Assembly (NCBI GenBank): GCA_014192425.1
Contig: BJHK01000007.1
Coordinates: forward strand, 62,001 to 126,000
Length of the DNA: 64,000 nt
Direction: 5' to 3'
From: Planctomycetia bacterium
Lineage (GTDB): Bacteria > Planctomycetota > Planctomycetia > Pirellulales > UBA1268
In this document: one piece after another, positions 1-64,000 of the stretch
How the letters are laid out: each line of letters opens with the position of its first letter
Numbering within the stretch: position 1 is the stretch's first letter
Notes under the pieces: model-generated
Seen by the model: only the letters and a program-made list of their open reading frames with translations
Database searches by the model: none
Told to the model about the DNA's origin: nothing
Translations under genes and position numbers: made by a program

Positions 1-1737
1 CTCGACGTTCTGCTCGTCGGTCACCGGATCGAGGGCGAAGACGCGGATCGGCCAGCGGCAGCGGACGTAGTCGTTGAATGCGGCCCGGGCCTCCGGCGCC
101 GGATCGGGGCCGAAGAACGGTCCGGCGTAGCCGGCCGCAGGCCGCCCCTGGCAGCGGGCGCCGCAGGCGACGCCGACGTCCTCGACGAGCCGGTCGTTGA
201 GCAGCGCGCTCTCCACGAGGATCGCCCAGGCGAGCACCGCGGTGGTCGTCCGGCAGAGCGCCGGCAGGGCGTGGTCGGCCTCGCCGCAGGGGGCGGACGA
301 GTCCGACGCGGCGGCCGGGACAGGAAGGTGGAGGAGCGGCTCGACGTCACCGCCGGCGCCGCTGCCGAGCGCGGCGAAGAACCGGCGCCGAACCGCCGCC
401 ACCGCGGCGACCTGCCGGCCGCGGACGAGGGCCGCCAGGTTCCAGCCGGGCAGCTCCTGCCAGACGTGCCTGCGCCCCTCGACGGCGAGAAAGTCCCAGG
501 CGGCCTGCAGTTCCCCGGCGAGGTGGCTGCGCACGTCGAGGTAGCCGATGCAGGGTTGGTTGGCCGGATGACCGCCGAGGGCGGCGCGGGTGTCGCGGAC
601 GAGGACCGCGATCTGCTCGATGCCGGCGACGTCGGCGAGCTGCGTGAACGGGAGCGGCAGCCGGGCGCGGCGGGCGTTCACCGCCGGGGCCGTCGCCGGG
701 ACCACGGCCGGCAGCTTGTCCCGAAGCGCCCGGGCCGCGGCCAGCACGCCCTGCCGGGCCGCACCGCGGTCGGCCGGAGCGGCGTCGGCCGCGCCCGCCG
801 TGACGATCGTCGTCGCCCAGGCGACGCACTGCGGGTCGTTGACGCACCATGTCAGCCCCGGGGCGACGAGGTCGACGACGTCGTTGACGACGAGGTTGCG
901 AAACGTGGCCGGCAGGAGGTCGTCGCCGAGGCACGGCTGGGCGCTGATCGTGATCTCGGCGCCGTGCCCCCGGCGCGTCCGCGTGCCGGGCTGGATCGAC
1001 ACCGGGATGCGCACCAGGTTCAGGGAATAGCCGGGCGCGTCGGCCGAGTCGTCGCCCTCGTTGACGCGGCGCAGTTGCTGCAGGTGATTGAGGTAGCGCG
1101 AGAGCTGGTCGAGGTGGCGCGTCGGCTCGAGGGCCGGCGGCTCGGTGCCGAAGCCGAACCCGTCGGGGGCCACGGGGAAGGCCAGCGGCGCCGTCCGCGC
1201 GATGACGACGGAGTCGGCCCGGCCCTGCCCCTCGTTGGTGGAGGGAATCATGCCCTGGATGGTGTTGACGACGCTCGGGGCGGGGACGTCGACCACCTCG
1301 GCCGCCGGCCGGCGCCGGCCCGAGGCCGACTGGACCGCCAGCGCCATGCCGAGGAACGCCTGGTCGCTGCGCCGCAGCGCCGCGCTCGAGCGGATCGCGA
1401 ACTGGCCGAGCTGGCGGCGCATCTCCTCCTCGTATTCGAGACGCTGCCGCGTCAGCCGGTTCTGCCCCCAGACGTCGGGCTGCTTGGCGACGATCGAACC
1501 GTCGCTCTTCAATCGGCGATCCAACCAGGCGATCCGGCTGGCGAGGTCTTCGACGCAGGGCTCCCCCGGCGGATGCGGCGGGCGCGGATGGCGGACCTGC
1601 TGCAGGGGCGCGGCGAGGCCGCGGAACGCACGGCCGACCTCACCGGCGGCCGCCGGCGCGGAGGCCAGACAGCAGCACCACAGGGCGACAGCCAGACCGA
1701 CGTCCGCCATGCGGCGAAGGAGCAGAACGCGGGGCAC
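1..1737 (-). CDS. Secreted planctomycete protein of unknown function, C-terminus beyond the window
   Basis: The minus frame is open from a GTG at 1737 to the left edge, so the 3' end is missing. The chosen GTG sits behind a GGGAGG ribosome binding site and gives a plausible signal peptide: an Arg-rich start, then a hydrophobic run containing LAVALWCCCLASA before an Ala-rich cleavage region. An internal ATG at 1710 is in frame but has no such support. The mature part (about 545 residues visible) has no motif I recognise. It reads like a protein known only as a hypothetical in planctomycetes, with Gln/Arg-rich helical stretches and segments such as VVNTIQGMIPSTNEGQG. The opposite strand holds a 515-codon ORF over the same DNA, judged a shadow because it has no signal or family resemblance. 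Function unknown. Confidence 0.7.
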   Translation of the reverse strand, partial: MPRVLLLRRMADVGLAVALWCCCLASAPAAAGEVGRAFRGLAAPLQQVRHPRPPHPPGEPCVEDLASRIAWLDRRLKSDGSIVAKQPDVWGQNRLTRQRLEYEEEMRRQLGQFAIRSSAALRRSDQAFLGMALAVQSASGRRRPAAEVVDVPAPSVVNTIQGMIPSTNEGQGRADSVVIARTAPLAFPVAPDGFGFGTEPPALEPTRHLDQLSRYLNHLQQLRRVNEGDDSADAPGYSLNLVRIPVSIQPGTRTRRGHGAEITISAQPCLGDDLLPATFRNLVVNDVVDLVAPGLTWCVNDPQCVAWATTIVTAGAADAAPADRGAARQGVLAAARALRDKLPAVVPATAPAVNARRARLPLPFTQLADVAGIEQIAVLVRDTRAALGGHPANQPCIGYLDVRSHLAGELQAAWDFLAVEGRRHVWQELPGWNLAALVRGRQVAAVAAVRRRFFAALGSGAGGDVEPLLHLPVPAAASDSSAPCGEADHALPALCRTTTAVLAWAILVESALLNDRLVEDVGVACGARCQGRPAAGYAGPFFGPDPAPEARAAFNDYVRCRWPIRVFALDPVTDEQNVE

Positions 1738-1878
1738 GGCGCCCTCCCTTGCAGAGGTGGTATCGCAGAGGGGATAACACCCCCCCGTATGCATCGGCCC
1801 GGACGGGCCGCGGTCTGACGCGAGGCGGCGCAGGCCGATCGTTTCCACCAGGTTTCGCACCTTCGCAGGGCTTCCCCC

Positions 1879-2967
1879 GTGACCAGCATCAGCCGCAGTC
1901 GGATCCGCCCTCCGTGTCGCAGTCCGTTGCAGTGCATCATCCCGCCCTACATGGCGGAGCAGATGGCCCGCGCCGCCGATCCGCGGATCCGTGCCCAGGC
2001 GCTCGTCTCCCTGGCCCATGCGACCGCCGTCCGGGCGGCCCGGGGCGTTGCCGGTGAGGTCGGCCGGCAGGCGGTCGCCGCGCCGGCACCGGCCGGCCGG
2101 CAGCGGCTCGTCTACACGGCGAACAACAAGGACATGCTGCCGGGCAGGCTCGTCCGCAGCGAGGGGGAGCCGCCGACCGCCGACCCGTGCGCCAACGAGG
2201 CCTACGACTTCTCCGGCGACACGTACGACTTCTATCTCGAGCGGTTCGGCCGCAACTCGCTCGACGACGCCGGCATGAAGCTCGTCTCCAGCGTGCACGT
2301 CGGCGAGTCGGACGGCCAGGACCGCTACCAGCCGATGAACAACGCCTTCTGGGACGGCGGGCAGATGGCCTACGGCGACGGCGACGGGGTCGTGTTCCAG
2401 TGCTTTACGCGGTCGCTCGACGTCGTGGCCCACGAACTGACGCACGGCGTGCAGGCGTTCACCAGCGACCTCCTCTACCGCGGCCAGTCGGGGGCGATCA
2501 ACGAGCACTTCGCCGACGTCTTCGGCGTGCTGGTGCGGCAGTGGCGCCGGCAGGAAACCGGACAGCAGGCGAACTGGCTCGTCGGCGCGGACATTCTCGT
2601 GCCGGCGCCGACGCGGCGGGCGATCCGCGACATGGAGCGGCCGGGCACGGCGTACGTCGCCGATCCGGTGCTCGGCACCGATCCGCAGCCCGACCACATG
2701 GCCCGCATCTACGCGGGGAGCGCCGATGCGGGGGGCGTCCACATCAACTCGGGGATTCCGAACCGGGCCTTCGTGCTCTTCGCCCAGGCACTCGGCGGGC
2801 CGGCGTGGGACGCGCCGGGCGGCGTGTGGTATGAGGCGCTGCTGCGGCTGCCGCGGACGGCGACGTTCGCGACCCTCGCGAAGACGACCGCGCGGATCGC
2901 CACGGAACGGGTGTCGGCCGCGGCCGGCAAGGCCTGCCGGGCGGCGTGGAAGCAGGTCGGCCTGTAG
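1879..2967 (+). CDS. M4 (thermolysin/protealysin-like) zinc metallopeptidase
   Basis: A 362-residue protein with the complete M4 signature: HELTH at 185-189 supplies two zinc-binding His and the catalytic Glu, and NEHFADVFG at 208-216 supplies the third ligand (Glu209). A later GGVHINSGIPNRAF segment carries the active-site His of the C-terminal helical domain. The N-terminus (CIIPPYM at about 19-25, then a short helix) resembles the short protealysin-type propeptide rather than the long thermolysin one. No convincing signal peptide is seen, which fits protealysin-like enzymes. The start is a GTG at 1879 with a weak ribosome binding site, so it may be a few codons off. No inhibitor gene of the emfourin type follows; repeats do. 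Confidence 0.9.
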   Translation: MTSISRSRIRPPCRSPLQCIIPPYMAEQMARAADPRIRAQALVSLAHATAVRAARGVAGEVGRQAVAAPAPAGRQRLVYTANNKDMLPGRLVRSEGEPPTADPCANEAYDFSGDTYDFYLERFGRNSLDDAGMKLVSSVHVGESDGQDRYQPMNNAFWDGGQMAYGDGDGVVFQCFTRSLDVVAHELTHGVQAFTSDLLYRGQSGAINEHFADVFGVLVRQWRRQETGQQANWLVGADILVPAPTRRAIRDMERPGTAYVADPVLGTDPQPDHMARIYAGSADAGGVHINSGIPNRAFVLFAQALGGPAWDAPGGVWYEALLRLPRTATFATLAKTTARIATERVSAAAGKACRAAWKQVGL

Positions 2968-3063
2968 GGGGCCGCGGCGCGCGCGGGCCGCTCAGAGCCC
3001 AAGAGGGTCCAGAGCGGCGCGGCCGCAAGAAAGCGCGAGACAGGACAGGCGCGGCAGCAAGAC

Positions 3064-3289
3064 AAGGACAGGCATCGTTCAACTGGCAGGCCCCGCTTTC
3101 CACCGCGGCAGGGGCTGGCCGCGCCCCATCGCCGGACGTTCGCTGCGCCCATCCTGGGCTTCGCTCACTCGGACCTGCCTGCGCTCCGGCATCCTGCCTG
3201 CGCTTGGCAGCTCACGCCGGCTCTCGGGGCACGGCCAACCCCTGCCGTATGTGCCCAACAACCAGCCGAGCATGAGCAGGACGAGCATG
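3064..3289 (+). repeat. 226-bp direct repeat, copy 1 (contains palindrome A)
   Basis: This stretch recurs 280 bp downstream (3344-3569) with only a few mismatches. It contains an imperfect palindrome (3107-3246) bounded by GGCAGGGGCTGGCCGCGCCCC-type and GGGGCACGGCCAACCCCTGCC-type arms. Copies of the palindrome without the duplicated flanks occur near 31.3 and 31.8 kb. No coding potential is visible. Confidence 0.9.
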
Positions 3290-3343
3290 TGGCACGAGAA
3301 AGGACAGGCATCGTTCGGGGCACGGGAAAGGACAGGCACGGGA

Positions 3344-3569
3344 AAGGACAGGCATCGTTCAACTGGCAGGCCCCGCTTTCCACCGCGGCAGGGGCTGGCC
3401 GCGCCCCATCGCCGGACGTTCGCTGCGCCCATCCTGGGCTTCGCTCACTCGGACCTGCCTGCGCTTCGGCATCCTGCCTGCGCTTGGCAACTCACGCCGG
3501 CTCTCGGGGCACGGCCAACCCCTGCCGTATGTGCCCAACAACCAGCCGAGCATGAGAAGGACGAGCATG
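3344..3569 (+). repeat. 226-bp direct repeat, copy 2 (contains palindrome B)
   Basis: Near-identical second copy of 3064-3289; the palindrome here is 3387-3526. Between the two copies lie short GGACAGGCA direct repeats, so the array may have grown by slippage or unequal exchange. Confidence 0.9.
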
Positions 3570-3605
3570 GGACTTCAACAGTCTTTCCCAGCATCGTGAG
3601 CCGTC

Positions 3606-3955
3606 TCAGCTCGCGGCGAGTTCGCCCCCCCGGTTCGCCGCTTCCGGCTCCCGGATCTCCGTGAGCGTCGCCTCCGTGAGTAGCAGCGTGCCCGCCACGC
3701 TGACGGCGTTCTTCCCCCGCTGAGGATCGCCATGTCCTCCAGCAGGGCGCGGTGCCGGTCGCCGTAGCCCGGCGCCATGACGGCGCCTTGACGGCGCCTT
3801 GACGGCGCCTTGACGGCGACGCAGTCGAGGATGCCGCGCAGCCGGTTGACGACGAGCGTGGCCAGCGCCTCGGCCTCGACGCTCTCCGCGACCTTCAAGG
3901 CCCGGTCGAGGCCGCGTTTGAGATCGACGGCGCTGGCGCCGGCGGCGAAGTACAA
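3606..3955 (-). pseudogene. groEL: groEL remnant (internally deleted and frameshifted)
   Basis: Minus-strand reading gives pieces of the chaperonin GroEL in the right order. [16 protein letters not shown] is from the N-terminal part, [13 protein letters not shown] plus [19 protein letters not shown] from the apical domain, and in another frame [12 protein letters not shown] and a short tail from the C-terminus. Large parts are missing between these blocks and the last junction changes frame, so no chaperonin can be made. Inside the VKAPGYGDR segment an 11-bp unit is repeated, adding 33 bp in frame. The 3' stop lies at 3606-3608. The identification comes from memory of GroEL sequence and is strong for the middle block. 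Confidence 0.8.
3777..3817 (+). repeat. 11-bp tandem repeat inside the groEL remnant
   Basis: The unit TTGACGGCGCC is repeated back to back three times after a variant ATGACGGCGCC. It inserts 11 residues into the GroEL VKAP/GYGDR segment without changing frame. Confidence 0.85.
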
Positions 3956-3963
3956 TCGGCGGC

Positions 3964-4836
3964 ATGAAGCGCGCGGAACACCGTCGACCGAAGCGTCCCC
4001 GGCCGGCCGGCCGGATCGGCGGCCCGTCCGGACAGGCTTCCGTGCCGCGGGCTCCCGGGCCGCGCGGCGCGGCCGGCGGCCGGCCGCGGCACCGGACGAA
4101 GACCGAGGACATGTTCCACGGCGTGCGGGCCTGCGCCGCCCTGTTCGCCCACCGGCCCGCGGAGATCGTCCGCGTCTATCTGGAGGAGCGGCGCCGCCGG
4201 CAGTTCGCCTCCCTGCTGGAATGGTGCGGCCGCGAACGGAAGGGCTTCCAGATCGTCGCCGCCGACAACCTTGCCCGGCTGACCGGCGCCACGCACCACG
4301 AGGGGATCGCCATCCTCGCCCGTCAGGTCAGACGCTGGACGCTCGCCGAGCTCCTCCCCGAGATCGAGGCCGGGGCAGTGGGGCGGCCGGTGTTGTATCT
4401 CGATGGCGTCCAGAATCCACACAACCTCGGCTCGATCCTGCGCACGGCGGCGCACTTCGGCACGGCCGGCGTGCTCGGCGCCACGGGCATGCTCCCGCCC
4501 CTCTCGCCGGCGGCCGTTCGCGTGGCCGAGGGGGCTGCCGAGGTGGTGCCGGTCTGCGACCTCGCCGACCCGGCGGCCGACCTCGATCGGCTGCGAAAAG
4601 CCGGCTACCGGGTCGTGGTCACGTCGAGCCGGCGCGGCGAGCCCCTGTTCACGGCCCGCCTGCCCGAGCGGCCGCTGATTGTGCTCGGCGCCGAAGGGGA
4701 GGGGGTCTCGGAGGCGGTCGACCGCCGGGCCGATCTGCGGGTACGGATTCCGGGCACCGACGCCGTCGAGAGCCTCAACGTCTCGGTCGCCTGCGGCATC
4801 CTGCTCGGCGAGGTCTGGCGGCGCCGGCAGGGGTGA
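3964..4836 (+). CDS. SpoU/TrmH-family RNA 2'-O-methyltransferase
   Basis: A 290-residue SPOUT-class methyltransferase, predicted to transfer a methyl group from SAM to a ribose 2'-OH in rRNA or tRNA. All three SpoU motifs are present: [17 protein letters not shown] at 146-162 (catalytic Arg and Asn), IVLGAEGEG at 239-247, and IPG...ESLNVSVA at 262-276, which forms the trefoil knot that binds SAM. The N-terminal [10 protein letters not shown] segment (44-53) begins a substrate-binding domain like that of TrmH/RlmB and YfiF proteins. The first 40 residues are basic and Pro/Gly-rich and probably disordered; a later start is possible. The exact RNA target cannot be read from sequence. Confidence 0.9.
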
Positions 4837-4921
4837 CCAAGCCGCCGGCCCGCCGTCCGGTCGGTTTGGACAGGCAAAGATCGCCAGTCGGACCTTGCCG
4901 TTCGACGGTGAGGCGGCGAAG

Positions 4922-5950
4922 ATGCCCGTTTCGAGGAGCAGGCGGATGCGGCGATGGTGGGCGATCGGCGGGCTGGCGATGGTCGCGGCGGCGGCCTGCC
5001 TGCTCGTGCGCGCCGACGACGACGATCCGCCGGCCCCGAAGGTGCCCGCCGTCTTCGCCGCCTACGCGACGTCGATCCGCGAGCCGTGGAATCAGGTGAT
5101 CCATGCGGCGCTGCGCAAGGCCGAGCAGGACGGCCGCGTGCGCTATGAATGGAAGGACGCGCTCGACACCGTCGAAAAGCAACTGGCGGCGGTGGAGCGG
5201 GCCCTCGCCGACAAGACCGACATCATCGTCGCCGACTCGACCGACGCCCGCGACGAGATCCTCGCCGTCGCCCAACGCCACCCGGCGACCGCGTTCCTCG
5301 TGGCCGGCGCCGGCGAGCCGCAGAAGCCGAACGTCTCGACGTTCGACAGCGCGCTCGTCGAGCCGGCCTATCTGTGCGGCCTCCTCGCCGGCAAGCTGAG
5401 CGAGTCGAAGGTCGTGGGCATCGTGGCCGGAAAGCACGAGCCGGAGCCGCAGCGCACGATCAACGCCTTCCGCGCCGGCGCCCGCGAGGCCAATCCGGAG
5501 ATCAAGGTGCGGCTCGACTTCATCGACTCGTGGTTCGATCCGGAGAAGGCGCGGGCGGCCGCCCTCAAGCAGATCGCGGCGGGGGCGGACGTGATCTTCG
5601 CAGAGCGGGCCGGCGCGATCGCCGCCGCCCGGGAGACGGGGGTTCGGGCGTTCGGCAACATGATCGATCAGAACGCCGAGGCCCCGGAGCACGTGATCAC
5701 CGGCCCGATCTGGAACATGCAGCCGGCCATCGACCACGTCATCGCCCGGGTCGCGGCCGGACAGGTCGAGGCGGAAAACCTCCAGCGGTTCGCGAACCTC
5801 GCCAAGGGGGGCGTGGCCCTGGCACCGTGGCACGGCCACGATGAAAAGCTTCCGGCGGATCTGCTCGAGCTGGTGCGGAAGCGGCAGGCGGAAATCGTCG
5901 CCGGCACCCTCACGGTCCCCTCCGATCCGGCGGAGCCGAAGGCCGACTGA
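4922..5950 (+). CDS. BMP/PnrA-like substrate-binding protein (secreted)
   Basis: A 342-residue protein of the BMP family (basic membrane protein/PnrA), the periplasmic binding component of nucleoside- or purine-type ABC importers. The ATG at 4922 was chosen because it gives a clear export signal: a basic RRMRRWW start, then AIGGLAMVAAAACLLV. The mature chain shows the two-lobe pattern of the family, with KVPAVFAAYATSIREPWNQ at the first strand, repeated DxIxA turns (TDIIVADSTDARDEI, GADVIFAERAGA) and FGNMIDQN late in the second lobe. No permease or ATPase gene is adjacent, so its transport partners lie elsewhere or it acts as a sensor. Ligand unknown. Confidence 0.85.
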   Translation: MPVSRSRRMRRWWAIGGLAMVAAAACLLVRADDDDPPAPKVPAVFAAYATSIREPWNQVIHAALRKAEQDGRVRYEWKDALDTVEKQLAAVERALADKTDIIVADSTDARDEILAVAQRHPATAFLVAGAGEPQKPNVSTFDSALVEPAYLCGLLAGKLSESKVVGIVAGKHEPEPQRTINAFRAGAREANPEIKVRLDFIDSWFDPEKARAAALKQIAAGADVIFAERAGAIAAARETGVRAFGNMIDQNAEAPEHVITGPIWNMQPAIDHVIARVAAGQVEAENLQRFANLAKGGVALAPWHGHDEKLPADLLELVRKRQAEIVAGTLTVPSDPAEPKAD

Positions 5951-6128
5951 CCCAGGTTCCCGCCGGCGCTTCCAGGACCGGCGCAGCCCTGCCGGTCGGG
6001 CAGACGCTGCGGCTGCGGACCTGCGCGGTCGGCACGGACGTGCGTCGGCCGACGCCCACGACGCAGGGGTGGCTGTCCAACGCCCGATGGGATCAGCAGG
6101 GTGTCGCGTTGTCGGCGGGGGGACTGCC

Positions 6129-6920
6129 ATGTCCAGAGTGCGCTGGTTGATCGTCGCCTGCTGCGTGTGCGGATGTCTGCCGGCGGGAGCCGAGGAGTTC
6201 GGTCCGCTGATCGACCTGACGGCAAGCGACACACCGCCCGCCGGGCAGGTGTCGGTGTGGGACGACGTGGCCGTGAAGCCGGTCGGTCTGCAGGCCGCCG
6301 CTGCCGACGGACCGGCGCGGCGTTTCTACATCACCGGCATGCTCGGACCGTCGTTCCAGGCCCTGGCCGTCAGTGCCGGAGGGGTTGGGGTGACGGCGCA
6401 TGACGGACCCCTGGCGGCCGGCGGCGCCGTCGGCCTGGCGTTCGAGCGGGCCAACGGCCGGCTGCGGATCGAGACCGAGGGCATGGGCCGCGGGACGGCG
6501 TTCGGCGAGCTGGGCTCGATCGGTCCGCTGACCATCGGACTCGAGACGGCCTCGACCTGGTCGGTCATGGAGAACGTCTGGCGGGACGTCATGCTCACCG
6601 AGCGGCTCGGCCTGTACGGCGGCGGCGGCATCGGTGCCGGCGGGTATCGGGCCGGCGTGGGTATCCGTACGCCGATCGGTTCGTTCGCGATCTACGAGCC
6701 GGCTGCGGCGGCGTTCGCCTGGCAGGCCGGCGGCGGCGTCATCTACGAGATCACGGAGCGGCTGACGTTCGACATCAGCTACCGGTATTTCCAGATCGAG
6801 TCGATCACCTATGCGGATCCGAGCGGCGGTCCGTTCGGCGGGGCGTCGTCGGCCTTCGGCGCCAGCGAACTGATGTTCGGCCTCCGGCTCTACGAGCCGT
6901 TTCAGCGCTGGCGTCGTTGA
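6129..6920 (+). CDS. Outer-membrane beta-barrel protein
   Basis: A 263-residue protein with a signal peptide (MSRVRWLIVACCVCGCLPAGA). A series of alternating amphipathic strands rich in Gly and aromatic residues follows, for example RFYITGMLGPSFQALAV, LYGGGGIGAGGYRAGVGI and LTFDISYRYFQIESITYA. It ends near a terminal strand, ELMFGLRLYEPF. This is the layout of small OmpA/opacity-type eight-strand barrels. The ATG at 6129 lies behind a GGGGGG tract that may serve as ribosome binding site; the ORF is open further upstream but without a signal peptide there. Role in the cell unknown; structural barrel or porin-like. Confidence 0.75.
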   Translation: MSRVRWLIVACCVCGCLPAGAEEFGPLIDLTASDTPPAGQVSVWDDVAVKPVGLQAAAADGPARRFYITGMLGPSFQALAVSAGGVGVTAHDGPLAAGGAVGLAFERANGRLRIETEGMGRGTAFGELGSIGPLTIGLETASTWSVMENVWRDVMLTERLGLYGGGGIGAGGYRAGVGIRTPIGSFAIYEPAAAAFAWQAGGGVIYEITERLTFDISYRYFQIESITYADPSGGPFGGASSAFGASELMFGLRLYEPFQRWRR

Positions 6921-6943
6921 GCCGGTCTCGACGGCGGCGTCCG

Positions 6944-8077
6944 TCAGGCGAAGCGGCCGGGAGACAGGAAGTCGATCGGGTGCCGCGTCCGGCCTTCGGT
7001 CGCGAGATCGGCGAGGATCTCGCCGACGACGCTCGCGAACTTGAAGCCGTGCCCGGACAATCCCGCCGCCAGCGCGACCTGCGGATGGTCGGGATGCGGG
7101 CCAAGCAGGAAGTGGTGGTCGGGCGTCATCGTGTACAGGCAGGCCGCGTGTCCCTCAAGCCGCGTGCCGACGCCGGGCAGATGATCACCGAGCCAGCCCT
7201 CGATCCGCTGCCGCTCGTGAGGATCGATCCCGCGATCGACGTCGTCGGCCGCGGCGACCGGCCGGCCGCCGGTGTGCTCGGCGACCTTCAGGCCGCGGGC
7301 ATCGAGCGCCGGAAACCCGTAGAAGAACCCGGCCGGCGTGTCGAAGGCGAAGCAGGGAAGCCGGCCGGCGGCGTAGGGCGACGCGGTCGCATGTGGCGGC
7401 GCGTACCAGAACAGAGATTTTCGCAGCACGACGAGCGGCGGCCGGGGGAGCCGGAGAAGACCAGCCGCCCAGGGCCCGGGGCAGAGCACGAGCCGGTCTG
7501 CGGCAAAGTCGCCGGCGTCGGTGCGGACGATCACCCGGCCATCCTCGATCTGCCAGTCGTGGACCGTCACGCCGTGCCGGAGCGTCGCGCCGGCACGGGT
7601 CGCCATCTCCGCGTGGGCGCGGACGCAGTCCTCGACGGCGAGCTGCCCGGCCCGGGCCTCGAAGACCGCCTGCCAGTCGTCGGGCATGCGGAAGGCGGGC
7701 CAGCGGGCAACGGCCGCGCGGGCCGAGAGCGGCTCGACCGGCAGGGAGTGCGCACGGGCCGAGGCGAGCGTGCCGGCGACGACCGTGCCGGTGGCCGGCC
7801 CCGCAGCCAGCAGGCCCGATTCGTTGAGCAGCGTGCGGCCGACGTCCGCCTCGAGATCGAGCCACAGGTCGCGGGCGCGGAGCAGGAGCGGCACGTAGTC
7901 CGGATGCTCGTAGTAGGCGAGGCGGATGAGTCTGGTCTGGCCGTGGGAGCTGCCCCGGTCGTGGGCGAGCGGAAAGCGGTCGAGGGCAAGCACGCGCACG
8001 CCGCGCCGGGCGAGATGGCAGGCCGCGGCCGAGCCCATTCCGCCAGTACCAACCACGATCGCGTCAAAGGTGTGCAT
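6944..8077 (-). CDS. solA: FAD-dependent oxidase of the monomeric sarcosine oxidase/N-methyltryptophan oxidase family
   Basis: A 377-residue flavoenzyme of the DAO superfamily. The N-terminus carries the Rossmann dinucleotide motif VVGTGGMGSAAACHLARRG (8-26) and the following RGSSHGQTRLIR (41-52), both typical of monomeric sarcosine oxidases. GLKVAEH at 262-268 places the oxygen-activating Lys at 264, and AACLYTMTPD at 311-320 places the Cys (313) that forms the covalent FAD bond. It should oxidise a secondary N-methyl amine, giving formaldehyde, peroxide and the amine; sarcosine or N-methyltryptophan are the usual substrates, but the choice cannot be read here. A formaldehyde-activating-enzyme homologue lies 34 kb away. 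Confidence 0.88.
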   Translation of the reverse strand: MHTFDAIVVGTGGMGSAAACHLARRGVRVLALDRFPLAHDRGSSHGQTRLIRLAYYEHPDYVPLLLRARDLWLDLEADVGRTLLNESGLLAAGPATGTVVAGTLASARAHSLPVEPLSARAAVARWPAFRMPDDWQAVFEARAGQLAVEDCVRAHAEMATRAGATLRHGVTVHDWQIEDGRVIVRTDAGDFAADRLVLCPGPWAAGLLRLPRPPLVVLRKSLFWYAPPHATASPYAAGRLPCFAFDTPAGFFYGFPALDARGLKVAEHTGGRPVAAADDVDRGIDPHERQRIEGWLGDHLPGVGTRLEGHAACLYTMTPDHHFLLGPHPDHPQVALAAGLSGHGFKFASVVGEILADLATEGRTRHPIDFLSPGRFA

Positions 8078-8162
8078 GGCAACTCGGAGATCTTCCCCAC
8101 GCGGTCACTGGTGTGCAACCCGGCGCGGATGGACGCAGGCCGTGAACGGGCAGCCATCCCGG

Positions 8163-8191
8163 TTGACAGGGGCCACTGCGAGACCTAATAT
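8163..8191 (+). promoter_or_regulatory. Near-consensus sigma70-type promoter
   Basis: TTGACA at 8163-8168 and TAATAT at 8186-8191 are separated by 17 bp, followed by an AGGAGG ribosome binding site at 8215-8220 and an ATG at 8228. This is the best promoter in the window by eye. Confidence 0.8.
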
Positions 8192-8227
8192 GCACGGATG
8201 TTCACACCCATTTCAGGAGGCATCCAC

Positions 8228-8440
8228 ATGACCATGGAAACGCTTCGCGAGTTCGTTCGGCGGGAGCCGTTCGAGCCGTTTGTCGTTCGGCTTTCCAACG
8301 GCGATGTGCACGAGGTGCTCCATCCGGAGTGCGTGGCCCTCACCAAGACGAAGGTGGTCATCACGTACCCTGAAGAAGACCGCGTGGTCCACTGGGGCCT
8401 GATTCATGTCAACGCAGTTGAGGCTCTGCAGCGGGCGTGA
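8228..8440 (+). CDS. Small protein of unknown function (paralogue of the one at 35397)
   Basis: A 70-residue soluble protein. The ATG at 8228 is set by an ideal AGGAGG ribosome binding site, and a consensus promoter lies just upstream, so the gene is likely well expressed as a single-gene unit. The pattern is a short helix (LREFVRREPFEPF), then strands: VVRLSNGDVHEV, HPECVALTKTKVVITY. The 84-residue protein at 35397 follows the same plan (PFTAFTIRLADGR, HPDFVAVTPRRVIV). The pattern suggests a small beta-barrel, but no function is known to me. Confidence 0.85.
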   Translation: MTMETLREFVRREPFEPFVVRLSNGDVHEVLHPECVALTKTKVVITYPEEDRVVHWGLIHVNAVEALQRA

Positions 8441-8482
8441 CGCCCTCCCGGCGACTCGCGTTTCTGCCGCCGGACTGCGGCC

Positions 8483-8524
8483 GACCGGCCGAAGGCCGCG
8501 CTAGACCGGCCGAAGGCCGCGCTG
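8483..8524 (+). repeat. Two tandem 21-bp palindromic units, possible bidirectional terminator
   Basis: Two copies of a 21-bp unit (8483-8503, 8504-8524) each contain CGGCCGAAGGCCG, which folds into a GC-rich hairpin with a GAA loop. They lie between two genes that end toward each other (stops at 8440 and 8530). There is no T tract, so intrinsic termination is uncertain. Confidence 0.45.
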
Positions 8525-8529
8525 GCTGT

Positions 8530-11500
8530 TCAGTGGCCTTCCGGCTGCGGCGGTGTCTCGAGCGTGGCGAGGTAGGCGACGAGGTCGCGGAGCTCGCGGA
8601 GCGTGAGCTTGTCGCGGATGTCGGCCGGCATGCCGGAGAGGCCCGCCGCGCGGTCCTCGACCACGGACTTGAGCACCGTCCGGCGCGAGCCGTCGGCGAG
8701 CAGCAGTTGGATCGTGTCGGCATCCTCGCCCCGGAGCGTGCCCGTGACGGTGGTGCCGTCGTCGAGCACGAGCGTGACCGAGCCGTAGCCGGGGGAGATC
8801 GCGGCGTTCGGATCGACGATCGACTCCAGGAATGACTCGCGGGACCGCGACTTGGCCAGGCCGGTAAGGTCCGGGCCGACGTCGCTGCCACGGGTGCCGA
8901 TGCGATGACAGCGCCGGCAGGAGACCTCCGTCTTGAAGAAGAAGATCTCCTCGCCGCGGGCCGGGTCGCCGCCATGCTCGGCCGCCCGCCAGGGGGCGAG
9001 CCGGTCGCCGGACGCCGCGGCGATCGTGGCCAGCCGGGCATCGAGCGTCGCATCCTTGCGGCTGCGGGCCGCCTCGATGACCTCGAGCTGGGCGGCGGCG
9101 GGGAGCGTGCCGGCACCCAGTCGCGCCAGCGCGTCGGCGACGACCGCCGTCGCCTCGTGGCCGTCGAGTCGGGCGACCGCGTCAATCGCGGCCTTGAGCT
9201 CGGGCAGGCTCTGGCCCGCGATCGCCGTTGTGGCCAGCGGCAGGAACCGGGCCGGCGTCGTGCGGGCCAGGATGCGCAGGCCGCCGCCACGGACGACGGC
9301 GTCGGCATCGGCGAGCGCCGCGTCGATCGCGCCGGGGAGTTGGCCCGCGCCGAGGCCGGCGAGCGCCTCCAGCATTTCCACGCGGCGCGCGGGTTCGAGC
9401 GCCGTGTCGATCGCCGCCTGCAACAAGAGCGGCGCGACGTCCGTGAAGCCGTAGGCGGCGGCGATCCGCAGGATGTCGGGACGGAGCGGACCGGCCGCTT
9501 CGAGGAGCGCCGGCAGGGCGGCGCGGATGGCGGCCGCCGCCGGCGCCTTGTCGCGGGCCGCCAGCGGCCGGCTGGAGCCAAGCACGCGGTCCAGAGTGCC
9601 CGGCGTGGGCCAGGCCTCCAGGCATGCGATCGCCTCCTTGCGCAGTGCGACGGGCGTGTCGGGGCGGGCGGCGATCCGCGCCACCGCGGCCGCCTGCGTG
9701 CCGCTTCCGACGCCGAAGTTGGCCGCGATCACACGGCGCCAGAGCGGCTCGGCGTCGGGAGCGGGCCGGTCGGTCGCCGCCGTGCCGCGGTCGCCGCCGA
9801 CATTGGGATAGCGGGCCGCGACCTCGGCCAGGGCCGGCGCGAGCGTCTCGATCGGCTCGTCGTGGATGCCGCGGGCAGCCTCGAGAACCACGGCCGGATC
9901 GGCGTCGTCGAGGCAGCGGGCGAGGAGCGGGCTGCGCAGGCGGCGCAGCGCGATCGTCACGCCGAGCCGGACGTCCACCGACGGATCGGCAAGAAAAGGC
10001 TCGAGCCGGTCGGCGCGGTTGGCGGCGGCCGGAGCGAGGCCGATGCCGCGATGACCGGCGCAGCGGGCAAGCGCCGTGATCACGGCGTGCCGCAACTCGT
10101 GGTCGCAGGTGATGGAATCGCGCAGGCTCGTCGTGGCGTCGTCGCGGAGCACGGCCACGAGCGCCGGGATCGCTGCGGCATCGCCGAGCCGGCCGAGGGC
10201 CTGGGCCGCGAAGAAGCGAACCCGCGGCGCCTCGTCACGCAGGCGGTCGGTGAGGAACGGGGCGGCGGGGGCGTGCCGCACGTCGCCGAGGCCGCGGCAG
10301 CACTGGGCGACGAGTTCGGAGCGGTCGGCGGCCGATGGTGCCGTGACGGTCGCGGCGAGTTTCATGACCGCGGCGGCGGCAGCGGCGGCCTGGGGCGATG
10401 CGCCGCGGCCGATCTGGGCCAGCCCCCAGATCGCGTGGAGCCGCGGCCGCAGCGGCTGCTGCCCGTCGGCGGCCGTCGTCTCGAGCAGGGGGATGGATTC
10501 GGTGGGGCGGCGGGCGAGGGCGAACTGGGTCCGGAGCCGGACCCGCATGTCGCGATGGCCGAGGAGCGATGCGAGGTCCGCGATCGGCAGGGCCGCGACG
10601 TCGCTCGTCAGCAGCCGCCGGGTCGCGTCGCGTTGCGTCTGTTCGGCGGGCGTCCGCTCCGTGCGGCTGATCCTGTGGATCCGTCCCTTGCCGGCACCGG
10701 TCCAGCTCTCGACGTAGTCGAGGACATACAGGTCGCCGTCGGGGCCGAACTGGCAGTCGGTCGCCAGCACGTGCCGGACGAAGGGAGCGATCTTCGACAC
10801 CGTGAACCCGGCCCCGCGCGGGGCGACGGTGATGGCGTTGACGCCGCTGCGTGGCGCGGCGCCGCGGAAGTCGCAGAGAAAAAACCGGCCGGCGAACTCG
10901 GCGGGCAGGCCGACGCCGGGGTCGTAGCACAGGCCGGAGGGGCCGGGGGGGAGATGCACCAGCGGCGGCAGGACGTTGGCCGCCTGCCCCTTGAAGGCGG
11001 GGTGCCAGAGTTTCTCGCGGCTCCACGGGCCGCGGTCGGAAAGATATTGAAACGGCATGCGCCAGCCGCTGTCGGCGCCCTCGACGATCTGCACGAACCG
11101 GGCCTGGTCGCCGGCGTCGCTGTTGTTGTCGCCGGTGAACAGGTTGCCGAGGTCGTCGAAGGCGAGTTCCTGCGGGTTGCGCAGGCCCTCGTGGACCACT
11201 TCCAGGCCGCTGCCGTCGGGCTCGCACCGCAGCACCGCGCCGCGGTCGGTGACGATGATCCGGTCGGCGCCGATCGGGACGTTGAACCCGCGGTCGCCGA
11301 TCGAGAAATAGATCCGGCCGTCGGGGCCCTCGCAGAGGCCGTGCATGTCGTGGCCGAAGAAGGCGAACTTCACGCCGAAGCCCTGGTGCAGCGACGTCCG
11401 CTCGTCGGCCCGGCCGTCGTCGTCCGTGTCGCGGAGCCGCCAGAGGTGCGGGATGCAGGTGTAGTACACGGCGCCGTCGCGGACGAGGACGCCGGCGCCG

Positions 11501-12000
11501 ATGCCATCGAGGATGTCGTTAAAGCCGTCTGCGAAGACGGTGGCCGTCTCGAACCGGCCGTCGCCATCGGCATCGACGAGCCGGCGCAGCCGGTCGTGCT
11601 CGCGGGTGTAGTGGTCGAGGTTCGCCCCGGCGTGCTTCTTGATGAAAGCCAGCCGGTCTTCGACCGAACGGGAGGCGAGGTCGTCGGCCAGCCAGTTCAT
11701 GTGGCGGCGGTTGTCCTCGACGCCCTTTTCCGCGCGAAAGGTCTCGCAGACGAAGATCCGGCCCCGGTCGTCGAACGTGAAGGCGACCGGATTGGCGAGC
11801 TCCGGCTCGGCGGCCGCGAGGACAGCCTTGAAGCCGGGGGGGAGGCCGATCGCAGCCGTGCCCCGGGCGGCCTCAGCCGAGGCGGGGGCGATCGTGGGGA
11901 CGTACGGGGTGGACTCGGCGGCGCCAACCGTCGCCACGGCGAGGGTCATGACGGAGAGCAGGCCGGACGAAACCGGGAGCACGTGCGAGCGGAAGTGCAT
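8530..12000 (-). CDS. PVC-type membrane-bound dehydrogenase with HEAT repeats and C-terminal cytochrome c domain
   Basis: A 1156-residue exported protein of a type expanded in Planctomycetes and Verrucomicrobia. The ATG at 12000 gives a signal peptide (SSGLLSVMTLAVATVGAAES). Residues from about 45 to 450 form a sugar-dehydrogenase-like beta-propeller (GLPPGFKAVLAAAEPELANP, DGRIYFSIGDRG, NPQELAFDDLGNLF). The middle, about 500-1000, is a long run of HEAT-like helical repeats (for example FFAAQALGRLGDAAAIPALVAVL). The C-terminus has a heme c site, CRRCH at 1028-1032, in a domain ending LRELRDLVAYLATLE. A periplasmic redox enzyme passing electrons to its own heme is likely; the substrate is unknown. 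A large plus-strand ORF over the gene is a shadow. Confidence 0.92.
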   Translation of the reverse strand: MHFRSHVLPVSSGLLSVMTLAVATVGAAESTPYVPTIAPASAEAARGTAAIGLPPGFKAVLAAAEPELANPVAFTFDDRGRIFVCETFRAEKGVEDNRRHMNWLADDLASRSVEDRLAFIKKHAGANLDHYTREHDRLRRLVDADGDGRFETATVFADGFNDILDGIGAGVLVRDGAVYYTCIPHLWRLRDTDDDGRADERTSLHQGFGVKFAFFGHDMHGLCEGPDGRIYFSIGDRGFNVPIGADRIIVTDRGAVLRCEPDGSGLEVVHEGLRNPQELAFDDLGNLFTGDNNSDAGDQARFVQIVEGADSGWRMPFQYLSDRGPWSREKLWHPAFKGQAANVLPPLVHLPPGPSGLCYDPGVGLPAEFAGRFFLCDFRGAAPRSGVNAITVAPRGAGFTVSKIAPFVRHVLATDCQFGPDGDLYVLDYVESWTGAGKGRIHRISRTERTPAEQTQRDATRRLLTSDVAALPIADLASLLGHRDMRVRLRTQFALARRPTESIPLLETTAADGQQPLRPRLHAIWGLAQIGRGASPQAAAAAAAVMKLAATVTAPSAADRSELVAQCCRGLGDVRHAPAAPFLTDRLRDEAPRVRFFAAQALGRLGDAAAIPALVAVLRDDATTSLRDSITCDHELRHAVITALARCAGHRGIGLAPAAANRADRLEPFLADPSVDVRLGVTIALRRLRSPLLARCLDDADPAVVLEAARGIHDEPIETLAPALAEVAARYPNVGGDRGTAATDRPAPDAEPLWRRVIAANFGVGSGTQAAAVARIAARPDTPVALRKEAIACLEAWPTPGTLDRVLGSSRPLAARDKAPAAAAIRAALPALLEAAGPLRPDILRIAAAYGFTDVAPLLLQAAIDTALEPARRVEMLEALAGLGAGQLPGAIDAALADADAVVRGGGLRILARTTPARFLPLATTAIAGQSLPELKAAIDAVARLDGHEATAVVADALARLGAGTLPAAAQLEVIEAARSRKDATLDARLATIAAASGDRLAPWRAAEHGGDPARGEEIFFFKTEVSCRRCHRIGTRGSDVGPDLTGLAKSRSRESFLESIVDPNAAISPGYGSVTLVLDDGTTVTGTLRGEDADTIQLLLADGSRRTVLKSVVEDRAAGLSGMPADIRDKLTLRELRDLVAYLATLETPPQPEGH

Positions 12001-12091
12001 GGTGATCGGTCGCTCAAAACGAGGAAAACGTATTGCAAAAGTATAGCCCGAGCCCGGCGCCGGGCCGCCCGGCCCGGCAGCTGCGTGGCTT

Positions 12092-13348
12092 CTAGCGCTG
12101 TGCCGGAGAAGTGAGGAGCGGACCGAGGTCGAGCGTGTGAAAGGCCCGGCCGGCGGCCCGCTTGCCGACGGCAAGCAGGAGCCGTCGGTCGTGCGGCTCG
12201 AAGATCATCGATTGCAGGGTGAGATCCCCCTGGCTCGTGCGGGCGAGGAGCTTTTGGAGCGCACCGCGATCGAGCCGCCCCCAGTCGCGGCCGGTGTCTC
12301 CGACGAGGCAGTCGTAGCGGGTGCAGAGCCGGGGCTCGTCGCGATCGCCGCGGTGGTGGTTCGTGGCCGCGAGCGGTGCGCTGGCGGCGGCCCGCCGGAC
12401 GACGATGCCGGCGGGCGTGATCTCGACGAGGGCGCGGTCGCCGGCTGCGTCCATGAGCATGAGATTGTTGGCGGTCTGCCGCTTCTCCTGCTCGAGAAGT
12501 TCGATCGCCTCGGCCACGGTCCGGCAATCCTCGAGGATCGTCCGGTAGAGGAGCGCGTACGGCATGGCATCGGGTAGGCGGGGCGTTCGCGCTACCTCCA
12601 TGTTGGCGAGCGTGAGACCGTGCTCGTTCATGCCGGAGAGGACGCCGACGAGGCCCGGCCAAGTGACGGCTGCGAAGGCGTGGCGGCCCGCCGGCCTGAC
12701 GACGACCACGAGCGACTGGTCGTCGGCGACGTCGAACGAGGGAAAGTCGAGGTTGCGGCCGAGCCGCGGAACGCCGTCGGCGCTGGCGGCGCCGGAGAGC
12801 GCGATCGTCGAGCAGCCGACGCTCGGGACAAGATCGAGAAACGAGTTGGCCAGCAGCATCTGCCCGGCGGGCAGGCCAGCGGCCTCGGAGAGCGCGTCGA
12901 GCTCGGCGCGGTGGTGGGGGCGGAGCAGGGGGCGGAAGCCGGCCGCGGCCACGAGGCCGGCGGCGTGGCGGCTCGCGTCGCCGAAGATCGCCTTTACGTA
13001 GCGGGCCTCGAGCATCCGGATCCGGTCGCGGAGCGCCTGGCCATGCGCGCGGCCGATCGCCTCGGGTGTGCCGCCGACGGTCACGACGTCGAAGGGCGGG
13101 CGAGGGGTGGTCGCGGCGGCCGGCGGGGGTTGAGAGGAGGCAGACGCCGACGCCGGGGGCGGTGGCGCCGCTCCGGGGTTCGCCGTGGCGACGGGGCGGC
13201 AGCCGACGGTCATCACCACGCCGCCGGCGGTGAGGATCAGGCCGGCGGCGGCGACGAAACGCCGCCGCCGCCGGCAGCAGCGCGACGCGGCCGGGAACTG
13301 GCATCCCGCCGCCGTCGGGATATCGCTACCATTCCCTCGGCCCGGCAT
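12092..13348 (-). CDS. C45-family autoproteolytic acyltransferase/hydrolase lipoprotein
   Basis: A 418-residue protein related to the penicillin acyltransferase (IAT) family of N-terminal nucleophile enzymes. [10 protein letters not shown] places the expected nucleophile at Cys179, where self-cleavage would free the active subunit; GRNLDFPS just after is typical of the family. An Arg-rich stretch and hydrophobic segment end in MTVGC (Cys50), a lipobox, so the protein is probably a lipoprotein; a Pro/Ala-rich linker follows. The ATG at 13348 is the only reasonable start before the signal and leaves 58 bp to the divergent phoH gene. It should hydrolyse or transfer acyl groups on an amide; substrate unknown. 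Confidence 0.82.
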
Positions 13349-13406
13349 TCCAGCGCGGGAGGCCGGGAGTGATGGATCCGCAGGCGGCAGCGTTCTGGGA
13401 GGCTTC

Positions 13407-14738
13407 ATGACCGACGCCGGAATCAAGCTTTTCATTCTCGACACCAACGTCATCCTCCACGATTCCGGCTGCATCCGCAACTTCCAGGAACACGACGTCG
13501 CGATCCCGATCACCGTCCTCGAAGAGCTCGACCAGTTCAAGCGCGGCAACGAGGACATTCACTTTCAGGCCCGCGAGTTCCTGCGCCGGCTCGACGCCCT
13601 CACCGGCGACGTGCTCTCGGAGCAGGGGAGCCCGCTGGGGCCGGGGCTGGGGTCGATTCGCGTCGTCCTCGGCGGGGCGGCCGACAGCAGGCTCGCCGAC
13701 GCGTTCCTTCAAGACACGCCCGACCACCGCATCCTGCGGATCGCGCTGGCCATGGAGCGGCGCGTCGCGCCCCGGGCCGTGATCCTCGTCACCAAGGACA
13801 CGAACCTGCGCATGAAGGCCAAGTCGCTCGGCCTCCGCGCCCAGGACTACACCTCGGGGAAGGTCAAGGCCTTCGAGGGGCTGTACACCGGAAAGCGGGT
13901 CGTCGAGGGCCTCGACAGCGAGGCGATCGACCGGCTGTACGCCAAGCCGGGGGGCCTGCCGGTCGCCGACTTGCCGCTCGATCCGCCGCCGCGGGCCAAT
14001 GAGAACTTCGTCCTGCGCAACGGCAGCAAGTCGGCGCTGGCGACGTTTCGCCAGGCCGACGGCACGTTCCAGCGGATCGAGAAGCACGTCTGCTACGGGA
14101 TCACGCCGCGGAACGCGGAGCAGTCGTTCGCCCTCCGCGCCCTGACCGACGACGCCATCAAGCTCGTGACGCTGGCCGGCACGGCGGGAACTGGAAAGAC
14201 GCTCCTCGCGCTGGCGGCGGCGCTCGAGTGCCGGCAGCGATATCGGCAGATCATGCTCGCCCGGCCGGTCGTGCCCCTCTCCAACCGGGATCTCGGCTTC
14301 CTGCCGGGGGACATCGCCGACAAGCTCGACCCCTACATGCAGCCGCTGTACGACAACCTGACCGTGATCCGCCACCAGTGCGGCGACGACACCCAGGCGG
14401 CGCAGCGGATCAACGACATGCGCGAGTCGGAGAAGCTCGTGATCTCCCCGCTGGCCTACATCCGCGGCCGCAGCCTGCAGCGGATGTTCTTCATCATCGA
14501 CGAAGCCCAGAACCTCACGCCCCACGAGGTGAAGACGATCATCACGCGGGCCGGGGAGGGGACGAAGATCGTGCTCACCGGCGACATCGCCCAGATCGAC
14601 CAGCCGTATCTCGACGCCCTGTCGAACGGCCTCTCCTACCTGATCCACCGGATGGCGGGGCAGTCGCTGTATGCCCACGTCACGCTGGAGAAGGGGGAAC
14701 GGTCGGCGCTCGCCGACCTGGCCAGCGCGCTGCTCTGA
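13407..14738 (+). CDS. phoH: PhoH-family protein with N-terminal PIN domain (PhoH2 type)
   Basis: A 443-residue two-domain protein. Residues 1-150 form a PIN nuclease domain ([11 protein letters not shown] at the start, [12 protein letters not shown] later, with the acidic residues of the PIN active site). Residues 230-443 form a PhoH ATPase with Walker A GTAGTGKT at 258-265 and a DEAQ Walker B in [18 protein letters not shown]. Such PIN-PhoH fusions are RNA helicase/ribonucleases in characterised cases. The ATG at 13407 follows a GGGAGG ribosome binding site; the in-frame extension upstream overlaps the divergent gene and is rejected. Confidence 0.93.
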
Positions 14739-14793
14739 GAATCGCACGAACGACCACTTGTATCACGGGGCAATGCATCGATCCCCACCCCGC

Positions 14794-15747
14794 TCAGTGC
14801 AGCTTTTTTCGTTTCGCTTTCTTCCCGCGCGTGGCCAGTTTTTTCGCGGCCGACGGTATCCTCGCGGCCGAAGGTTTCTTCTTCGCTGTCGCCTTCTTCT
14901 TGACTGCCGCTTTCTTCTTGACTGCCGCTTTCTTCGTGGCCACGCGTGCAGCAGGCCGCGCGGGCTTTGACGGGGCCTGCGCCGGCGGCCGCCCGCCGGC
15001 GTGGTGCCGGGGTGGTTTCGAACCCTGGCCAAGATCGATGCCGAAAACCGCCGCCAGGTCGTCCGCGGCGATCGTGTGCGCGTCGTCGCCGCGAACGGCC
15101 CGCGACACCGACTCCTTCGTCGCCGCGGCCACGAGTTCCTGCTGATCGACACCCCGCAGCAGGAACAGCAGTTCCGGCTGCGTGTCGAGGCGGGCGCCGA
15201 TGCCATACAAGACCGCCGCGAGATGCTTGCAGAGAGAGGCGCCGTCGGGGCACGAGCACGTGACGTCGATCTCGCGCGGCGACGGAAACATCCCGTCGCC
15301 GGGCTTCACGAGCCGCTCCATCACGTCGTCGGCCAGCCGTCCGGCGAGCAGGTCGATGAGCGACCCGATCGACGTGGCACAGTCGGCCTTGATGGCCCGC
15401 CATTTCGGCGGCGAGAGCGGCGCGATGGCGATCGCCACGTCGTACGCCGTCGATCCGGCGACGATCGCCTCGATCCGACCGCGGGTGACGAGCAGATCGA
15501 CCACCGATCCATTGCGGGCGTAGGTGCGGCCGCGGGGCAGACGATTGGAGAAGTCGCTGTAGGTCTCAAGGTTTCGGCACCACGCCTTTCCCCAGAATGT
15601 CTTGGCGATGTCGCGGCCGGTGATCGCGACGGGCTCCGGCTGGCGGCCGAAGGCCTTGGCCCGCTTGGCGGCGCGCTTCTTCGCAGCCGCGATCCGCTCG
15701 CCGACCGGCACATGCTCAAACCAAGCGTCGAACCTGCCCCACCTCAT
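14794..15747 (-). CDS. SWIM zinc-finger protein with lysine-rich tail
   Basis: A 317-residue protein with a SWIM zinc finger: Cys164, Cys166, Cys173 and His175 in VTCSCPDGASLCKHLAAVLYG. It opens with RWGRFDAWFEHVPVGERI, as do SWIM proteins encoded beside SNF2 helicases in many bacteria, and ends in a repeated Ala/Lys tail (AAVKKKAAVKKKATAKKK) that should bind nucleic acid. The ATG at 15747 is chosen by that family start; a longer ORF upstream is probably untranslated. A deleted second copy sits at 27773-28066, 226 bp from the start of the SNF2 gene at 28292, suggesting that the SWIM and SNF2 genes were once neighbours there. Confidence 0.85.
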   Translation of the reverse strand: MRWGRFDAWFEHVPVGERIAAAKKRAAKRAKAFGRQPEPVAITGRDIAKTFWGKAWCRNLETYSDFSNRLPRGRTYARNGSVVDLLVTRGRIEAIVAGSTAYDVAIAIAPLSPPKWRAIKADCATSIGSLIDLLAGRLADDVMERLVKPGDGMFPSPREIDVTCSCPDGASLCKHLAAVLYGIGARLDTQPELLFLLRGVDQQELVAAATKESVSRAVRGDDAHTIAADDLAAVFGIDLGQGSKPPRHHAGGRPPAQAPSKPARPAARVATKKAAVKKKAAVKKKATAKKKPSAARIPSAAKKLATRGKKAKRKKLH

Positions 15748-15985
15748 CCGTGCCCTCCGCGTTGCCGAGGCCTGCTCACTCCCACGACTGCGTCGTGAAC
15801 CCGAGGTTGGTGGCGTTCTCCGATACACCACGTTTTACAAGATCCCTGGGGGACCTCGGCGACCGCCTTGCCGTCCCGCCACCAGAACCGCTGCAACTGG
15901 CTCCGCAGGTGGACCGGCGACCACGCCGAGATTGCCAGCCGTTCTCCGTGCATACCCGCGAGAGTTGGCCCGGCAGACGGCGAGC

Positions 15986-16205
15986 AGGTCACAACAAAGC
16001 CGCCCGGAGGCCGAGCCGCCCGGAGGCCGGACCCGGAGAGGCTCCGCGCCGACGCCAAAAAAACGTCACTCCAGCGAAGATGGCAACCGTTTCGGGTGCC
16101 GCTGATTGGGTCTCGGAGAACGCCGGCATCGGCCTCGCGAGCCGCCCATCAGCGCGACAATGCCTGTGGATACGGTTGCGGAAGTGCTGTTGGCCGGACT
16201 ATATT
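15986..16205 (+). repeat. Dispersed repeat R1, left border of the foreign cassette, ending in a promoter-like sequence
   Basis: About 220 bp here match 26380-26617 over the whole length, including the AGGTCACAACAAAGCCGCC start, short GGAGGCCGAGCCGCC repeats, an A tract and the conserved end. The last 30 bp read TTGCGG (16176-16181), 18 bp, TATATT (16200-16205). The KAS III gene starts 36 bp downstream. Confidence 0.8.
16176..16205 (+). promoter_or_regulatory. Promoter-like end of repeat R1
   Basis: TTGCGG-18 bp-TATATT, with TATATT a good -10 match. It points into the five-gene plus-strand operon. The same module with TATCCT occurs at 26588 and 45119. Confidence 0.5.
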
Positions 16206-16240
16206 TTTTTCCAAGTTCAGTTGCAATCGAAGGTGGCTTG

Positions 16241-17254
16241 ATGTCGATCGCGTTGCCCGGCGGCCCAGTTCGCGTTGTGATCGCCGGAACGGGAAGCTGT
16301 CTCGGTGATGCGGTTCTGTCGTCCTCCGAACTCGACACCCGTTTTTCGAAAACCGCGGGCTGGTTCGAGGCGCGAACCGGCATCGCGAGCAGGCCGGTCT
16401 GCCACAACTCCGACCAGGTCGCGATGGCGGTTGCCGCCTCCCGCCGGGCTCTGGCCGATGCGGGCGTGGAGGCTGCGCAGATTGGCCTCATGCTGTTCGC
16501 CGCCTCCGTTTCCTACCAGCCGATCCCGGCCACGGCGCCGCTCGTGCAGCGCGGACTGGGAATTGAGGACGGCGCGTGCTGCGCTTTCGATGTGAACGCC
16601 ACCTGCCTCGGATTTCTGGCCGCATGCGACGTTGCATCCTCGTTCATTGGATCAGGACGCTGCCGGCATGCGATAGTCGTTGCGTCGGAAGTCGCGTCAC
16701 GGGCGCTGCCCTGGGAGGGCGATCCCGAGACGGCCGCCCTGTTCGGCGACGGCGCAGCAGCGGCGGTGCTGTCGCCCTCTCGCGACGAAAGCGGCTTCGT
16801 TGCCTTCCGTATCGAAACAAGGCCGTCGGGCTGGGAGGATTGCCAACTCGCCTCGGGCGGCACGCGGCACGATTTTCGTCGCGATCGTGAGGCTTTTGAG
16901 GCCGGCAGCCTTTTCCGCATGGACGGCAAGGCGCTGTACCGGCACACGGCGGAGCACTTCGATGGCTTCGTCGGGCGGCTGCTGGCCGGGGCGGGATGGG
17001 CCCGCGAGGAAATCGACATCGTCGTGCCACACCAGGCGAGCGCGCTGGCGCTGCGGCACCTGTCGGCCCGCTGCGGCTTCGCGCCGGAGAAGGTCGTCGA
17101 TCTTATCTCGAACTCCGGAAACCAGGTCGCTGCCTCCTTGCCTGGTGCGTTGGACCATGCGCGCCGTACCGGACTGCTGAAACTGGGCACGAAGTGCCTG
17201 ATGCTCGGAACTGCCGCCGGCCTGTCCTTCGGCGGCGCGGCCATGGTCGCATGA
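16241..17254 (+). CDS. 3-oxoacyl-ACP synthase III (FabH/KAS III)-like condensing enzyme
   Basis: A 337-residue thiolase-fold enzyme with a complete KAS III triad: Cys122 in FDVNATCLGF, His264 in VVPHQAS, Asn294 in SNSGNQVAAS. It should join an acyl-CoA or acyl-ACP to a malonyl unit, or condense two acyl chains as OleA-type relatives do. The ATG at 16241 lies behind GAAGGTGG and directly downstream of repeat R1. The stop is one base from the next ATG. No acyl carrier protein is encoded in the cassette, so it must use the host's ACP or CoA. Base and codon use look less GC-extreme than in the flanking planctomycete genes. Whether it is a FabH duplicate or a specialised synthase cannot be told, but context favours the latter. 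Confidence 0.9.
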   Translation: MSIALPGGPVRVVIAGTGSCLGDAVLSSSELDTRFSKTAGWFEARTGIASRPVCHNSDQVAMAVAASRRALADAGVEAAQIGLMLFAASVSYQPIPATAPLVQRGLGIEDGACCAFDVNATCLGFLAACDVASSFIGSGRCRHAIVVASEVASRALPWEGDPETAALFGDGAAAAVLSPSRDESGFVAFRIETRPSGWEDCQLASGGTRHDFRRDREAFEAGSLFRMDGKALYRHTAEHFDGFVGRLLAGAGWAREEIDIVVPHQASALALRHLSARCGFAPEKVVDLISNSGNQVAASLPGALDHARRTGLLKLGTKCLMLGTAAGLSFGGAAMVA

Positions 17255-17255
17255 A

Positions 17256-18233
17256 ATGCGGGTCCTCGTCACTGGTGCAACCGGCTTCCTTGGTGGCCGG
17301 CTCAGCCGGATGCTGATGGCGGAGGGGGCCGATGTTCTCGCGACGGGCCGCGACCGGCAACCGGGCGCAGAACTCGCGGCAGCCGGCGCCCGTTTCGTGC
17401 CGGCCGACCTGTCGACCACGCGAGGGCACGCGCTGGCGGAGCTGTTCGGGCCGGTCGATGCGGTGGTGCATGCGGCGGCGCTGTCGTCTGCCTGGGGGCG
17501 GCGGGAAGCCTTCATGGCCGCAAACGTCACGGCCACCCGGAACCTGCGCGATTTTGCCTCCGCGGCGGGCGTGAAGCGTCTCGTGCTCGTTTCCACGCCG
17601 GCCGTCACCTTCTGCTTCGCCGACCGCCTTGGCATCCGCGAGAACGAGCCTTTGCCGCCGCCGGTCAACGCCTATGCGGAAACGAAGCGCATCGCAGAGG
17701 AGGAGACGCTTGCCGACACGCGGCTCGAAGCGATGGTCTTGCGTCCACGTGCCATCTACGGTCGCGGCGACAAGGCGCTGCTGCCAAGGCTCGTGCGCGC
17801 GGCCAAGTTCGGGCCGTTGCCACTTTTGCGCGGCGGACGGGCTGTGGTGAACCTCACCCATGTCGACGATTCCTGCCGGGCGATCCTCGCGGCCCTGGCC
17901 GCACCGCCGGGCCTGCGAGGCGTCTGGAACATTTCTTGCGAGGAGGAACTGCCAGTCAGGGCGATAGCGGAAAGCGCCGCCGCGCGGTCCGGCGTCGCGG
18001 TGCGCTGGCGAAGCGTTCCCTGGCCGCTGGCGCGCGAGGCGGTGCGGCTGTCGGAGTGGCGGGCGCTGCTGACGCCGGGCCGGCCGGAACCGCCTATCAC
18101 ACGCTACGGCCTGGGCCTGCTGGCCTTCAGTCAGACGCTGGACGTGAGCGCCGCGAAACGCGATCTTGGCTTCGCGGCCGCCATCGGTTTCGAGGAGGGG
18201 CTGCGGCTCACATTTGGCGAGGGAACGCCATGA
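17256..18233 (+). CDS. NAD(P)-dependent epimerase/dehydratase (extended SDR)
   Basis: A 325-residue extended short-chain dehydrogenase. The Rossmann motif is GATGFLG at 7-13, and the catalytic residues are Ser113/Thr114, Tyr140 and Lys144 (YAETK). The VLRPRAIYGRGD segment is typical of 3-beta-HSD and OleD-like reductases, which act on beta-keto or hydroxy compounds. That suits a role after the condensing enzyme: reducing the beta-keto product. It starts one base after the upstream stop, and its own stop overlaps the next start as ATGA, so translation is coupled. Confidence 0.9.
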   Translation: MRVLVTGATGFLGGRLSRMLMAEGADVLATGRDRQPGAELAAAGARFVPADLSTTRGHALAELFGPVDAVVHAAALSSAWGRREAFMAANVTATRNLRDFASAAGVKRLVLVSTPAVTFCFADRLGIRENEPLPPPVNAYAETKRIAEEETLADTRLEAMVLRPRAIYGRGDKALLPRLVRAAKFGPLPLLRGGRAVVNLTHVDDSCRAILAALAAPPGLRGVWNISCEEELPVRAIAESAAARSGVAVRWRSVPWPLAREAVRLSEWRALLTPGRPEPPITRYGLGLLAFSQTLDVSAAKRDLGFAAAIGFEEGLRLTFGEGTP

Positions 18234-19048
18234 CCGCGACGATTTTCTGGTCCTGCGCCACCGTGCCTGCACCGCAGCGGCTTGTGCTCGCCGGCGGCAT
18301 CGGCCGGGTCGATCTGGCCGTGCGCGTCGGACTCTGGCGACATCCGCTGAAGGGGCCGTTCCTGATCGACGCCGGCTACGGTGCGGCAGCCGCGACCGCC
18401 CCCGGGCGGAGTCTCGGCTTGCGGCTCTATCACCGGATGCTGGGGATCCGTCCGATTGCTGGCATGGGGCCAGTCGAGTATTTGGCGACGCTGGGTGTGC
18501 GGCCGGACGAACTGGTCGGCGTGGTTCTCACCCATTTCCATGTCGACCACATCGGCCAGCTCTGCGATTTTCCCGGCGTGCCTGTCTACGCCTCGGGCGC
18601 GGCATGGATGGCGCTTTCTGCCATGTCCGGCTTCGGCCGTAATCGCAACGGCTTCTTTGCCGAACTGATCCCAGCCGATTTCAGCAAAAGGCTGGTCGCG
18701 GTGGAGGATCTCCCGGAGGTGCATCTTCCTTTCGGTCTGGGCCGGGGTTTCGACATCAGTGGCGACGGCTCCTGCCTCGCCGTGCCATTGCCAGGCCATG
18801 CGCTCGGCCAGATTGGACTGGTTTGGCCGCAACTCCATACACCGCTGCTCTACGCCGCCGACGTGCAATGGCTGTGGCGAGCGATCGCGGAGGAAAGGCT
18901 GCCCGGCTTCCCGGCCAGCCTGCTGCCGGTCGACCGAGAGGGCGCGGCGCGTTCCATCCGCCTCGTGCGGGAGTTCGCCCGCGCGGGTGGCGGCGTGATG
19001 TTGGCACACGATCCGGAGGCGGGACCGCATCTATGGAGCAGGCCTTGA
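18230..19048 (+). CDS. Metallo-beta-lactamase-fold hydrolase
   Basis: A 272-residue binuclear metal hydrolase with the full set of ligands: HFHVDH at 102-107, His190 in PLPGHALGQ, Asp211 in LYAADVQW and His260 in VMLAHDPE. The overall layout is like lactonases of the AHL-lactonase/alkylsulfatase-unrelated MBL group, so a lactone or thioester substrate is plausible. It overlaps the upstream SDR gene by 4 bp (ATGA) and the downstream gene by 16 bp. In the cassette it could open a lactone or release a thioester-bound product; this is inference. Confidence 0.88.
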   Translation: MTATIFWSCATVPAPQRLVLAGGIGRVDLAVRVGLWRHPLKGPFLIDAGYGAAAATAPGRSLGLRLYHRMLGIRPIAGMGPVEYLATLGVRPDELVGVVLTHFHVDHIGQLCDFPGVPVYASGAAWMALSAMSGFGRNRNGFFAELIPADFSKRLVAVEDLPEVHLPFGLGRGFDISGDGSCLAVPLPGHALGQIGLVWPQLHTPLLYAADVQWLWRAIAEERLPGFPASLLPVDREGAARSIRLVREFARAGGGVMLAHDPEAGPHLWSRP

Positions 19049-20304
19049 GCCACGGCCTTGCCGATACGGCGGTAGCAGCGGCATCATTCCTGCGCACACG
19101 CTGGCGTGCCGCATGCTTGCGCACTCGTGCCGATGTCGAGGCGCACCAGAAACGCCGCATCGCGGCCTGGTTGGCCGGGCCTGTTGCCCGGGTGAAAGCG
19201 TTCCGGAAGCAAACGCCCTGCCGGCTTGGAGACATGCCGATCACAGACAAGGCCTCGGTGATGGCGAGGCTGGAGGACTACAACGCGCTCGGCCTCTCTG
19301 CCCCTGAAATCGCAGCAATGATGGCGCGCCGCGAGCACCCGCCGAGGCATCTTGTCGGCGCGAGCACGGGCACCAGCGGCAACCGATCGTGGTACGTTAT
19401 CTCACTGGCTGAGCGGCAGCTGTGGCTGGGTGCAATTCTGGCAAAGACGCTGCCACGCTTTCCCTTCGAGACGGCGCGCGTGGCGGTCGCCCTGCCGGTT
19501 GAAGCGCCGCTGTATGCGGCGGCGGATCGCGGGCGGCTGTTGTCGCTGAGATTCTTCGATCTCGGCGATGGGCTGGACACGCTGCCCCGGCGCATGGCGG
19601 CCTACGGTCCAGACACCCTGATCGCGCCCCCCTCAACGCTGCGCTACCTGGCGCACTTTCCCGACTTGCTCCGGCCGAAGCGGGTTTTCTCCGGCGCCGA
19701 AGTGCTCGATCCGATCGACCATCGGGCGATCGAGGCGGCGTTCGGTGTGAAGGTACGCGAAATCTACATGGCGGCGGAGGGGCTTCTGGGTGTTTCCTGC
19801 AGGTTCGGTACGATGCACCTCGCGGAGGACGCAATGCATTTCGAACTGCAGAAGGCGGCGGACGGGCTCGTCTCGCCGGTCATAACGGACTTCTCCCGCG
19901 GCGTGCAGATCACGGCACGCTACCGCATGAACGACTTGCTGCGGCTCGCTGAGATGCCCTGCGCCTGCGGTTCGCCTCTTCAAGCCGTGGCGGAAATCGT
20001 CGGCCGCAGCGACGACATGTTCCGCCTACCGGGCGCGGCCGGGCAGGTGGAAGTCGCACCTGGGGCAATCCGCAACGCTATTACCGGCGCCCACGCTTCC
20101 ATCAACGACTTCCGCTGCGTTCAGGATGGTCCGTCACTGGTGGGGCTGTGGGTCGATCCGCTGGCCGCATTCCAGGCCGCCAGGGCGGGGCTTGCGGCTG
20201 CTTTCGTGCGGGCCGGCTGCCGCGGCGAAATCGCGCTGCTCGAGGGCAAACCGCAGGACGGGCGCAAGCTTCGCCGGGTGTGGCGGCGCTGGAGGGAAAC
20301 GTGA
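19033..20304 (+). CDS. Adenylate-forming enzyme of the F390-synthetase/PaaK-related type
   Basis: A 423-residue protein of the short adenylate-forming (CapK/PaaK/F390 synthetase-like) group. The phosphate loop GASTGTSGNR is at 109-118, MAAEGLLG in the middle resembles the adenine-binding turn, and YRMNDLLRL carries the Asp that binds ribose. It should activate a carboxylic acid as an acyl-AMP, then pass it to CoA, an amine or a hydroxyl. The start at 19033 lies inside the end of the MBL gene, and its stop overlaps the next start (GTGA). F390-related enzymes are known mainly as uncharacterised members of biosynthetic clusters. Confidence 0.82.
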   Translation: MEQALSHGLADTAVAAASFLRTRWRAACLRTRADVEAHQKRRIAAWLAGPVARVKAFRKQTPCRLGDMPITDKASVMARLEDYNALGLSAPEIAAMMARREHPPRHLVGASTGTSGNRSWYVISLAERQLWLGAILAKTLPRFPFETARVAVALPVEAPLYAAADRGRLLSLRFFDLGDGLDTLPRRMAAYGPDTLIAPPSTLRYLAHFPDLLRPKRVFSGAEVLDPIDHRAIEAAFGVKVREIYMAAEGLLGVSCRFGTMHLAEDAMHFELQKAADGLVSPVITDFSRGVQITARYRMNDLLRLAEMPCACGSPLQAVAEIVGRSDDMFRLPGAAGQVEVAPGAIRNAITGAHASINDFRCVQDGPSLVGLWVDPLAAFQAARAGLAAAFVRAGCRGEIALLEGKPQDGRKLRRVWRRWRET

Positions 20305-21446
20305 GGACCGTCGTTCTGTCCGGCGCGCGGGCGCCGGTAGCGCTGCACTGGGCGAGGCTGTTCAAGACGGCGGGCTGGCGCGTCGTTCTGACCGACACGT
20401 TTCGCATGCCGATCTCGCGCGCCACGCGCTTCAAGGATCGCTATGTGCGCCTGCCTGGGCCGCTCGGTGATTTTGCCGCGTTCCTCACGGCGCTCCGCAG
20501 GGTGCTGGAAGAGGAGCGGCCGGCGTTCTGGATGCCGACCTGCGAGGAGGTGTTCTTTCTTGCCGCCGCCCGCGATCTGCATGGCGTCGCGCTCCCACTT
20601 TTTGCACCGCCTTTCCAGGTCCTTGCTGCAGCGCACGACAAGTTCCGCTTTTCACGGGCTGTCGCCGGCATGTCGACGGAAGCGCCGCGCTCATGGTTGG
20701 TGAAGGACGATGGCGACCTCGCACCGCTGATTCCCCGCAGCCGGGAGCTTGTCTTCAAGCCGGTCTGGTCGCGGTTCGGCGACCGCGCGCTGCGCCGGCC
20801 GGAGCCGGGCCGGATCGCCGATGCCCGCTTCCTTGCCGGCGAGCACTGGGTGGCGCAGGACTATCTGCCGGGCGTGGAGGTGAGCGCATTCGCACTGGCG
20901 CATGGCGGGCGGGTGCTGGCAATCCAGCCCTATCGCGGCCTGTTTCGCGCCAGCGCTGGCGCGGCGGTCGCCTTTGCACCCTTCGACGATCCGCAGATCG
21001 AGGCCTTCGTTGCGGAGTACGCGGCGGCGACCGGGTGGACTGGGCAGTTGTCCTTCGACTTTCGGCACGATGCGCAGGGCCGGCTGTTCGTGATCGAGTG
21101 CAATCCGCGTGCGACCAGCGGGCTGCATTTCTTTGCCGCGAGCGACGGTCTGGTCGAGGCCGCGGTCGGCGGATGCGTCGCAAGGGCGAGCAACCGTCGG
21201 CCGATGACCCTGCGCCTGGCGCTTGCGACCTACGGATTGGCAGATGCGATCACGAACCGAAAGCTGGGCGAGTGGCGGCAAGCTTGGTCGAAATGCGGCG
21301 ACATTTCTGCCTTTCCGGGCGACCGCGGCTTTCTGCCGGTACAGGTCGCAGCGCTTTTGGAGATCGCGGCGATTGCCTTGCGCCGGCGTTGCAGCCTCAA
21401 GACCGCGGCGATGGACGACACCGAATGGAACGGCCAACCGTTATAG
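20301..21446 (+). CDS. ATP-grasp ligase
   Basis: A 381-residue ATP-grasp protein. The N-terminal domain starts as a Rossmann-like fold (TVVLSGARAPVALHWARLFKTAGW). The central part has LVFKPVWSRFG for the ATP-binding Lys strand, and the late FVIECNPRATSG carries the Glu and Asn that bind Mg-ATP. ATP-grasp enzymes join a carboxylate to an amine or thiol through an acyl-phosphate. The GTG start is in a GTGA overlap with the upstream gene. Its stop runs 6 bp past the stop of the converging Rieske gene, so the two operons interlock tail to tail. Confidence 0.85.
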   Translation: MRTVVLSGARAPVALHWARLFKTAGWRVVLTDTFRMPISRATRFKDRYVRLPGPLGDFAAFLTALRRVLEEERPAFWMPTCEEVFFLAAARDLHGVALPLFAPPFQVLAAAHDKFRFSRAVAGMSTEAPRSWLVKDDGDLAPLIPRSRELVFKPVWSRFGDRALRRPEPGRIADARFLAGEHWVAQDYLPGVEVSAFALAHGGRVLAIQPYRGLFRASAGAAVAFAPFDDPQIEAFVAEYAAATGWTGQLSFDFRHDAQGRLFVIECNPRATSGLHFFAASDGLVEAAVGGCVARASNRRPMTLRLALATYGLADAITNRKLGEWRQAWSKCGDISAFPGDRGFLPVQVAALLEIAAIALRRRCSLKTAAMDDTEWNGQPL

Positions 21447-22475
21447 TTCCATCTCGGCGGTGAGCGGCCGGTCCGCCGCCAATGGCCTGCGGCCGGCGAT
21501 GATGGCGTCGATGTGCGGGCGCAGGATGTCGAGGGCCGCGACGACGCCCCTGCCGCCCGCAGCCCCGCGATTCGCCGTGCAGGCTTCGAGAATGCGCTGG
21601 TCCTGGCCGAGCGCGATGCGGAAAAAGGGCAAGAGGATCGCGGCCTTGAGCCAGCCGAAGCCGCCCTGGCGCGGGCCGGTAAGGATGGCGAAGCCGCGCA
21701 CAACGCCCGGTTTCTCCTCGCGAAGATGGAACGTGGTCATCAGGTTGAGCCGCGACGGCCCCCAGAATTCGAGTTCGGCGATGCCCGGTGCCCGGTAGCG
21801 GGCGACGCCCCTGCCGCGCTGGCCCTCGAGCAGGCGGCTCACCAGCCCGTCCTGCTTCGTCTCGCCTTGGTAGACCGCCTCCACCCAGTCTTCGCCGCCG
21901 GTGATGGTGACGCGGACGCGTTGGCGCTTCGCGCTCAGACCGCGCAGGATCAGCCGGTGGGTAAAATGGGTGTGGGTGGCGTCCAGGATATTCTCCGCGA
22001 CGTCGGCCAGCGTCGAGCGCACCTGGCTTTCCAGATACACCGAGATCGGGTCGATGCAGGAATCGGCGTGAACATAGGGCGAATGTTCGGGCTTGCCACG
22101 CGCGATGAAGACGAGGCCGCCCGCCTCGCAAGTGCTCCAGGCCGGCACCCCGTAGCCAGGCAGTTCCCCGACATGGCACGGCATGGCCGTGAGGCGGCCG
22201 GTCGCGTCGAACTGCCAGCCGTGATACGGGCACTCGATGCGGCCGTCGACCACCACACCGTCGGTGAGCGGCGCGCCGCGATGCGGACAGCGGTCGGACA
22301 GCGCCGCGACCCCGCCGCCGGTCCGGAACAGCGCCAGTGCGCGGCCCTCGTGCAAAACGCGTCGAGGCCGGCGCTTGAGCGAACGCGACAGCGCGACCGC
22401 CTGCCAGCGGCTTAGAGTTTGAAGCGGCGCATCACCGGCACCGCAATCCTCTGGATCGTTTGCTCGATTGCCCAT
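21441..22475 (-). CDS. Rieske non-heme iron oxygenase
   Basis: A 344-residue oxygenase alpha-subunit-like protein. The Rieske 2Fe-2S cluster ligands are Cys63, His65, Cys82 and His85 (DRCPHRGAPL, ECPYHGW). The mononuclear iron site follows the family pattern Asn162, Asp165, His168, His173 in ENILDATHTHFTH. It would hydroxylate, desaturate or demethylate an organic substrate using electrons from a partner reductase, which is not in this window. It starts 64 bp inside the upstream GNAT-like gene, so the two are probably made from one mRNA; a later start is possible. Confidence 0.9.
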   Translation of the reverse strand: MGNRANDPEDCGAGDAPLQTLSRWQAVALSRSLKRRPRRVLHEGRALALFRTGGGVAALSDRCPHRGAPLTDGVVVDGRIECPYHGWQFDATGRLTAMPCHVGELPGYGVPAWSTCEAGGLVFIARGKPEHSPYVHADSCIDPISVYLESQVRSTLADVAENILDATHTHFTHRLILRGLSAKRQRVRVTITGGEDWVEAVYQGETKQDGLVSRLLEGQRGRGVARYRAPGIAELEFWGPSRLNLMTTFHLREEKPGVVRGFAILTGPRQGGFGWLKAAILLPFFRIALGQDQRILEACTANRGAAGGRGVVAALDILRPHIDAIIAGRRPLAADRPLTAEMEL

Positions 22476-23533
22476 GTCGCCGCTCGGGCACCGAAGGGAA
22501 GGTGCGCACTGTAGAATGCGGCGTACTCAATCGCCGCCTCTGCATGCCGGTTGCGCTTGAAACTTGCCGCTCCAGCACTCAGATTGTACGACATCCGTCG
22601 CTCCCGCGCCAGAAACATGCCAAGTGCGACGAGTCGCCGGTACAGGCCGTGCTCCTGCGGCAGCGTCGTGTCATAGCCGACCATCGGCGCGGTCAGCACC
22701 CCGCCGATGGCAAACAAGCCAATGGCCCCAGCAAGCCTGCCGTCGGCGGCGCGCACGCCGTGGAACTCGATCAGGCCGGTGTTGTGCGCGCGGCGCATAA
22801 ACTCTGCCGTGTATTGCGGGTTTAGCGGGGTATATTTCTCTAGGTAGAGCATGGCGTAGAGTTCGGCGATGCGAGCGAAATCTCCCTCACCGATGTCCTG
22901 CGGGCCGCAAACCGGATAGTCCTGGCAACGCATCATCGCCATGTCGCGGGCAAGATCGGCGCCCCGCTCGGGCAGTGTTTCCCTGCAATCGTAAACATAG
23001 ACCTGGCGCGAGGCGATCAGCCGGTAGCCCGCCGCGCGGAAGGCTTCGAGCAGGGGCGCGTCCATGCGGTCGTTGAAGGAACGCCAGACGATCACCCGCG
23101 TCGGCCAGCGATTCAGGCATTGCTGGGTGATGTCGCGGACAGCCTCGGCGGGCAGCCCGGGCCAGACATTGGTGGAGAGCAGCCAGTTGTTTGGTTGCGC
23201 CTGCCGGTCGGCGCGGGTGGCGGCGACGAGCAGGGAGGAGGCCCGCACAAGCACCCGCAGCGCGCGCTGCGTCAGCGAGCCGGGGGCGAAATTCCGCAAC
23301 TCCTCCAGGGCATAGTCGGTGAAGGCGGCTGACGGGCAGCAGATGTAGCAGGTGCGCGACTCTCCGTCGTTGAGCGTCACGGGGATACGCACGCCGCCCG
23401 CCTCGACGAAGGTGAGGCTGGTGTCGAGATTTGCGATCAGGGCGTTCGTCGGAAGTCCGGCGAAGGTTGCTTCCAGGGCGCGGGCGGCGTCGCCCGCGCT
23501 TCGTCTCGGAGGGTGTCTGGCGGCTGTGCTCAA
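22412..23533 (-). CDS. GNAT-like acyltransferase protein
   Basis: A 373-residue protein without a strong named motif. The C-terminal half, about 200-340, follows the acetyltransferase/FemAB-like (GNAT superfamily) plan, with a substrate-handling N-terminal half. The helix LYRRLVALGMFLARERRMSYNLSAGAASFKRNR resembles the end of FemAB/PelG-like aminoacyl or acyl transferases. The start is a TTG at 23533 whose TTGA overlaps the stop of a truncated upstream gene, a sign of translational coupling and the reason for choosing it. An N-acylation step in the cassette pathway is a reasonable guess. Family assignment is moderate only. Confidence 0.6.
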   Translation of the reverse strand: MSTAARHPPRRSAGDAARALEATFAGLPTNALIANLDTSLTFVEAGGVRIPVTLNDGESRTCYICCPSAAFTDYALEELRNFAPGSLTQRALRVLVRASSLLVAATRADRQAQPNNWLLSTNVWPGLPAEAVRDITQQCLNRWPTRVIVWRSFNDRMDAPLLEAFRAAGYRLIASRQVYVYDCRETLPERGADLARDMAMMRCQDYPVCGPQDIGEGDFARIAELYAMLYLEKYTPLNPQYTAEFMRRAHNTGLIEFHGVRAADGRLAGAIGLFAIGGVLTAPMVGYDTTLPQEHGLYRRLVALGMFLARERRMSYNLSAGAASFKRNRHAEAAIEYAAFYSAHLPFGARAATWAIEQTIQRIAVPVMRRFKL

Positions 23534-23805
23534 GCCTTGATGGCCGGAAGGCCGGCCCCGATTGTGCCTTGGAACGTCTTCACATCGTCCGAGGTGATCA
23601 TCAGCGGCGACGACTCGAGCGCGATTATGACGCGCCAGGATTGCCCGGCAAATGGCACGGCCGCAAGTGTTTCTAAGCCGCTCTGGGCGGTGCCGGACGC
23701 AAGCCGCTGAAGCTGGGACCGGCGGACCGGGCGACGGTCTGCGCCGAGGCGAGAAAATCGCCCGCGCAGCGGGTCTTGAGCGGCGCTTCCGCGTTGCGAC
23801 GTTTC
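23530..23805 (-). pseudogene. 5'-truncated gene at the right edge of the foreign cassette
   Basis: A minus-strand reading frame without a recognisable start ends in a TGA at 23530-23532 that overlaps the TTG start of the GNAT-like gene. The tail includes QSWRVIIALESSPLMITSDD and TFQGTIGAGLPAIKA, which reads like a genuine protein C-terminus. Going upstream, the frame runs at about 23.81 kb into sequence shared with the repeat at 45 kb, so the gene's 5' part was probably lost when the cassette joined the repeat. I do not recognise the family. Confidence 0.5.
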
Positions 23806-23913
23806 GGCGTTCAGGGAAATCGCCTCCGGACTCCCAGACCGCTCTCCCCGAGGCTCACGAGTGGCTCATCTGCCCGGAAACCGTTGCGGATGTGCCATTG
23901 GCCGGACTGTCCG
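23806..23913 (+). repeat. Dispersed repeat R2, right border of the foreign cassette
   Basis: About 105 bp align with 45043-45148, including GGCTCACGAGT and the conserved end TTGCGG (23884-23889) followed by ATTGGCCGGAC. It lies in the same orientation as R1 on the other side of the cassette. The -10 position here is degenerate (TGTCCG). Confidence 0.7.
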
Positions 23914-24191
23914 TCGCCGGTGCGCGTCGTAGACACTGGGCGGGTAAGCCGCACGTTGCGACCGGTACACATCTGCATTCGCGGTCTAACGCTGCGCGGC
24001 AGAGGTGAAATCTCGGCTACTTGCACCAGCAACGTGGCATGGAGATATTGGTCCACTTTGCCAAGCGGTCCATGAACCACGCGGCGGCTCATCAAAGTGA
24101 ACCAGCACCGGCACGTGCGATTCTTGCGTAGCGCGGGCGATTCCCCTTAATCTCTCTCCGATTCACGCATTCACTGCGTCCAGGGACGAAA
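23914..24191. other. Non-coding stretch before the HExxH/HEAT gene
   Basis: No supported gene. It contains an A/T-richer segment and an antisense 94-codon frame without family resemblance. The 24192 gene may have its promoter here, but no clear -35/-10 pair was found. Confidence 0.4.
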
Positions 24192-25517
24192 ATGCCTTTC
24201 TGGTTCAAGCCGCGCTGTCCGCTGGATACCGGCGAGAAGGCCTGGACCGAATATCGCCTGCGCTGGTTAGTCGACCGCTTCGGGCTCGATCTCATCAATC
24301 GCGTCGAGTTTCTTCTGCCGGAAGATTTGTGGGCGAAACCGTGGAAAGGGACCGAAGCCGAAGCGCAAGAGATCCTCGACCGAGTCTGCGCTCACATGGA
24401 AACGCCGCGCGAGCGACTGAGCTTGGAGTTTGTCGACGACGACCAGTTGCCCAACGCCGTTGGGCATTACGATTATTCCGATTGGCGGCCGACGATTCGG
24501 ATCGCTCGGTCGCAGTTGGAAGACCCCGTCGCGCTGTCGGCGACGCTCGCGCATGAGGTGGCGCATGACGTTTTGCTTGCCGGGAAGTATCAGACCGGCA
24601 ATGAAGCGGATCTGGAGGACGTGACTGATTTACTCCCGACGATCTACGGGGCGGGACTTTTTGCCGCCAACGCCACGGTCCGGTCTACCAACTGGCGGAG
24701 CGGCAATTGGGAAGGGTGGAACATCTCGAAGCAAGGCTACTTGCCGTCGCGAACATTCGGCTACGCCTTCGCCCTGTTGACGCTGTTTCGCGACGAGTGT
24801 GATCCGCCGTGGGCCGAGCGCCTTCGGCCCGACGCCGCGGAGACGTTCCGGCTTGGGTTGAAGTTCTTGCGGGGAGGCGGCGATACGCTGTTTCATCCGG
24901 CAAGCTATCGATCGGATCGCGGTGATCCGACTCCGGGCGAGTTGCTTCAGCAACTGCAGCACGCCTCGCCGACGTTTCGCCTCGCCGCGCTTTGGGACGT
25001 CGCAGAACCAGATGCCGTGACCGTCGACGCGGTGGTCGATTGTTTGGGAGACCGCGACCCGCACGTCGCCGCCGCGGCGGGCCACCGCTTGGCAGAATTA
25101 GACTTCATTCATGAGCGTGGTCGTGACGAACTGGTGCGACGGCTCGAATCGCCGATCGAAATTGTGCGGCTCGGCGTCATACACGCCGTCGGCCGATTGC
25201 GATTGAGTCCGGGCGAATCGCTGGGCATTCTCAAGCGGCTCCTGTTCCACGAGAGTCGCGCGGTATCGCTGGCCGCGGTGATAGCCGTTGGACGATTCGG
25301 AGAAGAGGCGTCGGCTCTGGCGCCGCAACTGGTCAAGGCCTTAGAGCGGGCGAACGTGCGTCGCGATCCAGACGCAATCGAGGCCGCGGCCAAAGCCATT
25401 TGGAACCTCGTTCCCATTCCGGATGACCTGCTGCGAGACGTGTACGCCGGCGGGGATCGCGAGTTGTATCAGCTCGCGCGATCGGCGCTGCGGAGCACGC
25501 GAATCGCGGGGAGATAA
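24192..25517 (+). CDS. Protein with a zinc-protease-like HExxH motif and C-terminal HEAT repeats, function unknown
   Basis: A 441-residue cytoplasmic-looking protein. The N-terminal half contains LSATLAHEVAHDVLL (about 115-129), an HEVAH sequence like the zinc site of metallopeptidases, with TGNEADLEDVTDLLPTIYG after it possibly giving the third ligand. The C-terminal half, about 260-435, is a set of HEAT-like helical repeats (VDCLGDRDPHVAAAAGHRLAEL, LAAVIAVGRFGEEASALAPQLVKAL). Codon use is less GC-rich than in either the planctomycete genes or the cassette to the left, hinting at separate acquisition, perhaps from another planctomycete. A strong hairpin follows the stop. I do not know a characterised homologue. 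Confidence 0.7.
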   Translation: MPFWFKPRCPLDTGEKAWTEYRLRWLVDRFGLDLINRVEFLLPEDLWAKPWKGTEAEAQEILDRVCAHMETPRERLSLEFVDDDQLPNAVGHYDYSDWRPTIRIARSQLEDPVALSATLAHEVAHDVLLAGKYQTGNEADLEDVTDLLPTIYGAGLFAANATVRSTNWRSGNWEGWNISKQGYLPSRTFGYAFALLTLFRDECDPPWAERLRPDAAETFRLGLKFLRGGGDTLFHPASYRSDRGDPTPGELLQQLQHASPTFRLAALWDVAEPDAVTVDAVVDCLGDRDPHVAAAAGHRLAELDFIHERGRDELVRRLESPIEIVRLGVIHAVGRLRLSPGESLGILKRLLFHESRAVSLAAVIAVGRFGEEASALAPQLVKALERANVRRDPDAIEAAAKAIWNLVPIPDDLLRDVYAGGDRELYQLARSALRSTRIAGR

Positions 25518-25519
25518 AG

Positions 25520-25590
25520 GTGCCAGCCACCAAATCTGGAGAAGTCAGGCAACTGCCTTGCGCAGATCGCCCAGGTTTGGTGGCTGGCAC
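25520..25590 (+). repeat. REP-like long hairpin after the HExxH gene
   Basis: GTGCCAGCCACCAAATCTGG (25520-25539) and CCAGGTTTGGTGGCTGGCAC (25571-25590) are inverted copies with one mismatch, forming a 20-bp stem with a 31-base loop. It starts a few bases after the stop at 25517 and ends 18 bp before the stop of the converging Uma2 gene. It may terminate transcription both ways, or be a REP/RAYT-type mobile repeat; a related GGTGGCTGACACC occurs near 42.3 kb. Confidence 0.75.
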
Positions 25591-25608
25591 GAATGGTTGC
25601 GCCGAAAA

Positions 25609-26205
25609 TCATCCCACCGGCGGCAGGAGTTGAGCGAGCTCGACGGCCACCCGATTGCCGGCTGCCTCGACTACATGGGCACACGCGACCGCTTCGTGCG
25701 GCTCGACGCCCACGTCTTCGGCGTAGCCGCCGCCAACGGGCTGGCGAAATACGCGGATCTGCCGGGTGGACGCGTCGATCACCCACACCTCCGGGATCCC
25801 ATGCCGGGCGTACAGCGGCACCTTCGTGCCGAGGTCGTAGGCCAGGCTCGTGTCGGCAACCTCGATCACGAGCAGCGCATCGGCGGGCCCCGGGAGCGAC
25901 GTCGTGTAAAAGTCGGCTCGGGGCCGGAGGATCGTGATGTCGGGCTCAGGCTCGCTGACGTCGTCGAGACGGAGCGGGTTTTGGCACCACACGACCGCCG
26001 TCGCCCCGAGCCGCAGGCTGAAATGCGATGCCAGTCGCGCGACGATCGCCGCATGCAGGACTCCGATCGGCGACATGTCGATGATCTCCCCCTCGATGAG
26101 CTCCACCCGGTCTGCGGGCCCGAGGATGCCCGTCTCGCCCATGCGATGAAACGCGTCCACCGAAATCAGGTGGCGGGAGGGCGCGGCGGAAGGAATCGTG
26201 GCCAT
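25609..26205 (-). CDS. Uma2-family (DUF820) putative endonuclease
   Basis: A 198-residue protein with the PD-(D/E)XK-like core of the Uma2 family: VELIEGEIIDMSPIG near residue 34, SEPEPDITILRP with the metal-binding Asp, LLVIEVADTS with Glu, and KVPLYARHGIPEVWVIDA with Lys. The family is very numerous in planctomycetes and cyanobacteria, often near mobile DNA; its true role is unsettled. It is transcribed toward the hairpin at 25520-25590 and divergently from the small-protein/nucleotidyltransferase pair. Confidence 0.88.
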   Translation of the reverse strand: MATIPSAAPSRHLISVDAFHRMGETGILGPADRVELIEGEIIDMSPIGVLHAAIVARLASHFSLRLGATAVVWCQNPLRLDDVSEPEPDITILRPRADFYTTSLPGPADALLVIEVADTSLAYDLGTKVPLYARHGIPEVWVIDASTRQIRVFRQPVGGGYAEDVGVEPHEAVACAHVVEAAGNRVAVELAQLLPPVG

Positions 26206-26379
26206 GGCGGCGGAATCCTCGGCGGAGTCGGCTCAGCATCACACAGAAAAGAGTATACAGAAGAACACCGCAGCGTCAATCTTCAGCTGGGGGCCAATGA
26301 CGTCGTCGAACGCTCGCCGGTTGAGCCCGACGAACTGCCGGCGATCGACATCCACAGCCTCTGACCGGTGCCGGACGCG

Positions 26380-26617
26380 AGGTCACAACAAAGCCGCCTG
26401 GAGGCCGAGCCGCCTGGAGGCCGAGCCGCCTGGAGGCCGGACTCGAAGAGACTCCGCGCCGACGCCAAAAAAAAACGCCACTCCAGGGAGGAGGGCAGCC
26501 GTTCCGGGTGCCGCTGATTGGGGGCCGGAAAACGCCGGCACCAGCCTCATGAGCCGCCCATCCGCTCGAAAATGGCTGCGGACGTGTTTGCGGAAGTGCC
26601 ATTGGCCGGACTATCCT
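26380..26617 (+). repeat. Dispersed repeat R3 with promoter-like end
   Basis: Matches R1 (15986-16205) over its length, with extra GGAGGCCGAGCCGCCT units. It ends in TTGCGG (26588-26593), 18 bp, TATCCT (26612-26617), and the next gene starts at 26626. The sequence just before (GCGATCGACATCCACAGCC) recurs near 48.29 kb. Confidence 0.8.
26588..26617 (+). promoter_or_regulatory. Promoter-like end of repeat R3
   Basis: TTGCGG-18 bp-TATCCT ends 8 bp before the ATG at 26626. If used, transcription would start at about the start codon and give a leaderless mRNA. Confidence 0.45.
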
Positions 26618-26625
26618 TTTCGAAC

Positions 26626-26886
26626 ATGAGCGAAGCCGAATCGCCGGACACGCAGCCGGGTGCCCTCCGAGCCGCAGCGACCGGCTGCGACCGATCCACA
26701 TGGCCGGTTCGGGTCGGTCGGGTCGGCGAGCCGGAGCCCAAGGCCGACGTGGCCCACCTCACCCCCTCCCAGCGCGTCAGCCTCTGCTGGGAGGTGACGA
26801 AACAGGCCTGGGCCCTCACCGGAGCGCCGCTGGATGAATCCGCATTTTGTCGCGATTCTGAGCGCCTTTCGCGACGAGGGAGTTGA
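26626..26886 (+). CDS. Small protein upstream of a nucleotidyltransferase
   Basis: An 86-residue protein. After a variable N-terminus it has the block LTPSQRVSLCWEVTKQAWAL followed by DESAFCRDSERLSRR. I recognise this as the pattern of short uncharacterised proteins (TPxxRxxxxWxLTxxAW) encoded just before MNT-like nucleotidyltransferases. It overlaps the next gene by 53 bp in another frame, so the two are co-transcribed. The pair may be a toxin-antitoxin-like module; this is inference. Confidence 0.6.
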   Translation: MSEAESPDTQPGALRAAATGCDRSTWPVRVGRVGEPEPKADVAHLTPSQRVSLCWEVTKQAWALTGAPLDESAFCRDSERLSRRGS

Positions 26887-27268
26887 GTTCCTCGTCATCG
26901 GCGCCCATGCCCTCGCCGTTCACGGCCATGTGCGTGCCACGCTCGACATCGATCTCTGGGTGCGGCCCACTCCGGAAAACGCCGCCCGCACCTGGCAGGC
27001 GCTGCGTCGCTTCCGGGCCCCCCTCGCGAAGATGAAGCTCGAGGACTTTGCCGAACGCGAGGTTCTCTACCAGATCGGCCTGCCCCCAAGCCGCATCGAC
27101 ATCATGACGAGTGTCACGGGGCTCGACTTCGACGCTGCCTGGCCCAACAGGGTCGTGGCGGTCTTCGGCGACGTCGCAGCTCCCGTGCTCGGCCTCGACG
27201 ACATGCGCACCGCCAAGCGCGCGGCGGGCCGGCTCAAGGATCTCGCGGACCTCGAGGAACTCGGCTGA
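26834..27268 (+). CDS. Nucleotidyltransferase-fold protein (AbiEii/MNT-like)
   Basis: A 144-residue protein of the DNA-polymerase-beta-like nucleotidyltransferase superfamily. VEFLVIGAHALAVHGHVRATLDIDLWV has the Gly-Ala turn and the DxD pair of acidic residues that bind metal. The C-terminal GLDDMRTAKRAAGRLKDLADLEEL resembles the end of small AbiEii- and DUF6036-type proteins, where the KxxxxRxKDxxDL block is conserved. Such proteins can act as toxins that modify tRNA or as antitoxin-side AMP-transferases. It overlaps the 86-residue gene upstream. Confidence 0.75.
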   Translation: MNPHFVAILSAFRDEGVEFLVIGAHALAVHGHVRATLDIDLWVRPTPENAARTWQALRRFRAPLAKMKLEDFAEREVLYQIGLPPSRIDIMTSVTGLDFDAAWPNRVVAVFGDVAAPVLGLDDMRTAKRAAGRLKDLADLEELG

Positions 27269-27337
27269 CCACGGTTCCCGTACGCGGTCCGCCCCGTCCC
27301 AGGCTCGCCGCCGCGGCACGCCCCCGGCTGCATTCCC

Positions 27338-27476
27338 ATGAGCACGCTCCAGCACCTCGCCGAGAAGGAGCTCGTGAAGCCCCCACGCTGGCTCCCGGCC
27401 AACGTGATGTACGAGACGATCATGGGGAGCGTCGCCTCCGGCGTGTCGGGCGACACGAGCGACATGGACGTCTGCT
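27338..27476 (+). pseudogene. N-terminal fragment of an RlaP-like nucleotidyltransferase
   Basis: From an ATG at 27338 the frame encodes MSTLQHLAEKELVKPPRWLP, then YETIMGSVASGVSGDTSDMDV. That is the start of the predicted nucleotidyltransferases of the RlaP family, with the GSxxxG...SDxD active-site pattern. After DMDV the sequence no longer follows the family and a different fragment begins, so the gene is broken. Confidence 0.6.
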
Positions 27477-27723
27477 GCTGGAGGCCGCCCCGGATGCCGG
27501 ATGTGCCACGCTCGCCGGCATGCTCGACCGGCTCTTGCGGGCCAACGTGCACTACGGATACGCCCGCGATCTCGGGCAGCTGGGCCCGATCGAACTGGGG
27601 CCGCTGCCCGGTCCGCCCTGAACAGCCTGGGCGGCGTACGAGCGGTCCACGGCCACCGGCCGGCTGCTGGGGAGCCTGAAACCGCTCGCCATCGTGCCGC
27701 CCTCGTCCACCGGCGTCGGTTGA
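27476..27723 (+). pseudogene. Fragment resembling the C-terminus of a GH3 auxin-responsive-type protein
   Basis: Two frames joined by a shift near 27620 read LDRLLRANVHYGYARDLGQL and then AWAAYERSTATGRLLGSLKP up to a TGA at 27721-27723. The arrangement resembles the last part of bacterial GH3-family acyl-adenylating proteins. The assignment is tentative; that it is a broken coding fragment is clearer. Confidence 0.4.
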
Positions 27724-27772
27724 CCCGCGTTGCCCGTCATCGAGCCGACAGGCACCGCTGACGAGCACCACG

Positions 27773-28066
27773 CGTGCAGCAGGTCGTGCGTGCTTTGACG
27801 GGGCCTTCGTCGGCGGCCGAAGGCCTTGGCCCGCTTGGCGGCGCGGTTCTTCGCGGCCGCGATCCGCTCGCCGACCAACACATGCTCGAACCAAGCGTCG
27901 AACCTGCCCCGCCGCATCCGTGCCCCCCGCGTTGCCGAGACCTGCTCACTCCCACGACTTGGTCGTGAACCCGAGATTCGCGGCGTTTTCCGCCACCCCA
28001 CGTTTTACCTGATCCCTGGGGGACCTCGGCGGCCGTCTTGCCGTCCCGCCAACAGAACTGCTGCAA
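27773..28066 (-). pseudogene. Internally deleted copy of the SWIM zinc-finger gene
   Basis: 27816-28066 matches 15637-15900 (the SWIM gene's 5' part and leader) at about 90 percent by eye. 27773-27815 matches 14943-14985, near its 3' end. About 650 bp including the zinc finger are missing at a junction of shared GGCGGCCG. Only the first 35 codons of the protein remain in frame (RRGRFDAWFEHVLVGERIAA). Confidence 0.8.
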
Positions 28067-28147
28067 CAGGAGCAGATTCGGTCCGGAGCTACCTTCTGAC
28101 TGGCGACGAGCCCACCAGGCGAAGGGGATGCCGCACCATCCGCTAGC

Positions 28148-28243
28148 CTATTGACCGATGAAAAGTAAATTCATGAGCAGCAGCGACAAATCCCCGTCGC
28201 GATGCGACTGCAGACGATGAATGGTTTATTCATGCCTCAATAG
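28148..28243 (+). repeat. 96-bp palindromic repeat E1
   Basis: Bounded by CTATTGAccgATGAA and the near-inverse TTCATgccTCAATAG, and about 90 percent identical to E2 at 33054-33149. The inner part also folds back on itself (AATTCATGAG against GATGAATGG, and CGTCGCGATGCGAC). Looks like a miniature mobile element. Confidence 0.8.
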
Positions 28244-28291
28244 TGGCACCGCTGGACGACGTTGGTCCGGCCTGATCATCCCTCATCCCTG

Positions 28292-31126
28292 ATGCCCCCA
28301 TCCCCTCACCGTCTCCGCCTCACGCCCCACGGGCGGCTCGTCTACGAGCCCACGCCGGATGCGGACGAAGCGCCGGCGTCAACGCTGCCGCGCGACGTGG
28401 CGGCCGGCATCGCCACGGCTTTCGCGGATAACCAGACCGCGGGGCTTTTGCATCTGGCCGGCCTCGCCGACGCGGTCGCTTTGCCACCCGACCTGGCCTT
28501 CTTCCGCGGCCATGCCCGGCGGATCGTCACGGCCGTCGGGCACCTCGACGAACAGCGGCGCGGAGACTTCATGCTGGCCGCCGACCGCCGCGATGTGGAG
28601 CGGTTCCTTCCGCCTCCCGACGACGACGCGCTTGCGGCGGCCGGCGCCGCCGCGCCGCCGATGCCCGGCCTCGAATACCTCTCCCCAGCCGTGCTGCGCG
28701 AGATGTGGCTCGACCTTGCCACTGCGATCCGTGAACGATCCGGCGCGACCAGGGGCGGGCTGGCAGCGGCCCTCGCGGCCATCGACCCGGGGCTGCATCT
28801 GCTCGGCAAGGTGACATTTCATCTCGCCGAGAACCGCCGCGACGAGATACGCCCCTTCGCGTTTCTCGCCACCTACGCCCAGCGGCTCTCGGCAGCGTCG
28901 GCCGTGCAGCACCTGCCACTCGCCAAGGCGGTCGAGGAGTCGGCCGAACGCGGCGACCAGGCGAAGCTGGTGGAGCTGCTCACCCCGGTGCGGGCCGCGG
29001 CCGGGAAGAGCGGGATCGTCCGTGAGTGGCTCGAATCGCGGGCGATCTTCACGCCGCGTGCGATCACGATCGCGGACGCCCACCGTTTCCTGCGGGACGT
29101 GCCCGCGATGGAGGAAAGCGGGCTCGCCGTCCGCGTGCCCGACTGGTGGCGGGGCCGCAGGCCGCCGCGGCCGACGGTCCAGGTGAAGCTGGGGGACGAT
29201 GCCCCGAGCGAACTCGGCGTCGACGGGCTGCTCGATTTCTCCGTGGACGTGGCGCTCGACGGCGCGCCGCTCGACGCCGCCGAGATCGCGGCCCTGCTGG
29301 CCGGCACGGAAAGCCTCGCGCTCCTCAGGGGTCGGTGGGTGGAAGTGGATCGCGACCGTCTCCGGCAGGCCCTGACGCACTGGAAGCACCTGGAACGCGC
29401 GCATGCCGATGGCGTCGACTTCGTGAAGGGCATGCGGCTGCTCGCCGGAGCCAGTTTCAGCGATGCCGGGGCGGTCGCCGATGACACCGCCGATTGGACG
29501 GCGGTGACGGCGGGAACGTGGCTCCGCGACACGCTCGCGGCGGTGCGCGACCCGCAGGGCCAGTCCGACTGCCAACCGGGCCGGGACCTGGCGGCGACGC
29601 TGCGACCGTATCAGGCCGACGGCGTCCGCTGGCTCTGGCTTCTCACCCGGCTCAGGCTCGGCGGCTGCCTGGCCGACGACATGGGCCTCGGCAAGACGAT
29701 CCAGGTGATCGACCTCCTGCTCCGGCTCCGCGACGACGCGCGGCCGGCGGCACGCCGCGGCGGCAGGAAGATGCCGCTCGCGGTCGGGCCGGCGCGGCCG
29801 TGCCTGCTCGTGGTGCCGGCGTCGCTCGTGGGCAACTGGAAGCAGGAACTCGCCCGCTTCGCGCCGCAGCTGAAGGCCGTGTTCGTGCACCGCTCCGAGA
29901 CCGAGGCCGCCGTGCTCGACCGGCTGGCCGCCGATCCCGAGCGGGCGCTCGCCGGGCTGGACGTCGTCGTCACGACCTACACGCTCGTCAAGAAGCTCGC
30001 CTGGATCGGCGCGGTGCCCTGGCGGCTGGCCGTGCTCGACGAGGCGCAGGCGATCAAGAACGCGTCATCGGCGCAGACGAAGGCCGTGAAGCGGCTCCGC
30101 GCGGAGGCGCGGATCGCGCTCACCGGCACGCCCGTGGAAAACCACCTCGGCGACCTGTGGTCGCTGTTCGACTTCTGCTGTCCCGGCCTCCTCGGCTCGG
30201 CCGCCGAGTTTCGCGGGTTCGTGAAGCGGATGGGGAAGCGGGCCGATCCGCAGGGCTTCGCGCCGCTCCGCCGGCTGATCCAGCCCTACATCCTCCGCCG
30301 GCTGAAGACCGATCCGCGGATCGTGCCCGACCTGCCCGCGAAGACGGAGATGCGGTCGGAGTGCGGCCTGTCCCGCAAGCAGGCGGCGCTCTACCAGCAG
30401 GCGGTCGACGATCTGCAGAAGCAGCTCCGGGCATTCCGCGACGGCGTCGGCGGCAGTGACATCCGCCGACGCGGCGTCGTGCTGGCGACGACGATGCGGC
30501 TCAAGCAGATCTGCAACCATCCTGACCAGTTCCTCCGCCCCGACGACGATGCGGCCTACACCGCCGCCGAGAGCGGCAAGTTCCTGCGCGTGGCGGAGCT
30601 CTGCGAACCGATCGCCGCCCGGCAGGAAAAGGTGCTCGTGTTCACGCAGTTCCAGACGCTCTGCGCGCCGCTCGCCCGCTGGCTGGGCGCGGTGTTCGGC
30701 CGGCCGGGCGTCGTGCTGCACGGCGCGGTGCCGGTCGGCCGCCGCCAGGCGCTCGTGAAGCGGTTCCAGGAAGACGACGCCGTGCCCTTCTTCGTGATCT
30801 CGGTCAAGGCCGGTGGCACGGGGCTCAACCTCACGGCCGCGTCCCATGTCATCCACTTCGACCGCTGGTGGAATCCCGCCGTGGAGAACCAGGCCACCGA
30901 CCGGGCCTTCCGCATCGGCCAGAAGCGGAACGTGATCGTGCACGCCTTCGTCTGCCGGGGAACGCTCGAGGAGCGGATCGACGACATGCTCCGCCAGAAG
31001 CGCGACCTCGCCGCGCGCGTCCTGGGCCCGGCCGATGCGGGGGAAAGCCTGCTCACCGAAATGAGCGACGACGAGCTGCTCAGGGTCGTGGCCCTCGACG
31101 TGAGCCGCGCGACGGTCGATCCCTGA
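28292..31126 (+). CDS. SNF2/SWI2-family DNA-dependent ATPase (DEAD/DEAH-like helicase)
   Basis: A 944-residue protein. The N-terminal 430 residues are the variable domain found in bacterial SNF2 proteins. The ATPase core begins at LRPYQADGVRWLW, with Walker A LADDMGLGKTIQ, the DEAQ box in LAVLDEAQAIKN and LTGTPVENHLGDLWSLFDF. The C-terminal lobe has VISVKAGGTGLNLTAASHVI, WWNPAVENQATDRAFRIGQ and ends LEERIDDMLRQKRDLA. It should translocate on double-stranded DNA and remodel protein-DNA complexes. Such genes are often paired with SWIM-finger genes, and a deleted SWIM copy lies just upstream. The ATG at 28292 is preferred over a GTG at 28262. Confidence 0.94.
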   Translation: MPPSPHRLRLTPHGRLVYEPTPDADEAPASTLPRDVAAGIATAFADNQTAGLLHLAGLADAVALPPDLAFFRGHARRIVTAVGHLDEQRRGDFMLAADRRDVERFLPPPDDDALAAAGAAAPPMPGLEYLSPAVLREMWLDLATAIRERSGATRGGLAAALAAIDPGLHLLGKVTFHLAENRRDEIRPFAFLATYAQRLSAASAVQHLPLAKAVEESAERGDQAKLVELLTPVRAAAGKSGIVREWLESRAIFTPRAITIADAHRFLRDVPAMEESGLAVRVPDWWRGRRPPRPTVQVKLGDDAPSELGVDGLLDFSVDVALDGAPLDAAEIAALLAGTESLALLRGRWVEVDRDRLRQALTHWKHLERAHADGVDFVKGMRLLAGASFSDAGAVADDTADWTAVTAGTWLRDTLAAVRDPQGQSDCQPGRDLAATLRPYQADGVRWLWLLTRLRLGGCLADDMGLGKTIQVIDLLLRLRDDARPAARRGGRKMPLAVGPARPCLLVVPASLVGNWKQELARFAPQLKAVFVHRSETEAAVLDRLAADPERALAGLDVVVTTYTLVKKLAWIGAVPWRLAVLDEAQAIKNASSAQTKAVKRLRAEARIALTGTPVENHLGDLWSLFDFCCPGLLGSAAEFRGFVKRMGKRADPQGFAPLRRLIQPYILRRLKTDPRIVPDLPAKTEMRSECGLSRKQAALYQQAVDDLQKQLRAFRDGVGGSDIRRRGVVLATTMRLKQICNHPDQFLRPDDDAAYTAAESGKFLRVAELCEPIAARQEKVLVFTQFQTLCAPLARWLGAVFGRPGVVLHGAVPVGRRQALVKRFQEDDAVPFFVISVKAGGTGLNLTAASHVIHFDRWWNPAVENQATDRAFRIGQKRNVIVHAFVCRGTLEERIDDMLRQKRDLAARVLGPADAGESLLTEMSDDELLRVVALDVSRATVDP

Positions 31127-31272
31127 CCGCGGCCCGGACGATTCCGGCTTCCAACGCGTGGCAGCCGCGGGCCACGATCATGGGGCCGGGCAGGCTGACC
31201 GGATACGGGCTCCTGGATGCATGCCTGGTGGTTGATGCGGGTCACACTTGACCCTCGCGCGGTTCGCTGGTC

Positions 31273-31431
31273 GGGGTTACCCATGCCCCATCGCCGGACG
31301 TTCGCGGATGCCATCGTGGCATCCGCTCACTCAGACCGGCCCGCGCTTCGGCATCCTGCCTTCGCCGACCGATCCGCCTGCGGCGGATCGGTGCCCGCGC
31401 TCAAGCCGGCTCCTGGGCCATGGGCAACCCC
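31273..31431 (+). repeat. Palindromic repeat C
   Basis: The arms GGGGTTACCCATGCCCC (31273-31289) and GGGCCATGGGCAACCCC (31415-31431) are near-inverse. The interior shares CGCCGGACGTTCGC and CGCTTCGGCATCCTGCC with copies A and B at 3.1 and 3.4 kb. Confidence 0.8.
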
Positions 31432-31505
31432 GCCCGATCCGATGGTTCGGCAGGATCGTTTGGGGCGCGAGGATCAAGTGGGCGACGTATGAGAGGGCAC
31501 GACTG

Positions 31506-31709
31506 ATGCTTTGTGCCATGCGACCGCCGGAGCGGGACGCCGTGCTGACGCGGCTGGAGCTCACGCAGTGCCCGCCCGCCGAGGTCTGGCGACGGCTGGA
31601 GGAGCCTTGCCGCATGGCGGCCGCGATCGTGGAAGCTCTCGCCTTCGAACGCGACGACGATCTCCGCAGCTACTACCGAGAGCATCCAATAGTTGACACA
31701 ACGAGCTGA
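31506..31709 (+). CDS. Short ORF between two palindromic repeats, doubtful gene
   Basis: A 67-codon frame from an ATG at 31506 encodes a mostly helical, charged peptide (PPERDAVLTRLELTQCPPAE, RRLEEPCRMAAAIVEALAF). There is no clear ribosome binding site and no family I recognise. It fills the gap between repeats C and D and could be a relic. Confidence 0.3.
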   Translation: MLCAMRPPERDAVLTRLELTQCPPAEVWRRLEEPCRMAAAIVEALAFERDDDLRSYYREHPIVDTTS

Positions 31710-31717
31710 CGGTTCGG

Positions 31718-31848
31718 GGCTGCCCATGCCCCGAACCGTCGGACGTTCACTCCGGCCCTCCAGGCCTTCGTTCACTCGATGCTGGCTGCGTTTCGGCTTC
31801 CTGCCTTCACTTGCCAGCAACGCCGCCTCTCAGGGCACGGGCAGCCCC
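31718..31848 (+). repeat. Palindromic repeat D
   Basis: The arms GGGGCTGCCCATGCCCC (31718-31734) and GGGCACGGGCAGCCCC (31833-31848) are near-inverse. The left arm is itself nested in a perfect 10-bp stem, CGGTTCGGGG/CCCCGAACCG. The interior resembles copies A-C. Confidence 0.8.
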
Positions 31849-32256
31849 TCACGGATGCATCGACGATGAGTGTCAACAAGAACGTGCTCCCAGTAGTAGC
31901 GTGTGCTGATCCTTCGCTGCTTCGACGATCCGGCACTGCGGGAGGTCTTCGGTCGATACTCGCTGGAAGAGCCAGGGGATGGGCCGCGGAACAGGCAGCT
32001 TCTCGAAATCATGCCTGCCGTGCACGGCGATGAGCCCGGTGGCCCTGTTCGCGAGGGCGGATGGCGGCCTGCCTGCTCTGGTCGGCGGCGTTCACGGCCG
32101 CGGCGGCCCGCACGCGGCCCCGCTGGCTTCGCTGGATCCTCCTGGCCGTGGCCGTGATCGCCCCGCCGCTCCGAGGCCGTCGAGGGAAACGACGACGTGG
32201 GGCTGACGCTCTCCGCCAGCCGCGACTGACGCCCGCATGGCGGACCGCGGCCGCCG
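31849..32256. other. Gap with coding relics only
   Basis: Short plus-strand frames such as CFDDPALREVFGRYSLEEP (from 31903) and a possible membrane stretch (WLRWILLAVAVIAPP, about 32130) can be read, but in different frames and without supported starts. They look like remains of one or more broken genes; no function assigned. Confidence 0.4.
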
Positions 32257-32997
32257 TCAGCGCCGGCGCTTCTGCGCGAACAGCCAGGCGTACATCTCGG
32301 GGTCGTCGTAGGCCGGATCCCAGGCGTTGTGGCCGACCTCCGGATAGACGGTGAACTTCACGTCCGCCCCGGCGGCCTTGAGGGCGTCGACCATCACCTC
32401 CGACGCCCGGAGCGGCACCGCCTCGTCCTTGGCGCCATGAAACGCCCACACGGCCACCGGCTTGAGCCGCGGGGCGTCGGCCGGGTTGCCGCCGCCGCAG
32501 ATCGGGACGATGGCGGCGAACCGGTCGGGATGGGCGGCGGCCGTATGCCACGTGCCGAAGCCTCCCATGCTCAGGCCGGTCAGGTAGACGCGATCCTTGT
32601 CGATGCGGTGCTGCGCCACCACCTCGTCCAGCAGGGCAACGACCACGTCCGGGGTCCAACGCGGCACCGGCGTCTGTGGCGAGACGACGATGCACGGATG
32701 GTCGAACTTCTTCTGCTCGATGAGTTTGGGCACGCCGTAGCCCTTGAGCTTCCTGACGTCCGTGCCCGTCTCCCCGGAGCCATGGAGGAACATCAGCAAC
32801 GGCCACTGCTTCGCGGTGTCGCCGGCGTCGTATCCGGGAGGCAGGTAGAGCAGGTAGTTCAGACGGGCCTTGTAGACGAAATCCTTCTCGAAGGACTTCT
32901 CCTGCTGCACGGGCTCGGCGGCCCGGGCCTGACTCGTCGCGGCCGTGAGGAGCAGGCCAGAGACGAGCATCCGACGCGTGAGGATTCGAAACGGCAT
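32257..32997 (-). CDS. Secreted alpha/beta-hydrolase (predicted peptidase/esterase, PHB-depolymerase-like)
   Basis: A 246-residue exported hydrolase. The signal peptide is MPFRILTRRMLVSGLLLTAA with cleavage after ARA. The triad is Ser143 in GLSMGGFG, Asp191 in AFHGAKDEAVP and His223 in EVGHNAW, and LLMFLHGSGETG gives the oxyanion strand. The plan matches the predicted-peptidase/carbohydrate-esterase group common in planctomycetes. It would cleave an ester in the periplasm or outside the cell; substrate unknown. Repeat E2 lies just upstream of its start. Confidence 0.88.
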   Translation of the reverse strand: MPFRILTRRMLVSGLLLTAATSQARAAEPVQQEKSFEKDFVYKARLNYLLYLPPGYDAGDTAKQWPLLMFLHGSGETGTDVRKLKGYGVPKLIEQKKFDHPCIVVSPQTPVPRWTPDVVVALLDEVVAQHRIDKDRVYLTGLSMGGFGTWHTAAAHPDRFAAIVPICGGGNPADAPRLKPVAVWAFHGAKDEAVPLRASEVMVDALKAAGADVKFTVYPEVGHNAWDPAYDDPEMYAWLFAQKRRR

Positions 32998-33053
32998 GGG
33001 GAACGTCCTCCTCGGTCGACTCGCGATGCGGCGGTGGCTGGATGAACGCAGGA

Positions 33054-33149
33054 TAATAGACCGATGAACAGTAGATTCACGAGCAGAAGCGACAAATCCC
33101 CGTCGCGATGCGACGGCAGACGATGAATGGTTTATTCATGCCTCAATAG
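33054..33149 (+). repeat. 96-bp palindromic repeat E2
   Basis: Second copy of E1 (28148-28243) in the same orientation. Its left edge has drifted (TAATAGACC) while the right edge (TTCATGCCTCAATAG) is intact. Confidence 0.8.
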
Positions 33150-33277
33150 GTCGAGCGGGGCCGCTTCCGCAAGGAATCCTCCGCATCCCACCCCGGATTC
33201 GGGCCGCTTCTCGCCGGCCCGACGCCGTGGCATACTGCGTCCGGTCGTGCTTTCGACATGCCGCGGAGATTTCTGAC

Positions 33278-34849
33278 ATGCAATGCCGGACGATGCGTCG
33301 ATTCGTGAACGGGTTCGTCCTGTTCGTCGCCCTGGCCGGTGCGGCCGCGACGTGGGCCGCTGATCCGGCTGCTGCTCCTGCTGTCGCCACGCCCGCTGCC
33401 GCCGACGAACAGGGCTTCGTGTCGCTGTTCGACGGCACCTCGCTGGCCGGCTGGGAAGGGAAGCCGGAGTTCTGGTCCGTCAAGGACGGGGCGATCGTCG
33501 GCGAGACGACGGCCGCCAACCCGACCAAGGGCAACACGTTCCTGATCTGGCGGCAGGGGCTCGTCGACGACTTCGAACTCCGCCTCCGCTACCGGCTCAG
33601 CGGCGGGAACAGCGGCGTGCAGTATCGGAGCAAAGACCTCGGCGACTTCGTCGTCGGCGGCTACCAGGGAGACTTCGAGTCGGGCACGAAGTACTCCGGG
33701 ATCCTGTACGAGGAGAAGGGACGCGGCATTCTCGCCGAGCGCGGCCAGCGGGTGACGATCGACGCCGAGGGAAAGAAGCAGGAGGGGAAGCCGATCGGCA
33801 CGGCGGCCGACCTACAGAAGGTCATCAAGCTCGACGACTGGAACGACGTCACCATCGTCGCCAAGGGAAACACGCTCGCGCATTTCATCAACGGGCAGCT
33901 GATGATGGAGACCACCGACGAGCAGGCCGCGAAGCGGGCGATGGAGGGCGTGCTCGCGCTGCAGGTGCACGCCGGGCCACCGATGAAACTCGAGGTCAAG
34001 GACATCCGGCTCAAGCGGCTCCGGCTGGCCGACGGCCGAAAGAAGATCGTGCTCGTCGCCGGAAAACCGAGCCACGGCAAGGGGGAGCACGAGTTCCGGG
34101 CCGGTGCGTTGCTCCTGGAAAAATGCCTCGACGCTTCCGGCCTGCCGATCGTCACCGCGGTCTACGGGGGTGGCTGGCCGGCCGACCCGACCGCCTTCGA
34201 CAACGCCGACGCGGTGTTCTTCTTCGCCGACGGCGGCGCCGGCCACCCGGTGCTGAAGAGCAACCGGCTCGCCCAGATCGACGCACTGGCCAAGCGCGGC
34301 ACCGGCATCGCCTGCCTGCACTACGCCGTCGAGGTGCCGAAGGAGAAGGGGGGGCCGGAGTTCCTCGACTGGATGGGAGGCTACTTCGAGGCCAACTGGT
34401 CGGTGAACCCGCACTGGAAACTCGAGCAGGCCGAACTCGCCTCCGGCCATCCGATCGTCCGCGGCGTGAAGCCGTTCGAGACGCAGGACGAGTGGTACTA
34501 CCACATGCGATTTCGCGAGCCGGCCGCCGGCGTGACGCCGATCCTCACGGCCGTGCCTCCCGACTCGACCCGCGACAAGCCCGACGGCACCCACAGCAAC
34601 AATCCCACGGTCCGAGCTGCCAAGGGGAAGGGCGTCCGCGAGGCGCTCGCCTGGGCCTACGAGCGGCCCGGCGGCGGCCGCGGCTTCGGCTGCACCGGCT
34701 CCCACTACCATGGCAACTGGGCCGACGACAACTATCGGCGAATGATCCTCAACGCGCTGGTCTGGACGAGCGGGCTCGAGGTGCCGGCGGAGGGCGTCGC
34801 CTCGAAGCCCACGGCGGAGGATCTCGTCGCCGACCAAGATCCGAAGTGA
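33278..34849 (+). CDS. Secreted DUF1080 (3-keto-disaccharide hydrolase-like) plus ThuA-like protein
   Basis: A 523-residue fusion. After a signal peptide (FVNGFVLFVALAGAAATWAA), residues about 45-245 form a DUF1080 domain, a concanavalin-like fold recently linked to 3-keto-glycoside hydrolysis (FVSLFDGTSLAGWEG, GNSGVQYRSKDLGDFVVGGYQ, LKVIKLDDWNDVTIVAKGN-like strands). Residues about 255-510 form a ThuA-like, glutamine-amidotransferase-fold domain (KIVLVAGKPSHGKGEHEF, ADAVFFFADGG, GFGCTGSHYHGNW). Both domains are heavily expanded in planctomycetes that degrade polysaccharides. The ATG at 33278 follows a GGAG; an ATG at 33293 is an alternative. Confidence 0.9.
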   Translation: MQCRTMRRFVNGFVLFVALAGAAATWAADPAAAPAVATPAAADEQGFVSLFDGTSLAGWEGKPEFWSVKDGAIVGETTAANPTKGNTFLIWRQGLVDDFELRLRYRLSGGNSGVQYRSKDLGDFVVGGYQGDFESGTKYSGILYEEKGRGILAERGQRVTIDAEGKKQEGKPIGTAADLQKVIKLDDWNDVTIVAKGNTLAHFINGQLMMETTDEQAAKRAMEGVLALQVHAGPPMKLEVKDIRLKRLRLADGRKKIVLVAGKPSHGKGEHEFRAGALLLEKCLDASGLPIVTAVYGGGWPADPTAFDNADAVFFFADGGAGHPVLKSNRLAQIDALAKRGTGIACLHYAVEVPKEKGGPEFLDWMGGYFEANWSVNPHWKLEQAELASGHPIVRGVKPFETQDEWYYHMRFREPAAGVTPILTAVPPDSTRDKPDGTHSNNPTVRAAKGKGVREALAWAYERPGGGRGFGCTGSHYHGNWADDNYRRMILNALVWTSGLEVPAEGVASKPTAEDLVADQDPK

Positions 34850-34895
34850 GCGGATCCGAAGTGAACAGCACGGACCGAACCCGAGGAGCAACGCG

Positions 34896-35258
34896 ATGCC
34901 GAAACTGACGGTCGAGGGGGTGGGGACGTTCGAGGTGCCGGCCGGCAAGCGGCTCGTGAACGCCCTCGTGGACGAGTGCGGCATCGACCAACTCCACGCC
35001 TGCGGCGGCGGGGCCCGCTGCACCACCTGCCGGGTCGTGTTCTCCGCGGGGGAGCCCGGGCGGATGGCGAAGGCGGAGCGCGACGTGCTTGCGGCCAAGG
35101 GGCTCGCCGGCGCGCCGGGGCTGCGGCTCTCCTGCCAGATCACCTGCGAGGCCGACATGACGCTCGCGGCCCCGAGCCGGCTGGCGGGTTCCGGTCGGGC
35201 CGACGCGGGCCGCCGGCCCGCCGACGCGATCGAGCCGCCGCCCGAGTGGTCGGCCTGA
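34896..35258 (+). CDS. 2Fe-2S ferredoxin
   Basis: A 120-residue plant-type ferredoxin. The cluster ligands are Cys36, Cys42 and Cys45 in HACGGGARCTTCRVVF and Cys80 in LRLSCQITCEADM. The spacing CxxxxxCxxC...C is that of adrenodoxin-like or plant-type ferredoxins. A GAGGAG ribosome binding site precedes the ATG. It starts 46 bp after the DUF1080 gene and may be co-transcribed. Its redox partner is not evident; the Rieske oxygenase at 21.4 kb needs such a donor but there is no positional link. Confidence 0.88.
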   Translation: MPKLTVEGVGTFEVPAGKRLVNALVDECGIDQLHACGGGARCTTCRVVFSAGEPGRMAKAERDVLAAKGLAGAPGLRLSCQITCEADMTLAAPSRLAGSGRADAGRRPADAIEPPPEWSA

Positions 35259-35324
35259 GCCGGTCCGGCCTCGCTCGACACGATCAGGAGTCGACGAGGT
35301 ACGCCAGCAGGCAGCCTGCCGTGA

Positions 35325-35352
35325 TTGACGGCCATGGAAACGCATGTATACT
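35325..35352 (+). promoter_or_regulatory. Sigma70-type promoter for the small-protein gene
   Basis: TTGACG (35325-35330) and TATACT (35347-35352) are 16 bp apart, ahead of a GAGGAGGAG ribosome binding site and the ATG at 35397. Confidence 0.7.
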
Positions 35353-35396
35353 ATGGGCCGTCGCGGTGGGACTGGTGCCGCGTCGAGGAGGAGCCA

Positions 35397-35651
35397 ATGG
35401 ATATCGCCGGAGTTCGGGCCGCCCTGCACGCCCAGCCGTTCACCGCTTTCACCATCCGACTCGCCGACGGTCGGGCGTTGCACGTGCCGCATCCAGATTT
35501 TGTGGCGGTGACGCCGCGCCGGGTCATCGTCGGCACGATTGACGACACGTGGTCGGTCTTGGAGCCGCTGCTGATCGTGTCGCTCGAGCACGCTGCAGGG
35601 ACGCAGGACGCCGATGCTCGTGACGGTGGGCCCGGGCGGATGGCAGGCTAG
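35397..35651 (+). CDS. Small protein of unknown function (paralogue of the one at 8228)
   Basis: An 84-residue protein with the same plan as the 8228 product: a helix ending in QPFTAFTIRLADGR, then VPHPDFVAVTPRRVIVGT. It also has its own strong promoter and a GAGGAGGAG ribosome binding site, and is again a single-gene unit. The Gly/Asp-rich tail differs. Function unknown. Confidence 0.85.
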   Translation: MDIAGVRAALHAQPFTAFTIRLADGRALHVPHPDFVAVTPRRVIVGTIDDTWSVLEPLLIVSLEHAAGTQDADARDGGPGRMAG

Positions 35652-35662
35652 TTCGTCTCCAG

Positions 35663-36685
35663 CTAGCTCGTCTCCAGCAGTTTGCAGTTGGACCGCAGCC
35701 AGGCGGCGGTCTCGCGCAGCCGGTCGTCCAGCGCGGCCGCGGCCGTGAAGCCGAGGTCGCGACGGGCTTTCGCGGCCGACGCGGCCCAACTGCCCGCCGT
35801 CGCCTCGCGGAGCTTGTCGGGAGAGACGATGCTCGGCTGGCCGAGGGCGTTCCAGAAGGCCTGCACGGCGAGGCTGGCCGGCCAGGCCAACGCGACGGGC
35901 AGCGGGACGACGAGCACGCTGCGGCCGAGGGCGGCCGCGATCCGCCGGCCGAGGTCGCCGTAGGTGGGATGCTCGCGGTCGTCGCAGGCGTTGTAGATGC
36001 CCTGACCGGTCAGCGCCGGGCCGGCCACGAGCCGCTCGCCGCGGTCGGCTGCCGCCGTCAGCAGGGGGACGAGGTCGGCGACGTGGAGCAGCGAGAGTGG
36101 CGCGTCGCGAAATCCCATCCGGACGTGGAGGCGGATGCGGTCGATCGACTGGAAGGCCGCCGCGACCAGCTCGTCGCGGGGGCCGAACACGATCCCCGGT
36201 CGCACCACCGTGATCGGCAGCCGATCCGCCCGCAGTCGCAGTTCGCGCTCCCCGACGAGCTTGCTCGCGCCGTAGCGAGACACCGGTGCCGGTGGCAGCG
36301 ACTCGTCCAGCGGCGTCGGGCCCGGAGCCGGTCCCGCCGCGGCGAGCGACGAGATGTGGACGAGCGTCGGCGGCGTCCCGATGCGGCTGCAGGCGTCGGC
36401 GAGATCCCCGACCGCCCGGCCGTTGACCGCCGCGAAGTCGCCGCGGCGGCGCGAGGCGACGGTCCCACCCGCGCTGATCACCGTGCCGCAGCCGGCCAGG
36501 GCTCCCCCCCAGTCGGCGACGTTCTCCAGCGTTCCGGCCACCGTCTCCACGCCGTCGCGTTGTAGCCGCAGCGCCCGGTCCGGCGACCGGACCAGGCAGC
36601 GCACGGCGTGCCCGCGGTCGCGGTACCAGTCCACGAGGTGACTGCCGATGAAGCCGGTCGCACCGGTGATGAAGACCGTCTGCAT
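35663..36685 (-). CDS. NAD(P)-dependent epimerase/dehydratase (extended SDR)
   Basis: A 340-residue SDR with the nucleotide motif ITGATGFIGSHLVDWY at 6-21, LVHISSLAAAG for the catalytic Ser, RYGASKLVGE for Tyr and Lys, and VRPGIVFGPRDE. The C-terminal half resembles 3-beta-hydroxysteroid dehydrogenase/ sugar-epimerase relatives. It is clearly host-like in codon use, unlike the SDR of the cassette at 17.3 kb. Substrate unknown. Confidence 0.88.
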   Translation of the reverse strand: MQTVFITGATGFIGSHLVDWYRDRGHAVRCLVRSPDRALRLQRDGVETVAGTLENVADWGGALAGCGTVISAGGTVASRRRGDFAAVNGRAVGDLADACSRIGTPPTLVHISSLAAAGPAPGPTPLDESLPPAPVSRYGASKLVGERELRLRADRLPITVVRPGIVFGPRDELVAAAFQSIDRIRLHVRMGFRDAPLSLLHVADLVPLLTAAADRGERLVAGPALTGQGIYNACDDREHPTYGDLGRRIAAALGRSVLVVPLPVALAWPASLAVQAFWNALGQPSIVSPDKLREATAGSWAASAAKARRDLGFTAAAALDDRLRETAAWLRSNCKLLETS

Positions 36686-36907
36686 GACGAACGACCGCGG
36701 AGTCGCCGGTCGGTGGAATTCCCCCGCGACCGATCGGGATCAAGCATGATTCGCGATCTCGGCCATGCAACTGCGGAGCGGCCGGTGCGAACCTCCGGTC
36801 TGGCGGTCCCGCCGACTGCCGTCCGGCCCGGCTTGTCGCCCGGAAGGCGGGCGTGCTAGGGTCGCGGCGGTCGTTGCTCGATCGCTCGTGCCCGCCTCGC
36901 GTCTGCC

Positions 36908-37609
36908 ATGCACGCCGCCATCCTTCAGTACCTCCCACCGGGCACCGAACCGCACGTCGCCGACCTGCTCGGCGGGCTTCCGCTCCACGTCCGACTCGCC
37001 CGGCCGCGGCGCACGAAACTCGGCGACCATCGCCCCCCCGGCCGCGGCTGGAGCGTGCACCGGATCACGATCAACGACGACCTGAACCCGTACGCCTTCA
37101 TGACGACGCTGCTCCACGAGATCGCGCACGCAGCGGCCTGGGAACGGAATCGCCCCCTGCGGCGGCGCATCATGCCGCACGGCGCGGAATGGAAGGGGGC
37201 GTTCGCGGAGGTGCTGGCGCCGGTCGTCCGCCGGGGACTGCTGCCTGCCGACGTCGAGGCGGCGCTGGCCCGCACCATGCTGCGACCGGCGGCCGCCACC
37301 TGCAGCGATCGCGGACTGGCGCTCGCGCTGGCCCGCTACGACCGGCTCGACCCGGGGAAGATCCGGGCCGAGGAGTTGGCCGTCGGCACCTGGTTTCGGG
37401 TCGACGACGGGACGGTGTTTCAGGCCGGACCGGTCCTGCGGACGCGGCGCCGGTGCATCGAGGCCCGGACCGGCGCCGAGTACGTCGTGCACGGACTGGC
37501 GAAGGTCGAGCCCCTCGACGGGGCCGAGGTGCGGGCCCTGGGACGGTGCCGGCGGGCCGTCAGCGGACCTGCGGGCCGGCCGGGCTCGCGGTCCGGGCGT
37601 TCTGCATGA
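36908..37609 (+). CDS. SprT-like zinc metalloprotein
   Basis: A 233-residue protein with the SprT zinc site: His70, Glu71 and His74 in TLLHEIAHA, with the third ligand His91 in MPHGAEWKGAFAEVLAP, the MxPHGxxW feature of the family. The zinc-ribbon usually found at the C-terminus is not obvious; the last 60 residues are basic. The family includes the DNA-protein crosslink protease SPRTN, but bacterial members are mostly uncharacterised. The ATG at 36908 fits the family start. Confidence 0.82.
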   Translation: MHAAILQYLPPGTEPHVADLLGGLPLHVRLARPRRTKLGDHRPPGRGWSVHRITINDDLNPYAFMTTLLHEIAHAAAWERNRPLRRRIMPHGAEWKGAFAEVLAPVVRRGLLPADVEAALARTMLRPAAATCSDRGLALALARYDRLDPGKIRAEELAVGTWFRVDDGTVFQAGPVLRTRRRCIEARTGAEYVVHGLAKVEPLDGAEVRALGRCRRAVSGPAGRPGSRSGRSA

Positions 37610-37769
37610 GCGTCTGCCCCTCGCGCAGCACCCCTTCGGCAACCGCCTCGACCTTCTGCTTGTCGATCGAGATCTCGATCTGATTGCCCTGCGGGGAGAA
37701 CGAAAGGTGGATGGCGCCGGCAGCCACGAGGCCCCCGCCGACGAGACCGAGAAGGATCAGCGTGCGCAT
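37560..37769 (-). CDS. Small membrane-anchored protein
   Basis: A 69-residue protein with one N-terminal membrane segment (RTLILLGLVGGGLVAAGAI) and a short polar tail containing NQIEISIDKQKVEAVAEG. The ATG at 37769 was chosen because it starts this segment. The IxIDKxK motif is one I associate with small uncharacterised planctomycete proteins. Its 3' end overlaps the end of the SprT-like gene by about 50 bp on the other strand. Confidence 0.65.
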   Translation of the reverse strand: MRTLILLGLVGGGLVAAGAIHLSFSPQGNQIEISIDKQKVEAVAEGVLREGQTLMQNARTASPAGPQVR

Positions 37770-37927
37770 GACGTCGTTGCTCCTGCATACTCCGTGAATG
37801 AACCAAGCCGCGGCCGGCACCGGACCGGTCGCGAGGGGCAGGAGGATGGCACAACCCGGGTCAGGGAGCAACGGTGAATTGGGCCGGGAAAACAGCCCTC
37901 AGGCGGCCGCCTGACGGCTGTCGGACC

Positions 37928-38164
37928 TCAGCGGGCCGCCCGTGTCCGCTCCGGCTGGGGTGTGGCCCGCGTGTGACGGCGGCGCATGGTGTTGCCGTAG
38001 ACGTGCAGCGGTCGGTAGGGGCGGTCCTCGATGGGCGTGGCCTTGAGCTTGTCGCGGGCCTCGCCAATCACCACGACCCGGGGATCGAAACCGGTGCCTG
38101 CGGCGTCGGCGCCAGCGGGCAGAAACGCGGCCGCACCAAGGGCCACAACGATGAACCTGCGCAT
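37928..38164 (-). CDS. Small exported protein
   Basis: A 78-residue protein with a signal peptide (MRRFIVVALGAAAFLPAGADA) and a mature part that includes ATPIEDRPYRPLHVYGNTMR followed by a basic tail. An AAGGAGG ribosome binding site lies 11 bases upstream. The mature sequence is of a type seen in planctomycete hypotheticals; no function is known. Confidence 0.7.
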   Translation of the reverse strand: MRRFIVVALGAAAFLPAGADAAGTGFDPRVVVIGEARDKLKATPIEDRPYRPLHVYGNTMRRRHTRATPQPERTRAAR

Positions 38165-38452
38165 GCTTTCTCATGCCTCCTTGTCGTTGCACCGGACTAC
38201 ATTTCGACTGATCGGACCGGCGCGGCGAAAAGTGCTGGCTCCGCTCCGAGCGCCGCGAAGCCGCCAGATTCGCTATGCGCGGAACCCTGCCTGCGAGGGG
38301 GGGGGCCGCCGAGGTGTTCGGCGGCGGCCGCGATGACGGCGACCGACGCCGTGCAGGTGCGGGCGATGTCGTCTATGCTGCGGAGTAACGCGGTCCGATT
38401 TCGGCCGCGCGGACAGCCAGGCGAAGTCGCTGACGCACCGAGGAGACGTTCG

Positions 38453-39367
38453 ATGCGAGTCGTTCACCGGGTGATGGGGGGATGGGTGGCGGCGTGGGCC
38501 GTCATGACGAGCGCCATGGTCTGCCGGGCGGACGAACCGGCGCGGCCGGCGGCCAACCCCGTGGTCGCGGCCGTCACGGCCGCGTCGGCCGCCTACGCGC
38601 GGGCCTTCAACGAACGCGACTTCAAGGCCATCGGCAGCCAGTGGACGGCCAATGCCGAACTCGTCGAGGGGGGCAGCCGCGTCGCCGGCCGGGAGCGGAT
38701 CGTGACCTCGATCCGCGGCTGGCTCGATCGCCATCCCCAGGCGGCGCTCGACCTGGTGGTCACCGACGTCGATCTGATGGCGGCCCCGCTGGCCCGCGTG
38801 AGCGGTGTGATGCGGTTCACTCGCAAGCCGGGCGAGCGGCCGGTCGAGTCGCGGTTCGTGTCGCTCCGCGTCCTCGAGGAGGGGACGTGGCGGTTGGCGG
38901 AGTCGATCGTCGCCCCCAGCCACGCCGCCGCGCTCGACGACCTCGAATGGATCCTCGGTACCTGGCAGGCGACGGATGCGCAGGCCGGCACGAGCGTCGA
39001 GACGACCTATGAACGGGCCCTCGGCGGCTACGCGATCGTCGGCCGCACGAAGGTCCGCCCCAAGACCGGGGCGGCGATCGAGACACTGGAGATCGTGCAT
39101 GCGGACCGGGCCTCCGGCACGGTTCGTTCCTGGACGTTCGACTCCACCGGCGCTCGGGCGGAGGGGGTGCTGGAGACGGAGGGGACGACGCTCAACCAGG
39201 CGATGATCGGCACGCCCTCCGCGGCCGTCGGCGGCAGCATCGCCCGCTGGGAACGGGTCATCGCGCCGGCCGGCGAAGGCCGCTTCACGCTGCACGCCAT
39301 CGACCGCAGCGTCGACGGGCAGTTGCTCCCCGACGGCGCCCCGCTGCACTTCCGCAGGATTCACTAA
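38453..39367 (+). CDS. Secreted SnoaL/NTF2-like protein
   Basis: A 304-residue exported protein. A signal peptide (VMGGWVAAWAVMTSAMVCRA) is followed by an NTF2-like domain (SAAYARAFNERDFKAIGSQW, AELVEGGSRVAGRERI), as in SgcJ/EcaC and DUF4440 proteins. A second domain from about 165 begins LEWILGTWQATDAQAGTSVE and may be a lipocalin-like repeat. The AGGAG before 38453 sets the start. The NTF2-like fold often binds small hydrophobic ligands; role unknown. Found in many planctomycetes as multiple paralogues. Confidence 0.8.
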   Translation: MRVVHRVMGGWVAAWAVMTSAMVCRADEPARPAANPVVAAVTAASAAYARAFNERDFKAIGSQWTANAELVEGGSRVAGRERIVTSIRGWLDRHPQAALDLVVTDVDLMAAPLARVSGVMRFTRKPGERPVESRFVSLRVLEEGTWRLAESIVAPSHAAALDDLEWILGTWQATDAQAGTSVETTYERALGGYAIVGRTKVRPKTGAAIETLEIVHADRASGTVRSWTFDSTGARAEGVLETEGTTLNQAMIGTPSAAVGGSIARWERVIAPAGEGRFTLHAIDRSVDGQLLPDGAPLHFRRIH

Positions 39368-39432
39368 GGCCGGATGCACGAGACCGAGACACACCGGGAT
39401 TCCACTCCGCCAGGTACGAGGAGACGAGCAAG

Positions 39433-40719
39433 ATGACGACGAGGCATGGTTGCAGGCGCATGACCGCGCTGACGGCGCTGTTCGGGATCATGGCGCAGGT
39501 CCTCCTGCCGACGACGGGGCTGGGCCACGGCGGCGGCGGCGGGCACGTCGGCGGCCACGGTGGCGGCGGCGGTGGTCGCATGGGGGGATTCTCCGGCGGC
39601 GGCCGCGGTGACTTCGGCGGCGGCCGGGGCGACTTTGGCGGCGGCCGCGGCATGGAGGGGGCCCGTGACTTCGGCCCGCGCGACTTCGGCCCGCGCGAGG
39701 AGGGGGCCCGCGACTTCGGTGGCGACCGGGGCGCGGAAGGGCTCCGCGGCCTTGACGGCGGGCGCGCGCTCGACGGCGGCGGACGCCTCGACGGCGGCGG
39801 ACGCCTCGATGGCGGTGGCGCCGGGCACTTTGCCGGTGACGGCCACGTCTCCCGTGCCGACTTCCAGCGGATCGCGGGGCAGGGGGGCGCCGTCGGCCGG
39901 CAGGGTGTCCGGCCCTACTCGCGGAACACGCTCGTCAACCGGGGCGATGCGATCCGCAACAACTTCTACAACGGCGGCTGGTATGGCGGCCGGGGCTGGT
40001 ACGGCGCCCACTTCAACGCGTGGTGGCCGGGGGGCTGGTACGGCGGATTCGGCTGGGGCCTCGGCGTTGGCCTGCTCGGCGGCCTCGCCTGGGGCGAACT
40101 CGCCTCGTGGGGCGGCTACGGGTCGGCGCCGATCGCCTATGACTACGGCACCACCGTCTGCTATCAGGACGAGGGAGTGAGCGTCGGCGGCACGGTCGTG
40201 GGCTCGCCGCAGCAGTACGCCGACCAGGCTTCGACGATCGCGGCGCAGGGCGGGGCCGACGCGAAGATCGCCGCCGACGACCAGTGGCGGCCGCTGGGCG
40301 TGTTCGCGCTGGCCCGGTCGGAGGAGACCAACCCGGGCACGTTCCTCAGCCTGGCGATCGACAAGGAGGGGCTGCTGCGCGGCTCCTACTACGACGCGGT
40401 CTCCGACTCGACGCAGAACGTCACCGGCAAGGTCGACAAGAAGACGCAGCGCGCGGCGTGGACGCTCGGCGACAAGAAGACGCCGGTCTACGAGGCGGGC
40501 CTGAGCAACCTCACGCAGCAGCAGACCACGATTCTCGTCCACCGCGACGGCGGCAAGGTGGAGCAGATGCTGCTCGTGCGCGTGCAGGAGCGGCCGGGGG
40601 AGGAATCGAATCCGGGCACCACGGGGGCCAACAAGCCGGCAACGCCGCCGACTCCAGGCGTGAAGCCCGCCCCGCAGCCGGCGGTCGAGTCGGAGCAGAT
40701 CGAAGAGGATTCGCAGTGA
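39433..40719 (+). CDS. Glycine-rich secreted protein
   Basis: A 428-residue exported protein. After the signal region, residues about 32-130 are a low-complexity stretch of Gly with His, Arg, Asp and Phe, with repeats GRGDFGG and DFGPR. A Trp/Tyr/Gly-rich middle follows (YNGGWYGGRGWYGAHF). The C-terminal part from about 270 is a more ordered domain with LGVFALARSEETNPGTFLSLA and ends in a Pro/Ala/Glu tail. Similar proteins in planctomycetes carry the label mu-protocadherin-like, which says little. Probably a cell-surface protein. Its stop overlaps the next GTG start (GTGA). Confidence 0.75.
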   Translation: MTTRHGCRRMTALTALFGIMAQVLLPTTGLGHGGGGGHVGGHGGGGGGRMGGFSGGGRGDFGGGRGDFGGGRGMEGARDFGPRDFGPREEGARDFGGDRGAEGLRGLDGGRALDGGGRLDGGGRLDGGGAGHFAGDGHVSRADFQRIAGQGGAVGRQGVRPYSRNTLVNRGDAIRNNFYNGGWYGGRGWYGAHFNAWWPGGWYGGFGWGLGVGLLGGLAWGELASWGGYGSAPIAYDYGTTVCYQDEGVSVGGTVVGSPQQYADQASTIAAQGGADAKIAADDQWRPLGVFALARSEETNPGTFLSLAIDKEGLLRGSYYDAVSDSTQNVTGKVDKKTQRAAWTLGDKKTPVYEAGLSNLTQQQTTILVHRDGGKVEQMLLVRVQERPGEESNPGTTGANKPATPPTPGVKPAPQPAVESEQIEEDSQ

Positions 40720-41627
40720 CCCGTGCCGCCAGCGTCGGCCGGCCACTGGCCGGCCTGATCGCGGCGGCGGCCTGCGGCCTTGTGGCCTGTGGCGGATGCG
40801 GTCCGGTGGGGCGGGACGGGACCGGGCTACCGAGCGCGGCCGGCCGGCCGGGAGCGGACGCGGGCTCGACCACCGATCTCGCCAGCCGGTTCGGCGTGGG
40901 CCGGTGGGTCGATCTGACGCATGCCTTTGGCGCCGACACGATCTATTGGCCGACCGAGAAGGGATTCGTGCTGGAGCGGGAGTTCGCCGGCCCCAACTCC
41001 AAGGGCTATTACTACGCCGCCAACCGGATCGTGACGGCCGAGCACGGCGGCACGCACCTCGACGCACCCCGGCACTTCGCCGCGGGAGCACGGACCGCCG
41101 ACCAGATCGACGTGGCCCGGCTCGTCGGGCCGGCCGTCGTCGTCGACGTGACCCGGCAGTGTGCCGCCGACCCGGCCTACGAGGTCGGCCTTGACGATCT
41201 CGTGGCCTGGGAGCGGACCCACGGCCGGCAGCTCGTCGACGTCATTGTCCTCCTGCGGACGGGCTGGGGGGCGAAGTGGCCCGACCGGGAGGCGTACCTC
41301 GGCACCGCGGCGACGGGGCCCGAGGCGGTGGCACAGCTGCGGTTTCCGGGACTCGCACCCGCGGCCGCCCGTTGGCTCGTCGATCATCGCCGGATTCGCG
41401 CCATCGGCATCGACACGGCGAGCATCGACCACGGCCCCTCCACCCACTTCGGCGCCCACGTCGCCCTGTGCACGGCGGAGGTGCCGGTGTTCGAGAACGT
41501 GGCCGATCTCGCGGCGCTGCCCGCCACGGGCGCCTTCGTGGCGGCGTTGCCGATGAAGATCGCCGGCGGGAGCGGCGGCCCGCTGCGGATCGTGGCCCGG
41601 CTTCCCGATGCGGACGGCGGTCGTTGA
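40716..41627 (+). CDS. Cyclase-family (kynurenine formamidase-like) lipoprotein
   Basis: A 303-residue metal-dependent hydrolase. The signature HGGTHLDAPRHF (110-121) gives the metal ligands His110, His114 and Asp116, and GIDTASIDHGPSTHF later is typical of the cyclase/kynurenine formamidase family. The N-terminus has a lipoprotein signal ending ACGLVACGGC, with Cys25 or Cys28 as lipid site. The GTG start overlaps the stop of the glycine-rich gene (GTGA), so the two are coupled. It should hydrolyse an amide or ester outside the cytoplasm; substrate unknown. Confidence 0.88.
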   Translation: MTRAASVGRPLAGLIAAAACGLVACGGCGPVGRDGTGLPSAAGRPGADAGSTTDLASRFGVGRWVDLTHAFGADTIYWPTEKGFVLEREFAGPNSKGYYYAANRIVTAEHGGTHLDAPRHFAAGARTADQIDVARLVGPAVVVDVTRQCAADPAYEVGLDDLVAWERTHGRQLVDVIVLLRTGWGAKWPDREAYLGTAATGPEAVAQLRFPGLAPAAARWLVDHRRIRAIGIDTASIDHGPSTHFGAHVALCTAEVPVFENVADLAALPATGAFVAALPMKIAGGSGGPLRIVARLPDADGGR

Positions 41628-41721
41628 CGGCCGCGAAACCGGCTATGATCGCGGCCCGCCGGTGGGCGGGCCGCGGTGCCCGGCCCGACGCGGCGATCAC
41701 CGGGCAACGAAGGAGACGGCG

Positions 41722-42273
41722 ATGGCGAAGAAGATCGTGATGCGGACGGGCGAGGCGCTGGTCGAGGCCGACGAGGCATGGAGCGCGGCGGAGCCGGAGG
41801 TGGTGATCGGCGAGCTCGACGGTCCCGTCGGCTACGCGATCGCCAACCTGATCGGCGACCAGGTCAAGGGGCACACGCGGGTCTGGGCGATCCTCAACAG
41901 CGACGTCCAGGTCAGGCCTGCGACGCTGATGGTCAGCAAGTACACGGCCCCCAACGCCCGCTACACGAACATCCTCATGGGCACGGTCCAGGCGGCGATC
42001 GCCAACGCCGTGCTCGATTCCGTCCGCGACGGGCACATCCCCAAGGCGAAGGTCAACGACATCGGGATCATCGTGGCGGTGTGGCTCGATCCGGCAGCTG
42101 GCGATGCGAAGGCGAAGATTGACCACGAGGTGCTGTTTCGCACGCACCGCGAGGCGACGGCCAAGGCGATCGCCAAGGCGATGCGGAACGAGCCCACGAT
42201 CGACTGGCTGCTCAAGAACCAGAAGAAGGTCGGCCACTACTTTCACGACCTGGCCGTGAAGGGGGAGCTGTGA
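41722..42273 (+). CDS. fae: Formaldehyde-activating enzyme (Fae) homologue
   Basis: A 183-residue protein that follows Fae along most of its length: RTGEALVEA at the start, RPATLMVSKYTAPNA, ILMGTVQAAIANAVLDSVRDGHIP and THREATAKAIAKAM. True Fae joins formaldehyde to tetrahydromethanopterin and has a conserved catalytic His in an EVAHIDL segment. The matching stretch here is PEVVIGELDGPVG, without that His. It may therefore not catalyse the reaction, or may use another residue or serve as a formaldehyde sensor. AAGGAGA precedes the ATG. No other H4MPT-pathway gene is in the window. Confidence 0.8.
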   Translation: MAKKIVMRTGEALVEADEAWSAAEPEVVIGELDGPVGYAIANLIGDQVKGHTRVWAILNSDVQVRPATLMVSKYTAPNARYTNILMGTVQAAIANAVLDSVRDGHIPKAKVNDIGIIVAVWLDPAAGDAKAKIDHEVLFRTHREATAKAIAKAMRNEPTIDWLLKNQKKVGHYFHDLAVKGEL

Positions 42274-42332
42274 GCCGGCGGGAAAAACGGGCAAGAGGTG
42301 GCTGACACCTTTTCCTTGGTGGCGTGACTCCT

Positions 42333-42548
42333 CCCGGCCGCGGCGGCTGAAGACGGCCCGACGAACCTGACCTACACGTTCACCCGCACGGGCGCCAGCA
42401 CCGCGCCGTTGACGGTCAACTACGGCCTCGCCGGCAGCGCCACGCAGGGCACGGGCTTCACCGTCGTTGGCGGAACGCCCGGAACGAACACGTTCGCCGC
42501 CGGTGTGGCGACGGCGAACGTGACGGTCGATCCCACGGCCGATTCCGA
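42333..42548 (+). pseudogene. Calx-beta-like domain fragment
   Basis: An open stretch encodes TNLTYTFTRTGASTAPLTVN and TGFTVVGGTPGTNTFAAGVA, matching the strand pattern of Calx-beta repeats of large adhesins. It has no start and runs straight into an IS3 transposase fragment at about 42549, so it is a relic of a surface-protein gene cut by the insertion. A REP-like GGTGGCTGACACC lies at about 42297. Confidence 0.55.
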
Positions 42549-43103
42549 AGTCGACCTGCGGACGGACCAGGCAAAGCGGCTGAAGGATCTTGAGAAGGAG
42601 AACGCTCGGCTGAAGCGGCTCCTCGCGGACGCCGAGCTCGACAAGGCGATCCTTCGGGAGGCGGCCCTGGGTAGACCGCAGGTCGGCGCAGCAAACTTCT
42701 GAGCCCGGCGAAGCGGTGCCAGGCGGTCGAGCATGTGCGTGACATGCCAGGCCGTGACGTGGTGGCCGAACGCCGGGCATGCCGGGTGCTTGGGCAGGCG
42801 AGGAACACGCAGCACCGCAAGGCGCGCGTTGCCGACGACGAGCCACGGCTCGTGAAGCGGATCGCCTGGATGGCCTGCGACTACGGGCGTTACGGCTACC
42901 GTCGTATGACGGCCCTTCTGCGGGCCGAAGGCTGGTGGGTGAACCACGAGCGGGTGGAACGGATCTGGCGACAGGAGGGCCTGAAGGTGCCTGCAAAACA
43001 GCCGAAGCAGCGAAGGCTCTGGCTTGGGGATGGGTCATGCATCCGGCTGCGGCCGACGCACCGCAACCACGTCTGGGTGTGCGCCCACCACAACCAGTCT
43101 TGA
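42549..43103 (+). mobile_element. Truncated IS3-family element (orfA end and orfB start)
   Basis: In the first frame, LKDLEKENARLKRLLADAEL and DKAILREAALG are the leucine-zipper end of an IS3 OrfA, stopping at 42702. OrfB begins in another frame just before that stop (LSPAKRCQAVEHVRDMPGR), as expected for programmed frameshifting. It continues through KRIAWMACDYGRYGYRRMT and VNHERVERIWRQEGLKVPAK to HVWVCAHHNQS, where it stops. The DDE catalytic core is missing, so the element is dead. Confidence 0.85.
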
Positions 43104-43160
43104 CGGGCCCGATAGCCTCGCGGGTTGACGTTGTTCATCCCGAATCGAAGGAGGCTTGCG

Positions 43161-43484
43161 ATGGCTCGGCAGAACGATCGACGCAAGTTGGCGGAGTGGC
43201 AGCAGCGGCTGCGGCGGTTTGAGAAGTCTGGCCTGACGGTGGCTCGGTTCTGCACGCGTGAACGGGTGGCGGTGCCGACGTTTTGGTACTGGCGGCGAAA
43301 GTGTGCGGACGACGCCCCAGCTCCACGGGCCGCTCCGGCCGTGTTCTCTCCGGTCGAGGTCGTCGGTAGCGGGACAGTCACTCTTCGGTCGGCGACGGGG
43401 GCGGTGATGGAACTGCCTGACGATCGGCTGGATCTCAACCGGGCCGTAGTCGAGGCTGCAGCAGGATCGCCAAAGCCATGCTGA
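43161..43484 (+). CDS. tnpA: IS66 accessory protein TnpA
   Basis: A 107-residue protein of the IS66 TnpA group: LAEWQQRLRRFEKSGLTVAR and CTRERVAVPTFWYWRRK form its helix-turn-helix. AAGGAGG precedes the ATG at 43161. Intact by length. Its stop overlaps the start of tnpB. Confidence 0.88.
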   Translation: MARQNDRRKLAEWQQRLRRFEKSGLTVARFCTRERVAVPTFWYWRRKCADDAPAPRAAPAVFSPVEVVGSGTVTLRSATGAVMELPDDRLDLNRAVVEAAAGSPKPC

Positions 43485-43834
43485 GCATCGCGCCGCCGCC
43501 CACGATCTACCTGCACTCCGGCACCACCGACATGCGGAAGAGCTTCGACCGGCTCTCGGGCATCATCCGAGGCACGTTCGGCGGCGACCCGGCCGATGGC
43601 AGCCTGTTCCTGTTCGTCAACAAGCGACGCGACCGGATCAAGGCTCTCTGGTGGGACGGCGACGGGTACGTGCTCTGGTACAAGCGGCTCGAAGAGGGCA
43701 CGTTCGAGACGGTGCCCTCGCCTGCTGGTGAGGAGCGGGTGCGAATCGATCCAACGCAGCTGGCGATGATCCTCGGCGGCGTGCGATTGGCGACAGCGCG
43801 GAGGCGCAAGCGATACCACCGCACCCTCGTCTGA
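43478..43834 (+). CDS. tnpB: IS66 accessory protein TnpB
   Basis: A 118-residue IS66 Orf2 protein: IYLHSGTTDMRKSFDRLSGI, LFLFVNKRRDRIKALWWDGDG and LWYKRLEEGTF are the family's conserved blocks. Intact by length; it overlaps tnpA by 7 bp. Confidence 0.92.
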   Translation: MLSIAPPPTIYLHSGTTDMRKSFDRLSGIIRGTFGGDPADGSLFLFVNKRRDRIKALWWDGDGYVLWYKRLEEGTFETVPSPAGEERVRIDPTQLAMILGGVRLATARRRKRYHRTLV

Positions 43835-43897
43835 AAAAATCTCGCGTCTGCCAAAGTGACGCTTGCGCTTTCCTGTGAAGGCGTTGATGGTCTGGGC

Positions 43898-44966
43898 ATG
43901 ACGAAGGAAGTCGTGCTGCCGAGCGATCTCGCCGCGTACCACGCGATCATTCGCGAGCAGGCCCAGCAACTCGAGGATCAGAAGGCAAGGATCGCCAAGG
44001 CCGAGGCTGAGCGGGACGCCGCCCTGCAGTTGGCCTTCCGCAAGAAGATGGAGCGATATCTGCCGGATCCGAAGCAGTTCGTCCTCGACTTTGGCGACTC
44101 GCCTGAAGGCGTCGACGCAGCCGAAGGGATCGCTGACGCTGCCTTGGAGACGGTCGCTGGCTACGAGCGGCGGAAGCAGGCTACGGAGACGTCCCGCAGC
44201 GCGCAGCTTCCGGCCCACCACCCGCGGTACGAGGTGAAGCTCGACGTGCCGGGGAATCAACGGACCTGTGCGGCGCACGGCGAGCGGCAGGTGATCGGCT
44301 ACGACTGGCAGGAAACGCTCGAGGTCGTTCCACCAAAGCTCGTGGTGCGTCGGACGGGCATCCCCAAGCTCGCTTGCCCGAAGGCTCCCGAGTGCGGCAT
44401 GGTCGAGGCGCCTCGGCCCGCGGGCCTGGTCGAGGGTAACCGATACGACACGAGCGTGGCGGCCGAGATCATGGTCGCGAAGTACGCCTACCACTTTTTG
44501 GCTGGACGCCTGCCAGGAGCACGCTCCTGAACGTCCTGGAATCGGCTGCTCATCTCATCCGACCCCACTTACCTACCTGCGGAACCAGGTCGACCATCTG
44601 CTCGTCTATCTGGACGATGGCCTGATGCCGATCGACAACAACGAGACCGAGCAGCTGATGAAGCAGGTGGCCTTGGGCAGGAAAAACTGGATGTTCATCG
44701 GAAGTGTCGCGGCGGGCTATCGCTCCGCAAACCTCATGTCGCTCGTCAGCAGTGCCGCGCGGAACGATCTCGACGTCTGCATGTACATGAAGGCCGTCCT
44801 CGAACGGCTCTTGGCCGGGGAGACGAACTACGACACGCTTCGCCCCGACGTCTGGAAGCAATCGCATCCGGAGGCGCTTCGGCTTTACTGCCAAGAAGAG
44901 CGGCGATCGCGGGCCGATGCCAGGGCGGTCAAGCGCGCCCGGCGACGCATCGCCCGCCATGGCTGA
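43898..44966 (+). pseudogene. tnpC: IS66 transposase TnpC, internally deleted
   Basis: The N-terminal part from ATG 43898 is normal (coiled coil, then LPAHHPRYEVKLDVPGN and the zinc-binding-like region) up to AAEIMVAKYAYHF. It is then frameshifted: GWTPARSTLLNVLESAAHLI can be read in another frame to about 44560. The sequence jumps to TYLRNQVDHLLVYLDDGLMP and runs to the C-terminus at 44966. About 200 residues of the catalytic core are missing, so the transposase is inactive. The element's ends were not identified with confidence. Confidence 0.88.
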
Positions 44967-45042
44967 ACAGCCCCGGATCACCGCCAGCCGCTCCGCGGAC
45001 CATATGGCGGTGGTGTGCGGTCACACCGAAGCGGGTGCGGGG

Positions 45043-45148
45043 CGTTTCGAGAAACCCGCTCCGGACGCCCGGGCCGCTCCTCCCAAGGCTCACGAGTCGC
45101 TTATCAGCCGGAAGACCGTTGCGGAAGTGCCATTGACAGGGCTATCCT
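45043..45148 (+). repeat. Dispersed repeat R4 with promoter-like end
   Basis: Aligns with R2 (23806-23913) and ends in TTGCGG (45119-45124), 18 bp, TATCCT (45143-45148). The PEP-CTERM gene starts 178 bp downstream. Confidence 0.7.
45119..45148 (+). promoter_or_regulatory. Promoter-like end of repeat R4
   Basis: TTGCGG-18 bp-TATCCT points toward the PEP-CTERM gene. An overlapping TTGACA at 45134 has no partner at the right distance. Confidence 0.45.
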
Positions 45149-45326
45149 TCCGTGGCGGCCTCCAGCAGGGGCCCGCCGCGGGACCACTGCGGTCCGCGCG
45201 TCGGCTCGACCCCGCCCGCCCTCCCGCTCGACCGTTGACGGCAGGGGGAATGCGATTTACCGTGCCCTGCAGGCAGGACTGCCACCGCACGGCATCGAAA
45301 CAACACCCGGAAAGAGATGGTCTCTT

Positions 45327-47213
45327 ATGTTCCAGCCCCCCGCTTCACGTTTCCGTCTGCCTGCAGCCTGCGCCATGGTCGCGTTCGTCGTCGGCATGGC
45401 GGCGACGCCGGCACGTGCCCAATTCGACCCCCTCACGCTCCGGTTCGACACCACGCATCTGGGCACGTTTCCGACGGTGTCGGGCTCGAGTTTCGGCGTC
45501 TGGTCCAGCGGCAGCACCGTGTCCGACGCGAACATCTACGTCAGCTTCCAGTGGTCGAATGCGGGCCAGTTTTCCGGCCAGCTCTCACCGTCGGTTTCGT
45601 CGACGAACTTTTTCGCCCTGATCGGCAACTCCGGCACGCTCAAGTGGGTGGGGACCAGCAACACCGGCACGGGCCCCCAGTGGAGCGGCGGCAACTGGTA
45701 CGTGAACGACGTGCCGGCTGGCGCGACGGGCATGAGTCCAGCCTTCAGCGTCGCGCAGATGAACGCCGGGGCCGGGACGAAGATCTACACGACCTACGGA
45801 AACAACATGTACATCGAGTATGGAAAGAACTCGATCAGCGGCACGACCCCGCCCGCCACCAACGCCACGCAGGCTCGCTACACGGACATTGAGTGGACGT
45901 TCGTGACCGGGAGCAGTTTCAACAATCTCGACCTGACGAACATCAACAATGCCGGGGCGGCGCTGAAGGTGTCGTATTCGGGTTCGGCCCACTCCGCATC
46001 GGTGGGCTTCAGGGCCTTCACCAGCGAGATGCTGCCCACCCTCGGTGCCATCAATCCGACCCAGGTGTTTGCGGCCACCACGGCGTCCGGTTCGCTCGGC
46101 ACGGGTGTCGCTCCGCCCGCCTACATCGCCGGCGTGCCGCAGGGGGCGACGATCCCGCCAGGCTCGAGCTTCTATGCCGCGTACCCGGCCTTCATCGCGA
46201 CCGTGCTCTCGGGCAGCAACGAGGCGGTGAAGAGCCCGCTCCTGACGAATCAACCGGGAGGCGCGAATCCGACCGCCACGGCCCTGCAACAAGCCCAGGG
46301 CTTCACGACCTCCGGTAGCTCGGAGCAGGTCGCCATGTTTTTCAGACCGACATTCACGCCGGCCAATGCGAGTTACGACATCACCCTCAGCGGATCGATC
46401 GCGGCCACGACGGCAGGGGGAGCGACGAGGTGGTACGGCACAGGCTCGACACCGCTGACGATCGCCATCTCGAACGCCTTCAGTGGCACGGCAAACCAGG
46501 GTTTCTACGGCTATCTGGCCAACGGAAACGTCAATAACTCCACCGTGACGCTCGCCGGGGATACGAGCGGGACGACCGGCTGGGGGGCCTTCTCGAACGA
46601 TTTCTGGGCGGAGGGTGGGAACAACGGAGGCAGGGGGAACCAGGGGGGGCCCAGCCCGGCCATCGCCTCCGGATCCAGCAGCATTGATTCCGCCCATTAC
46701 GGGCAGATCGTCCAGCGGGCGCTTGGAGATCTCCAGCAACTCCTGATGATCGGGGCGTTCGGAAACGAAACCAACGTCACCCTGCCGGCCGTGCCGCTGG
46801 CCGGCGGCAACACGTCGCAACCTGGCTTCGAGCCGTACTCGGGTCCCCTCGGTGGTGCGCCCTCCCAGAACGTCTGGTCGGCCAAGTCCAACGCCTACCT
46901 GAATACGGGAACGGCCGGCTTCAATGAGTTCGGCGAGTGGGTGTGGCAACACTCGGAGAGCGTCCTCAACGGCACCAGTTCGACGGGGGCCATCTACTCC
47001 AATCCGTACGACGACCGCTTCAACCAGTACGCCGCCAGCGTGGCGATCAACATGGACCCGAGCGGGGGCACGCTCACCGTGCAGCTGCGCGAGATCAACG
47101 CCGTCCCCGAACCCCCGGCCGTCGCCCTGCTGGGCATCGGCGGAGCCGCGATCGGCGGCGTCTTCTGGCGGGTGTGGAGGCGCCGGGCCTCGGCCCGTAC
47201 TCCTCGGACATGA
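45327..47213 (+). CDS. PEP-CTERM sorted surface protein, possibly beta-1,3-glucanase-like
   Basis: A 628-residue exported protein. The signal peptide is FRLPAACAMVAFVVGMAATP, cleaved near ARA. The C-terminus is a classic PEP-CTERM sorting signal: AVPEPPAVALLGIGGAAIGG, then a hydrophobic stretch and RVWRRR, so exosortase should process it. The Ser/Thr/Gly/Asn-rich body is all-beta in character. Segments such as GTKIYTTYGNNMYIEYGKNS and FNNLDLTNINNAGAALKVSY resemble GH64-type beta-1,3-glucanase/thaumatin-like domains, but I could not place catalytic residues. No exosortase gene is in the window. Confidence 0.85.
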   Translation: MFQPPASRFRLPAACAMVAFVVGMAATPARAQFDPLTLRFDTTHLGTFPTVSGSSFGVWSSGSTVSDANIYVSFQWSNAGQFSGQLSPSVSSTNFFALIGNSGTLKWVGTSNTGTGPQWSGGNWYVNDVPAGATGMSPAFSVAQMNAGAGTKIYTTYGNNMYIEYGKNSISGTTPPATNATQARYTDIEWTFVTGSSFNNLDLTNINNAGAALKVSYSGSAHSASVGFRAFTSEMLPTLGAINPTQVFAATTASGSLGTGVAPPAYIAGVPQGATIPPGSSFYAAYPAFIATVLSGSNEAVKSPLLTNQPGGANPTATALQQAQGFTTSGSSEQVAMFFRPTFTPANASYDITLSGSIAATTAGGATRWYGTGSTPLTIAISNAFSGTANQGFYGYLANGNVNNSTVTLAGDTSGTTGWGAFSNDFWAEGGNNGGRGNQGGPSPAIASGSSSIDSAHYGQIVQRALGDLQQLLMIGAFGNETNVTLPAVPLAGGNTSQPGFEPYSGPLGGAPSQNVWSAKSNAYLNTGTAGFNEFGEWVWQHSESVLNGTSSTGAIYSNPYDDRFNQYAASVAINMDPSGGTLTVQLREINAVPEPPAVALLGIGGAAIGGVFWRVWRRRASARTPRT

Positions 47214-47302
47214 GCAGGGTGGCCGGAGCCTGAAGCCCGGCCGCTCAGCGGAGCGGAAGCGTGAGCGGCGGCGACCCTGCGGGCCCGGTCGGCGGCGGCG
47301 GA

Positions 47303-47957
47303 CTACCGAACAGCGTCTCCAGCCAGCGAATCGAGCCCGCGTGACAGGCCCTCGCCGATCACCGCCTTGTCTCCCAGCGCAAACCGCGGATCAATCGCCG
47401 CACGCAGCTTGACGAGCAGGTTGGCGAGGGGCGCCAGTGCCGCCGTCGGCGTCACCTGCAGTTCGTCGAAGAGCACCTGCGCGGCCTGTTCGCCGGCGAA
47501 CGGATCGGCCAGCGGCAGCCGGGCCCCGGCCAGGTTCATGCTCGCCATGCCGGGGGTGTGGGTGGCATGCCCGAGGAGCGGCGACAGCCAGGCGGTGAAC
47601 CGGCCGCAGAGCGGCCCGCAGAGGGTCACGCGGTTGATCACGCGGCCGGCCGGCACGACGAGTTCGGCAGCCTCCGGCGCGAGCCGCAGCCACGGTGCGC
47701 CCCGGACCCGTCCGCAGGAGGCGGCGACGTCGAAGGGCGATGGACAGCTGCCCTTCCACGAGTCGGACCGCGACCGCGCTGGCGGCCAGGGAAAACCCGC
47801 CGCTGTCGGCGGCCGTCCAGGCCGTCGAGGTGTCGAGGTGTCGAGGTGTCGAGGACGACGCCAGCCTGCTCGATGCCGCTGCCGCCGCCGACATGCTCGC
47901 CTGGGAGACCAGTGGGTTCTCGGTCGACGCGAGTGTCCGGATCACGCTCAATAGACC
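47303..47957 (-). pseudogene. Frameshifted C-terminal fragment of a large planctomycete protein
   Basis: The minus strand carries two linked frames: GGFSLAASAVAVRLVEGQLS upstream and, after a shift near 47.72 kb, PAGRVINRVTLCGPLCGRFT, then TPGMASMNLAGARLPLADPF down to a TGA at 47303. The second block is of the kind found at the end of large AsmA/TamB-like hypotheticals in planctomycetes (a GxxLDLxxxxxPLxDP pattern). No start is present. Assignment is tentative. Confidence 0.45.
47826..47859 (+). repeat. 10-bp tandem repeat
   Basis: GTCGAGGTGT is repeated three times with a partial fourth copy inside the broken gene. Confidence 0.8.
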
Positions 47958-48150
47958 GCGATGTGCCGAGCTACTTTCAGAGCTTGGAACACCTGCTGCG
48001 GTACTGTGCGCGGCCGCCTGTTGCGCTCGAGCGACTCTCCGTGAGCCGCGGCCCAGACGGCCGGATCGCCCGCGCCCGCTGCGTGCTGCCCAGACACACA
48101 GCCGCCAACTGGGTCGGGCCCGGCCGCGGCCGAAAATCCACGCGGCCGGG
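47950..48150 (+). pseudogene. IS91-family transposase fragment
   Basis: The plus frame reads LEHLLRYCARPPVALERLSV. The (L)LRYCARPPxxxERL block is a hallmark of the IS91/Y2 transposase C-terminal part. Neither a start nor the catalytic tyrosines are present. Confidence 0.7.
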
Positions 48151-48389
48151 GGCCAATGGCGTCGTCGTGGCGTTCAGACTGCTTTCCGAGTGCGAAACCA
48201 TTCCTGGCCTTCGCCCTCTTGGCAACCTCCGGTTGCTGCGGACTTCCTGTCCGCGAACCAGGCCCGATCCGGAAGATCCTCACGTCCGCGATCGACATCC
48301 ACAGCCTCTGACCGGCATCGGCCGCGAGGCGTCGAAGCCCCGGGAACGGCCGACGGGGACGCGGTCTGCGCAGACGCGAGAACAACGCC

Positions 48390-48735
48390 ATTGAAGGTGG
48401 CCCGCCGTGTCAGATCGGCCAACGACTGTCGGCTCAACGGCTCGCCGGTGTCGGGCACGGTTTGGCAGGCGGTGGCAACGACCATCGCTCAATCCATCGG
48501 GGAAAAAAGTGGCCTTGCGACCGCGACCTTCATGGTCTTCCACTGTGAAATCGCCTGCGGCCCACCGTTGCCGCCAGCGTCGCACTTGGTGTTCGGAGAA
48601 TCCCACACGATGGCCCGCTTCCGCATTGCGAATGGTGGGTTGTTCGTGAATGAGCAAGGCGAGTCGATAGCGTTGGGCGTCACGGACAAGAACGGTTCGC
48701 CGCCGAACGGCGACGCTTCCAGGCGGCGGAACGCC
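48390..48735 (-). pseudogene. IS630-family transposase N-terminal fragment
   Basis: The minus strand reads RDAQRYRLALLIHEQPTIRN and VGFSEHQVRRWRQRWAAGDF, a helix-turn-helix start of IS630-type transposases. After a frameshift near 48.49 kb it continues in another frame with PLSRQSLADLTRRA, the next conserved block. The DDE domain is absent. Confidence 0.7.
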
Positions 48736-49019
48736 GCCGCATGCCCGCTGCCGCCGCGAAGCGGCGAGTTGTATCAGGTCGTCCCAAGCAGCCCGCCGCT
48801 GGCCTATCGCGCCAAAGGATCTACGCCATCTCGTAGCCAACGAGTTGCCGCACTCGGCCAGACTGCCTGGTTCTCGCAGGCACTGGGTCAAGGCTCGTAC
48901 CAGCCCCGTTCTTCCCCACAGATTCTGCCGAAGACCCGTTTTTTAGAATCCCTCAGCCCAGGGATGATCGTGCAGTCATGCCCTGACCTTGGCGAAATGA
49001 CACCTTTTGCCGCGGCGTA
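48736..49019. other. Non-coding gap before pfkA
   Basis: No supported gene; short overlapping frames only. Confidence 0.5.
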
Positions 49020-50342
49020 TCAGGAGGCCGCCAGCAGCGGCTGTCCCGTGGCTTCGAGCACCGACAGCCACAGGTCCCCCTCGGGGGCGACCTGGTTCTG
49101 CTGGCTCACCGCCAGGGCCATCGGAATGTGGACGAACCGGCCGTGCCAGCGGCCGACCACCATCTCCGTGCGGCCGGCGAGCGCCGCGTGAACGGCGTTC
49201 TGCGCCAGCCGCAGGCAGTAGACGCTGTCGTAGGGGTTCGCCGGCACGCTGCGGATCGCGTAGCTGGGGTCGATGTATTTGAGGTTCAGCTCCTCCCCCG
49301 CGGCGGCGAAGTGGTCGGCGATCCGCTGCCGGAGGAACAGGCCGATGTCGTGCAGCCGACGGTTGCCCGAGGCATCGACCCCCGCCGTGGCTTCCGTCAT
49401 CAGGTCCTGGCCGGCCCCCTCGGCGACGACGATCACCGCATGCCGGCTGCGTCGGACGCGGGCGAGCAGGTGATCGAGGAGGCCCGCGGGGCCGTCGAGC
49501 GCGAACGGCACCTCGGGGATGAGCACATAGTTGGCATCTGGCTCGGCGAGGGACGCATAGCAGGCGATGAAGCCGGAATGGCGGCCCATGAGCTTGACGA
49601 GGCCGACGCCGTTGGGGGCGGCCTTGGCTTCGACGTGCGCCGCCCGGATCGACTTGGCCGCCTCGCCGAAGGCCGTCTGGAAGCCGAACGACTGGTCGAT
49701 GAACGGGATGTCGTTGTCGATCGTCTTCGGCACGCCGACGATGGCGATCTTGCCGTCGCGGTCGGCGACGGCCTTGGCCACCTGCATCGCCCCGCGCAGC
49801 GTGCCGTCGCCGCCGATGACGAACAGGATGTTGATGTTCATCCGCTCCAGGCAGTCGACGATCGCGGCCGGGTCCTGGCCGCCGCGGGAGCTGCCGAGGA
49901 TCGTGCCGCCGTCCTCGTCGATGTTGCTCACCACCTCGGGCGTGAGGTCGATGACGTCGTGCCCGTAGCGGGCGATGAACCCCTGGTAGCCATTGCGGAA
50001 GCCGTAGATCCGGTGCACGCCGTAGTGGAAGCGGAGCTCCATGACGAGGCCGCGGATGACGTCGTTGATCCCCGGGCAGAGGCCGCCGCAGGTGACGATG
50101 CCGACGCGGGTCTTGGCGGGGTCGAAGAAGATCGACCGGCGCGGGCCGGCGGGCTCGAAGCCGGGCAGGTCGGCGGCGGCGCAGCCGCTCTCCGCGACGA
50201 GCCGGGCGGTGTCGTGGAACAGCACCCGGTCGTCCTCGGCGACGTAGTGGGAAGTCGTCGCTCGCGACTCGACGAGTGGCCGGAGTGGCGAGTCGAGGCG
50301 GCAGGGGCCGAGGCACTTCACGGCGAGGTCGGCGGGATTCAT
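49020..50342 (-). CDS. pfkA: 6-phosphofructokinase, probably ATP-dependent (TP0108/plant-type clade)
   Basis: A 440-residue PFK. GIVTCGGLCPGINDVIRG (81-98) binds the phosphate donor, GGDGT is at 177-181, PKTIDNDI at 205-212 contains the catalytic Asp, and GLVKLMGRHSGFIA binds the substrate. Gly180 in GGDGT is the residue that favours ATP over pyrophosphate, while Lys in PKTIDND is the state more common in PPi enzymes; the mix is typical of the long plant-type/TP0108 clade. It commits fructose-6-phosphate to glycolysis. The ATG at 50342 lies 45 bp from the upstream ppc stop, so the two genes probably form an operon. Annotated on the minus strand; the plus strand shows a shadow ORF. Confidence 0.93.
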   Translation of the reverse strand: MNPADLAVKCLGPCRLDSPLRPLVESRATTSHYVAEDDRVLFHDTARLVAESGCAAADLPGFEPAGPRRSIFFDPAKTRVGIVTCGGLCPGINDVIRGLVMELRFHYGVHRIYGFRNGYQGFIARYGHDVIDLTPEVVSNIDEDGGTILGSSRGGQDPAAIVDCLERMNINILFVIGGDGTLRGAMQVAKAVADRDGKIAIVGVPKTIDNDIPFIDQSFGFQTAFGEAAKSIRAAHVEAKAAPNGVGLVKLMGRHSGFIACYASLAEPDANYVLIPEVPFALDGPAGLLDHLLARVRRSRHAVIVVAEGAGQDLMTEATAGVDASGNRRLHDIGLFLRQRIADHFAAAGEELNLKYIDPSYAIRSVPANPYDSVYCLRLAQNAVHAALAGRTEMVVGRWHGRFVHIPMALAVSQQNQVAPEGDLWLSVLEATGQPLLAAS

Positions 50343-50386
50343 CCTGGACGCTCCGGGGCTGTGGCGGCGGTGTGTGGTCTGGCGAA

Positions 50387-53176
50387 TCAGCCGGTGGTCC
50401 GCATGCCGGCGGCGATTCCCTGGACGCAGAGGCGGAGCAGGTGGCGGAACGCGTCGCCGTCGCCGCCGGCGGCAAGGGCCGCGCGGCGCCGGCGCATGAA
50501 CTCGATCTGCACGAGGTTGAGCGGATCGATCGACGGGTTGCGGGCCTCGATCGACCGCTGAAACCAGGGCGTCGTCGCCAGCAGTTCGCCGCCGCCGACG
50601 ATGTCGAGGATCGCCTGCCGCGTCCGGTCGCGCTCGGCGGCGATCCGCTGCCAGATGCGGCGCCGGGCGTCGGCGTCCTCGGCCAGTTCGGCGTAACGGT
50701 GGGCGACGAACATGTCGGCCTTGGCCAGCGCCAGCGTGGCGTTGTCGATCGTCGCCTGGAAGAACGGCCAGCCGCGGTACATCGCGCAGATCGCCTGCCA
50801 GGCCGAGCGGTCGTCGTACTTGACCTCGACGAGCGCCGTGCCGAGCCCGTACCAGGCGGGGATCATGCACCGGCTCTGCGTCCAGGCGAAGACCCAGGGG
50901 ATCGCCCGCAGGTCGTCGAGCGTGCGTTCGCCGCGCCGCCGCGAGGGCCGCGAGCCGATCGGCAGGTTCTCGATGTCCTCGATCGGCGTGGTCTGGGAGA
51001 AGTAGCCGATGAAGCCCGGCTGATCGACGAGCTCCCGGTACACGGCGTGCGACCGCTCCGCCATGCGGCCGACGAGATCGATCCACGTTGGGCTCGGCTC
51101 CGTGCGGCGAACGCTGGAGGCGACGAGTGTCGCCCAGGTGACCTGCTCCAGGTGTCGACGGGCGATCTCGGCATCGTCGTACCGCTCGGCCAGCACCTCC
51201 CCCTGCTCGGTGAGCCGGAGCGAGCCGTCGAGCGTCTCGGCGGGGAGCGAGAGGATGCCGCGGGCCGCCGGGCCGCCGCCGCGGCCGAGCGAGCCGCCGC
51301 GGCCGTGGAAGAAGGTGACCGCCACGCCGCGGGCGGCCGCGGCGCGGTGAAGCCGCTCCTGCGCCGTCTGCAGGCCGACGCAGGCGGCGAGGTAGCCGCC
51401 GTCCTTGGTGCTGTCGGAGTAGCCGACCATCACGACCTGCCGGTCGCTGCGACCCGCGAGGTGGGCCCGGTAGCGCGGCTCGTCGAGGATCGCGGCCAGC
51501 GTCTCGTGGGCCTGGTCGAGGTCATGGATCTTCTCGAACAGCGGCACGACGGCGACGTCGCGGTCGGCGAGCGGCTCGCCGTGGGCGGCGGCCCGGCCGC
51601 GGGCATGCCGCCACAGCCAGAGCACGGCGAGGACGTCGGCCGGGCAGCGGGTCAGGCTCACGATCGCGTTGCCGAGGCAGTCCGGGCCGAACCGGGCCGC
51701 CGCCCGGTGGAGCGCGGCGAACAGGCGGAGCGCATCGGCGGTGAGGTCGCTGAGACCGGCAGCGGCGATCCCGGCGTCGTGGTCGAGCGTGCCGGCGAGC
51801 AGGGCTGCGAAGGCGGCGTCGTCGAGGGCCCGCGCGGCATCCGCGCTGGAGACGAGGCCCGCGGCGGCGAGGATCTCGGCCATGATCCCCCGGTAGGCAC
51901 GGGCGTCCTGGCGGACATCGAGCCGGCTCATGTGGAGGCCGAACGTGCGGACGAGGTCGAGCCACTGCCGCGGCGGCGATTCCTCGGCGGCGAGCCCGGC
52001 GTCATCGAGGCAGGTGACGAGGGCGGCGACGTCGGCCTCGAGGTCCACGCCGGAGCGGTAGCCACCCGGGAGGGGCGGTGCGTCGAGGTCCGGCGCACGG
52101 GCCCGCTCCAGGCGGAAGCGGATCATGCGGATCCAGCGTCGGCAGATCTCGTGGGCGGCGAGTGGTTCGAGCGCCGCCGACAGTTCGGGCCAGTCGGCGG
52201 ACAGGGCCGCCAGCCGGTCTTCGAGGGCGCCGCCCCCCGCGAGCGCGGTTCGCGACACCGTGAGCAGGTCGTGGAGCCGGTGGCACCACTCGACGTGGCG
52301 GTCGATCGCCGCCGACCGGAGCCGGACGAGCGTGGCGGCTGTGACGTCGGCCGTGACGAATGGATTGCCGTCGCGGTCGCCCCCCATCCACGAGCCGAAG
52401 GTGAGGAACGCGGGGATCCGGAAGGAGACGCCGGGATAGTGACGAGCGAGCGCCGTCCGCAGCGCGGCGTGCACGCGGGGCACGGCCTCCCAGAGCCGGG
52501 GCACGATCGACAGGCCGCGTTCGACCTCGTCGGCAACGGTGGGGCGGGTGGGGCGGAGGAACTCGGTCCGCCACAGCACGGCGAGCTCGCTGCGCAGGTC
52601 CGCCTCCTGCTCGGCCCGCTCCCGGGGCAGGAGGTCGTCGCGGTCGAGTTCCCGAAGGCCGCGCCGCATGCGGCGGAGTTTGGCACGGATCGACCGCCGC
52701 TTGGCCTCGCTGGGATGGGCTGTGAACACGAGCTCGACGTGCAGCCGGTCGAGCCAGCCCTGGACCTCGGCGGCGGAGCGGCCGAGGCCGGCGAGTTCCT
52801 GGATCCCGGCGCCGAGCGACTCGCCGGGGGGCTGCGGATGAATGAGCCGCTCCCGGTCGCGGAGGACGCGGACCCGCTGCCGGTCCTCGGCGATGTTGAC
52901 GAGGTCGAAGAACACGCTCAGCGCGCGGGTAACGAGCCGAGCCTGGTCATGGTCGAGGGCCTCGATCCGGGCAGCGAGGGCCGGTTCCGCCTCATGATTG
53001 CCCGCACGGCGGTCGCGGGACAGGCCGCGAATCTCCTCCACGAGGGCGACCGCCGCATCCCCTTCCGATTCACGGATCACACCGCCGAGCATGTCGGCGA
53101 GGAAGCGGATGTCTCGGCGCAGCAGGTCGTCGGCCACGGGGGGGGTCCGGGGATACGGGCGGGAATCGGTGACCAC
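50387..53176 (-). CDS. ppc: Phosphoenolpyruvate carboxylase
   Basis: A 929-residue enzyme that fixes bicarbonate onto PEP to form oxaloacetate. Key motifs are in place: VFTAHPSEAKRRS with the catalytic His, FGSWMGGDRDGNPFVT, VMVGYSDSTKDGGYLA, FFHGRGGSLGRGGGP, and the C-terminal GIAAGMRTTG ending. The Thr of the usual TAHPTEA is Ser here, a conservative change. The start is a GTG at 53176 with a weak ribosome binding site. Together with the PFK gene downstream it links glycolysis to refilling of the TCA cycle. A 1023-codon antisense ORF over it is a shadow. Confidence 0.95.
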   Translation of the reverse strand: MVTDSRPYPRTPPVADDLLRRDIRFLADMLGGVIRESEGDAAVALVEEIRGLSRDRRAGNHEAEPALAARIEALDHDQARLVTRALSVFFDLVNIAEDRQRVRVLRDRERLIHPQPPGESLGAGIQELAGLGRSAAEVQGWLDRLHVELVFTAHPSEAKRRSIRAKLRRMRRGLRELDRDDLLPRERAEQEADLRSELAVLWRTEFLRPTRPTVADEVERGLSIVPRLWEAVPRVHAALRTALARHYPGVSFRIPAFLTFGSWMGGDRDGNPFVTADVTAATLVRLRSAAIDRHVEWCHRLHDLLTVSRTALAGGGALEDRLAALSADWPELSAALEPLAAHEICRRWIRMIRFRLERARAPDLDAPPLPGGYRSGVDLEADVAALVTCLDDAGLAAEESPPRQWLDLVRTFGLHMSRLDVRQDARAYRGIMAEILAAAGLVSSADAARALDDAAFAALLAGTLDHDAGIAAAGLSDLTADALRLFAALHRAAARFGPDCLGNAIVSLTRCPADVLAVLWLWRHARGRAAAHGEPLADRDVAVVPLFEKIHDLDQAHETLAAILDEPRYRAHLAGRSDRQVVMVGYSDSTKDGGYLAACVGLQTAQERLHRAAAARGVAVTFFHGRGGSLGRGGGPAARGILSLPAETLDGSLRLTEQGEVLAERYDDAEIARRHLEQVTWATLVASSVRRTEPSPTWIDLVGRMAERSHAVYRELVDQPGFIGYFSQTTPIEDIENLPIGSRPSRRRGERTLDDLRAIPWVFAWTQSRCMIPAWYGLGTALVEVKYDDRSAWQAICAMYRGWPFFQATIDNATLALAKADMFVAHRYAELAEDADARRRIWQRIAAERDRTRQAILDIVGGGELLATTPWFQRSIEARNPSIDPLNLVQIEFMRRRRAALAAGGDGDAFRHLLRLCVQGIAAGMRTTG

Positions 53177-53373
53177 TCTACCAGCAGATTTCCAGCAATT
53201 TTCGCGCCGCAGCCTGGTAGGCGTGAAGCGGCTACGGAACGCGGGCGCCGGAGTTGCCTCTGGCCAGTCCCTGGGCAGCGGCTGCCGGGGAAACCGGCAG
53301 GCCTGCGGCCATGCTGGGTGTCGAGTGTCGGGGAATGCCAGGAGTGACGTAAAGCCTGCCAGGCTGTCGCGGT

Positions 53374-55122
53374 ATGCTCACGCAGATGAAAGCCATTCAG
53401 GGACGAGTGAGAACAGTGCACGGGAGCCTCGTCGGCCTTGTGGTCGCGGCATGGCAGGTGGGTGCATGCGGCCGCGATCCGGCGACCGCGGTCGCTCCGC
53501 CGACGGCGCCGGCCAGGGGCGAACAGGTGCAGGACGACCTGAAGGTCGACCGGGTGCGGGACATGCAGGTCGCGGCGGAGGCGACCGGACGAGCCCCGTG
53601 GGGGCACTGGGGCGATCAGCCCGGCGCGTACGCGGCCTGGTCGAATCACTCCAACCGGCTCGTGCCTGTGTACACGTTCGGCATCGGCCTGGATGCGGTG
53701 GCCCGGGAGCGGAGCGTCTACCGCGACGCCGACCGGCTGACGGCGCTCTTCGGCCGGCTTCCCGACCGCACGCTCGCCGCCGACGCCGACCATATAGATC
53801 AGACCGACGTCGCGCGGCTGCAGCAACTGGCCGTGGATGCGGGCAAGAAGTACGTCGTGCTGATCGTGTTCGACGGGCTCGACTGGGACCTGACGCGGAC
53901 GGCTGCGATCGCCGCCAGCGGCAGCGTCGGTTACACGGCCGGTCGGGGGACGGGTTTGGTGTTCCAGGACTACCGCCGCGTCGCCACCGACTTCGGGCTC
54001 TGCGTCACGAGCCCGGCGAACGCCGGCACGAACGTGGACGTCGATGCCCAGGCGGTGAAGAATCCCGGGGGCACGATCCCCGGCGGCTACGATCCAACGC
54101 GCGGGGGCACCAGCCCGTGGGATCCGCGTCGCGACCTGCGCTACCTGACCGGCCGCGACCGCGACTGCCCGCACGCCGTCACCGACTCCGCGGCCTCGGC
54201 GACGGCCTTGTGCAGCGGTCGCAAGACCTACAACGACGCCATCAACGTCGGCCCGGACGGGGAGCAGTTCGAGCCGATCGCCCGCCGGCTCCAGGCCCGG
54301 GGCTTTGCCGTGGGTGCCGTGTCGAGCGTGCCGGTGTCGCACGCCACGCCTGCCTGCGCGTATGCCAACAACGTGTCGCGGGACGACTACCAGGACATCG
54401 CCCGCGACATGCTCGGCCAGCCCTCGATCGCCCATCGCGACGCGGCGCTCCCTGGCCTCGACGTCCTCATCGGAGGTGGCTGGGGCGTGCCTGGCGATCC
54501 CGTCAAGGACCGCGACCAGGGGCGGAACTTCGAGCCGGGCAACAAGTACGTCGCCGACTCGACGCGGGCGGCCATCGACATGGCCCGCGGCGGCCGCTAC
54601 GTCGTGGCCGAACGAACGCCGGGGAGGCGTGGTGCGGACGTGCTCGGTGCCGCCGCCCGCGAAGCCGCCGCCGGCGGCCACCGGCTGTTCGGATTTTTTG
54701 GCGCCGGCGAAGGACATCTCCCCTTTCGGACCGCCGACGGTGACTTCAATCCCGCCGGCGGGCCGGTCGTCGACCCCGCGGCCGACGCCCTGCGGAAAAA
54801 GTACGGTGGCGCGATCCGCTACACGCCTGCCGATCTCGAGGAGAACCCGTCGCTCGCCGAGATGACGACCGCGGCCCTCGACGTGCTCGCGGCCCGAGGC
54901 CGGTTCTGGCTGATGGTCGAGGCCGGGGACGTCGACTGGGCAGCCCATGCCAACAACATCGACACCTGCATCGGCGCGGTGCACAGCGGAGACGCCGCGT
55001 TCCGCGCGGTGGTCGCCTGGATCGAGGCCCGGCAGGCCTGGACCGACGCGGCTGTGATCGTGACCAGCGACCACGGCCACCTGTTCGTGCTCACCGATCC
55101 GCAGGCCTTCGCCCGGCCGTAG
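53374..55122 (+). CDS. Alkaline phosphatase (PhoA-type)
   Basis: A 582-residue exported phosphatase. The N-terminus has a basic start and a hydrophobic run (GSLVGLVVAAWQVGACG) that may be a lipoprotein signal with Cys32. The metal-binding Asp168 is in VLIVFDGLDWD and the nucleophile Ser272 in HAVTDSAASATALC. SSVPVSHATPACAYA, MVEAGDVDWAAHANN and VTSDHGHLFVL supply the other zinc and magnesium ligands. It should release phosphate from organic esters outside the cytoplasm, as expected for phosphate scavenging. An ATG at 53386 is an alternative start. Confidence 0.93.
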   Translation: MLTQMKAIQGRVRTVHGSLVGLVVAAWQVGACGRDPATAVAPPTAPARGEQVQDDLKVDRVRDMQVAAEATGRAPWGHWGDQPGAYAAWSNHSNRLVPVYTFGIGLDAVARERSVYRDADRLTALFGRLPDRTLAADADHIDQTDVARLQQLAVDAGKKYVVLIVFDGLDWDLTRTAAIAASGSVGYTAGRGTGLVFQDYRRVATDFGLCVTSPANAGTNVDVDAQAVKNPGGTIPGGYDPTRGGTSPWDPRRDLRYLTGRDRDCPHAVTDSAASATALCSGRKTYNDAINVGPDGEQFEPIARRLQARGFAVGAVSSVPVSHATPACAYANNVSRDDYQDIARDMLGQPSIAHRDAALPGLDVLIGGGWGVPGDPVKDRDQGRNFEPGNKYVADSTRAAIDMARGGRYVVAERTPGRRGADVLGAAAREAAAGGHRLFGFFGAGEGHLPFRTADGDFNPAGGPVVDPAADALRKKYGGAIRYTPADLEENPSLAEMTTAALDVLAARGRFWLMVEAGDVDWAAHANNIDTCIGAVHSGDAAFRAVVAWIEARQAWTDAAVIVTSDHGHLFVLTDPQAFARP

Positions 55123-55262
55123 GACCGACTCCGCGCGCCGGCATCGCAACCGATCCCGCCGCCCGAGTCGGCCCCGCCGGGCATCACCCACCTGTTGGCC
55201 GTCGAGCGATGCCACGGCGGCCAAGGTTCGCATCCGCGCCGGCCATCGATCGCGAGGCGTCG

Positions 55263-55421
55263 ATGGCCGCTGAAGGAGTGCTCGCCACGCTCCGGGAAAA
55301 CCCTGCCGACATCGATTTCGACCGGCGTCATCGCACCATCGAAGCGGAAGTCCTTGGCCCCGTGTATCGCGAGATCTGGCGAGATGCGTTTCCCGATGAA
55401 CCGCTGCCCGATTGCGTGTAA
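55263..55421 (+). CDS. Short ORF, doubtful
   Basis: 52 codons from an ATG at 55263 encode an acidic, soluble peptide ending VYREIWRDAFPDEPLPDCV. It reads like real protein sequence, but it has no clear ribosome binding site and may be a relic of a longer gene. No family recognised. Confidence 0.35.
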   Translation: MAAEGVLATLRENPADIDFDRRHRTIEAEVLGPVYREIWRDAFPDEPLPDCV

Positions 55422-55490
55422 CGGCGCATCTGGCTAGCCTCGTGCGCGGTGGTGTGCTGGAACGAGTCCCTTTTCCTTGTGGAGCCTGCG

Positions 55491-56372
55491 ATGAGCAAAA
55501 CTGTCGTCGGTGCGGCGCTGGGTGTACTCCTGCTGGTCCCCGCTCTCGTGGTGGCCGAGCCGCCATCGGCGTCCTCCCCCGCGTCCGCCCCGGCCCCGGC
55601 GGTGCCGCCTGCCGGGAAAAAAATCGTGTTCGACGGCAACAGTTGGTTCAACTTCGTGCCGGGCGGCGTCGCCGAATGTGCCAAGACCGCGGGGATCGAG
55701 GGGCACGAGGCGCTGGCGTGGAAGCCGCGGGAGACCGGCTTCTTCAAGGAGTCGAAGGTCGACGTCTATGCGCACGGCGTCCACCATTGGGGGGAAGTGC
55801 CGTGGAGCCATGGCGTGACCGCGGAGCAGATCGTGGCCGCCGGGCTCGAGGGCAATCCCGACTTCAGGGGTTACTACCATGCCGCCTGGCTGGTGGGAGA
55901 CGGCCGCGGCGCCGACAACCCGGTCAAGACGGTGGCCGACTACGATGCATCGACAGTCATCGACGTGCGGGCCAAACTCGAAAAGACCTGTCGTCATGTC
56001 GAGAAGATCGTGGATGGCCTGAACGAGAAGTTCGGCAAGCGGTGCGTGTATCTCGTCCCTGTCGGCGAGGCCACGCTCCGGCTCCGCGAAGCGATCCTCG
56101 CCGGCACCTACCCCGGGCTGACCAAGCAGTCGGAGATCTGGTCGGATGCCATGCCGCACGCCAGCCCGCACGTCATGGCCCTGAGCGGCTACTGCCACTT
56201 CGCGGCCATCTACCGGATGTCGCCGGTCGGGCTGAAGATCAGTCGTTTCAAGGAAATCACGGACGAGCAGCACGCCATCCTGCAGCGGATTGCCTGGGAC
56301 GTGGTCTCGCAGTATCCGTACGCCGGGGTCTCGCCGTTCCCGAAGGCCGAACCCGCGACGGCTCCGCGCTGA
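55491..56372 (+). CDS. Secreted protein, distant SGNH-hydrolase-like
   Basis: A 293-residue exported protein with a signal peptide (VVGAALGVLLLVPALVVAEP) and a Pro/Ala/Ser linker. The mature part opens with KKIVFDGNSWFNFVPGGVAE, in the position where SGNH hydrolases carry the GDS nucleophile block (here DGNSW). It has ENxxF-like helices in the middle and HASPHVMALSGYCHFAAIY near the end, where the catalytic Asp-His pair would be. The usual motifs are degenerate, so hydrolase activity is a guess. GGAG precedes the ATG. Confidence 0.55.
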   Translation: MSKTVVGAALGVLLLVPALVVAEPPSASSPASAPAPAVPPAGKKIVFDGNSWFNFVPGGVAECAKTAGIEGHEALAWKPRETGFFKESKVDVYAHGVHHWGEVPWSHGVTAEQIVAAGLEGNPDFRGYYHAAWLVGDGRGADNPVKTVADYDASTVIDVRAKLEKTCRHVEKIVDGLNEKFGKRCVYLVPVGEATLRLREAILAGTYPGLTKQSEIWSDAMPHASPHVMALSGYCHFAAIYRMSPVGLKISRFKEITDEQHAILQRIAWDVVSQYPYAGVSPFPKAEPATAPR

Positions 56373-56415
56373 GTCGGCATCGAACGTCGGGAACGCAGCG
56401 CTGGGGCGCCGCCGG

Positions 56416-57540
56416 TCAGCGCGGCCGCGCGGCGCGGGGCCGGCGGCCGACCTCGACCTGGAGGGACCGCGACCGACCGTCGCGGACGATCTCCATCGTC
56501 ACCGTGGATCCGATCGTGCGGCGCGTCAGCAGGAGTACGAGCGTCGCCGGTTCGGCGATCTCCTCCCCGTCGAATCGCAGGATCACGTCCCCCGGATCTA
56601 TGCCCGCCACGGCCGCCGGGGACATTGGCTCGACGGCCGCCACGAGCACGCCCGGCAAGGCCGGGGGCGTGGCGCGAAGCGATAAGCCGAGGTAGCCGCG
56701 CTCCAGGTTGCCTCCGGCGAGGATCGCCTCCGCCACCTGCCGGGCGGTGTTGCTCGGGATTGCGAAGCCGATGCCGCTGAAGTCCTTGCCGACGATCGCC
56801 GTGGTGATGCCGATGACGCGGCCGTGGACGTCGACGAGCGGCCCGCCGGAATTGCCCGGATTGATCGAGGCGTCGGTCTGGAGGAACTCCTGGTAGGGAT
56901 TCTCCAGCACGCCGCGCCGGCCGACGGCGCTGACGATGCCGTAGGTGAGCGTGCGGTCGAGGCCGAACGGGTTGCCGATCGCCCACGCCATCTCGCCGAC
57001 CTCGACCTTGTCGCTGTCACCCCATTCGGCGGTCGGCAGCCGGCGGGCGTCGATCCGCAGCACGGCGAGATCGGTGGCGGCGTCGGCGCCGACGAGTTCC
57101 GCCTGGAAATCGCGGCCGTCGGCCAGCGTGACTTCGATCTCGTCCCGGTTGGCGACGACGTGGTAGTTGGTGACGATCACGCCGTCGGCGGCCACGACGA
57201 CGCCGGAGCCGACCGACTCGCTCGTCGCTCCGGTCGGCGTCAGGCCGCGCAGGGAGGCGATCTCGTCGGCGACCGTCGTGACGTGCCGCTTGCCGGTGAC
57301 GTTGACCACGGTCGGGCCGATGACGCGGGCCAGCGTCGTGAACAGTTTGCCGACGCTCGTGAGCTCGGCTCCCTTGGCGGCGTCGCGGATCGCCGCCAGC
57401 TCGCCGCGGGTCTTGGCGTACTGGATCCGGCCGGCCAGCGACGGCCAGACGATCAGGCCGACGAGGACCACGAGCCCAAGGAACAGCAGGAGCGTCCGCA
57501 GGCTGGCGAACGACGGCCCGGAGGCGGTGCGTCCGTTCAT
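56416..57540 (-). CDS. Membrane-anchored HtrA/DegS-type serine protease with PDZ domain
   Basis: A 374-residue protein with one N-terminal membrane helix (LRTLLLFLGLVVLVGLIVW). A trypsin-fold protease domain follows with triad His127 (VTNYHVVA), Asp157 (ATDLAVLRI) and Ser231 (NPGNSGGPL), then one C-terminal PDZ domain (AAVEPMSPAAVAGIDPGDVI). That is the layout of DegS, which senses misfolded envelope proteins. The ATG overlaps the stop of the CinA-like gene upstream by 4 bp, so they form an operon. A second HtrA-type gene lies 3 kb away on the other strand. Confidence 0.92.
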   Translation of the reverse strand: MNGRTASGPSFASLRTLLLFLGLVVLVGLIVWPSLAGRIQYAKTRGELAAIRDAAKGAELTSVGKLFTTLARVIGPTVVNVTGKRHVTTVADEIASLRGLTPTGATSESVGSGVVVAADGVIVTNYHVVANRDEIEVTLADGRDFQAELVGADAATDLAVLRIDARRLPTAEWGDSDKVEVGEMAWAIGNPFGLDRTLTYGIVSAVGRRGVLENPYQEFLQTDASINPGNSGGPLVDVHGRVIGITTAIVGKDFSGIGFAIPSNTARQVAEAILAGGNLERGYLGLSLRATPPALPGVLVAAVEPMSPAAVAGIDPGDVILRFDGEEIAEPATLVLLLTRRTIGSTVTMEIVRDGRSRSLQVEVGRRPRAARPR

Positions 57541-58820
57541 CGCCCACAGGCCTCCGGCTTGCCGGCGGCGATCGCCAGCCGCACGAAATCGACCGCCGCC
57601 TTCGCCGCCCGGGCGAGGGCGAGGTCGGGGCCGCCGCCGAGGAGATGCTCGACCCGCTCCACGCCCGCCGCCGAGGCCAGCGCGATGTCGATGGCGAACC
57701 GACCGTCGGGACCCGGACGCGCAGGCCCGACGGCGAGCCCGAGGTCGGTGGCGAACGCCGCGCGGACGGCGGCGGCGACCGTCGCGGCTTCGCGGGCGCC
57801 GCCGGCATCGGCGTTCATGTCTCCGCCCGGCTCGACGCCGAGAAACGCCGGACGTGGCCGGCCGGCCGCGAGGACGACGCCGCCGCGGAATCCCTCCTCC
57901 CGCGCTGGGGGACGACGGCGGGCCTGCGCCGCGGCGAACAGGGCCGCGACCCGGCCGGCGCTGCCGACCTCTGCCACGGCCAGCGAATGCCCGGCGCCCG
58001 TCAGGGCCCGCAGGGCCGCGTCCTCGACCTCGTCGTCCTCGACGCCGAAGACGAGCGGGCCGAGGCAGTCGCGGATCGTCCCCTCGGTGGCGGCGATCCG
58101 GTTCCGGCAGTCGGCCTCGTCGCGGCCCCGGGCGGCGATCCGCAGCGTGATCGTCGCCTCGTGGGCCGTAATCCCCACGAGCGGATCGCGGCCGCGGCGC
58201 ACGAGGTCGGGCAGCATGGCCTCGATCGCGCTCTCACCGGCCCCGTAGCACTTGATGCGGCGCTGCACGATCGTCCCCTGATCGGGCAGTGCGGCGAGCA
58301 GCGCGGGGAGCACGCTTGCCTGCCACATGACGCGCATCTCCGCCGGCACACCCGGCAGGGCGAAGACGCGGCTCGTGCGGCCGGCGGCGCGAACGTCGAG
58401 GTCGATGCCCGGCGCCGTGCCGTCGGGATTGGGGATGATACGGCTGCCGCGTGGAAACAGCGCCTGCCGCTGGTTGCTCTCCGGCATCGACACACCGCGC
58501 CGGGCGAACCGCGACTCGACGGCGACGAGCGCGGCGGCGTCGAGTTCGAGGGGCAGGCCGGCGAGGGCGGCGAGGACGTCGCGGGTCAGGTCGTCGGCCG
58601 TGGGGCCGAGGCCCCCGGTTGCAATCACGAAGTCGGCCCGGCCCGCGGCCACGCGAAAGGCCTCGATCCCCGCCTCGAGCGTGTCGGGGGCGGTGGTGTG
58701 GAAGGCGACCGGGATGCCGATCACGGCCAGTTCCGCCGACAGCCAGCGGCTGTTGGTGTCGAGCCGCGCCCCCGTGGTCAGCTCGTCGCCGATCGCGATC
58801 ACCTCGGCCCGCAGCAGCAT
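57537..58820 (-). CDS. cinA: CinA-like protein with degenerate C-terminal deamidase domain
   Basis: A 427-residue protein. The N-terminal domain is the molybdopterin-binding-like (COG1058) half of CinA: AEVIAIGDELTTGARLDTNS, VIATGGLGPTADDLTRD and FALPGVPAEMRVMW. The C-terminal part should be the PncC nicotinamide-mononucleotide deamidase, whose ESCTGG motif holds the nucleophilic Ser. Here the matching LAVAEVGSAGRVAALF lacks that motif and the later Tyr/Lys. The N-terminal activity (ADP-ribose-type pyrophosphatase in known CinA) may remain. Stop overlaps the HtrA start. Confidence 0.88.
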   Translation of the reverse strand: MLLRAEVIAIGDELTTGARLDTNSRWLSAELAVIGIPVAFHTTAPDTLEAGIEAFRVAAGRADFVIATGGLGPTADDLTRDVLAALAGLPLELDAAALVAVESRFARRGVSMPESNQRQALFPRGSRIIPNPDGTAPGIDLDVRAAGRTSRVFALPGVPAEMRVMWQASVLPALLAALPDQGTIVQRRIKCYGAGESAIEAMLPDLVRRGRDPLVGITAHEATITLRIAARGRDEADCRNRIAATEGTIRDCLGPLVFGVEDDEVEDAALRALTGAGHSLAVAEVGSAGRVAALFAAAQARRRPPAREEGFRGGVVLAAGRPRPAFLGVEPGGDMNADAGGAREAATVAAAVRAAFATDLGLAVGPARPGPDGRFAIDIALASAAGVERVEHLLGGGPDLALARAAKAAVDFVRLAIAAGKPEACGR

Positions 58821-58939
58821 GAAATCGACGGCCTCCCGATCCGTTTTCCGTTACATTCCTACCATTCTCCGGCCCCCGACAACAGCCTCCGCCGCCGGCG
58901 GGCTGGCTCGGGCGTTCCTCCCCGGCGACACCGTCCCCA

Positions 58940-60232
58940 ATGACAGCGACTTCCCGTCTCACCTTCGGCCTGCTCGGCTTCGATCCGCAGGTCGCCGCGG
59001 TCGCGGCCGCCGCACTGGCCGCCGGCGACTCGATCGTGATCGCCTGCGACGCTGCCGCGGATCTCCCGCTGCCGGCGTTGCGCCGGCAGGCGTCGTGGCA
59101 GGCCCTGCTCGACGAGCAGTCGTGCGACGTCGTGCTCGTGGCCGCCGCCGGCTGGAACCCGGCCCGCGCGGAGGGGGTGCGGACGCTCGTCCAGGCCGGT
59201 CGCACGCTGTTCGTCGCCCAGCCCGCCGAACTCTCCATGCTCTGGGCGTACGAGCTCGACATGATCCGGCGCGACACCGGCGCCCGCCTCGTGCCGGCGC
59301 TCGCCGACCGGCTGCACCCGTTCATCGCCCGGCTGCGCGGCGTCATCGAGGCGGGCCGGGCCGGAGTCGCCGGTCTGGGTGGTCCGGAGTCGTTGACGCT
59401 GGTGCGCGGCATGGACGACCGGAGCCGCGAAGCGGTGCTCGCCCAGCTGGCCCGTGACGCGGATCTGGTGCGCGTGCTCGCCGGCGATCCGGCCCGGCTC
59501 TCCACGCTTGCCGACGGCGCCCCCGACGCCGCCTGGCCGACGCTCGCGGTTGGGCTCACCGGCAGCGGGCAGATGCCCGTGCGCTGGCAGGTGACGGGCC
59601 GCTCCAGGCCGGGGCTCACGATCACGCTCCAGCACGCGACGGGCACGGTCGCAGTGTGGATTCCCGACGCGGCGGACGAACCGTGGACGTGGCGCGGCGA
59701 CGGCGGCGACGAGGAACGCATGGCGTTCGACCGCGGCGCGGCGCTGGTGGACGTGATCCACGCCGCCGTCGGCAGGGAAACCGCGGCCGGCGCACGGCGG
59801 CCGGACGACGCCCTCCCTCCGGCCACCCCGCCGGCCATCCCGCCGGCCACCCCGCCGGCCATCCCGCCGGCCACATGGGCCGACGCCTCGCGGGCGATCG
59901 AGCTTGCGGAGACCGTGCCGCGCAGCCTCGTCAAGGGGCGGGCGATCGACCTCCACCGCGAGGAGTTTTCCGAGATCGGGACGTTCAAGGGGACGATGGC
60001 CTCGCTGGGCTGTGCCATCGTGCTCGGTGCCCTGTTCGTCCTCGTGGTGGCGGCGGTGCTCGGGGTGGTCGCCAGCCAGATGCGGCAGGAAGGCCAGGAA
60101 CTCCAGCGCGGCCTGCTCCGCACGCTCGTCGGGGCCTGGCCGTTCATGGTTCTCGCCGTGATGGTGCTGTTCCTCGCGATCCAGGTCCTCCCCGCGCTGC
60201 TGGGACTGGGCCGGGACGACGACGCCCGCTGA
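58940..60232 (+). CDS. Planctomycete membrane protein with Gfo/Idh-like N-terminus
   Basis: A 430-residue protein. The first 120 residues resemble the nucleotide-binding half of Gfo/Idh/MocA proteins (LTFGLLGFDPQVAAVAAAAL, SCDVVLVAA), but the GxGxxG motif is not intact. A Pro/Ala repeat made of PATPPAIP units lies at about 294-310 (DNA 59820-59876). Two membrane helices follow near the C-terminus (SLGCAIVLGALFVLVVAAVL, FMVLAVMVLFLAIQVLPALL). I recognise the LVKGRAIDLHREEFSEIGTF block as conserved in such planctomycete hypotheticals. Function unknown. It is divergent from the CinA gene. Confidence 0.75.
   Translation: MTATSRLTFGLLGFDPQVAAVAAAALAAGDSIVIACDAAADLPLPALRRQASWQALLDEQSCDVVLVAAAGWNPARAEGVRTLVQAGRTLFVAQPAELSMLWAYELDMIRRDTGARLVPALADRLHPFIARLRGVIEAGRAGVAGLGGPESLTLVRGMDDRSREAVLAQLARDADLVRVLAGDPARLSTLADGAPDAAWPTLAVGLTGSGQMPVRWQVTGRSRPGLTITLQHATGTVAVWIPDAADEPWTWRGDGGDEERMAFDRGAALVDVIHAAVGRETAAGARRPDDALPPATPPAIPPATPPAIPPATWADASRAIELAETVPRSLVKGRAIDLHREEFSEIGTFKGTMASLGCAIVLGALFVLVVAAVLGVVASQMRQEGQELQRGLLRTLVGAWPFMVLAVMVLFLAIQVLPALLGLGRDDDAR
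59820..59876 (+). repeat. Tandem repeat coding for a Pro/Ala linker
   Basis: 24-bp units of the form CCGGCCACCCCGCCGGCCAT recur two to three times and encode the PATPPAIP linker of the membrane protein. Confidence 0.75.
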
Positions 60233-60251
60233 GCGGATTGCCGGGCTTGCC

Positions 60252-60312
60252 CGACCGGCACGCTCTGCCAAGCCGGAAAACCGGCCGGAAACTGGGCAGA
60301 CCGTGCCGGTCG
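60252..60312 (+). terminator. Strong hairpin between two plus-strand genes
   Basis: CGACCGGCACGCTCTGCC (60252-60269) pairs with GGGCAGACCGTGCCGGTCG (60294-60312) with one mismatch, with a smaller CCGG/CCGG stem inside. It lies 20 bp after the stop at 60232 and 104 bp before the protease start. No T tract follows, so it may terminate, attenuate or only stabilise RNA. Confidence 0.5.
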
Positions 60313-60415
60313 AGACAATCCGGGCTGAATCGCGATCAGGGCCCGGGCCGATTCCCACTCTGGGCGACACGTCGGCGGGAACCGGTGTGCCGTCTGCAAG
60401 GAAGGGCCGGCCCGC

Positions 60416-61729
60416 ATGCGGTGCTCGTGGATCGTTCTGCCGTTGGCCGTCGCGATCGTCGCGGCCGCGGCCGGTCGCCCCGCCACCGCGTCCGAGGCCC
60501 GGCGATCGGCGATCGTCCGTGCCATCGAGTCGCAGCGTGACGCCGTCGTCAACATCCACGGCCAGAAGCTCGTGGGCGGGGCGGGAGAGGAGAACGGCGA
60601 GCTGAAGCGTGTCAACGGCATGGGGACGGGCGTCATCATCGATGCCCGCGGCTACGTCGTCACCAACTTCCACGTCGTCGAGGGTGTGCGCCGGATCGAG
60701 GTCACCCTGTCTTCCGGAAAGACGATGGCGGCGACGCTCGTGTCGCACGATCCCCGGACCGACCTCGCCGTCATCAAGCTCGCCGCCGACGGGCCGCTGC
60801 CGGTGGTCACGATCGGCACGTCGTCCGACCTGATGATCGGCGAGGACGTGCTCGCCCTCGGCAACGCCTACGGCTACGAGCACACCGTGACCCGCGGCAT
60901 CATCTCGGCCCTGCACCGCAGCGTCGAGGTGAGCCGCACGCAGCGGTACGACGACCTGATCCAGACCGACGCCAGCATCAACCCGGGCAACTCCGGCGGC
61001 CCGCTGCTCAATGCCGACGGCCAGGTGATCGGCATCAACGTCGCGGTCCGGGCCGGGGCCCAGGGGATCGGCTTCGCGATCCCGATCGACGACGTCCTCG
61101 AGGTGGTGACCAAGCTCATGTCGGTGGAGCGGGTCGACCGGACGTGGCACGGGATCGTGGCCCGGCCCGACGGCCGGCGCGGGGCGGTCGTCGAGGTGGT
61201 GCACCGCGAGAGCCCGGCGGCGACGGTGGGCATGAAGGCCGGCGACCTGATCACGCGGGTCGCCGACACGCCGGTGGTGCGACAGCTCGACATCGAGCGG
61301 GCCCTGCTCGGCCGCAAAGCGGGGGAGAGCGTGTCCGTGACCGTGCTCCGGGCCGGCGCCGAGGAGCGGATCGAGCTCCCGCTGGCCGCGATGAAGCGCG
61401 ACGCGGGCTCCGTCGAGGACCGCTGCTGGCGCGAGTTCGGCCTCCGCCTCCAGCCGCTGGCGGTGGGGAAGGTGCAGAAGATGCAGTCCCGGTATCGCGG
61501 CGGCATGCTCGTCACCGAGATTCGTCCCGGCGGACCGGCGACCGAGCAGGGGATCCGCGAGGGGGACATCCTCGTCGGGCTCCACGTCTGGGAGACGATC
61601 ACCGCCGACAACGTGGGCTACATCCTCGACAAGGCGGAGGAGGAGCACCTCAACCCGATCAAGTTCTACGTGCTCCGCGGCCGTGAGACGCTGTTCGGCC
61701 ACATCGTCTCCGACACCGTCCGCCGCTGA
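60416..61729 (+). CDS. Secreted HtrA-type serine protease with two PDZ domains
   Basis: A 437-residue periplasmic protease. A signal peptide (SWIVLPLAVAIVAAAAGRPA) is followed by a trypsin-fold domain with triad His86 (VTNFHVVE), Asp116 (RTDLAVIKL) and Ser193 (NPGNSGGPL). Two PDZ domains follow, the first around HRESPAATVGMKAGDLI and the second around EIRPGGPATEQGIREGDIL. That is the DegP/DegQ layout for envelope protein quality control. Unlike the 56416 gene it has no lasting membrane anchor. Confidence 0.92.
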   Translation: MRCSWIVLPLAVAIVAAAAGRPATASEARRSAIVRAIESQRDAVVNIHGQKLVGGAGEENGELKRVNGMGTGVIIDARGYVVTNFHVVEGVRRIEVTLSSGKTMAATLVSHDPRTDLAVIKLAADGPLPVVTIGTSSDLMIGEDVLALGNAYGYEHTVTRGIISALHRSVEVSRTQRYDDLIQTDASINPGNSGGPLLNADGQVIGINVAVRAGAQGIGFAIPIDDVLEVVTKLMSVERVDRTWHGIVARPDGRRGAVVEVVHRESPAATVGMKAGDLITRVADTPVVRQLDIERALLGRKAGESVSVTVLRAGAEERIELPLAAMKRDAGSVEDRCWREFGLRLQPLAVGKVQKMQSRYRGGMLVTEIRPGGPATEQGIREGDILVGLHVWETITADNVGYILDKAEEEHLNPIKFYVLRGRETLFGHIVSDTVRR

Positions 61730-61982
61730 GGCACGGCCGGCCAGACCGCGGCCGGGAGCAAGCGGGTTCGGCACGCGGTGCAAGAAGCGACCGCCGCGGC
61801 TGCTGGCAGGGGTGCCGCCGGTCGGAGGCATGCTCGTCGCCTGGGGACTTTGCCGATATCCCCTCCTGCGGCATGGTTCGTCCTGCGGTGCAGGCAAAGC
61901 ACCCCGGCTCCTGCGCGTGCCTCCGACCGGCTTCTCGGTGCCCGAGTGCTCGTGGCTTGCGCGGCGGTTGCCGCCGCGTCCG
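61730..61982. other. Intergenic stretch
   Basis: No gene or hairpin that I can support between the converging stops of the protease and the membrane protein. Confidence 0.5.
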
Positions 61983-63539
61983 TCACGGAGCCGGGGCTGG
62001 GGGCGTAGCCGGCTGCTTGCCCGGCGCCGTCGGCGACGGCGCTGCCGGTCGGGGCAACTCGACGAGGGCCTCGAACACGACGGGCTTTTGGGCCGTGGCG
62101 TAGAGCATGAGCGACGTCGCGTCGGCCTCAGGCCGGAAGAACAGGACAAAAAGGTCGCGGGGAAGGTAGCAATGCTTTTCTTCGTGCGCGGGGACGAGGC
62201 GGCCTTGGTCGTCGTGGATGCGGACGCTGACCGCCCTGTCGGCCGCGACGCCGGCGCGGTCGATGAGCAGCCAGGGAACCGGCGACAAGAAGGAGACCCG
62301 CCCGACACCGCCCGAAGACGACGCCGTGACCCTCACGGAGGCGTGCTGATCGAAGGGGGCCATGACAAACACAGAACCACCGGGCAGGATTCCGAATCGA
62401 GGTGCAGGCAACGCAACAGCTGACGTCCCCGAGCCGCCGGCGGCGACGAGTTTCAGTTCGCAGTCGCCGGCGGTCAGTGAGTGTTCGACTTCACGGCCTG
62501 CATGCGCGGCCGGAATGGTCACGCCCGTCAGCCGGCCCCGCTCGTCGGCGGTGAACGCCGCCTTCTCATTGCGAACGCAGATCAGCGACATCTGCCACAC
62601 GCGCTCGCGGAGGAGGGATGAATCCTCGGACGTCGCCCGGGCGGCAGCCGTTCCGGAGCGCAGCAGGTTCGTCGGCTCCGAGCTCACCGCCGTGCCGAGA
62701 GGCGATTCGAACCGGACCGCGGACACCTCCCAGTCGGTCGTCGGCCTGCCCTGCCAGCGAAACTCCGCGTCGGGCCGGGCCCAGTACGTGCCGCCATCCA
62801 CGCCGGTGCGGATGCCGGTCACGGTCACGGTGAGGTCGCCCGCGGTGAACGTCTGCGGCAGTGGTTCGGCCGTCCACTCGGGAAACGGCGTCGGCGCGGG
62901 GTGGGGAACGTCGAACGAGGCGACCACGTCGCCGGCGGTGTTTTTGACGTTCAACTCGAGCCGTGCGCCCCGGGGACGAAAGGCGGGAAGCCGACTGCTG
63001 AGGAGCCAGTTCCGTTCGCTGGCGTGATCGGCCAGCAGCGGTGGTGGGCCATATCGTGTCGAGGAGCCGTTGGTGGGTGAAAAGCACGACAGTGCAGGGT
63101 ATTCCGCATCCGCATCCGACACCTTGGTGCCGGCCGCATCGACGACCACGTTCTCCGCCCACCAGTCGAAGTCGAGCGGCGCACCGGTGCGGGGATCCCG
63201 CCGCGACAGCCAGGCGACGATCTGGTGGGGGGTGGAAGAGTTGCCGGTGAGGACCTGCGGCTGTGAACCGAAGAGCCGGGCCCGCAGGTCGTCGGCGGGT
63301 GGGGTGTAAGAAAACGTGGGTTTCGCCCCGGTCGTCAGGGCCTCGATCCTCAGGATCGAGCCGTCGGGCATCCGGCACTCGTATTCACTCAGCGGCCGCG
63401 CCGCGCCGAGCGGGCCGTAGATCCGCACGGCGGCGAACCAGGCCAGCAGTGCGGCCAGCAACACGAGCGAAACCTGCAACCCCAACGGCAGCCACGTCGG
63501 GGACCGGCGACGGTCTGGAGCACATGGGGTCACGAGCAT
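61983..63539 (-). CDS. Large membrane-anchored protein of unknown function
   Basis: A 518-residue protein with one membrane helix near the N-terminus (PLGLQVSLVLLAALLAWFAA) and a large all-beta outside part. It contains repeated strand-rich blocks (YECRMPDGSILRIEALTTGA, LELNVKNTAGDVVASFDVPH, AGDLTVTVTGIRTGVDGGTY) and a Pro/Ala/Thr tail. Two or three Ig-like or beta-sandwich domains are likely. No enzymatic motif is seen. The strands around RVSFLSPVPWLLIDRAGV resemble planctomycete hypotheticals only. Confidence 0.7.
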   Translation of the reverse strand: MLVTPCAPDRRRSPTWLPLGLQVSLVLLAALLAWFAAVRIYGPLGAARPLSEYECRMPDGSILRIEALTTGAKPTFSYTPPADDLRARLFGSQPQVLTGNSSTPHQIVAWLSRRDPRTGAPLDFDWWAENVVVDAAGTKVSDADAEYPALSCFSPTNGSSTRYGPPPLLADHASERNWLLSSRLPAFRPRGARLELNVKNTAGDVVASFDVPHPAPTPFPEWTAEPLPQTFTAGDLTVTVTGIRTGVDGGTYWARPDAEFRWQGRPTTDWEVSAVRFESPLGTAVSSEPTNLLRSGTAAARATSEDSSLLRERVWQMSLICVRNEKAAFTADERGRLTGVTIPAAHAGREVEHSLTAGDCELKLVAAGGSGTSAVALPAPRFGILPGGSVFVMAPFDQHASVRVTASSSGGVGRVSFLSPVPWLLIDRAGVAADRAVSVRIHDDQGRLVPAHEEKHCYLPRDLFVLFFRPEADATSLMLYATAQKPVVFEALVELPRPAAPSPTAPGKQPATPPAPAP

Positions 63540-63611
63540 CGGTCTCGCAGATGGGCTTCAGGCCGCCGCTGGGTGTGCGGGATCGTGGGTGGGCGTGCGG
63601 GGCGGAATGCG

Positions 63612-64000
63612 TCAGCCCTCCACGCGGACGCCGCCGTCGGCCCGCTTCGTGAACCGGTGCAGGAGGCCGCCGTCCACGCCGTAATGGGCGATCGCCAGGG
63701 CGTCGTTCGCCACGTGCAGATGGGTGAAGCCGTGCGCGGCACGGCCGAAGGCCGCCGGCCGGTCGTGCAGCGGCAGGTCGCGCGTCTGATGGCCGCCGCC
63801 CCCCGAGATGACGAACGACGTGAACCGGTCGGTCAGTTCGAGATGCTGCAGGTCGTGTTCGTGACCGGAGAGGAACACGTGCACCTTGTGCCGCTCGAAG
63901 AGCGGAGCCCAGTCGCGGACGAGATGGGGCGTGTCTCCATAGGCACCGTTGGAGAACACCGGGTGATGGGCCATGACCAACGTGAACGCGCCGCGCGGAG
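63612..64000 (-). CDS. Metallophosphoesterase, N-terminus beyond the window
   Basis: The minus frame runs from the right edge to a TGA at 63612, so only the C-terminal 129 residues are present. MAHHPVFSNGAYGD and VFLSGHEHDLQHLE carry the late metal-binding His residues (the GHxH motif) of calcineurin-like phosphoesterases, here of the purple-acid-phosphatase-like branch. The tail (FTHLHVANDALAIAHYGVDG) is typical of that group's end. Substrate unknown. Confidence 0.85.
   Translation of the reverse strand, partial: PRGAFTLVMAHHPVFSNGAYGDTPHLVRDWAPLFERHKVHVFLSGHEHDLQHLELTDRFTSFVISGGGGHQTRDLPLHDRPAAFGRAAHGFTHLHVANDALAIAHYGVDGGLLHRFTKRADGGVRVEG

Follow-up and report, generated by a model that had tools for sequence, protein, structure and literature searches.

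A planctomycete gene cassette of apparent alphaproteobacterial origin and its possible role in making an uncharacterised head-group-modular lipid

The window analysed here, a stretch of 64,000 nucleotides from a Planctomycetia bacterium (contig BJHK01000007.1), carries at 16241-23533 seven intact genes, wherein a plus-strand series (KASIII, OleD-like SDR, MBL hydrolase, ANL and ATP-grasp) converges on a Rieske and a GNAT-like gene. The cassette and the dispersed repeats on either side of it are as follows:

15998-16208, plus strand: host dispersed repeat adjoining the left end of the cassette, with 25 matches in the genome
16241-17254, plus strand: KASIII (FabH-like condensing enzyme), 337 aa
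17256-18233, plus strand: extended SDR, nearest curated model OleD (2-alkyl-3-oxoalkanoate reductase), 325 aa
18230-19048, plus strand: MBL-fold hydrolase, weakly AHL-lactonase-like, 272 aa
19033-20304, plus strand: ANL adenylate-forming enzyme of the F390/PaaK type (TIGR02304-like), start at ATG 19033 or TTG 19045
20301-21446, plus strand: ATP-grasp ligase (PRK06849-like), GTG start, 381 aa
21441-22475, minus strand: Rieske non-haem iron oxygenase, 344 aa
22412-23533, minus strand: GNAT-like (tandem-GNAT) protein with an aminoacyltransferase fold, TTG start, 373 aa, intact
26392-26620, plus strand: the dispersed repeat again, as a second copy in direct orientation to the right of the cassette

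All seven reading frames described in the first-pass annotation are present and match the families assigned to them, and its account of their tight spacing also holds. The KASIII and SDR genes are separated by a 1-bp gap, the SDR and MBL genes overlap at ATGA, the GTG start of the ATP-grasp gene at 20301 gives a 4-bp overlap with the ANL gene, and the convergent stops of the ATP-grasp and Rieske genes overlap by 6 bp (21441-21446); the 16-bp overlap of the ANL and MBL genes applies if ATG 19033 is the start, the alternative TTG 19045 giving a 4-bp overlap with the MBL stop. The supposed minus-strand unit of two to three genes comprises two recognisable genes, with no support for a third, and the one gene believed to be cut proves to be full-length: the GNAT-like gene, which has no ATG, starts with TTG at 23533, and homologues align with all 373 residues of its product from end to end. 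As originally observed, none of the seven genes encodes a carrier protein. No Rfam RNA element reached the gathering score within 14000-29500, terminator predictions showed no excess over shuffles, and two predicted promoter-like sites were judged uninformative. A transposase or known element to the right of the GNAT-like gene was considered and rejected (23534-24191 had no plasmid match by distant blastn), as was tRNA-associated integration, the 64-kb window being without any tRNA.

The catalytic residues of KASIII, SDR, MBL and Rieske enzymes are in place, each at least 93% conserved in its family, in agreement with the initial reading. By profile search, KASIII belongs to PF08541/PF08545 (C122/H264/N294 conserved in an alignment of 80 rows), the SDR to PF01370 (Y140/K144 conserved), and the MBL hydrolase to PF00753 (H102xH104xD106H107, H190, and D211 conserved). 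The top model for the ANL enzyme is TIGR02304, "F390 synthetase-related", whose cut-off of 251.9 bits it narrowly misses at 234.3; the ANL gene of the syntenic Rhizobium freirei locus scores 274.8 bits.

Of the three remaining enzymes, the Rieske oxygenase (PF00355) has the CxH..CxxH cluster and the D-x2-H-x4-H iron site (D165/H168/H173 conserved). The ATP-grasp ligase matches PRK06849 best (270.5 bits versus a cut-off of 406), has a conserved ATP site formed by the invariant residues K153, E266, and N268, and resembles PurK, PylC, and L-amino-acid ligase in fold (Foldseek TM 0.53-0.64 to PurK, PylC, and 3vot); PurK, among the best of these matches, is not an amino-acid ligator. The GNAT-like protein, a weak PF13480 match, is modelled by AlphaFold as a tandem-GNAT fold (pLDDT 93.6), for which the top Foldseek hits are the aminoacyl-tRNA-dependent transferases MprF, A-PGS, L-PGS, and FemX (E ~1e-7 to 1e-5, with moderate TM values of 0.4-0.5). 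Judging from this predicted fold, the protein is better described as MprF/FemX-like than as GNAT-like, although it is only 11-15% identical to these transferases and lacks the membrane flippase domain. Two structure predictions were built on alignments without plasmid-derived rows.

The cassette recurs with identical genes, order, and orientation in 12 of the loci examined, which makes it more than a chance set, and all seven genes are found in 36 of 79 complete-core loci examined; conservation of the neighbourhood is strong, and the homologues are not scattered. Sequence distances for the slot genes (i.e., the three beside the core) also track core distances (Mantel r 0.80-0.89, 0 of 2000 permutations). 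More widely, the four-gene core KASIII-SDR-MBL-ANL is present in alphaproteobacteria, E. coli, Burkholderia, Bacillota, and Fusobacterium with a rare, patchy, and accessory distribution; in E. coli, it occurs in 674 of 5426 complete genomes (~12%), many of them urinary isolates. This arrangement, in which KASIII, SDR, and MBL genes adjoin an ANL gene, is that of the TIGR02304 neighbourhood in alphaproteobacteria, E. coli, Bacillota, and Fusobacterium, from which the cassette of the window differs in being the only planctomycete member seen, in its identity of at most 52-61% per gene, and in an ANL enzyme slightly under the curated cut-off.

That the core stays fixed while the adjoining slot swaps among enzyme sets is new here. 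The slot holds either ATP-grasp, GNAT, and Rieske genes or, where other cores have a replacement for ATP-grasp, one of the following: DUF3419, a family that presumably includes BtaA (the slot protein is BtaA-like, of the betaine-lipid type); GT1 and DedA; a sulfotransferase, which adjoins sulfate transporters in one Paracoccus; PAP2_3 with an OlsE-like hydroxylase and a desaturase; or GT21 of the ceramide-glucosyltransferase type. Counted on related loci, ATP-grasp was never found together with DUF3419, GT1, or the sulfotransferase, and 10 changes of slot state are required on the core tree.

A non-planctomycete source, as first proposed, is upheld. Of 294 planctomycetes searched, only the genome of the window carries the cassette, and a four-gene tree groups it with Rhizobium and Asticcacaulis cassettes (SH-aLRT 99) and not among planctomycete orthologues; together, these results indicate horizontal acquisition, apparently from alphaproteobacteria. 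Codon use, compared between the cassette and five neighbouring frames of the window, also differs, with GC3 of 0.77-0.83 in cassette genes versus 0.87-0.92 in three of the five neighbours. The same absence from every relative, in an assembly of 70 contigs, could instead mean that a contaminating alphaproteobacterial piece was assembled with no transfer at all, but this is very improbable: the cassette sits within a long contig, the best identity to any relative examined is just 52-61%, which leaves no sampled alphaproteobacterium as the source, and the abutting host repeat, which ends 33 bp before the cassette start and recurs to the right, is itself evidence against contamination.

The reading favoured here, with a probability of roughly one in two, is that the cassette is an operon, gained by horizontal transfer, whose product is an uncharacterised lipid with modular head groups; it had been expected to make an oxidised acyl-derived amide or lactone, in place of which the evidence now favours a lipid scaffold whose polar heads are exchangeable. 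At best reading, the core would build a hydroxylated acyl scaffold to which the slot adds a polar head. KASIII would join acyl and malonyl thioesters, the host supplying the carrier protein, and the OleD-like SDR would reduce the keto group of the resulting beta-ketoacyl thioester to a hydroxyl; the MBL hydrolase would then free the acid, and the ANL enzyme would adenylate the carboxylate and hand the acyl group to a nucleophile. Hydrolysis followed by re-activation looks futile unless the acceptor requires an acyl-AMP. In the planctomycete variant, the head is probably an amino acid, plausibly linked as an amide or ester: the ATP-grasp ligase and the MprF/FemX-like enzyme would add one or more amino acids, and the Rieske oxygenase would hydroxylate, giving an oxidised aminolipid. 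Ornithine- and betaine-lipid pathways (Ols, Bta) likewise have amino-acid-derived polar heads, and sister cassettes carry OlsE-like and DUF3419/BtaA-like enzymes; those pathways build on OlsBA or diacylglycerol, whereas a dedicated KASIII-SDR-MBL-ANL core would take that place here. Since small secondary metabolites, too, are decorated by GT1s, sulfotransferases, and oxygenases, the product need not be a lipid.

Two alternatives, both unlikely, account for part of this evidence. The first takes its cue from OleABCD, the long-chain olefin and beta-lactone pathway, in which a KASIII-type enzyme, an OleD-type SDR, and an adenylating enzyme stand in a row as they do here; this resemblance, noted in the first-pass annotation together with the MBL hydrolase standing where OleB would be, is real. 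KASIII, SDR, and ANL would act as OleA, OleD, and OleC to give a 2-alkyl-3-hydroxy acid and beta-lactone, the weakly lactonase-like MBL hydrolase would open the lactone, and the slot enzymes would decorate the opened product. OleD (NF042422) is indeed the top NCBIfam model for the SDR, but its 183 bits are far short of the 580 required, and KASIII prefers FabH-type models (261, 230, and 203 bits) over PRK09258, the group taken here as the OleA type (118 bits, cut-off 285). OleC and the ANL enzyme are both adenylating, but the latter is nearest TIGR02304 and none of its hits is OleC-named, although the model library might hold no OleC. By curated models, membership in OleABCD was rejected: the scores fall below the OleA-type and OleD cut-offs, the MBL hydrolase takes the place of OleB with no alpha/beta-hydrolase in the cassette, and the ATP-grasp, Rieske, and aminoacyltransferase-fold genes are additional.

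Equally doubtful is a small diffusible signal or antibiotic made as in PQS (2-alkyl-4-quinolone, PqsA-E), whose synthesis uses a KASIII, an ANL ligase, and an MBL hydrolase; KASIII, ANL, and an MBL thioesterase (cf. PqsD, PqsA, and PqsE) would form a product that is then oxidised and conjugated. The three shared enzyme classes, the patchy distribution, which resembles that of secondary metabolites, and the TetR regulators adjoining some cores fit such a product, but aromatic starter genes, including an anthranilate supply, are absent, and the SDR is extra. In place of the PqsBC pair and the PqsA anthranilate ligase, the cassette has a single KASIII and an ANL enzyme that matches TIGR02304 and no anthranilate ligase model, and most of the slot enzymes are kinds associated with lipid head groups or lipid modification (OlsE-like hydroxylase, fatty acid desaturase, PAP2_3, DUF3419, GT21, MprF-like). 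A catabolic or detoxifying cluster conserved by happenstance is highly improbable: Rieske oxygenases, MBL, and CoA-ligase-like enzymes are frequent in catabolism, but KASIII, ATP-grasp, and the aminoacyltransferase fold are anabolic, and beta-oxidation or ring-cleavage genes were not seen recurring beside the core.

If the head-group-modular lipid is real, a pathway has been hidden under generic annotations ("F390 synthetase-related," "CoF synthetase," "GNAT," and "ATP-grasp") in alphaproteobacteria from soil and sea, in ~12% of the complete E. coli genomes, and in Bacillota and Fusobacterium; natural head-group swaps would let its chemistry be read by comparing one core across slots, and the long-unassigned curated family TIGR02304 would become directly testable by lipidomics. 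More tentatively, and with odds somewhat short of even, the core may define a class of bacterial lipids, as yet undescribed, that spans phyla and follows a ceramide-like logic, i.e., one hydroxylated scaffold and many alternative heads (amino acid, homoserine-type, sugar, sulfate, or phospho-head), of which a subset of E. coli has one version and this planctomycete another. No publication on the cassette or the TIGR02304 family was found in the literature searched; an F390-synthetase-annotated ligase has been described in a D. psychrophila FASII cluster, with no mention of the KASIII-SDR-MBL-ANL cassette (PMC2649909). A second ANL-like gene in the planctomycete genome, with the other core genes absent from the surrounding stretch examined, is PaaK/DVU1553-like.

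Reading frames and family models resolve seven intact genes at 16241-23533 of the window, which encode a KASIII, an SDR, an MBL hydrolase, an F390/PaaK-like ANL enzyme, an ATP-grasp protein, a Rieske oxygenase, and a GNAT-like protein, flanked by a repeat that is dispersed through the host genome:

within 16241-23533, plus strand: KASIII, SDR, MBL, ANL, and ATP-grasp genes (reading frames, family models)
within 16241-23533, minus strand: Rieske and GNAT-like genes, convergent to the plus-strand genes (reading frames, family models)
15998-16208: host dispersed repeat, copy 1, in direct orientation with copy 2, ending 33 bp before the first cassette gene
26392-26620: host dispersed repeat, copy 2, in direct orientation with copy 1, right of the cassette

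Catalytic residues are conserved in the families of the cassette proteins (50-87 family rows). The gene junctions given in the first-pass annotation agree with the reading frames; the cut gene that it reported is, by contrast, intact, as the GNAT-like gene has TTG 23533 as its start codon and can be aligned with its homologues over the full length. For the ANL gene, TTG 19045 is a possible alternative start to ATG 19033; it would give the 4-bp overlap with the MBL stop that relatives share.

Judged by genome comparison, the cassette is a real conserved unit. A tblastn search of plasmids and an ANL-alignment scan of 84,980 species genomes yielded 86 loci, 79 with the complete four-gene core (KASIII-SDR-MBL-ANL); 36 of these 79 hold all seven genes. 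Twelve loci (Rhizobium, Asticcacaulis, Bradyrhizobium, and Rhodobacterales) reproduce the window's exact order and orientation, while other common arrangements have GNAT-Rieske followed by a convergent ATP-grasp gene, or carry the ANL gene in opposite orientation. Genes in the exchangeable slot beside the core vary in pairwise identity in step with the core genes (Mantel r 0.80-0.89; 0/2000 permutations as high), which indicates that the genes travel together. ATP-grasp homologues within the core operons of Paenibacillus and Pontibacillus (365 and 288 bits) and a Paenibacillus GNAT-like homologue (385 bits) further imply that this association is old.

Comparative sequence evidence likewise indicates that the cassette was acquired horizontally. 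The main idea of the first-pass annotation is right in outline. No orthologue occurs in 98 relatives, which gave weak PaaK-like matches only, and among 294 genomes sampled from the phylum the window's own is the sole carrier. In a concatenated phylogeny of the four core proteins the window falls, on a long branch (0.69), with the seven-gene Rhizobium and Asticcacaulis cassettes (SH-aLRT 99), and the best identities per gene (52-61%) fall mostly to the same five loci (L025, L027, L030 from Rhizobium freirei, L031, and L034). Together these results indicate that the donor was an alphaproteobacterium or an as yet unsampled bearer of this cassette lineage. Composition by itself is weak evidence of foreignness, since GC3 is 0.77-0.83 in the cassette and, of five neighbouring frames, three lie at 0.87-0.92 and two at 0.82 and 0.72; the lowest belongs to a HEAT-like repeat protein gene (by eye; 24192-25517) right of the cassette, which may likewise be foreign. 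Contamination is opposed by the flanking host repeats (~190 bp; 25 matches across the genome, several at contig ends; no Rfam match), which may also mark a recombination-prone site. A SWIM zinc-finger-like gene (by eye; 14794-15831, minus strand) is partly duplicated at 27552-28070 (90% over 259 nt), placing related sequence on both flanks. Elsewhere in the genome, two copies of the dispersed repeat lie near a second, PaaK/DVU1553-type ANL gene (contig C20, 63904-64572) without other core genes.

The analysis adds to the first-pass annotation a modular slot, a broad distribution, and an MprF-like fold. Across the 79 complete-core loci the core is fixed and the slot variable, holding ATP-grasp (41), DUF3419 (16; a family that includes BtaA), a GT1-type glycosyltransferase (12; nearly always with a DedA/VTT protein), a sulfotransferase (5), or none of these (5); ATP-grasp never co-occurs with the other three. 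GNAT-like and Rieske genes accompany ATP-grasp or DUF3419, and slot state requires 10 changes on the core tree. In Paracoccus a sulfotransferase adjoins the core, with sulfate transporters beside it. Outside the 79 loci, a GT21 gene (ceramide-glucosyltransferase type) accompanies the Fusobacterium core and locus L043, an OlsE-like hydroxylase follows the core in Burkholderia, and in E. coli the genes after the core encode PAP2_3 and two fatty acid enzymes, an OlsE-like hydroxylase and a desaturase. The simplest reading is that the core makes a lipid scaffold whose hydroxyl, or a comparable acceptor group, takes varied polar heads.

For the window variant, predicted structures make an amino-acid head group likely: the GNAT-like model (pLDDT 93.6) matches enzymes that transfer amino acids to lipids or peptides, namely MprF, A-PGS, and L-PGS (soluble domains), FemX, and aminoacyl-tRNA-dependent peptide synthases, and the ATP-grasp model (pLDDT 92.9) matches PurK, PylC, and L-amino-acid ligases. 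From the enzyme classes, condensation would be followed by reduction, release, adenylation, head attachment, and oxygenation. The carrier protein would presumably be supplied by the host, whose genome has seven PP-binding matches (the best in a 107-aa frame, typical ACP size). The best guess for the product is an oxidised aminolipid built on the modular core.

The cassette is not an Ole cluster, because its proteins fall outside the curated and family-model definitions of OleA, OleD, and OleB, although some of its workings may resemble those of OleABCD; PQS synthesis resembles it in enzyme classes only. It belongs to the gene neighbourhood of the curated family TIGR02304 (F390 synthetase-related), the window's ANL scoring 18 bits below the cut-off and a syntenic Rhizobium gene above it. 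No publication on the cassette was found in the literature searched, most subscription journals lying outside the search.

The cassette is uncommon in alphaproteobacteria too (1/289 genomes at the strict threshold, that one being the centre genome of the sample), and TIGR02304 exceeds its cut-off in 5/299 Pseudomonadota, centre genome included. In E. coli the core, followed by the PAP2, hydroxylase, and desaturase genes named above and without a description in the papers searched, lies between narI and the tRNA-Tyr/purU region (5167-12048 and 6001-12882 of fetched loci L022 and L122) in 674 of 5426 complete genomes, LF82 and 83972 among them. Two loci carry doubtful labels: a contig assigned to Candidatus Sulfopaludibacter (Acidobacteriota; L074) falls inside the Hyphomonas clade of the tree, shares flanking genes with it, and is probably misassigned, and NZ_CP084753.1, labelled Roseateles (UNVERIFIED_ORG; L023), clusters with cassettes of Shinella and has flanking genes in common with Shinella zoogloeoides, so that its organism label is probably wrong.
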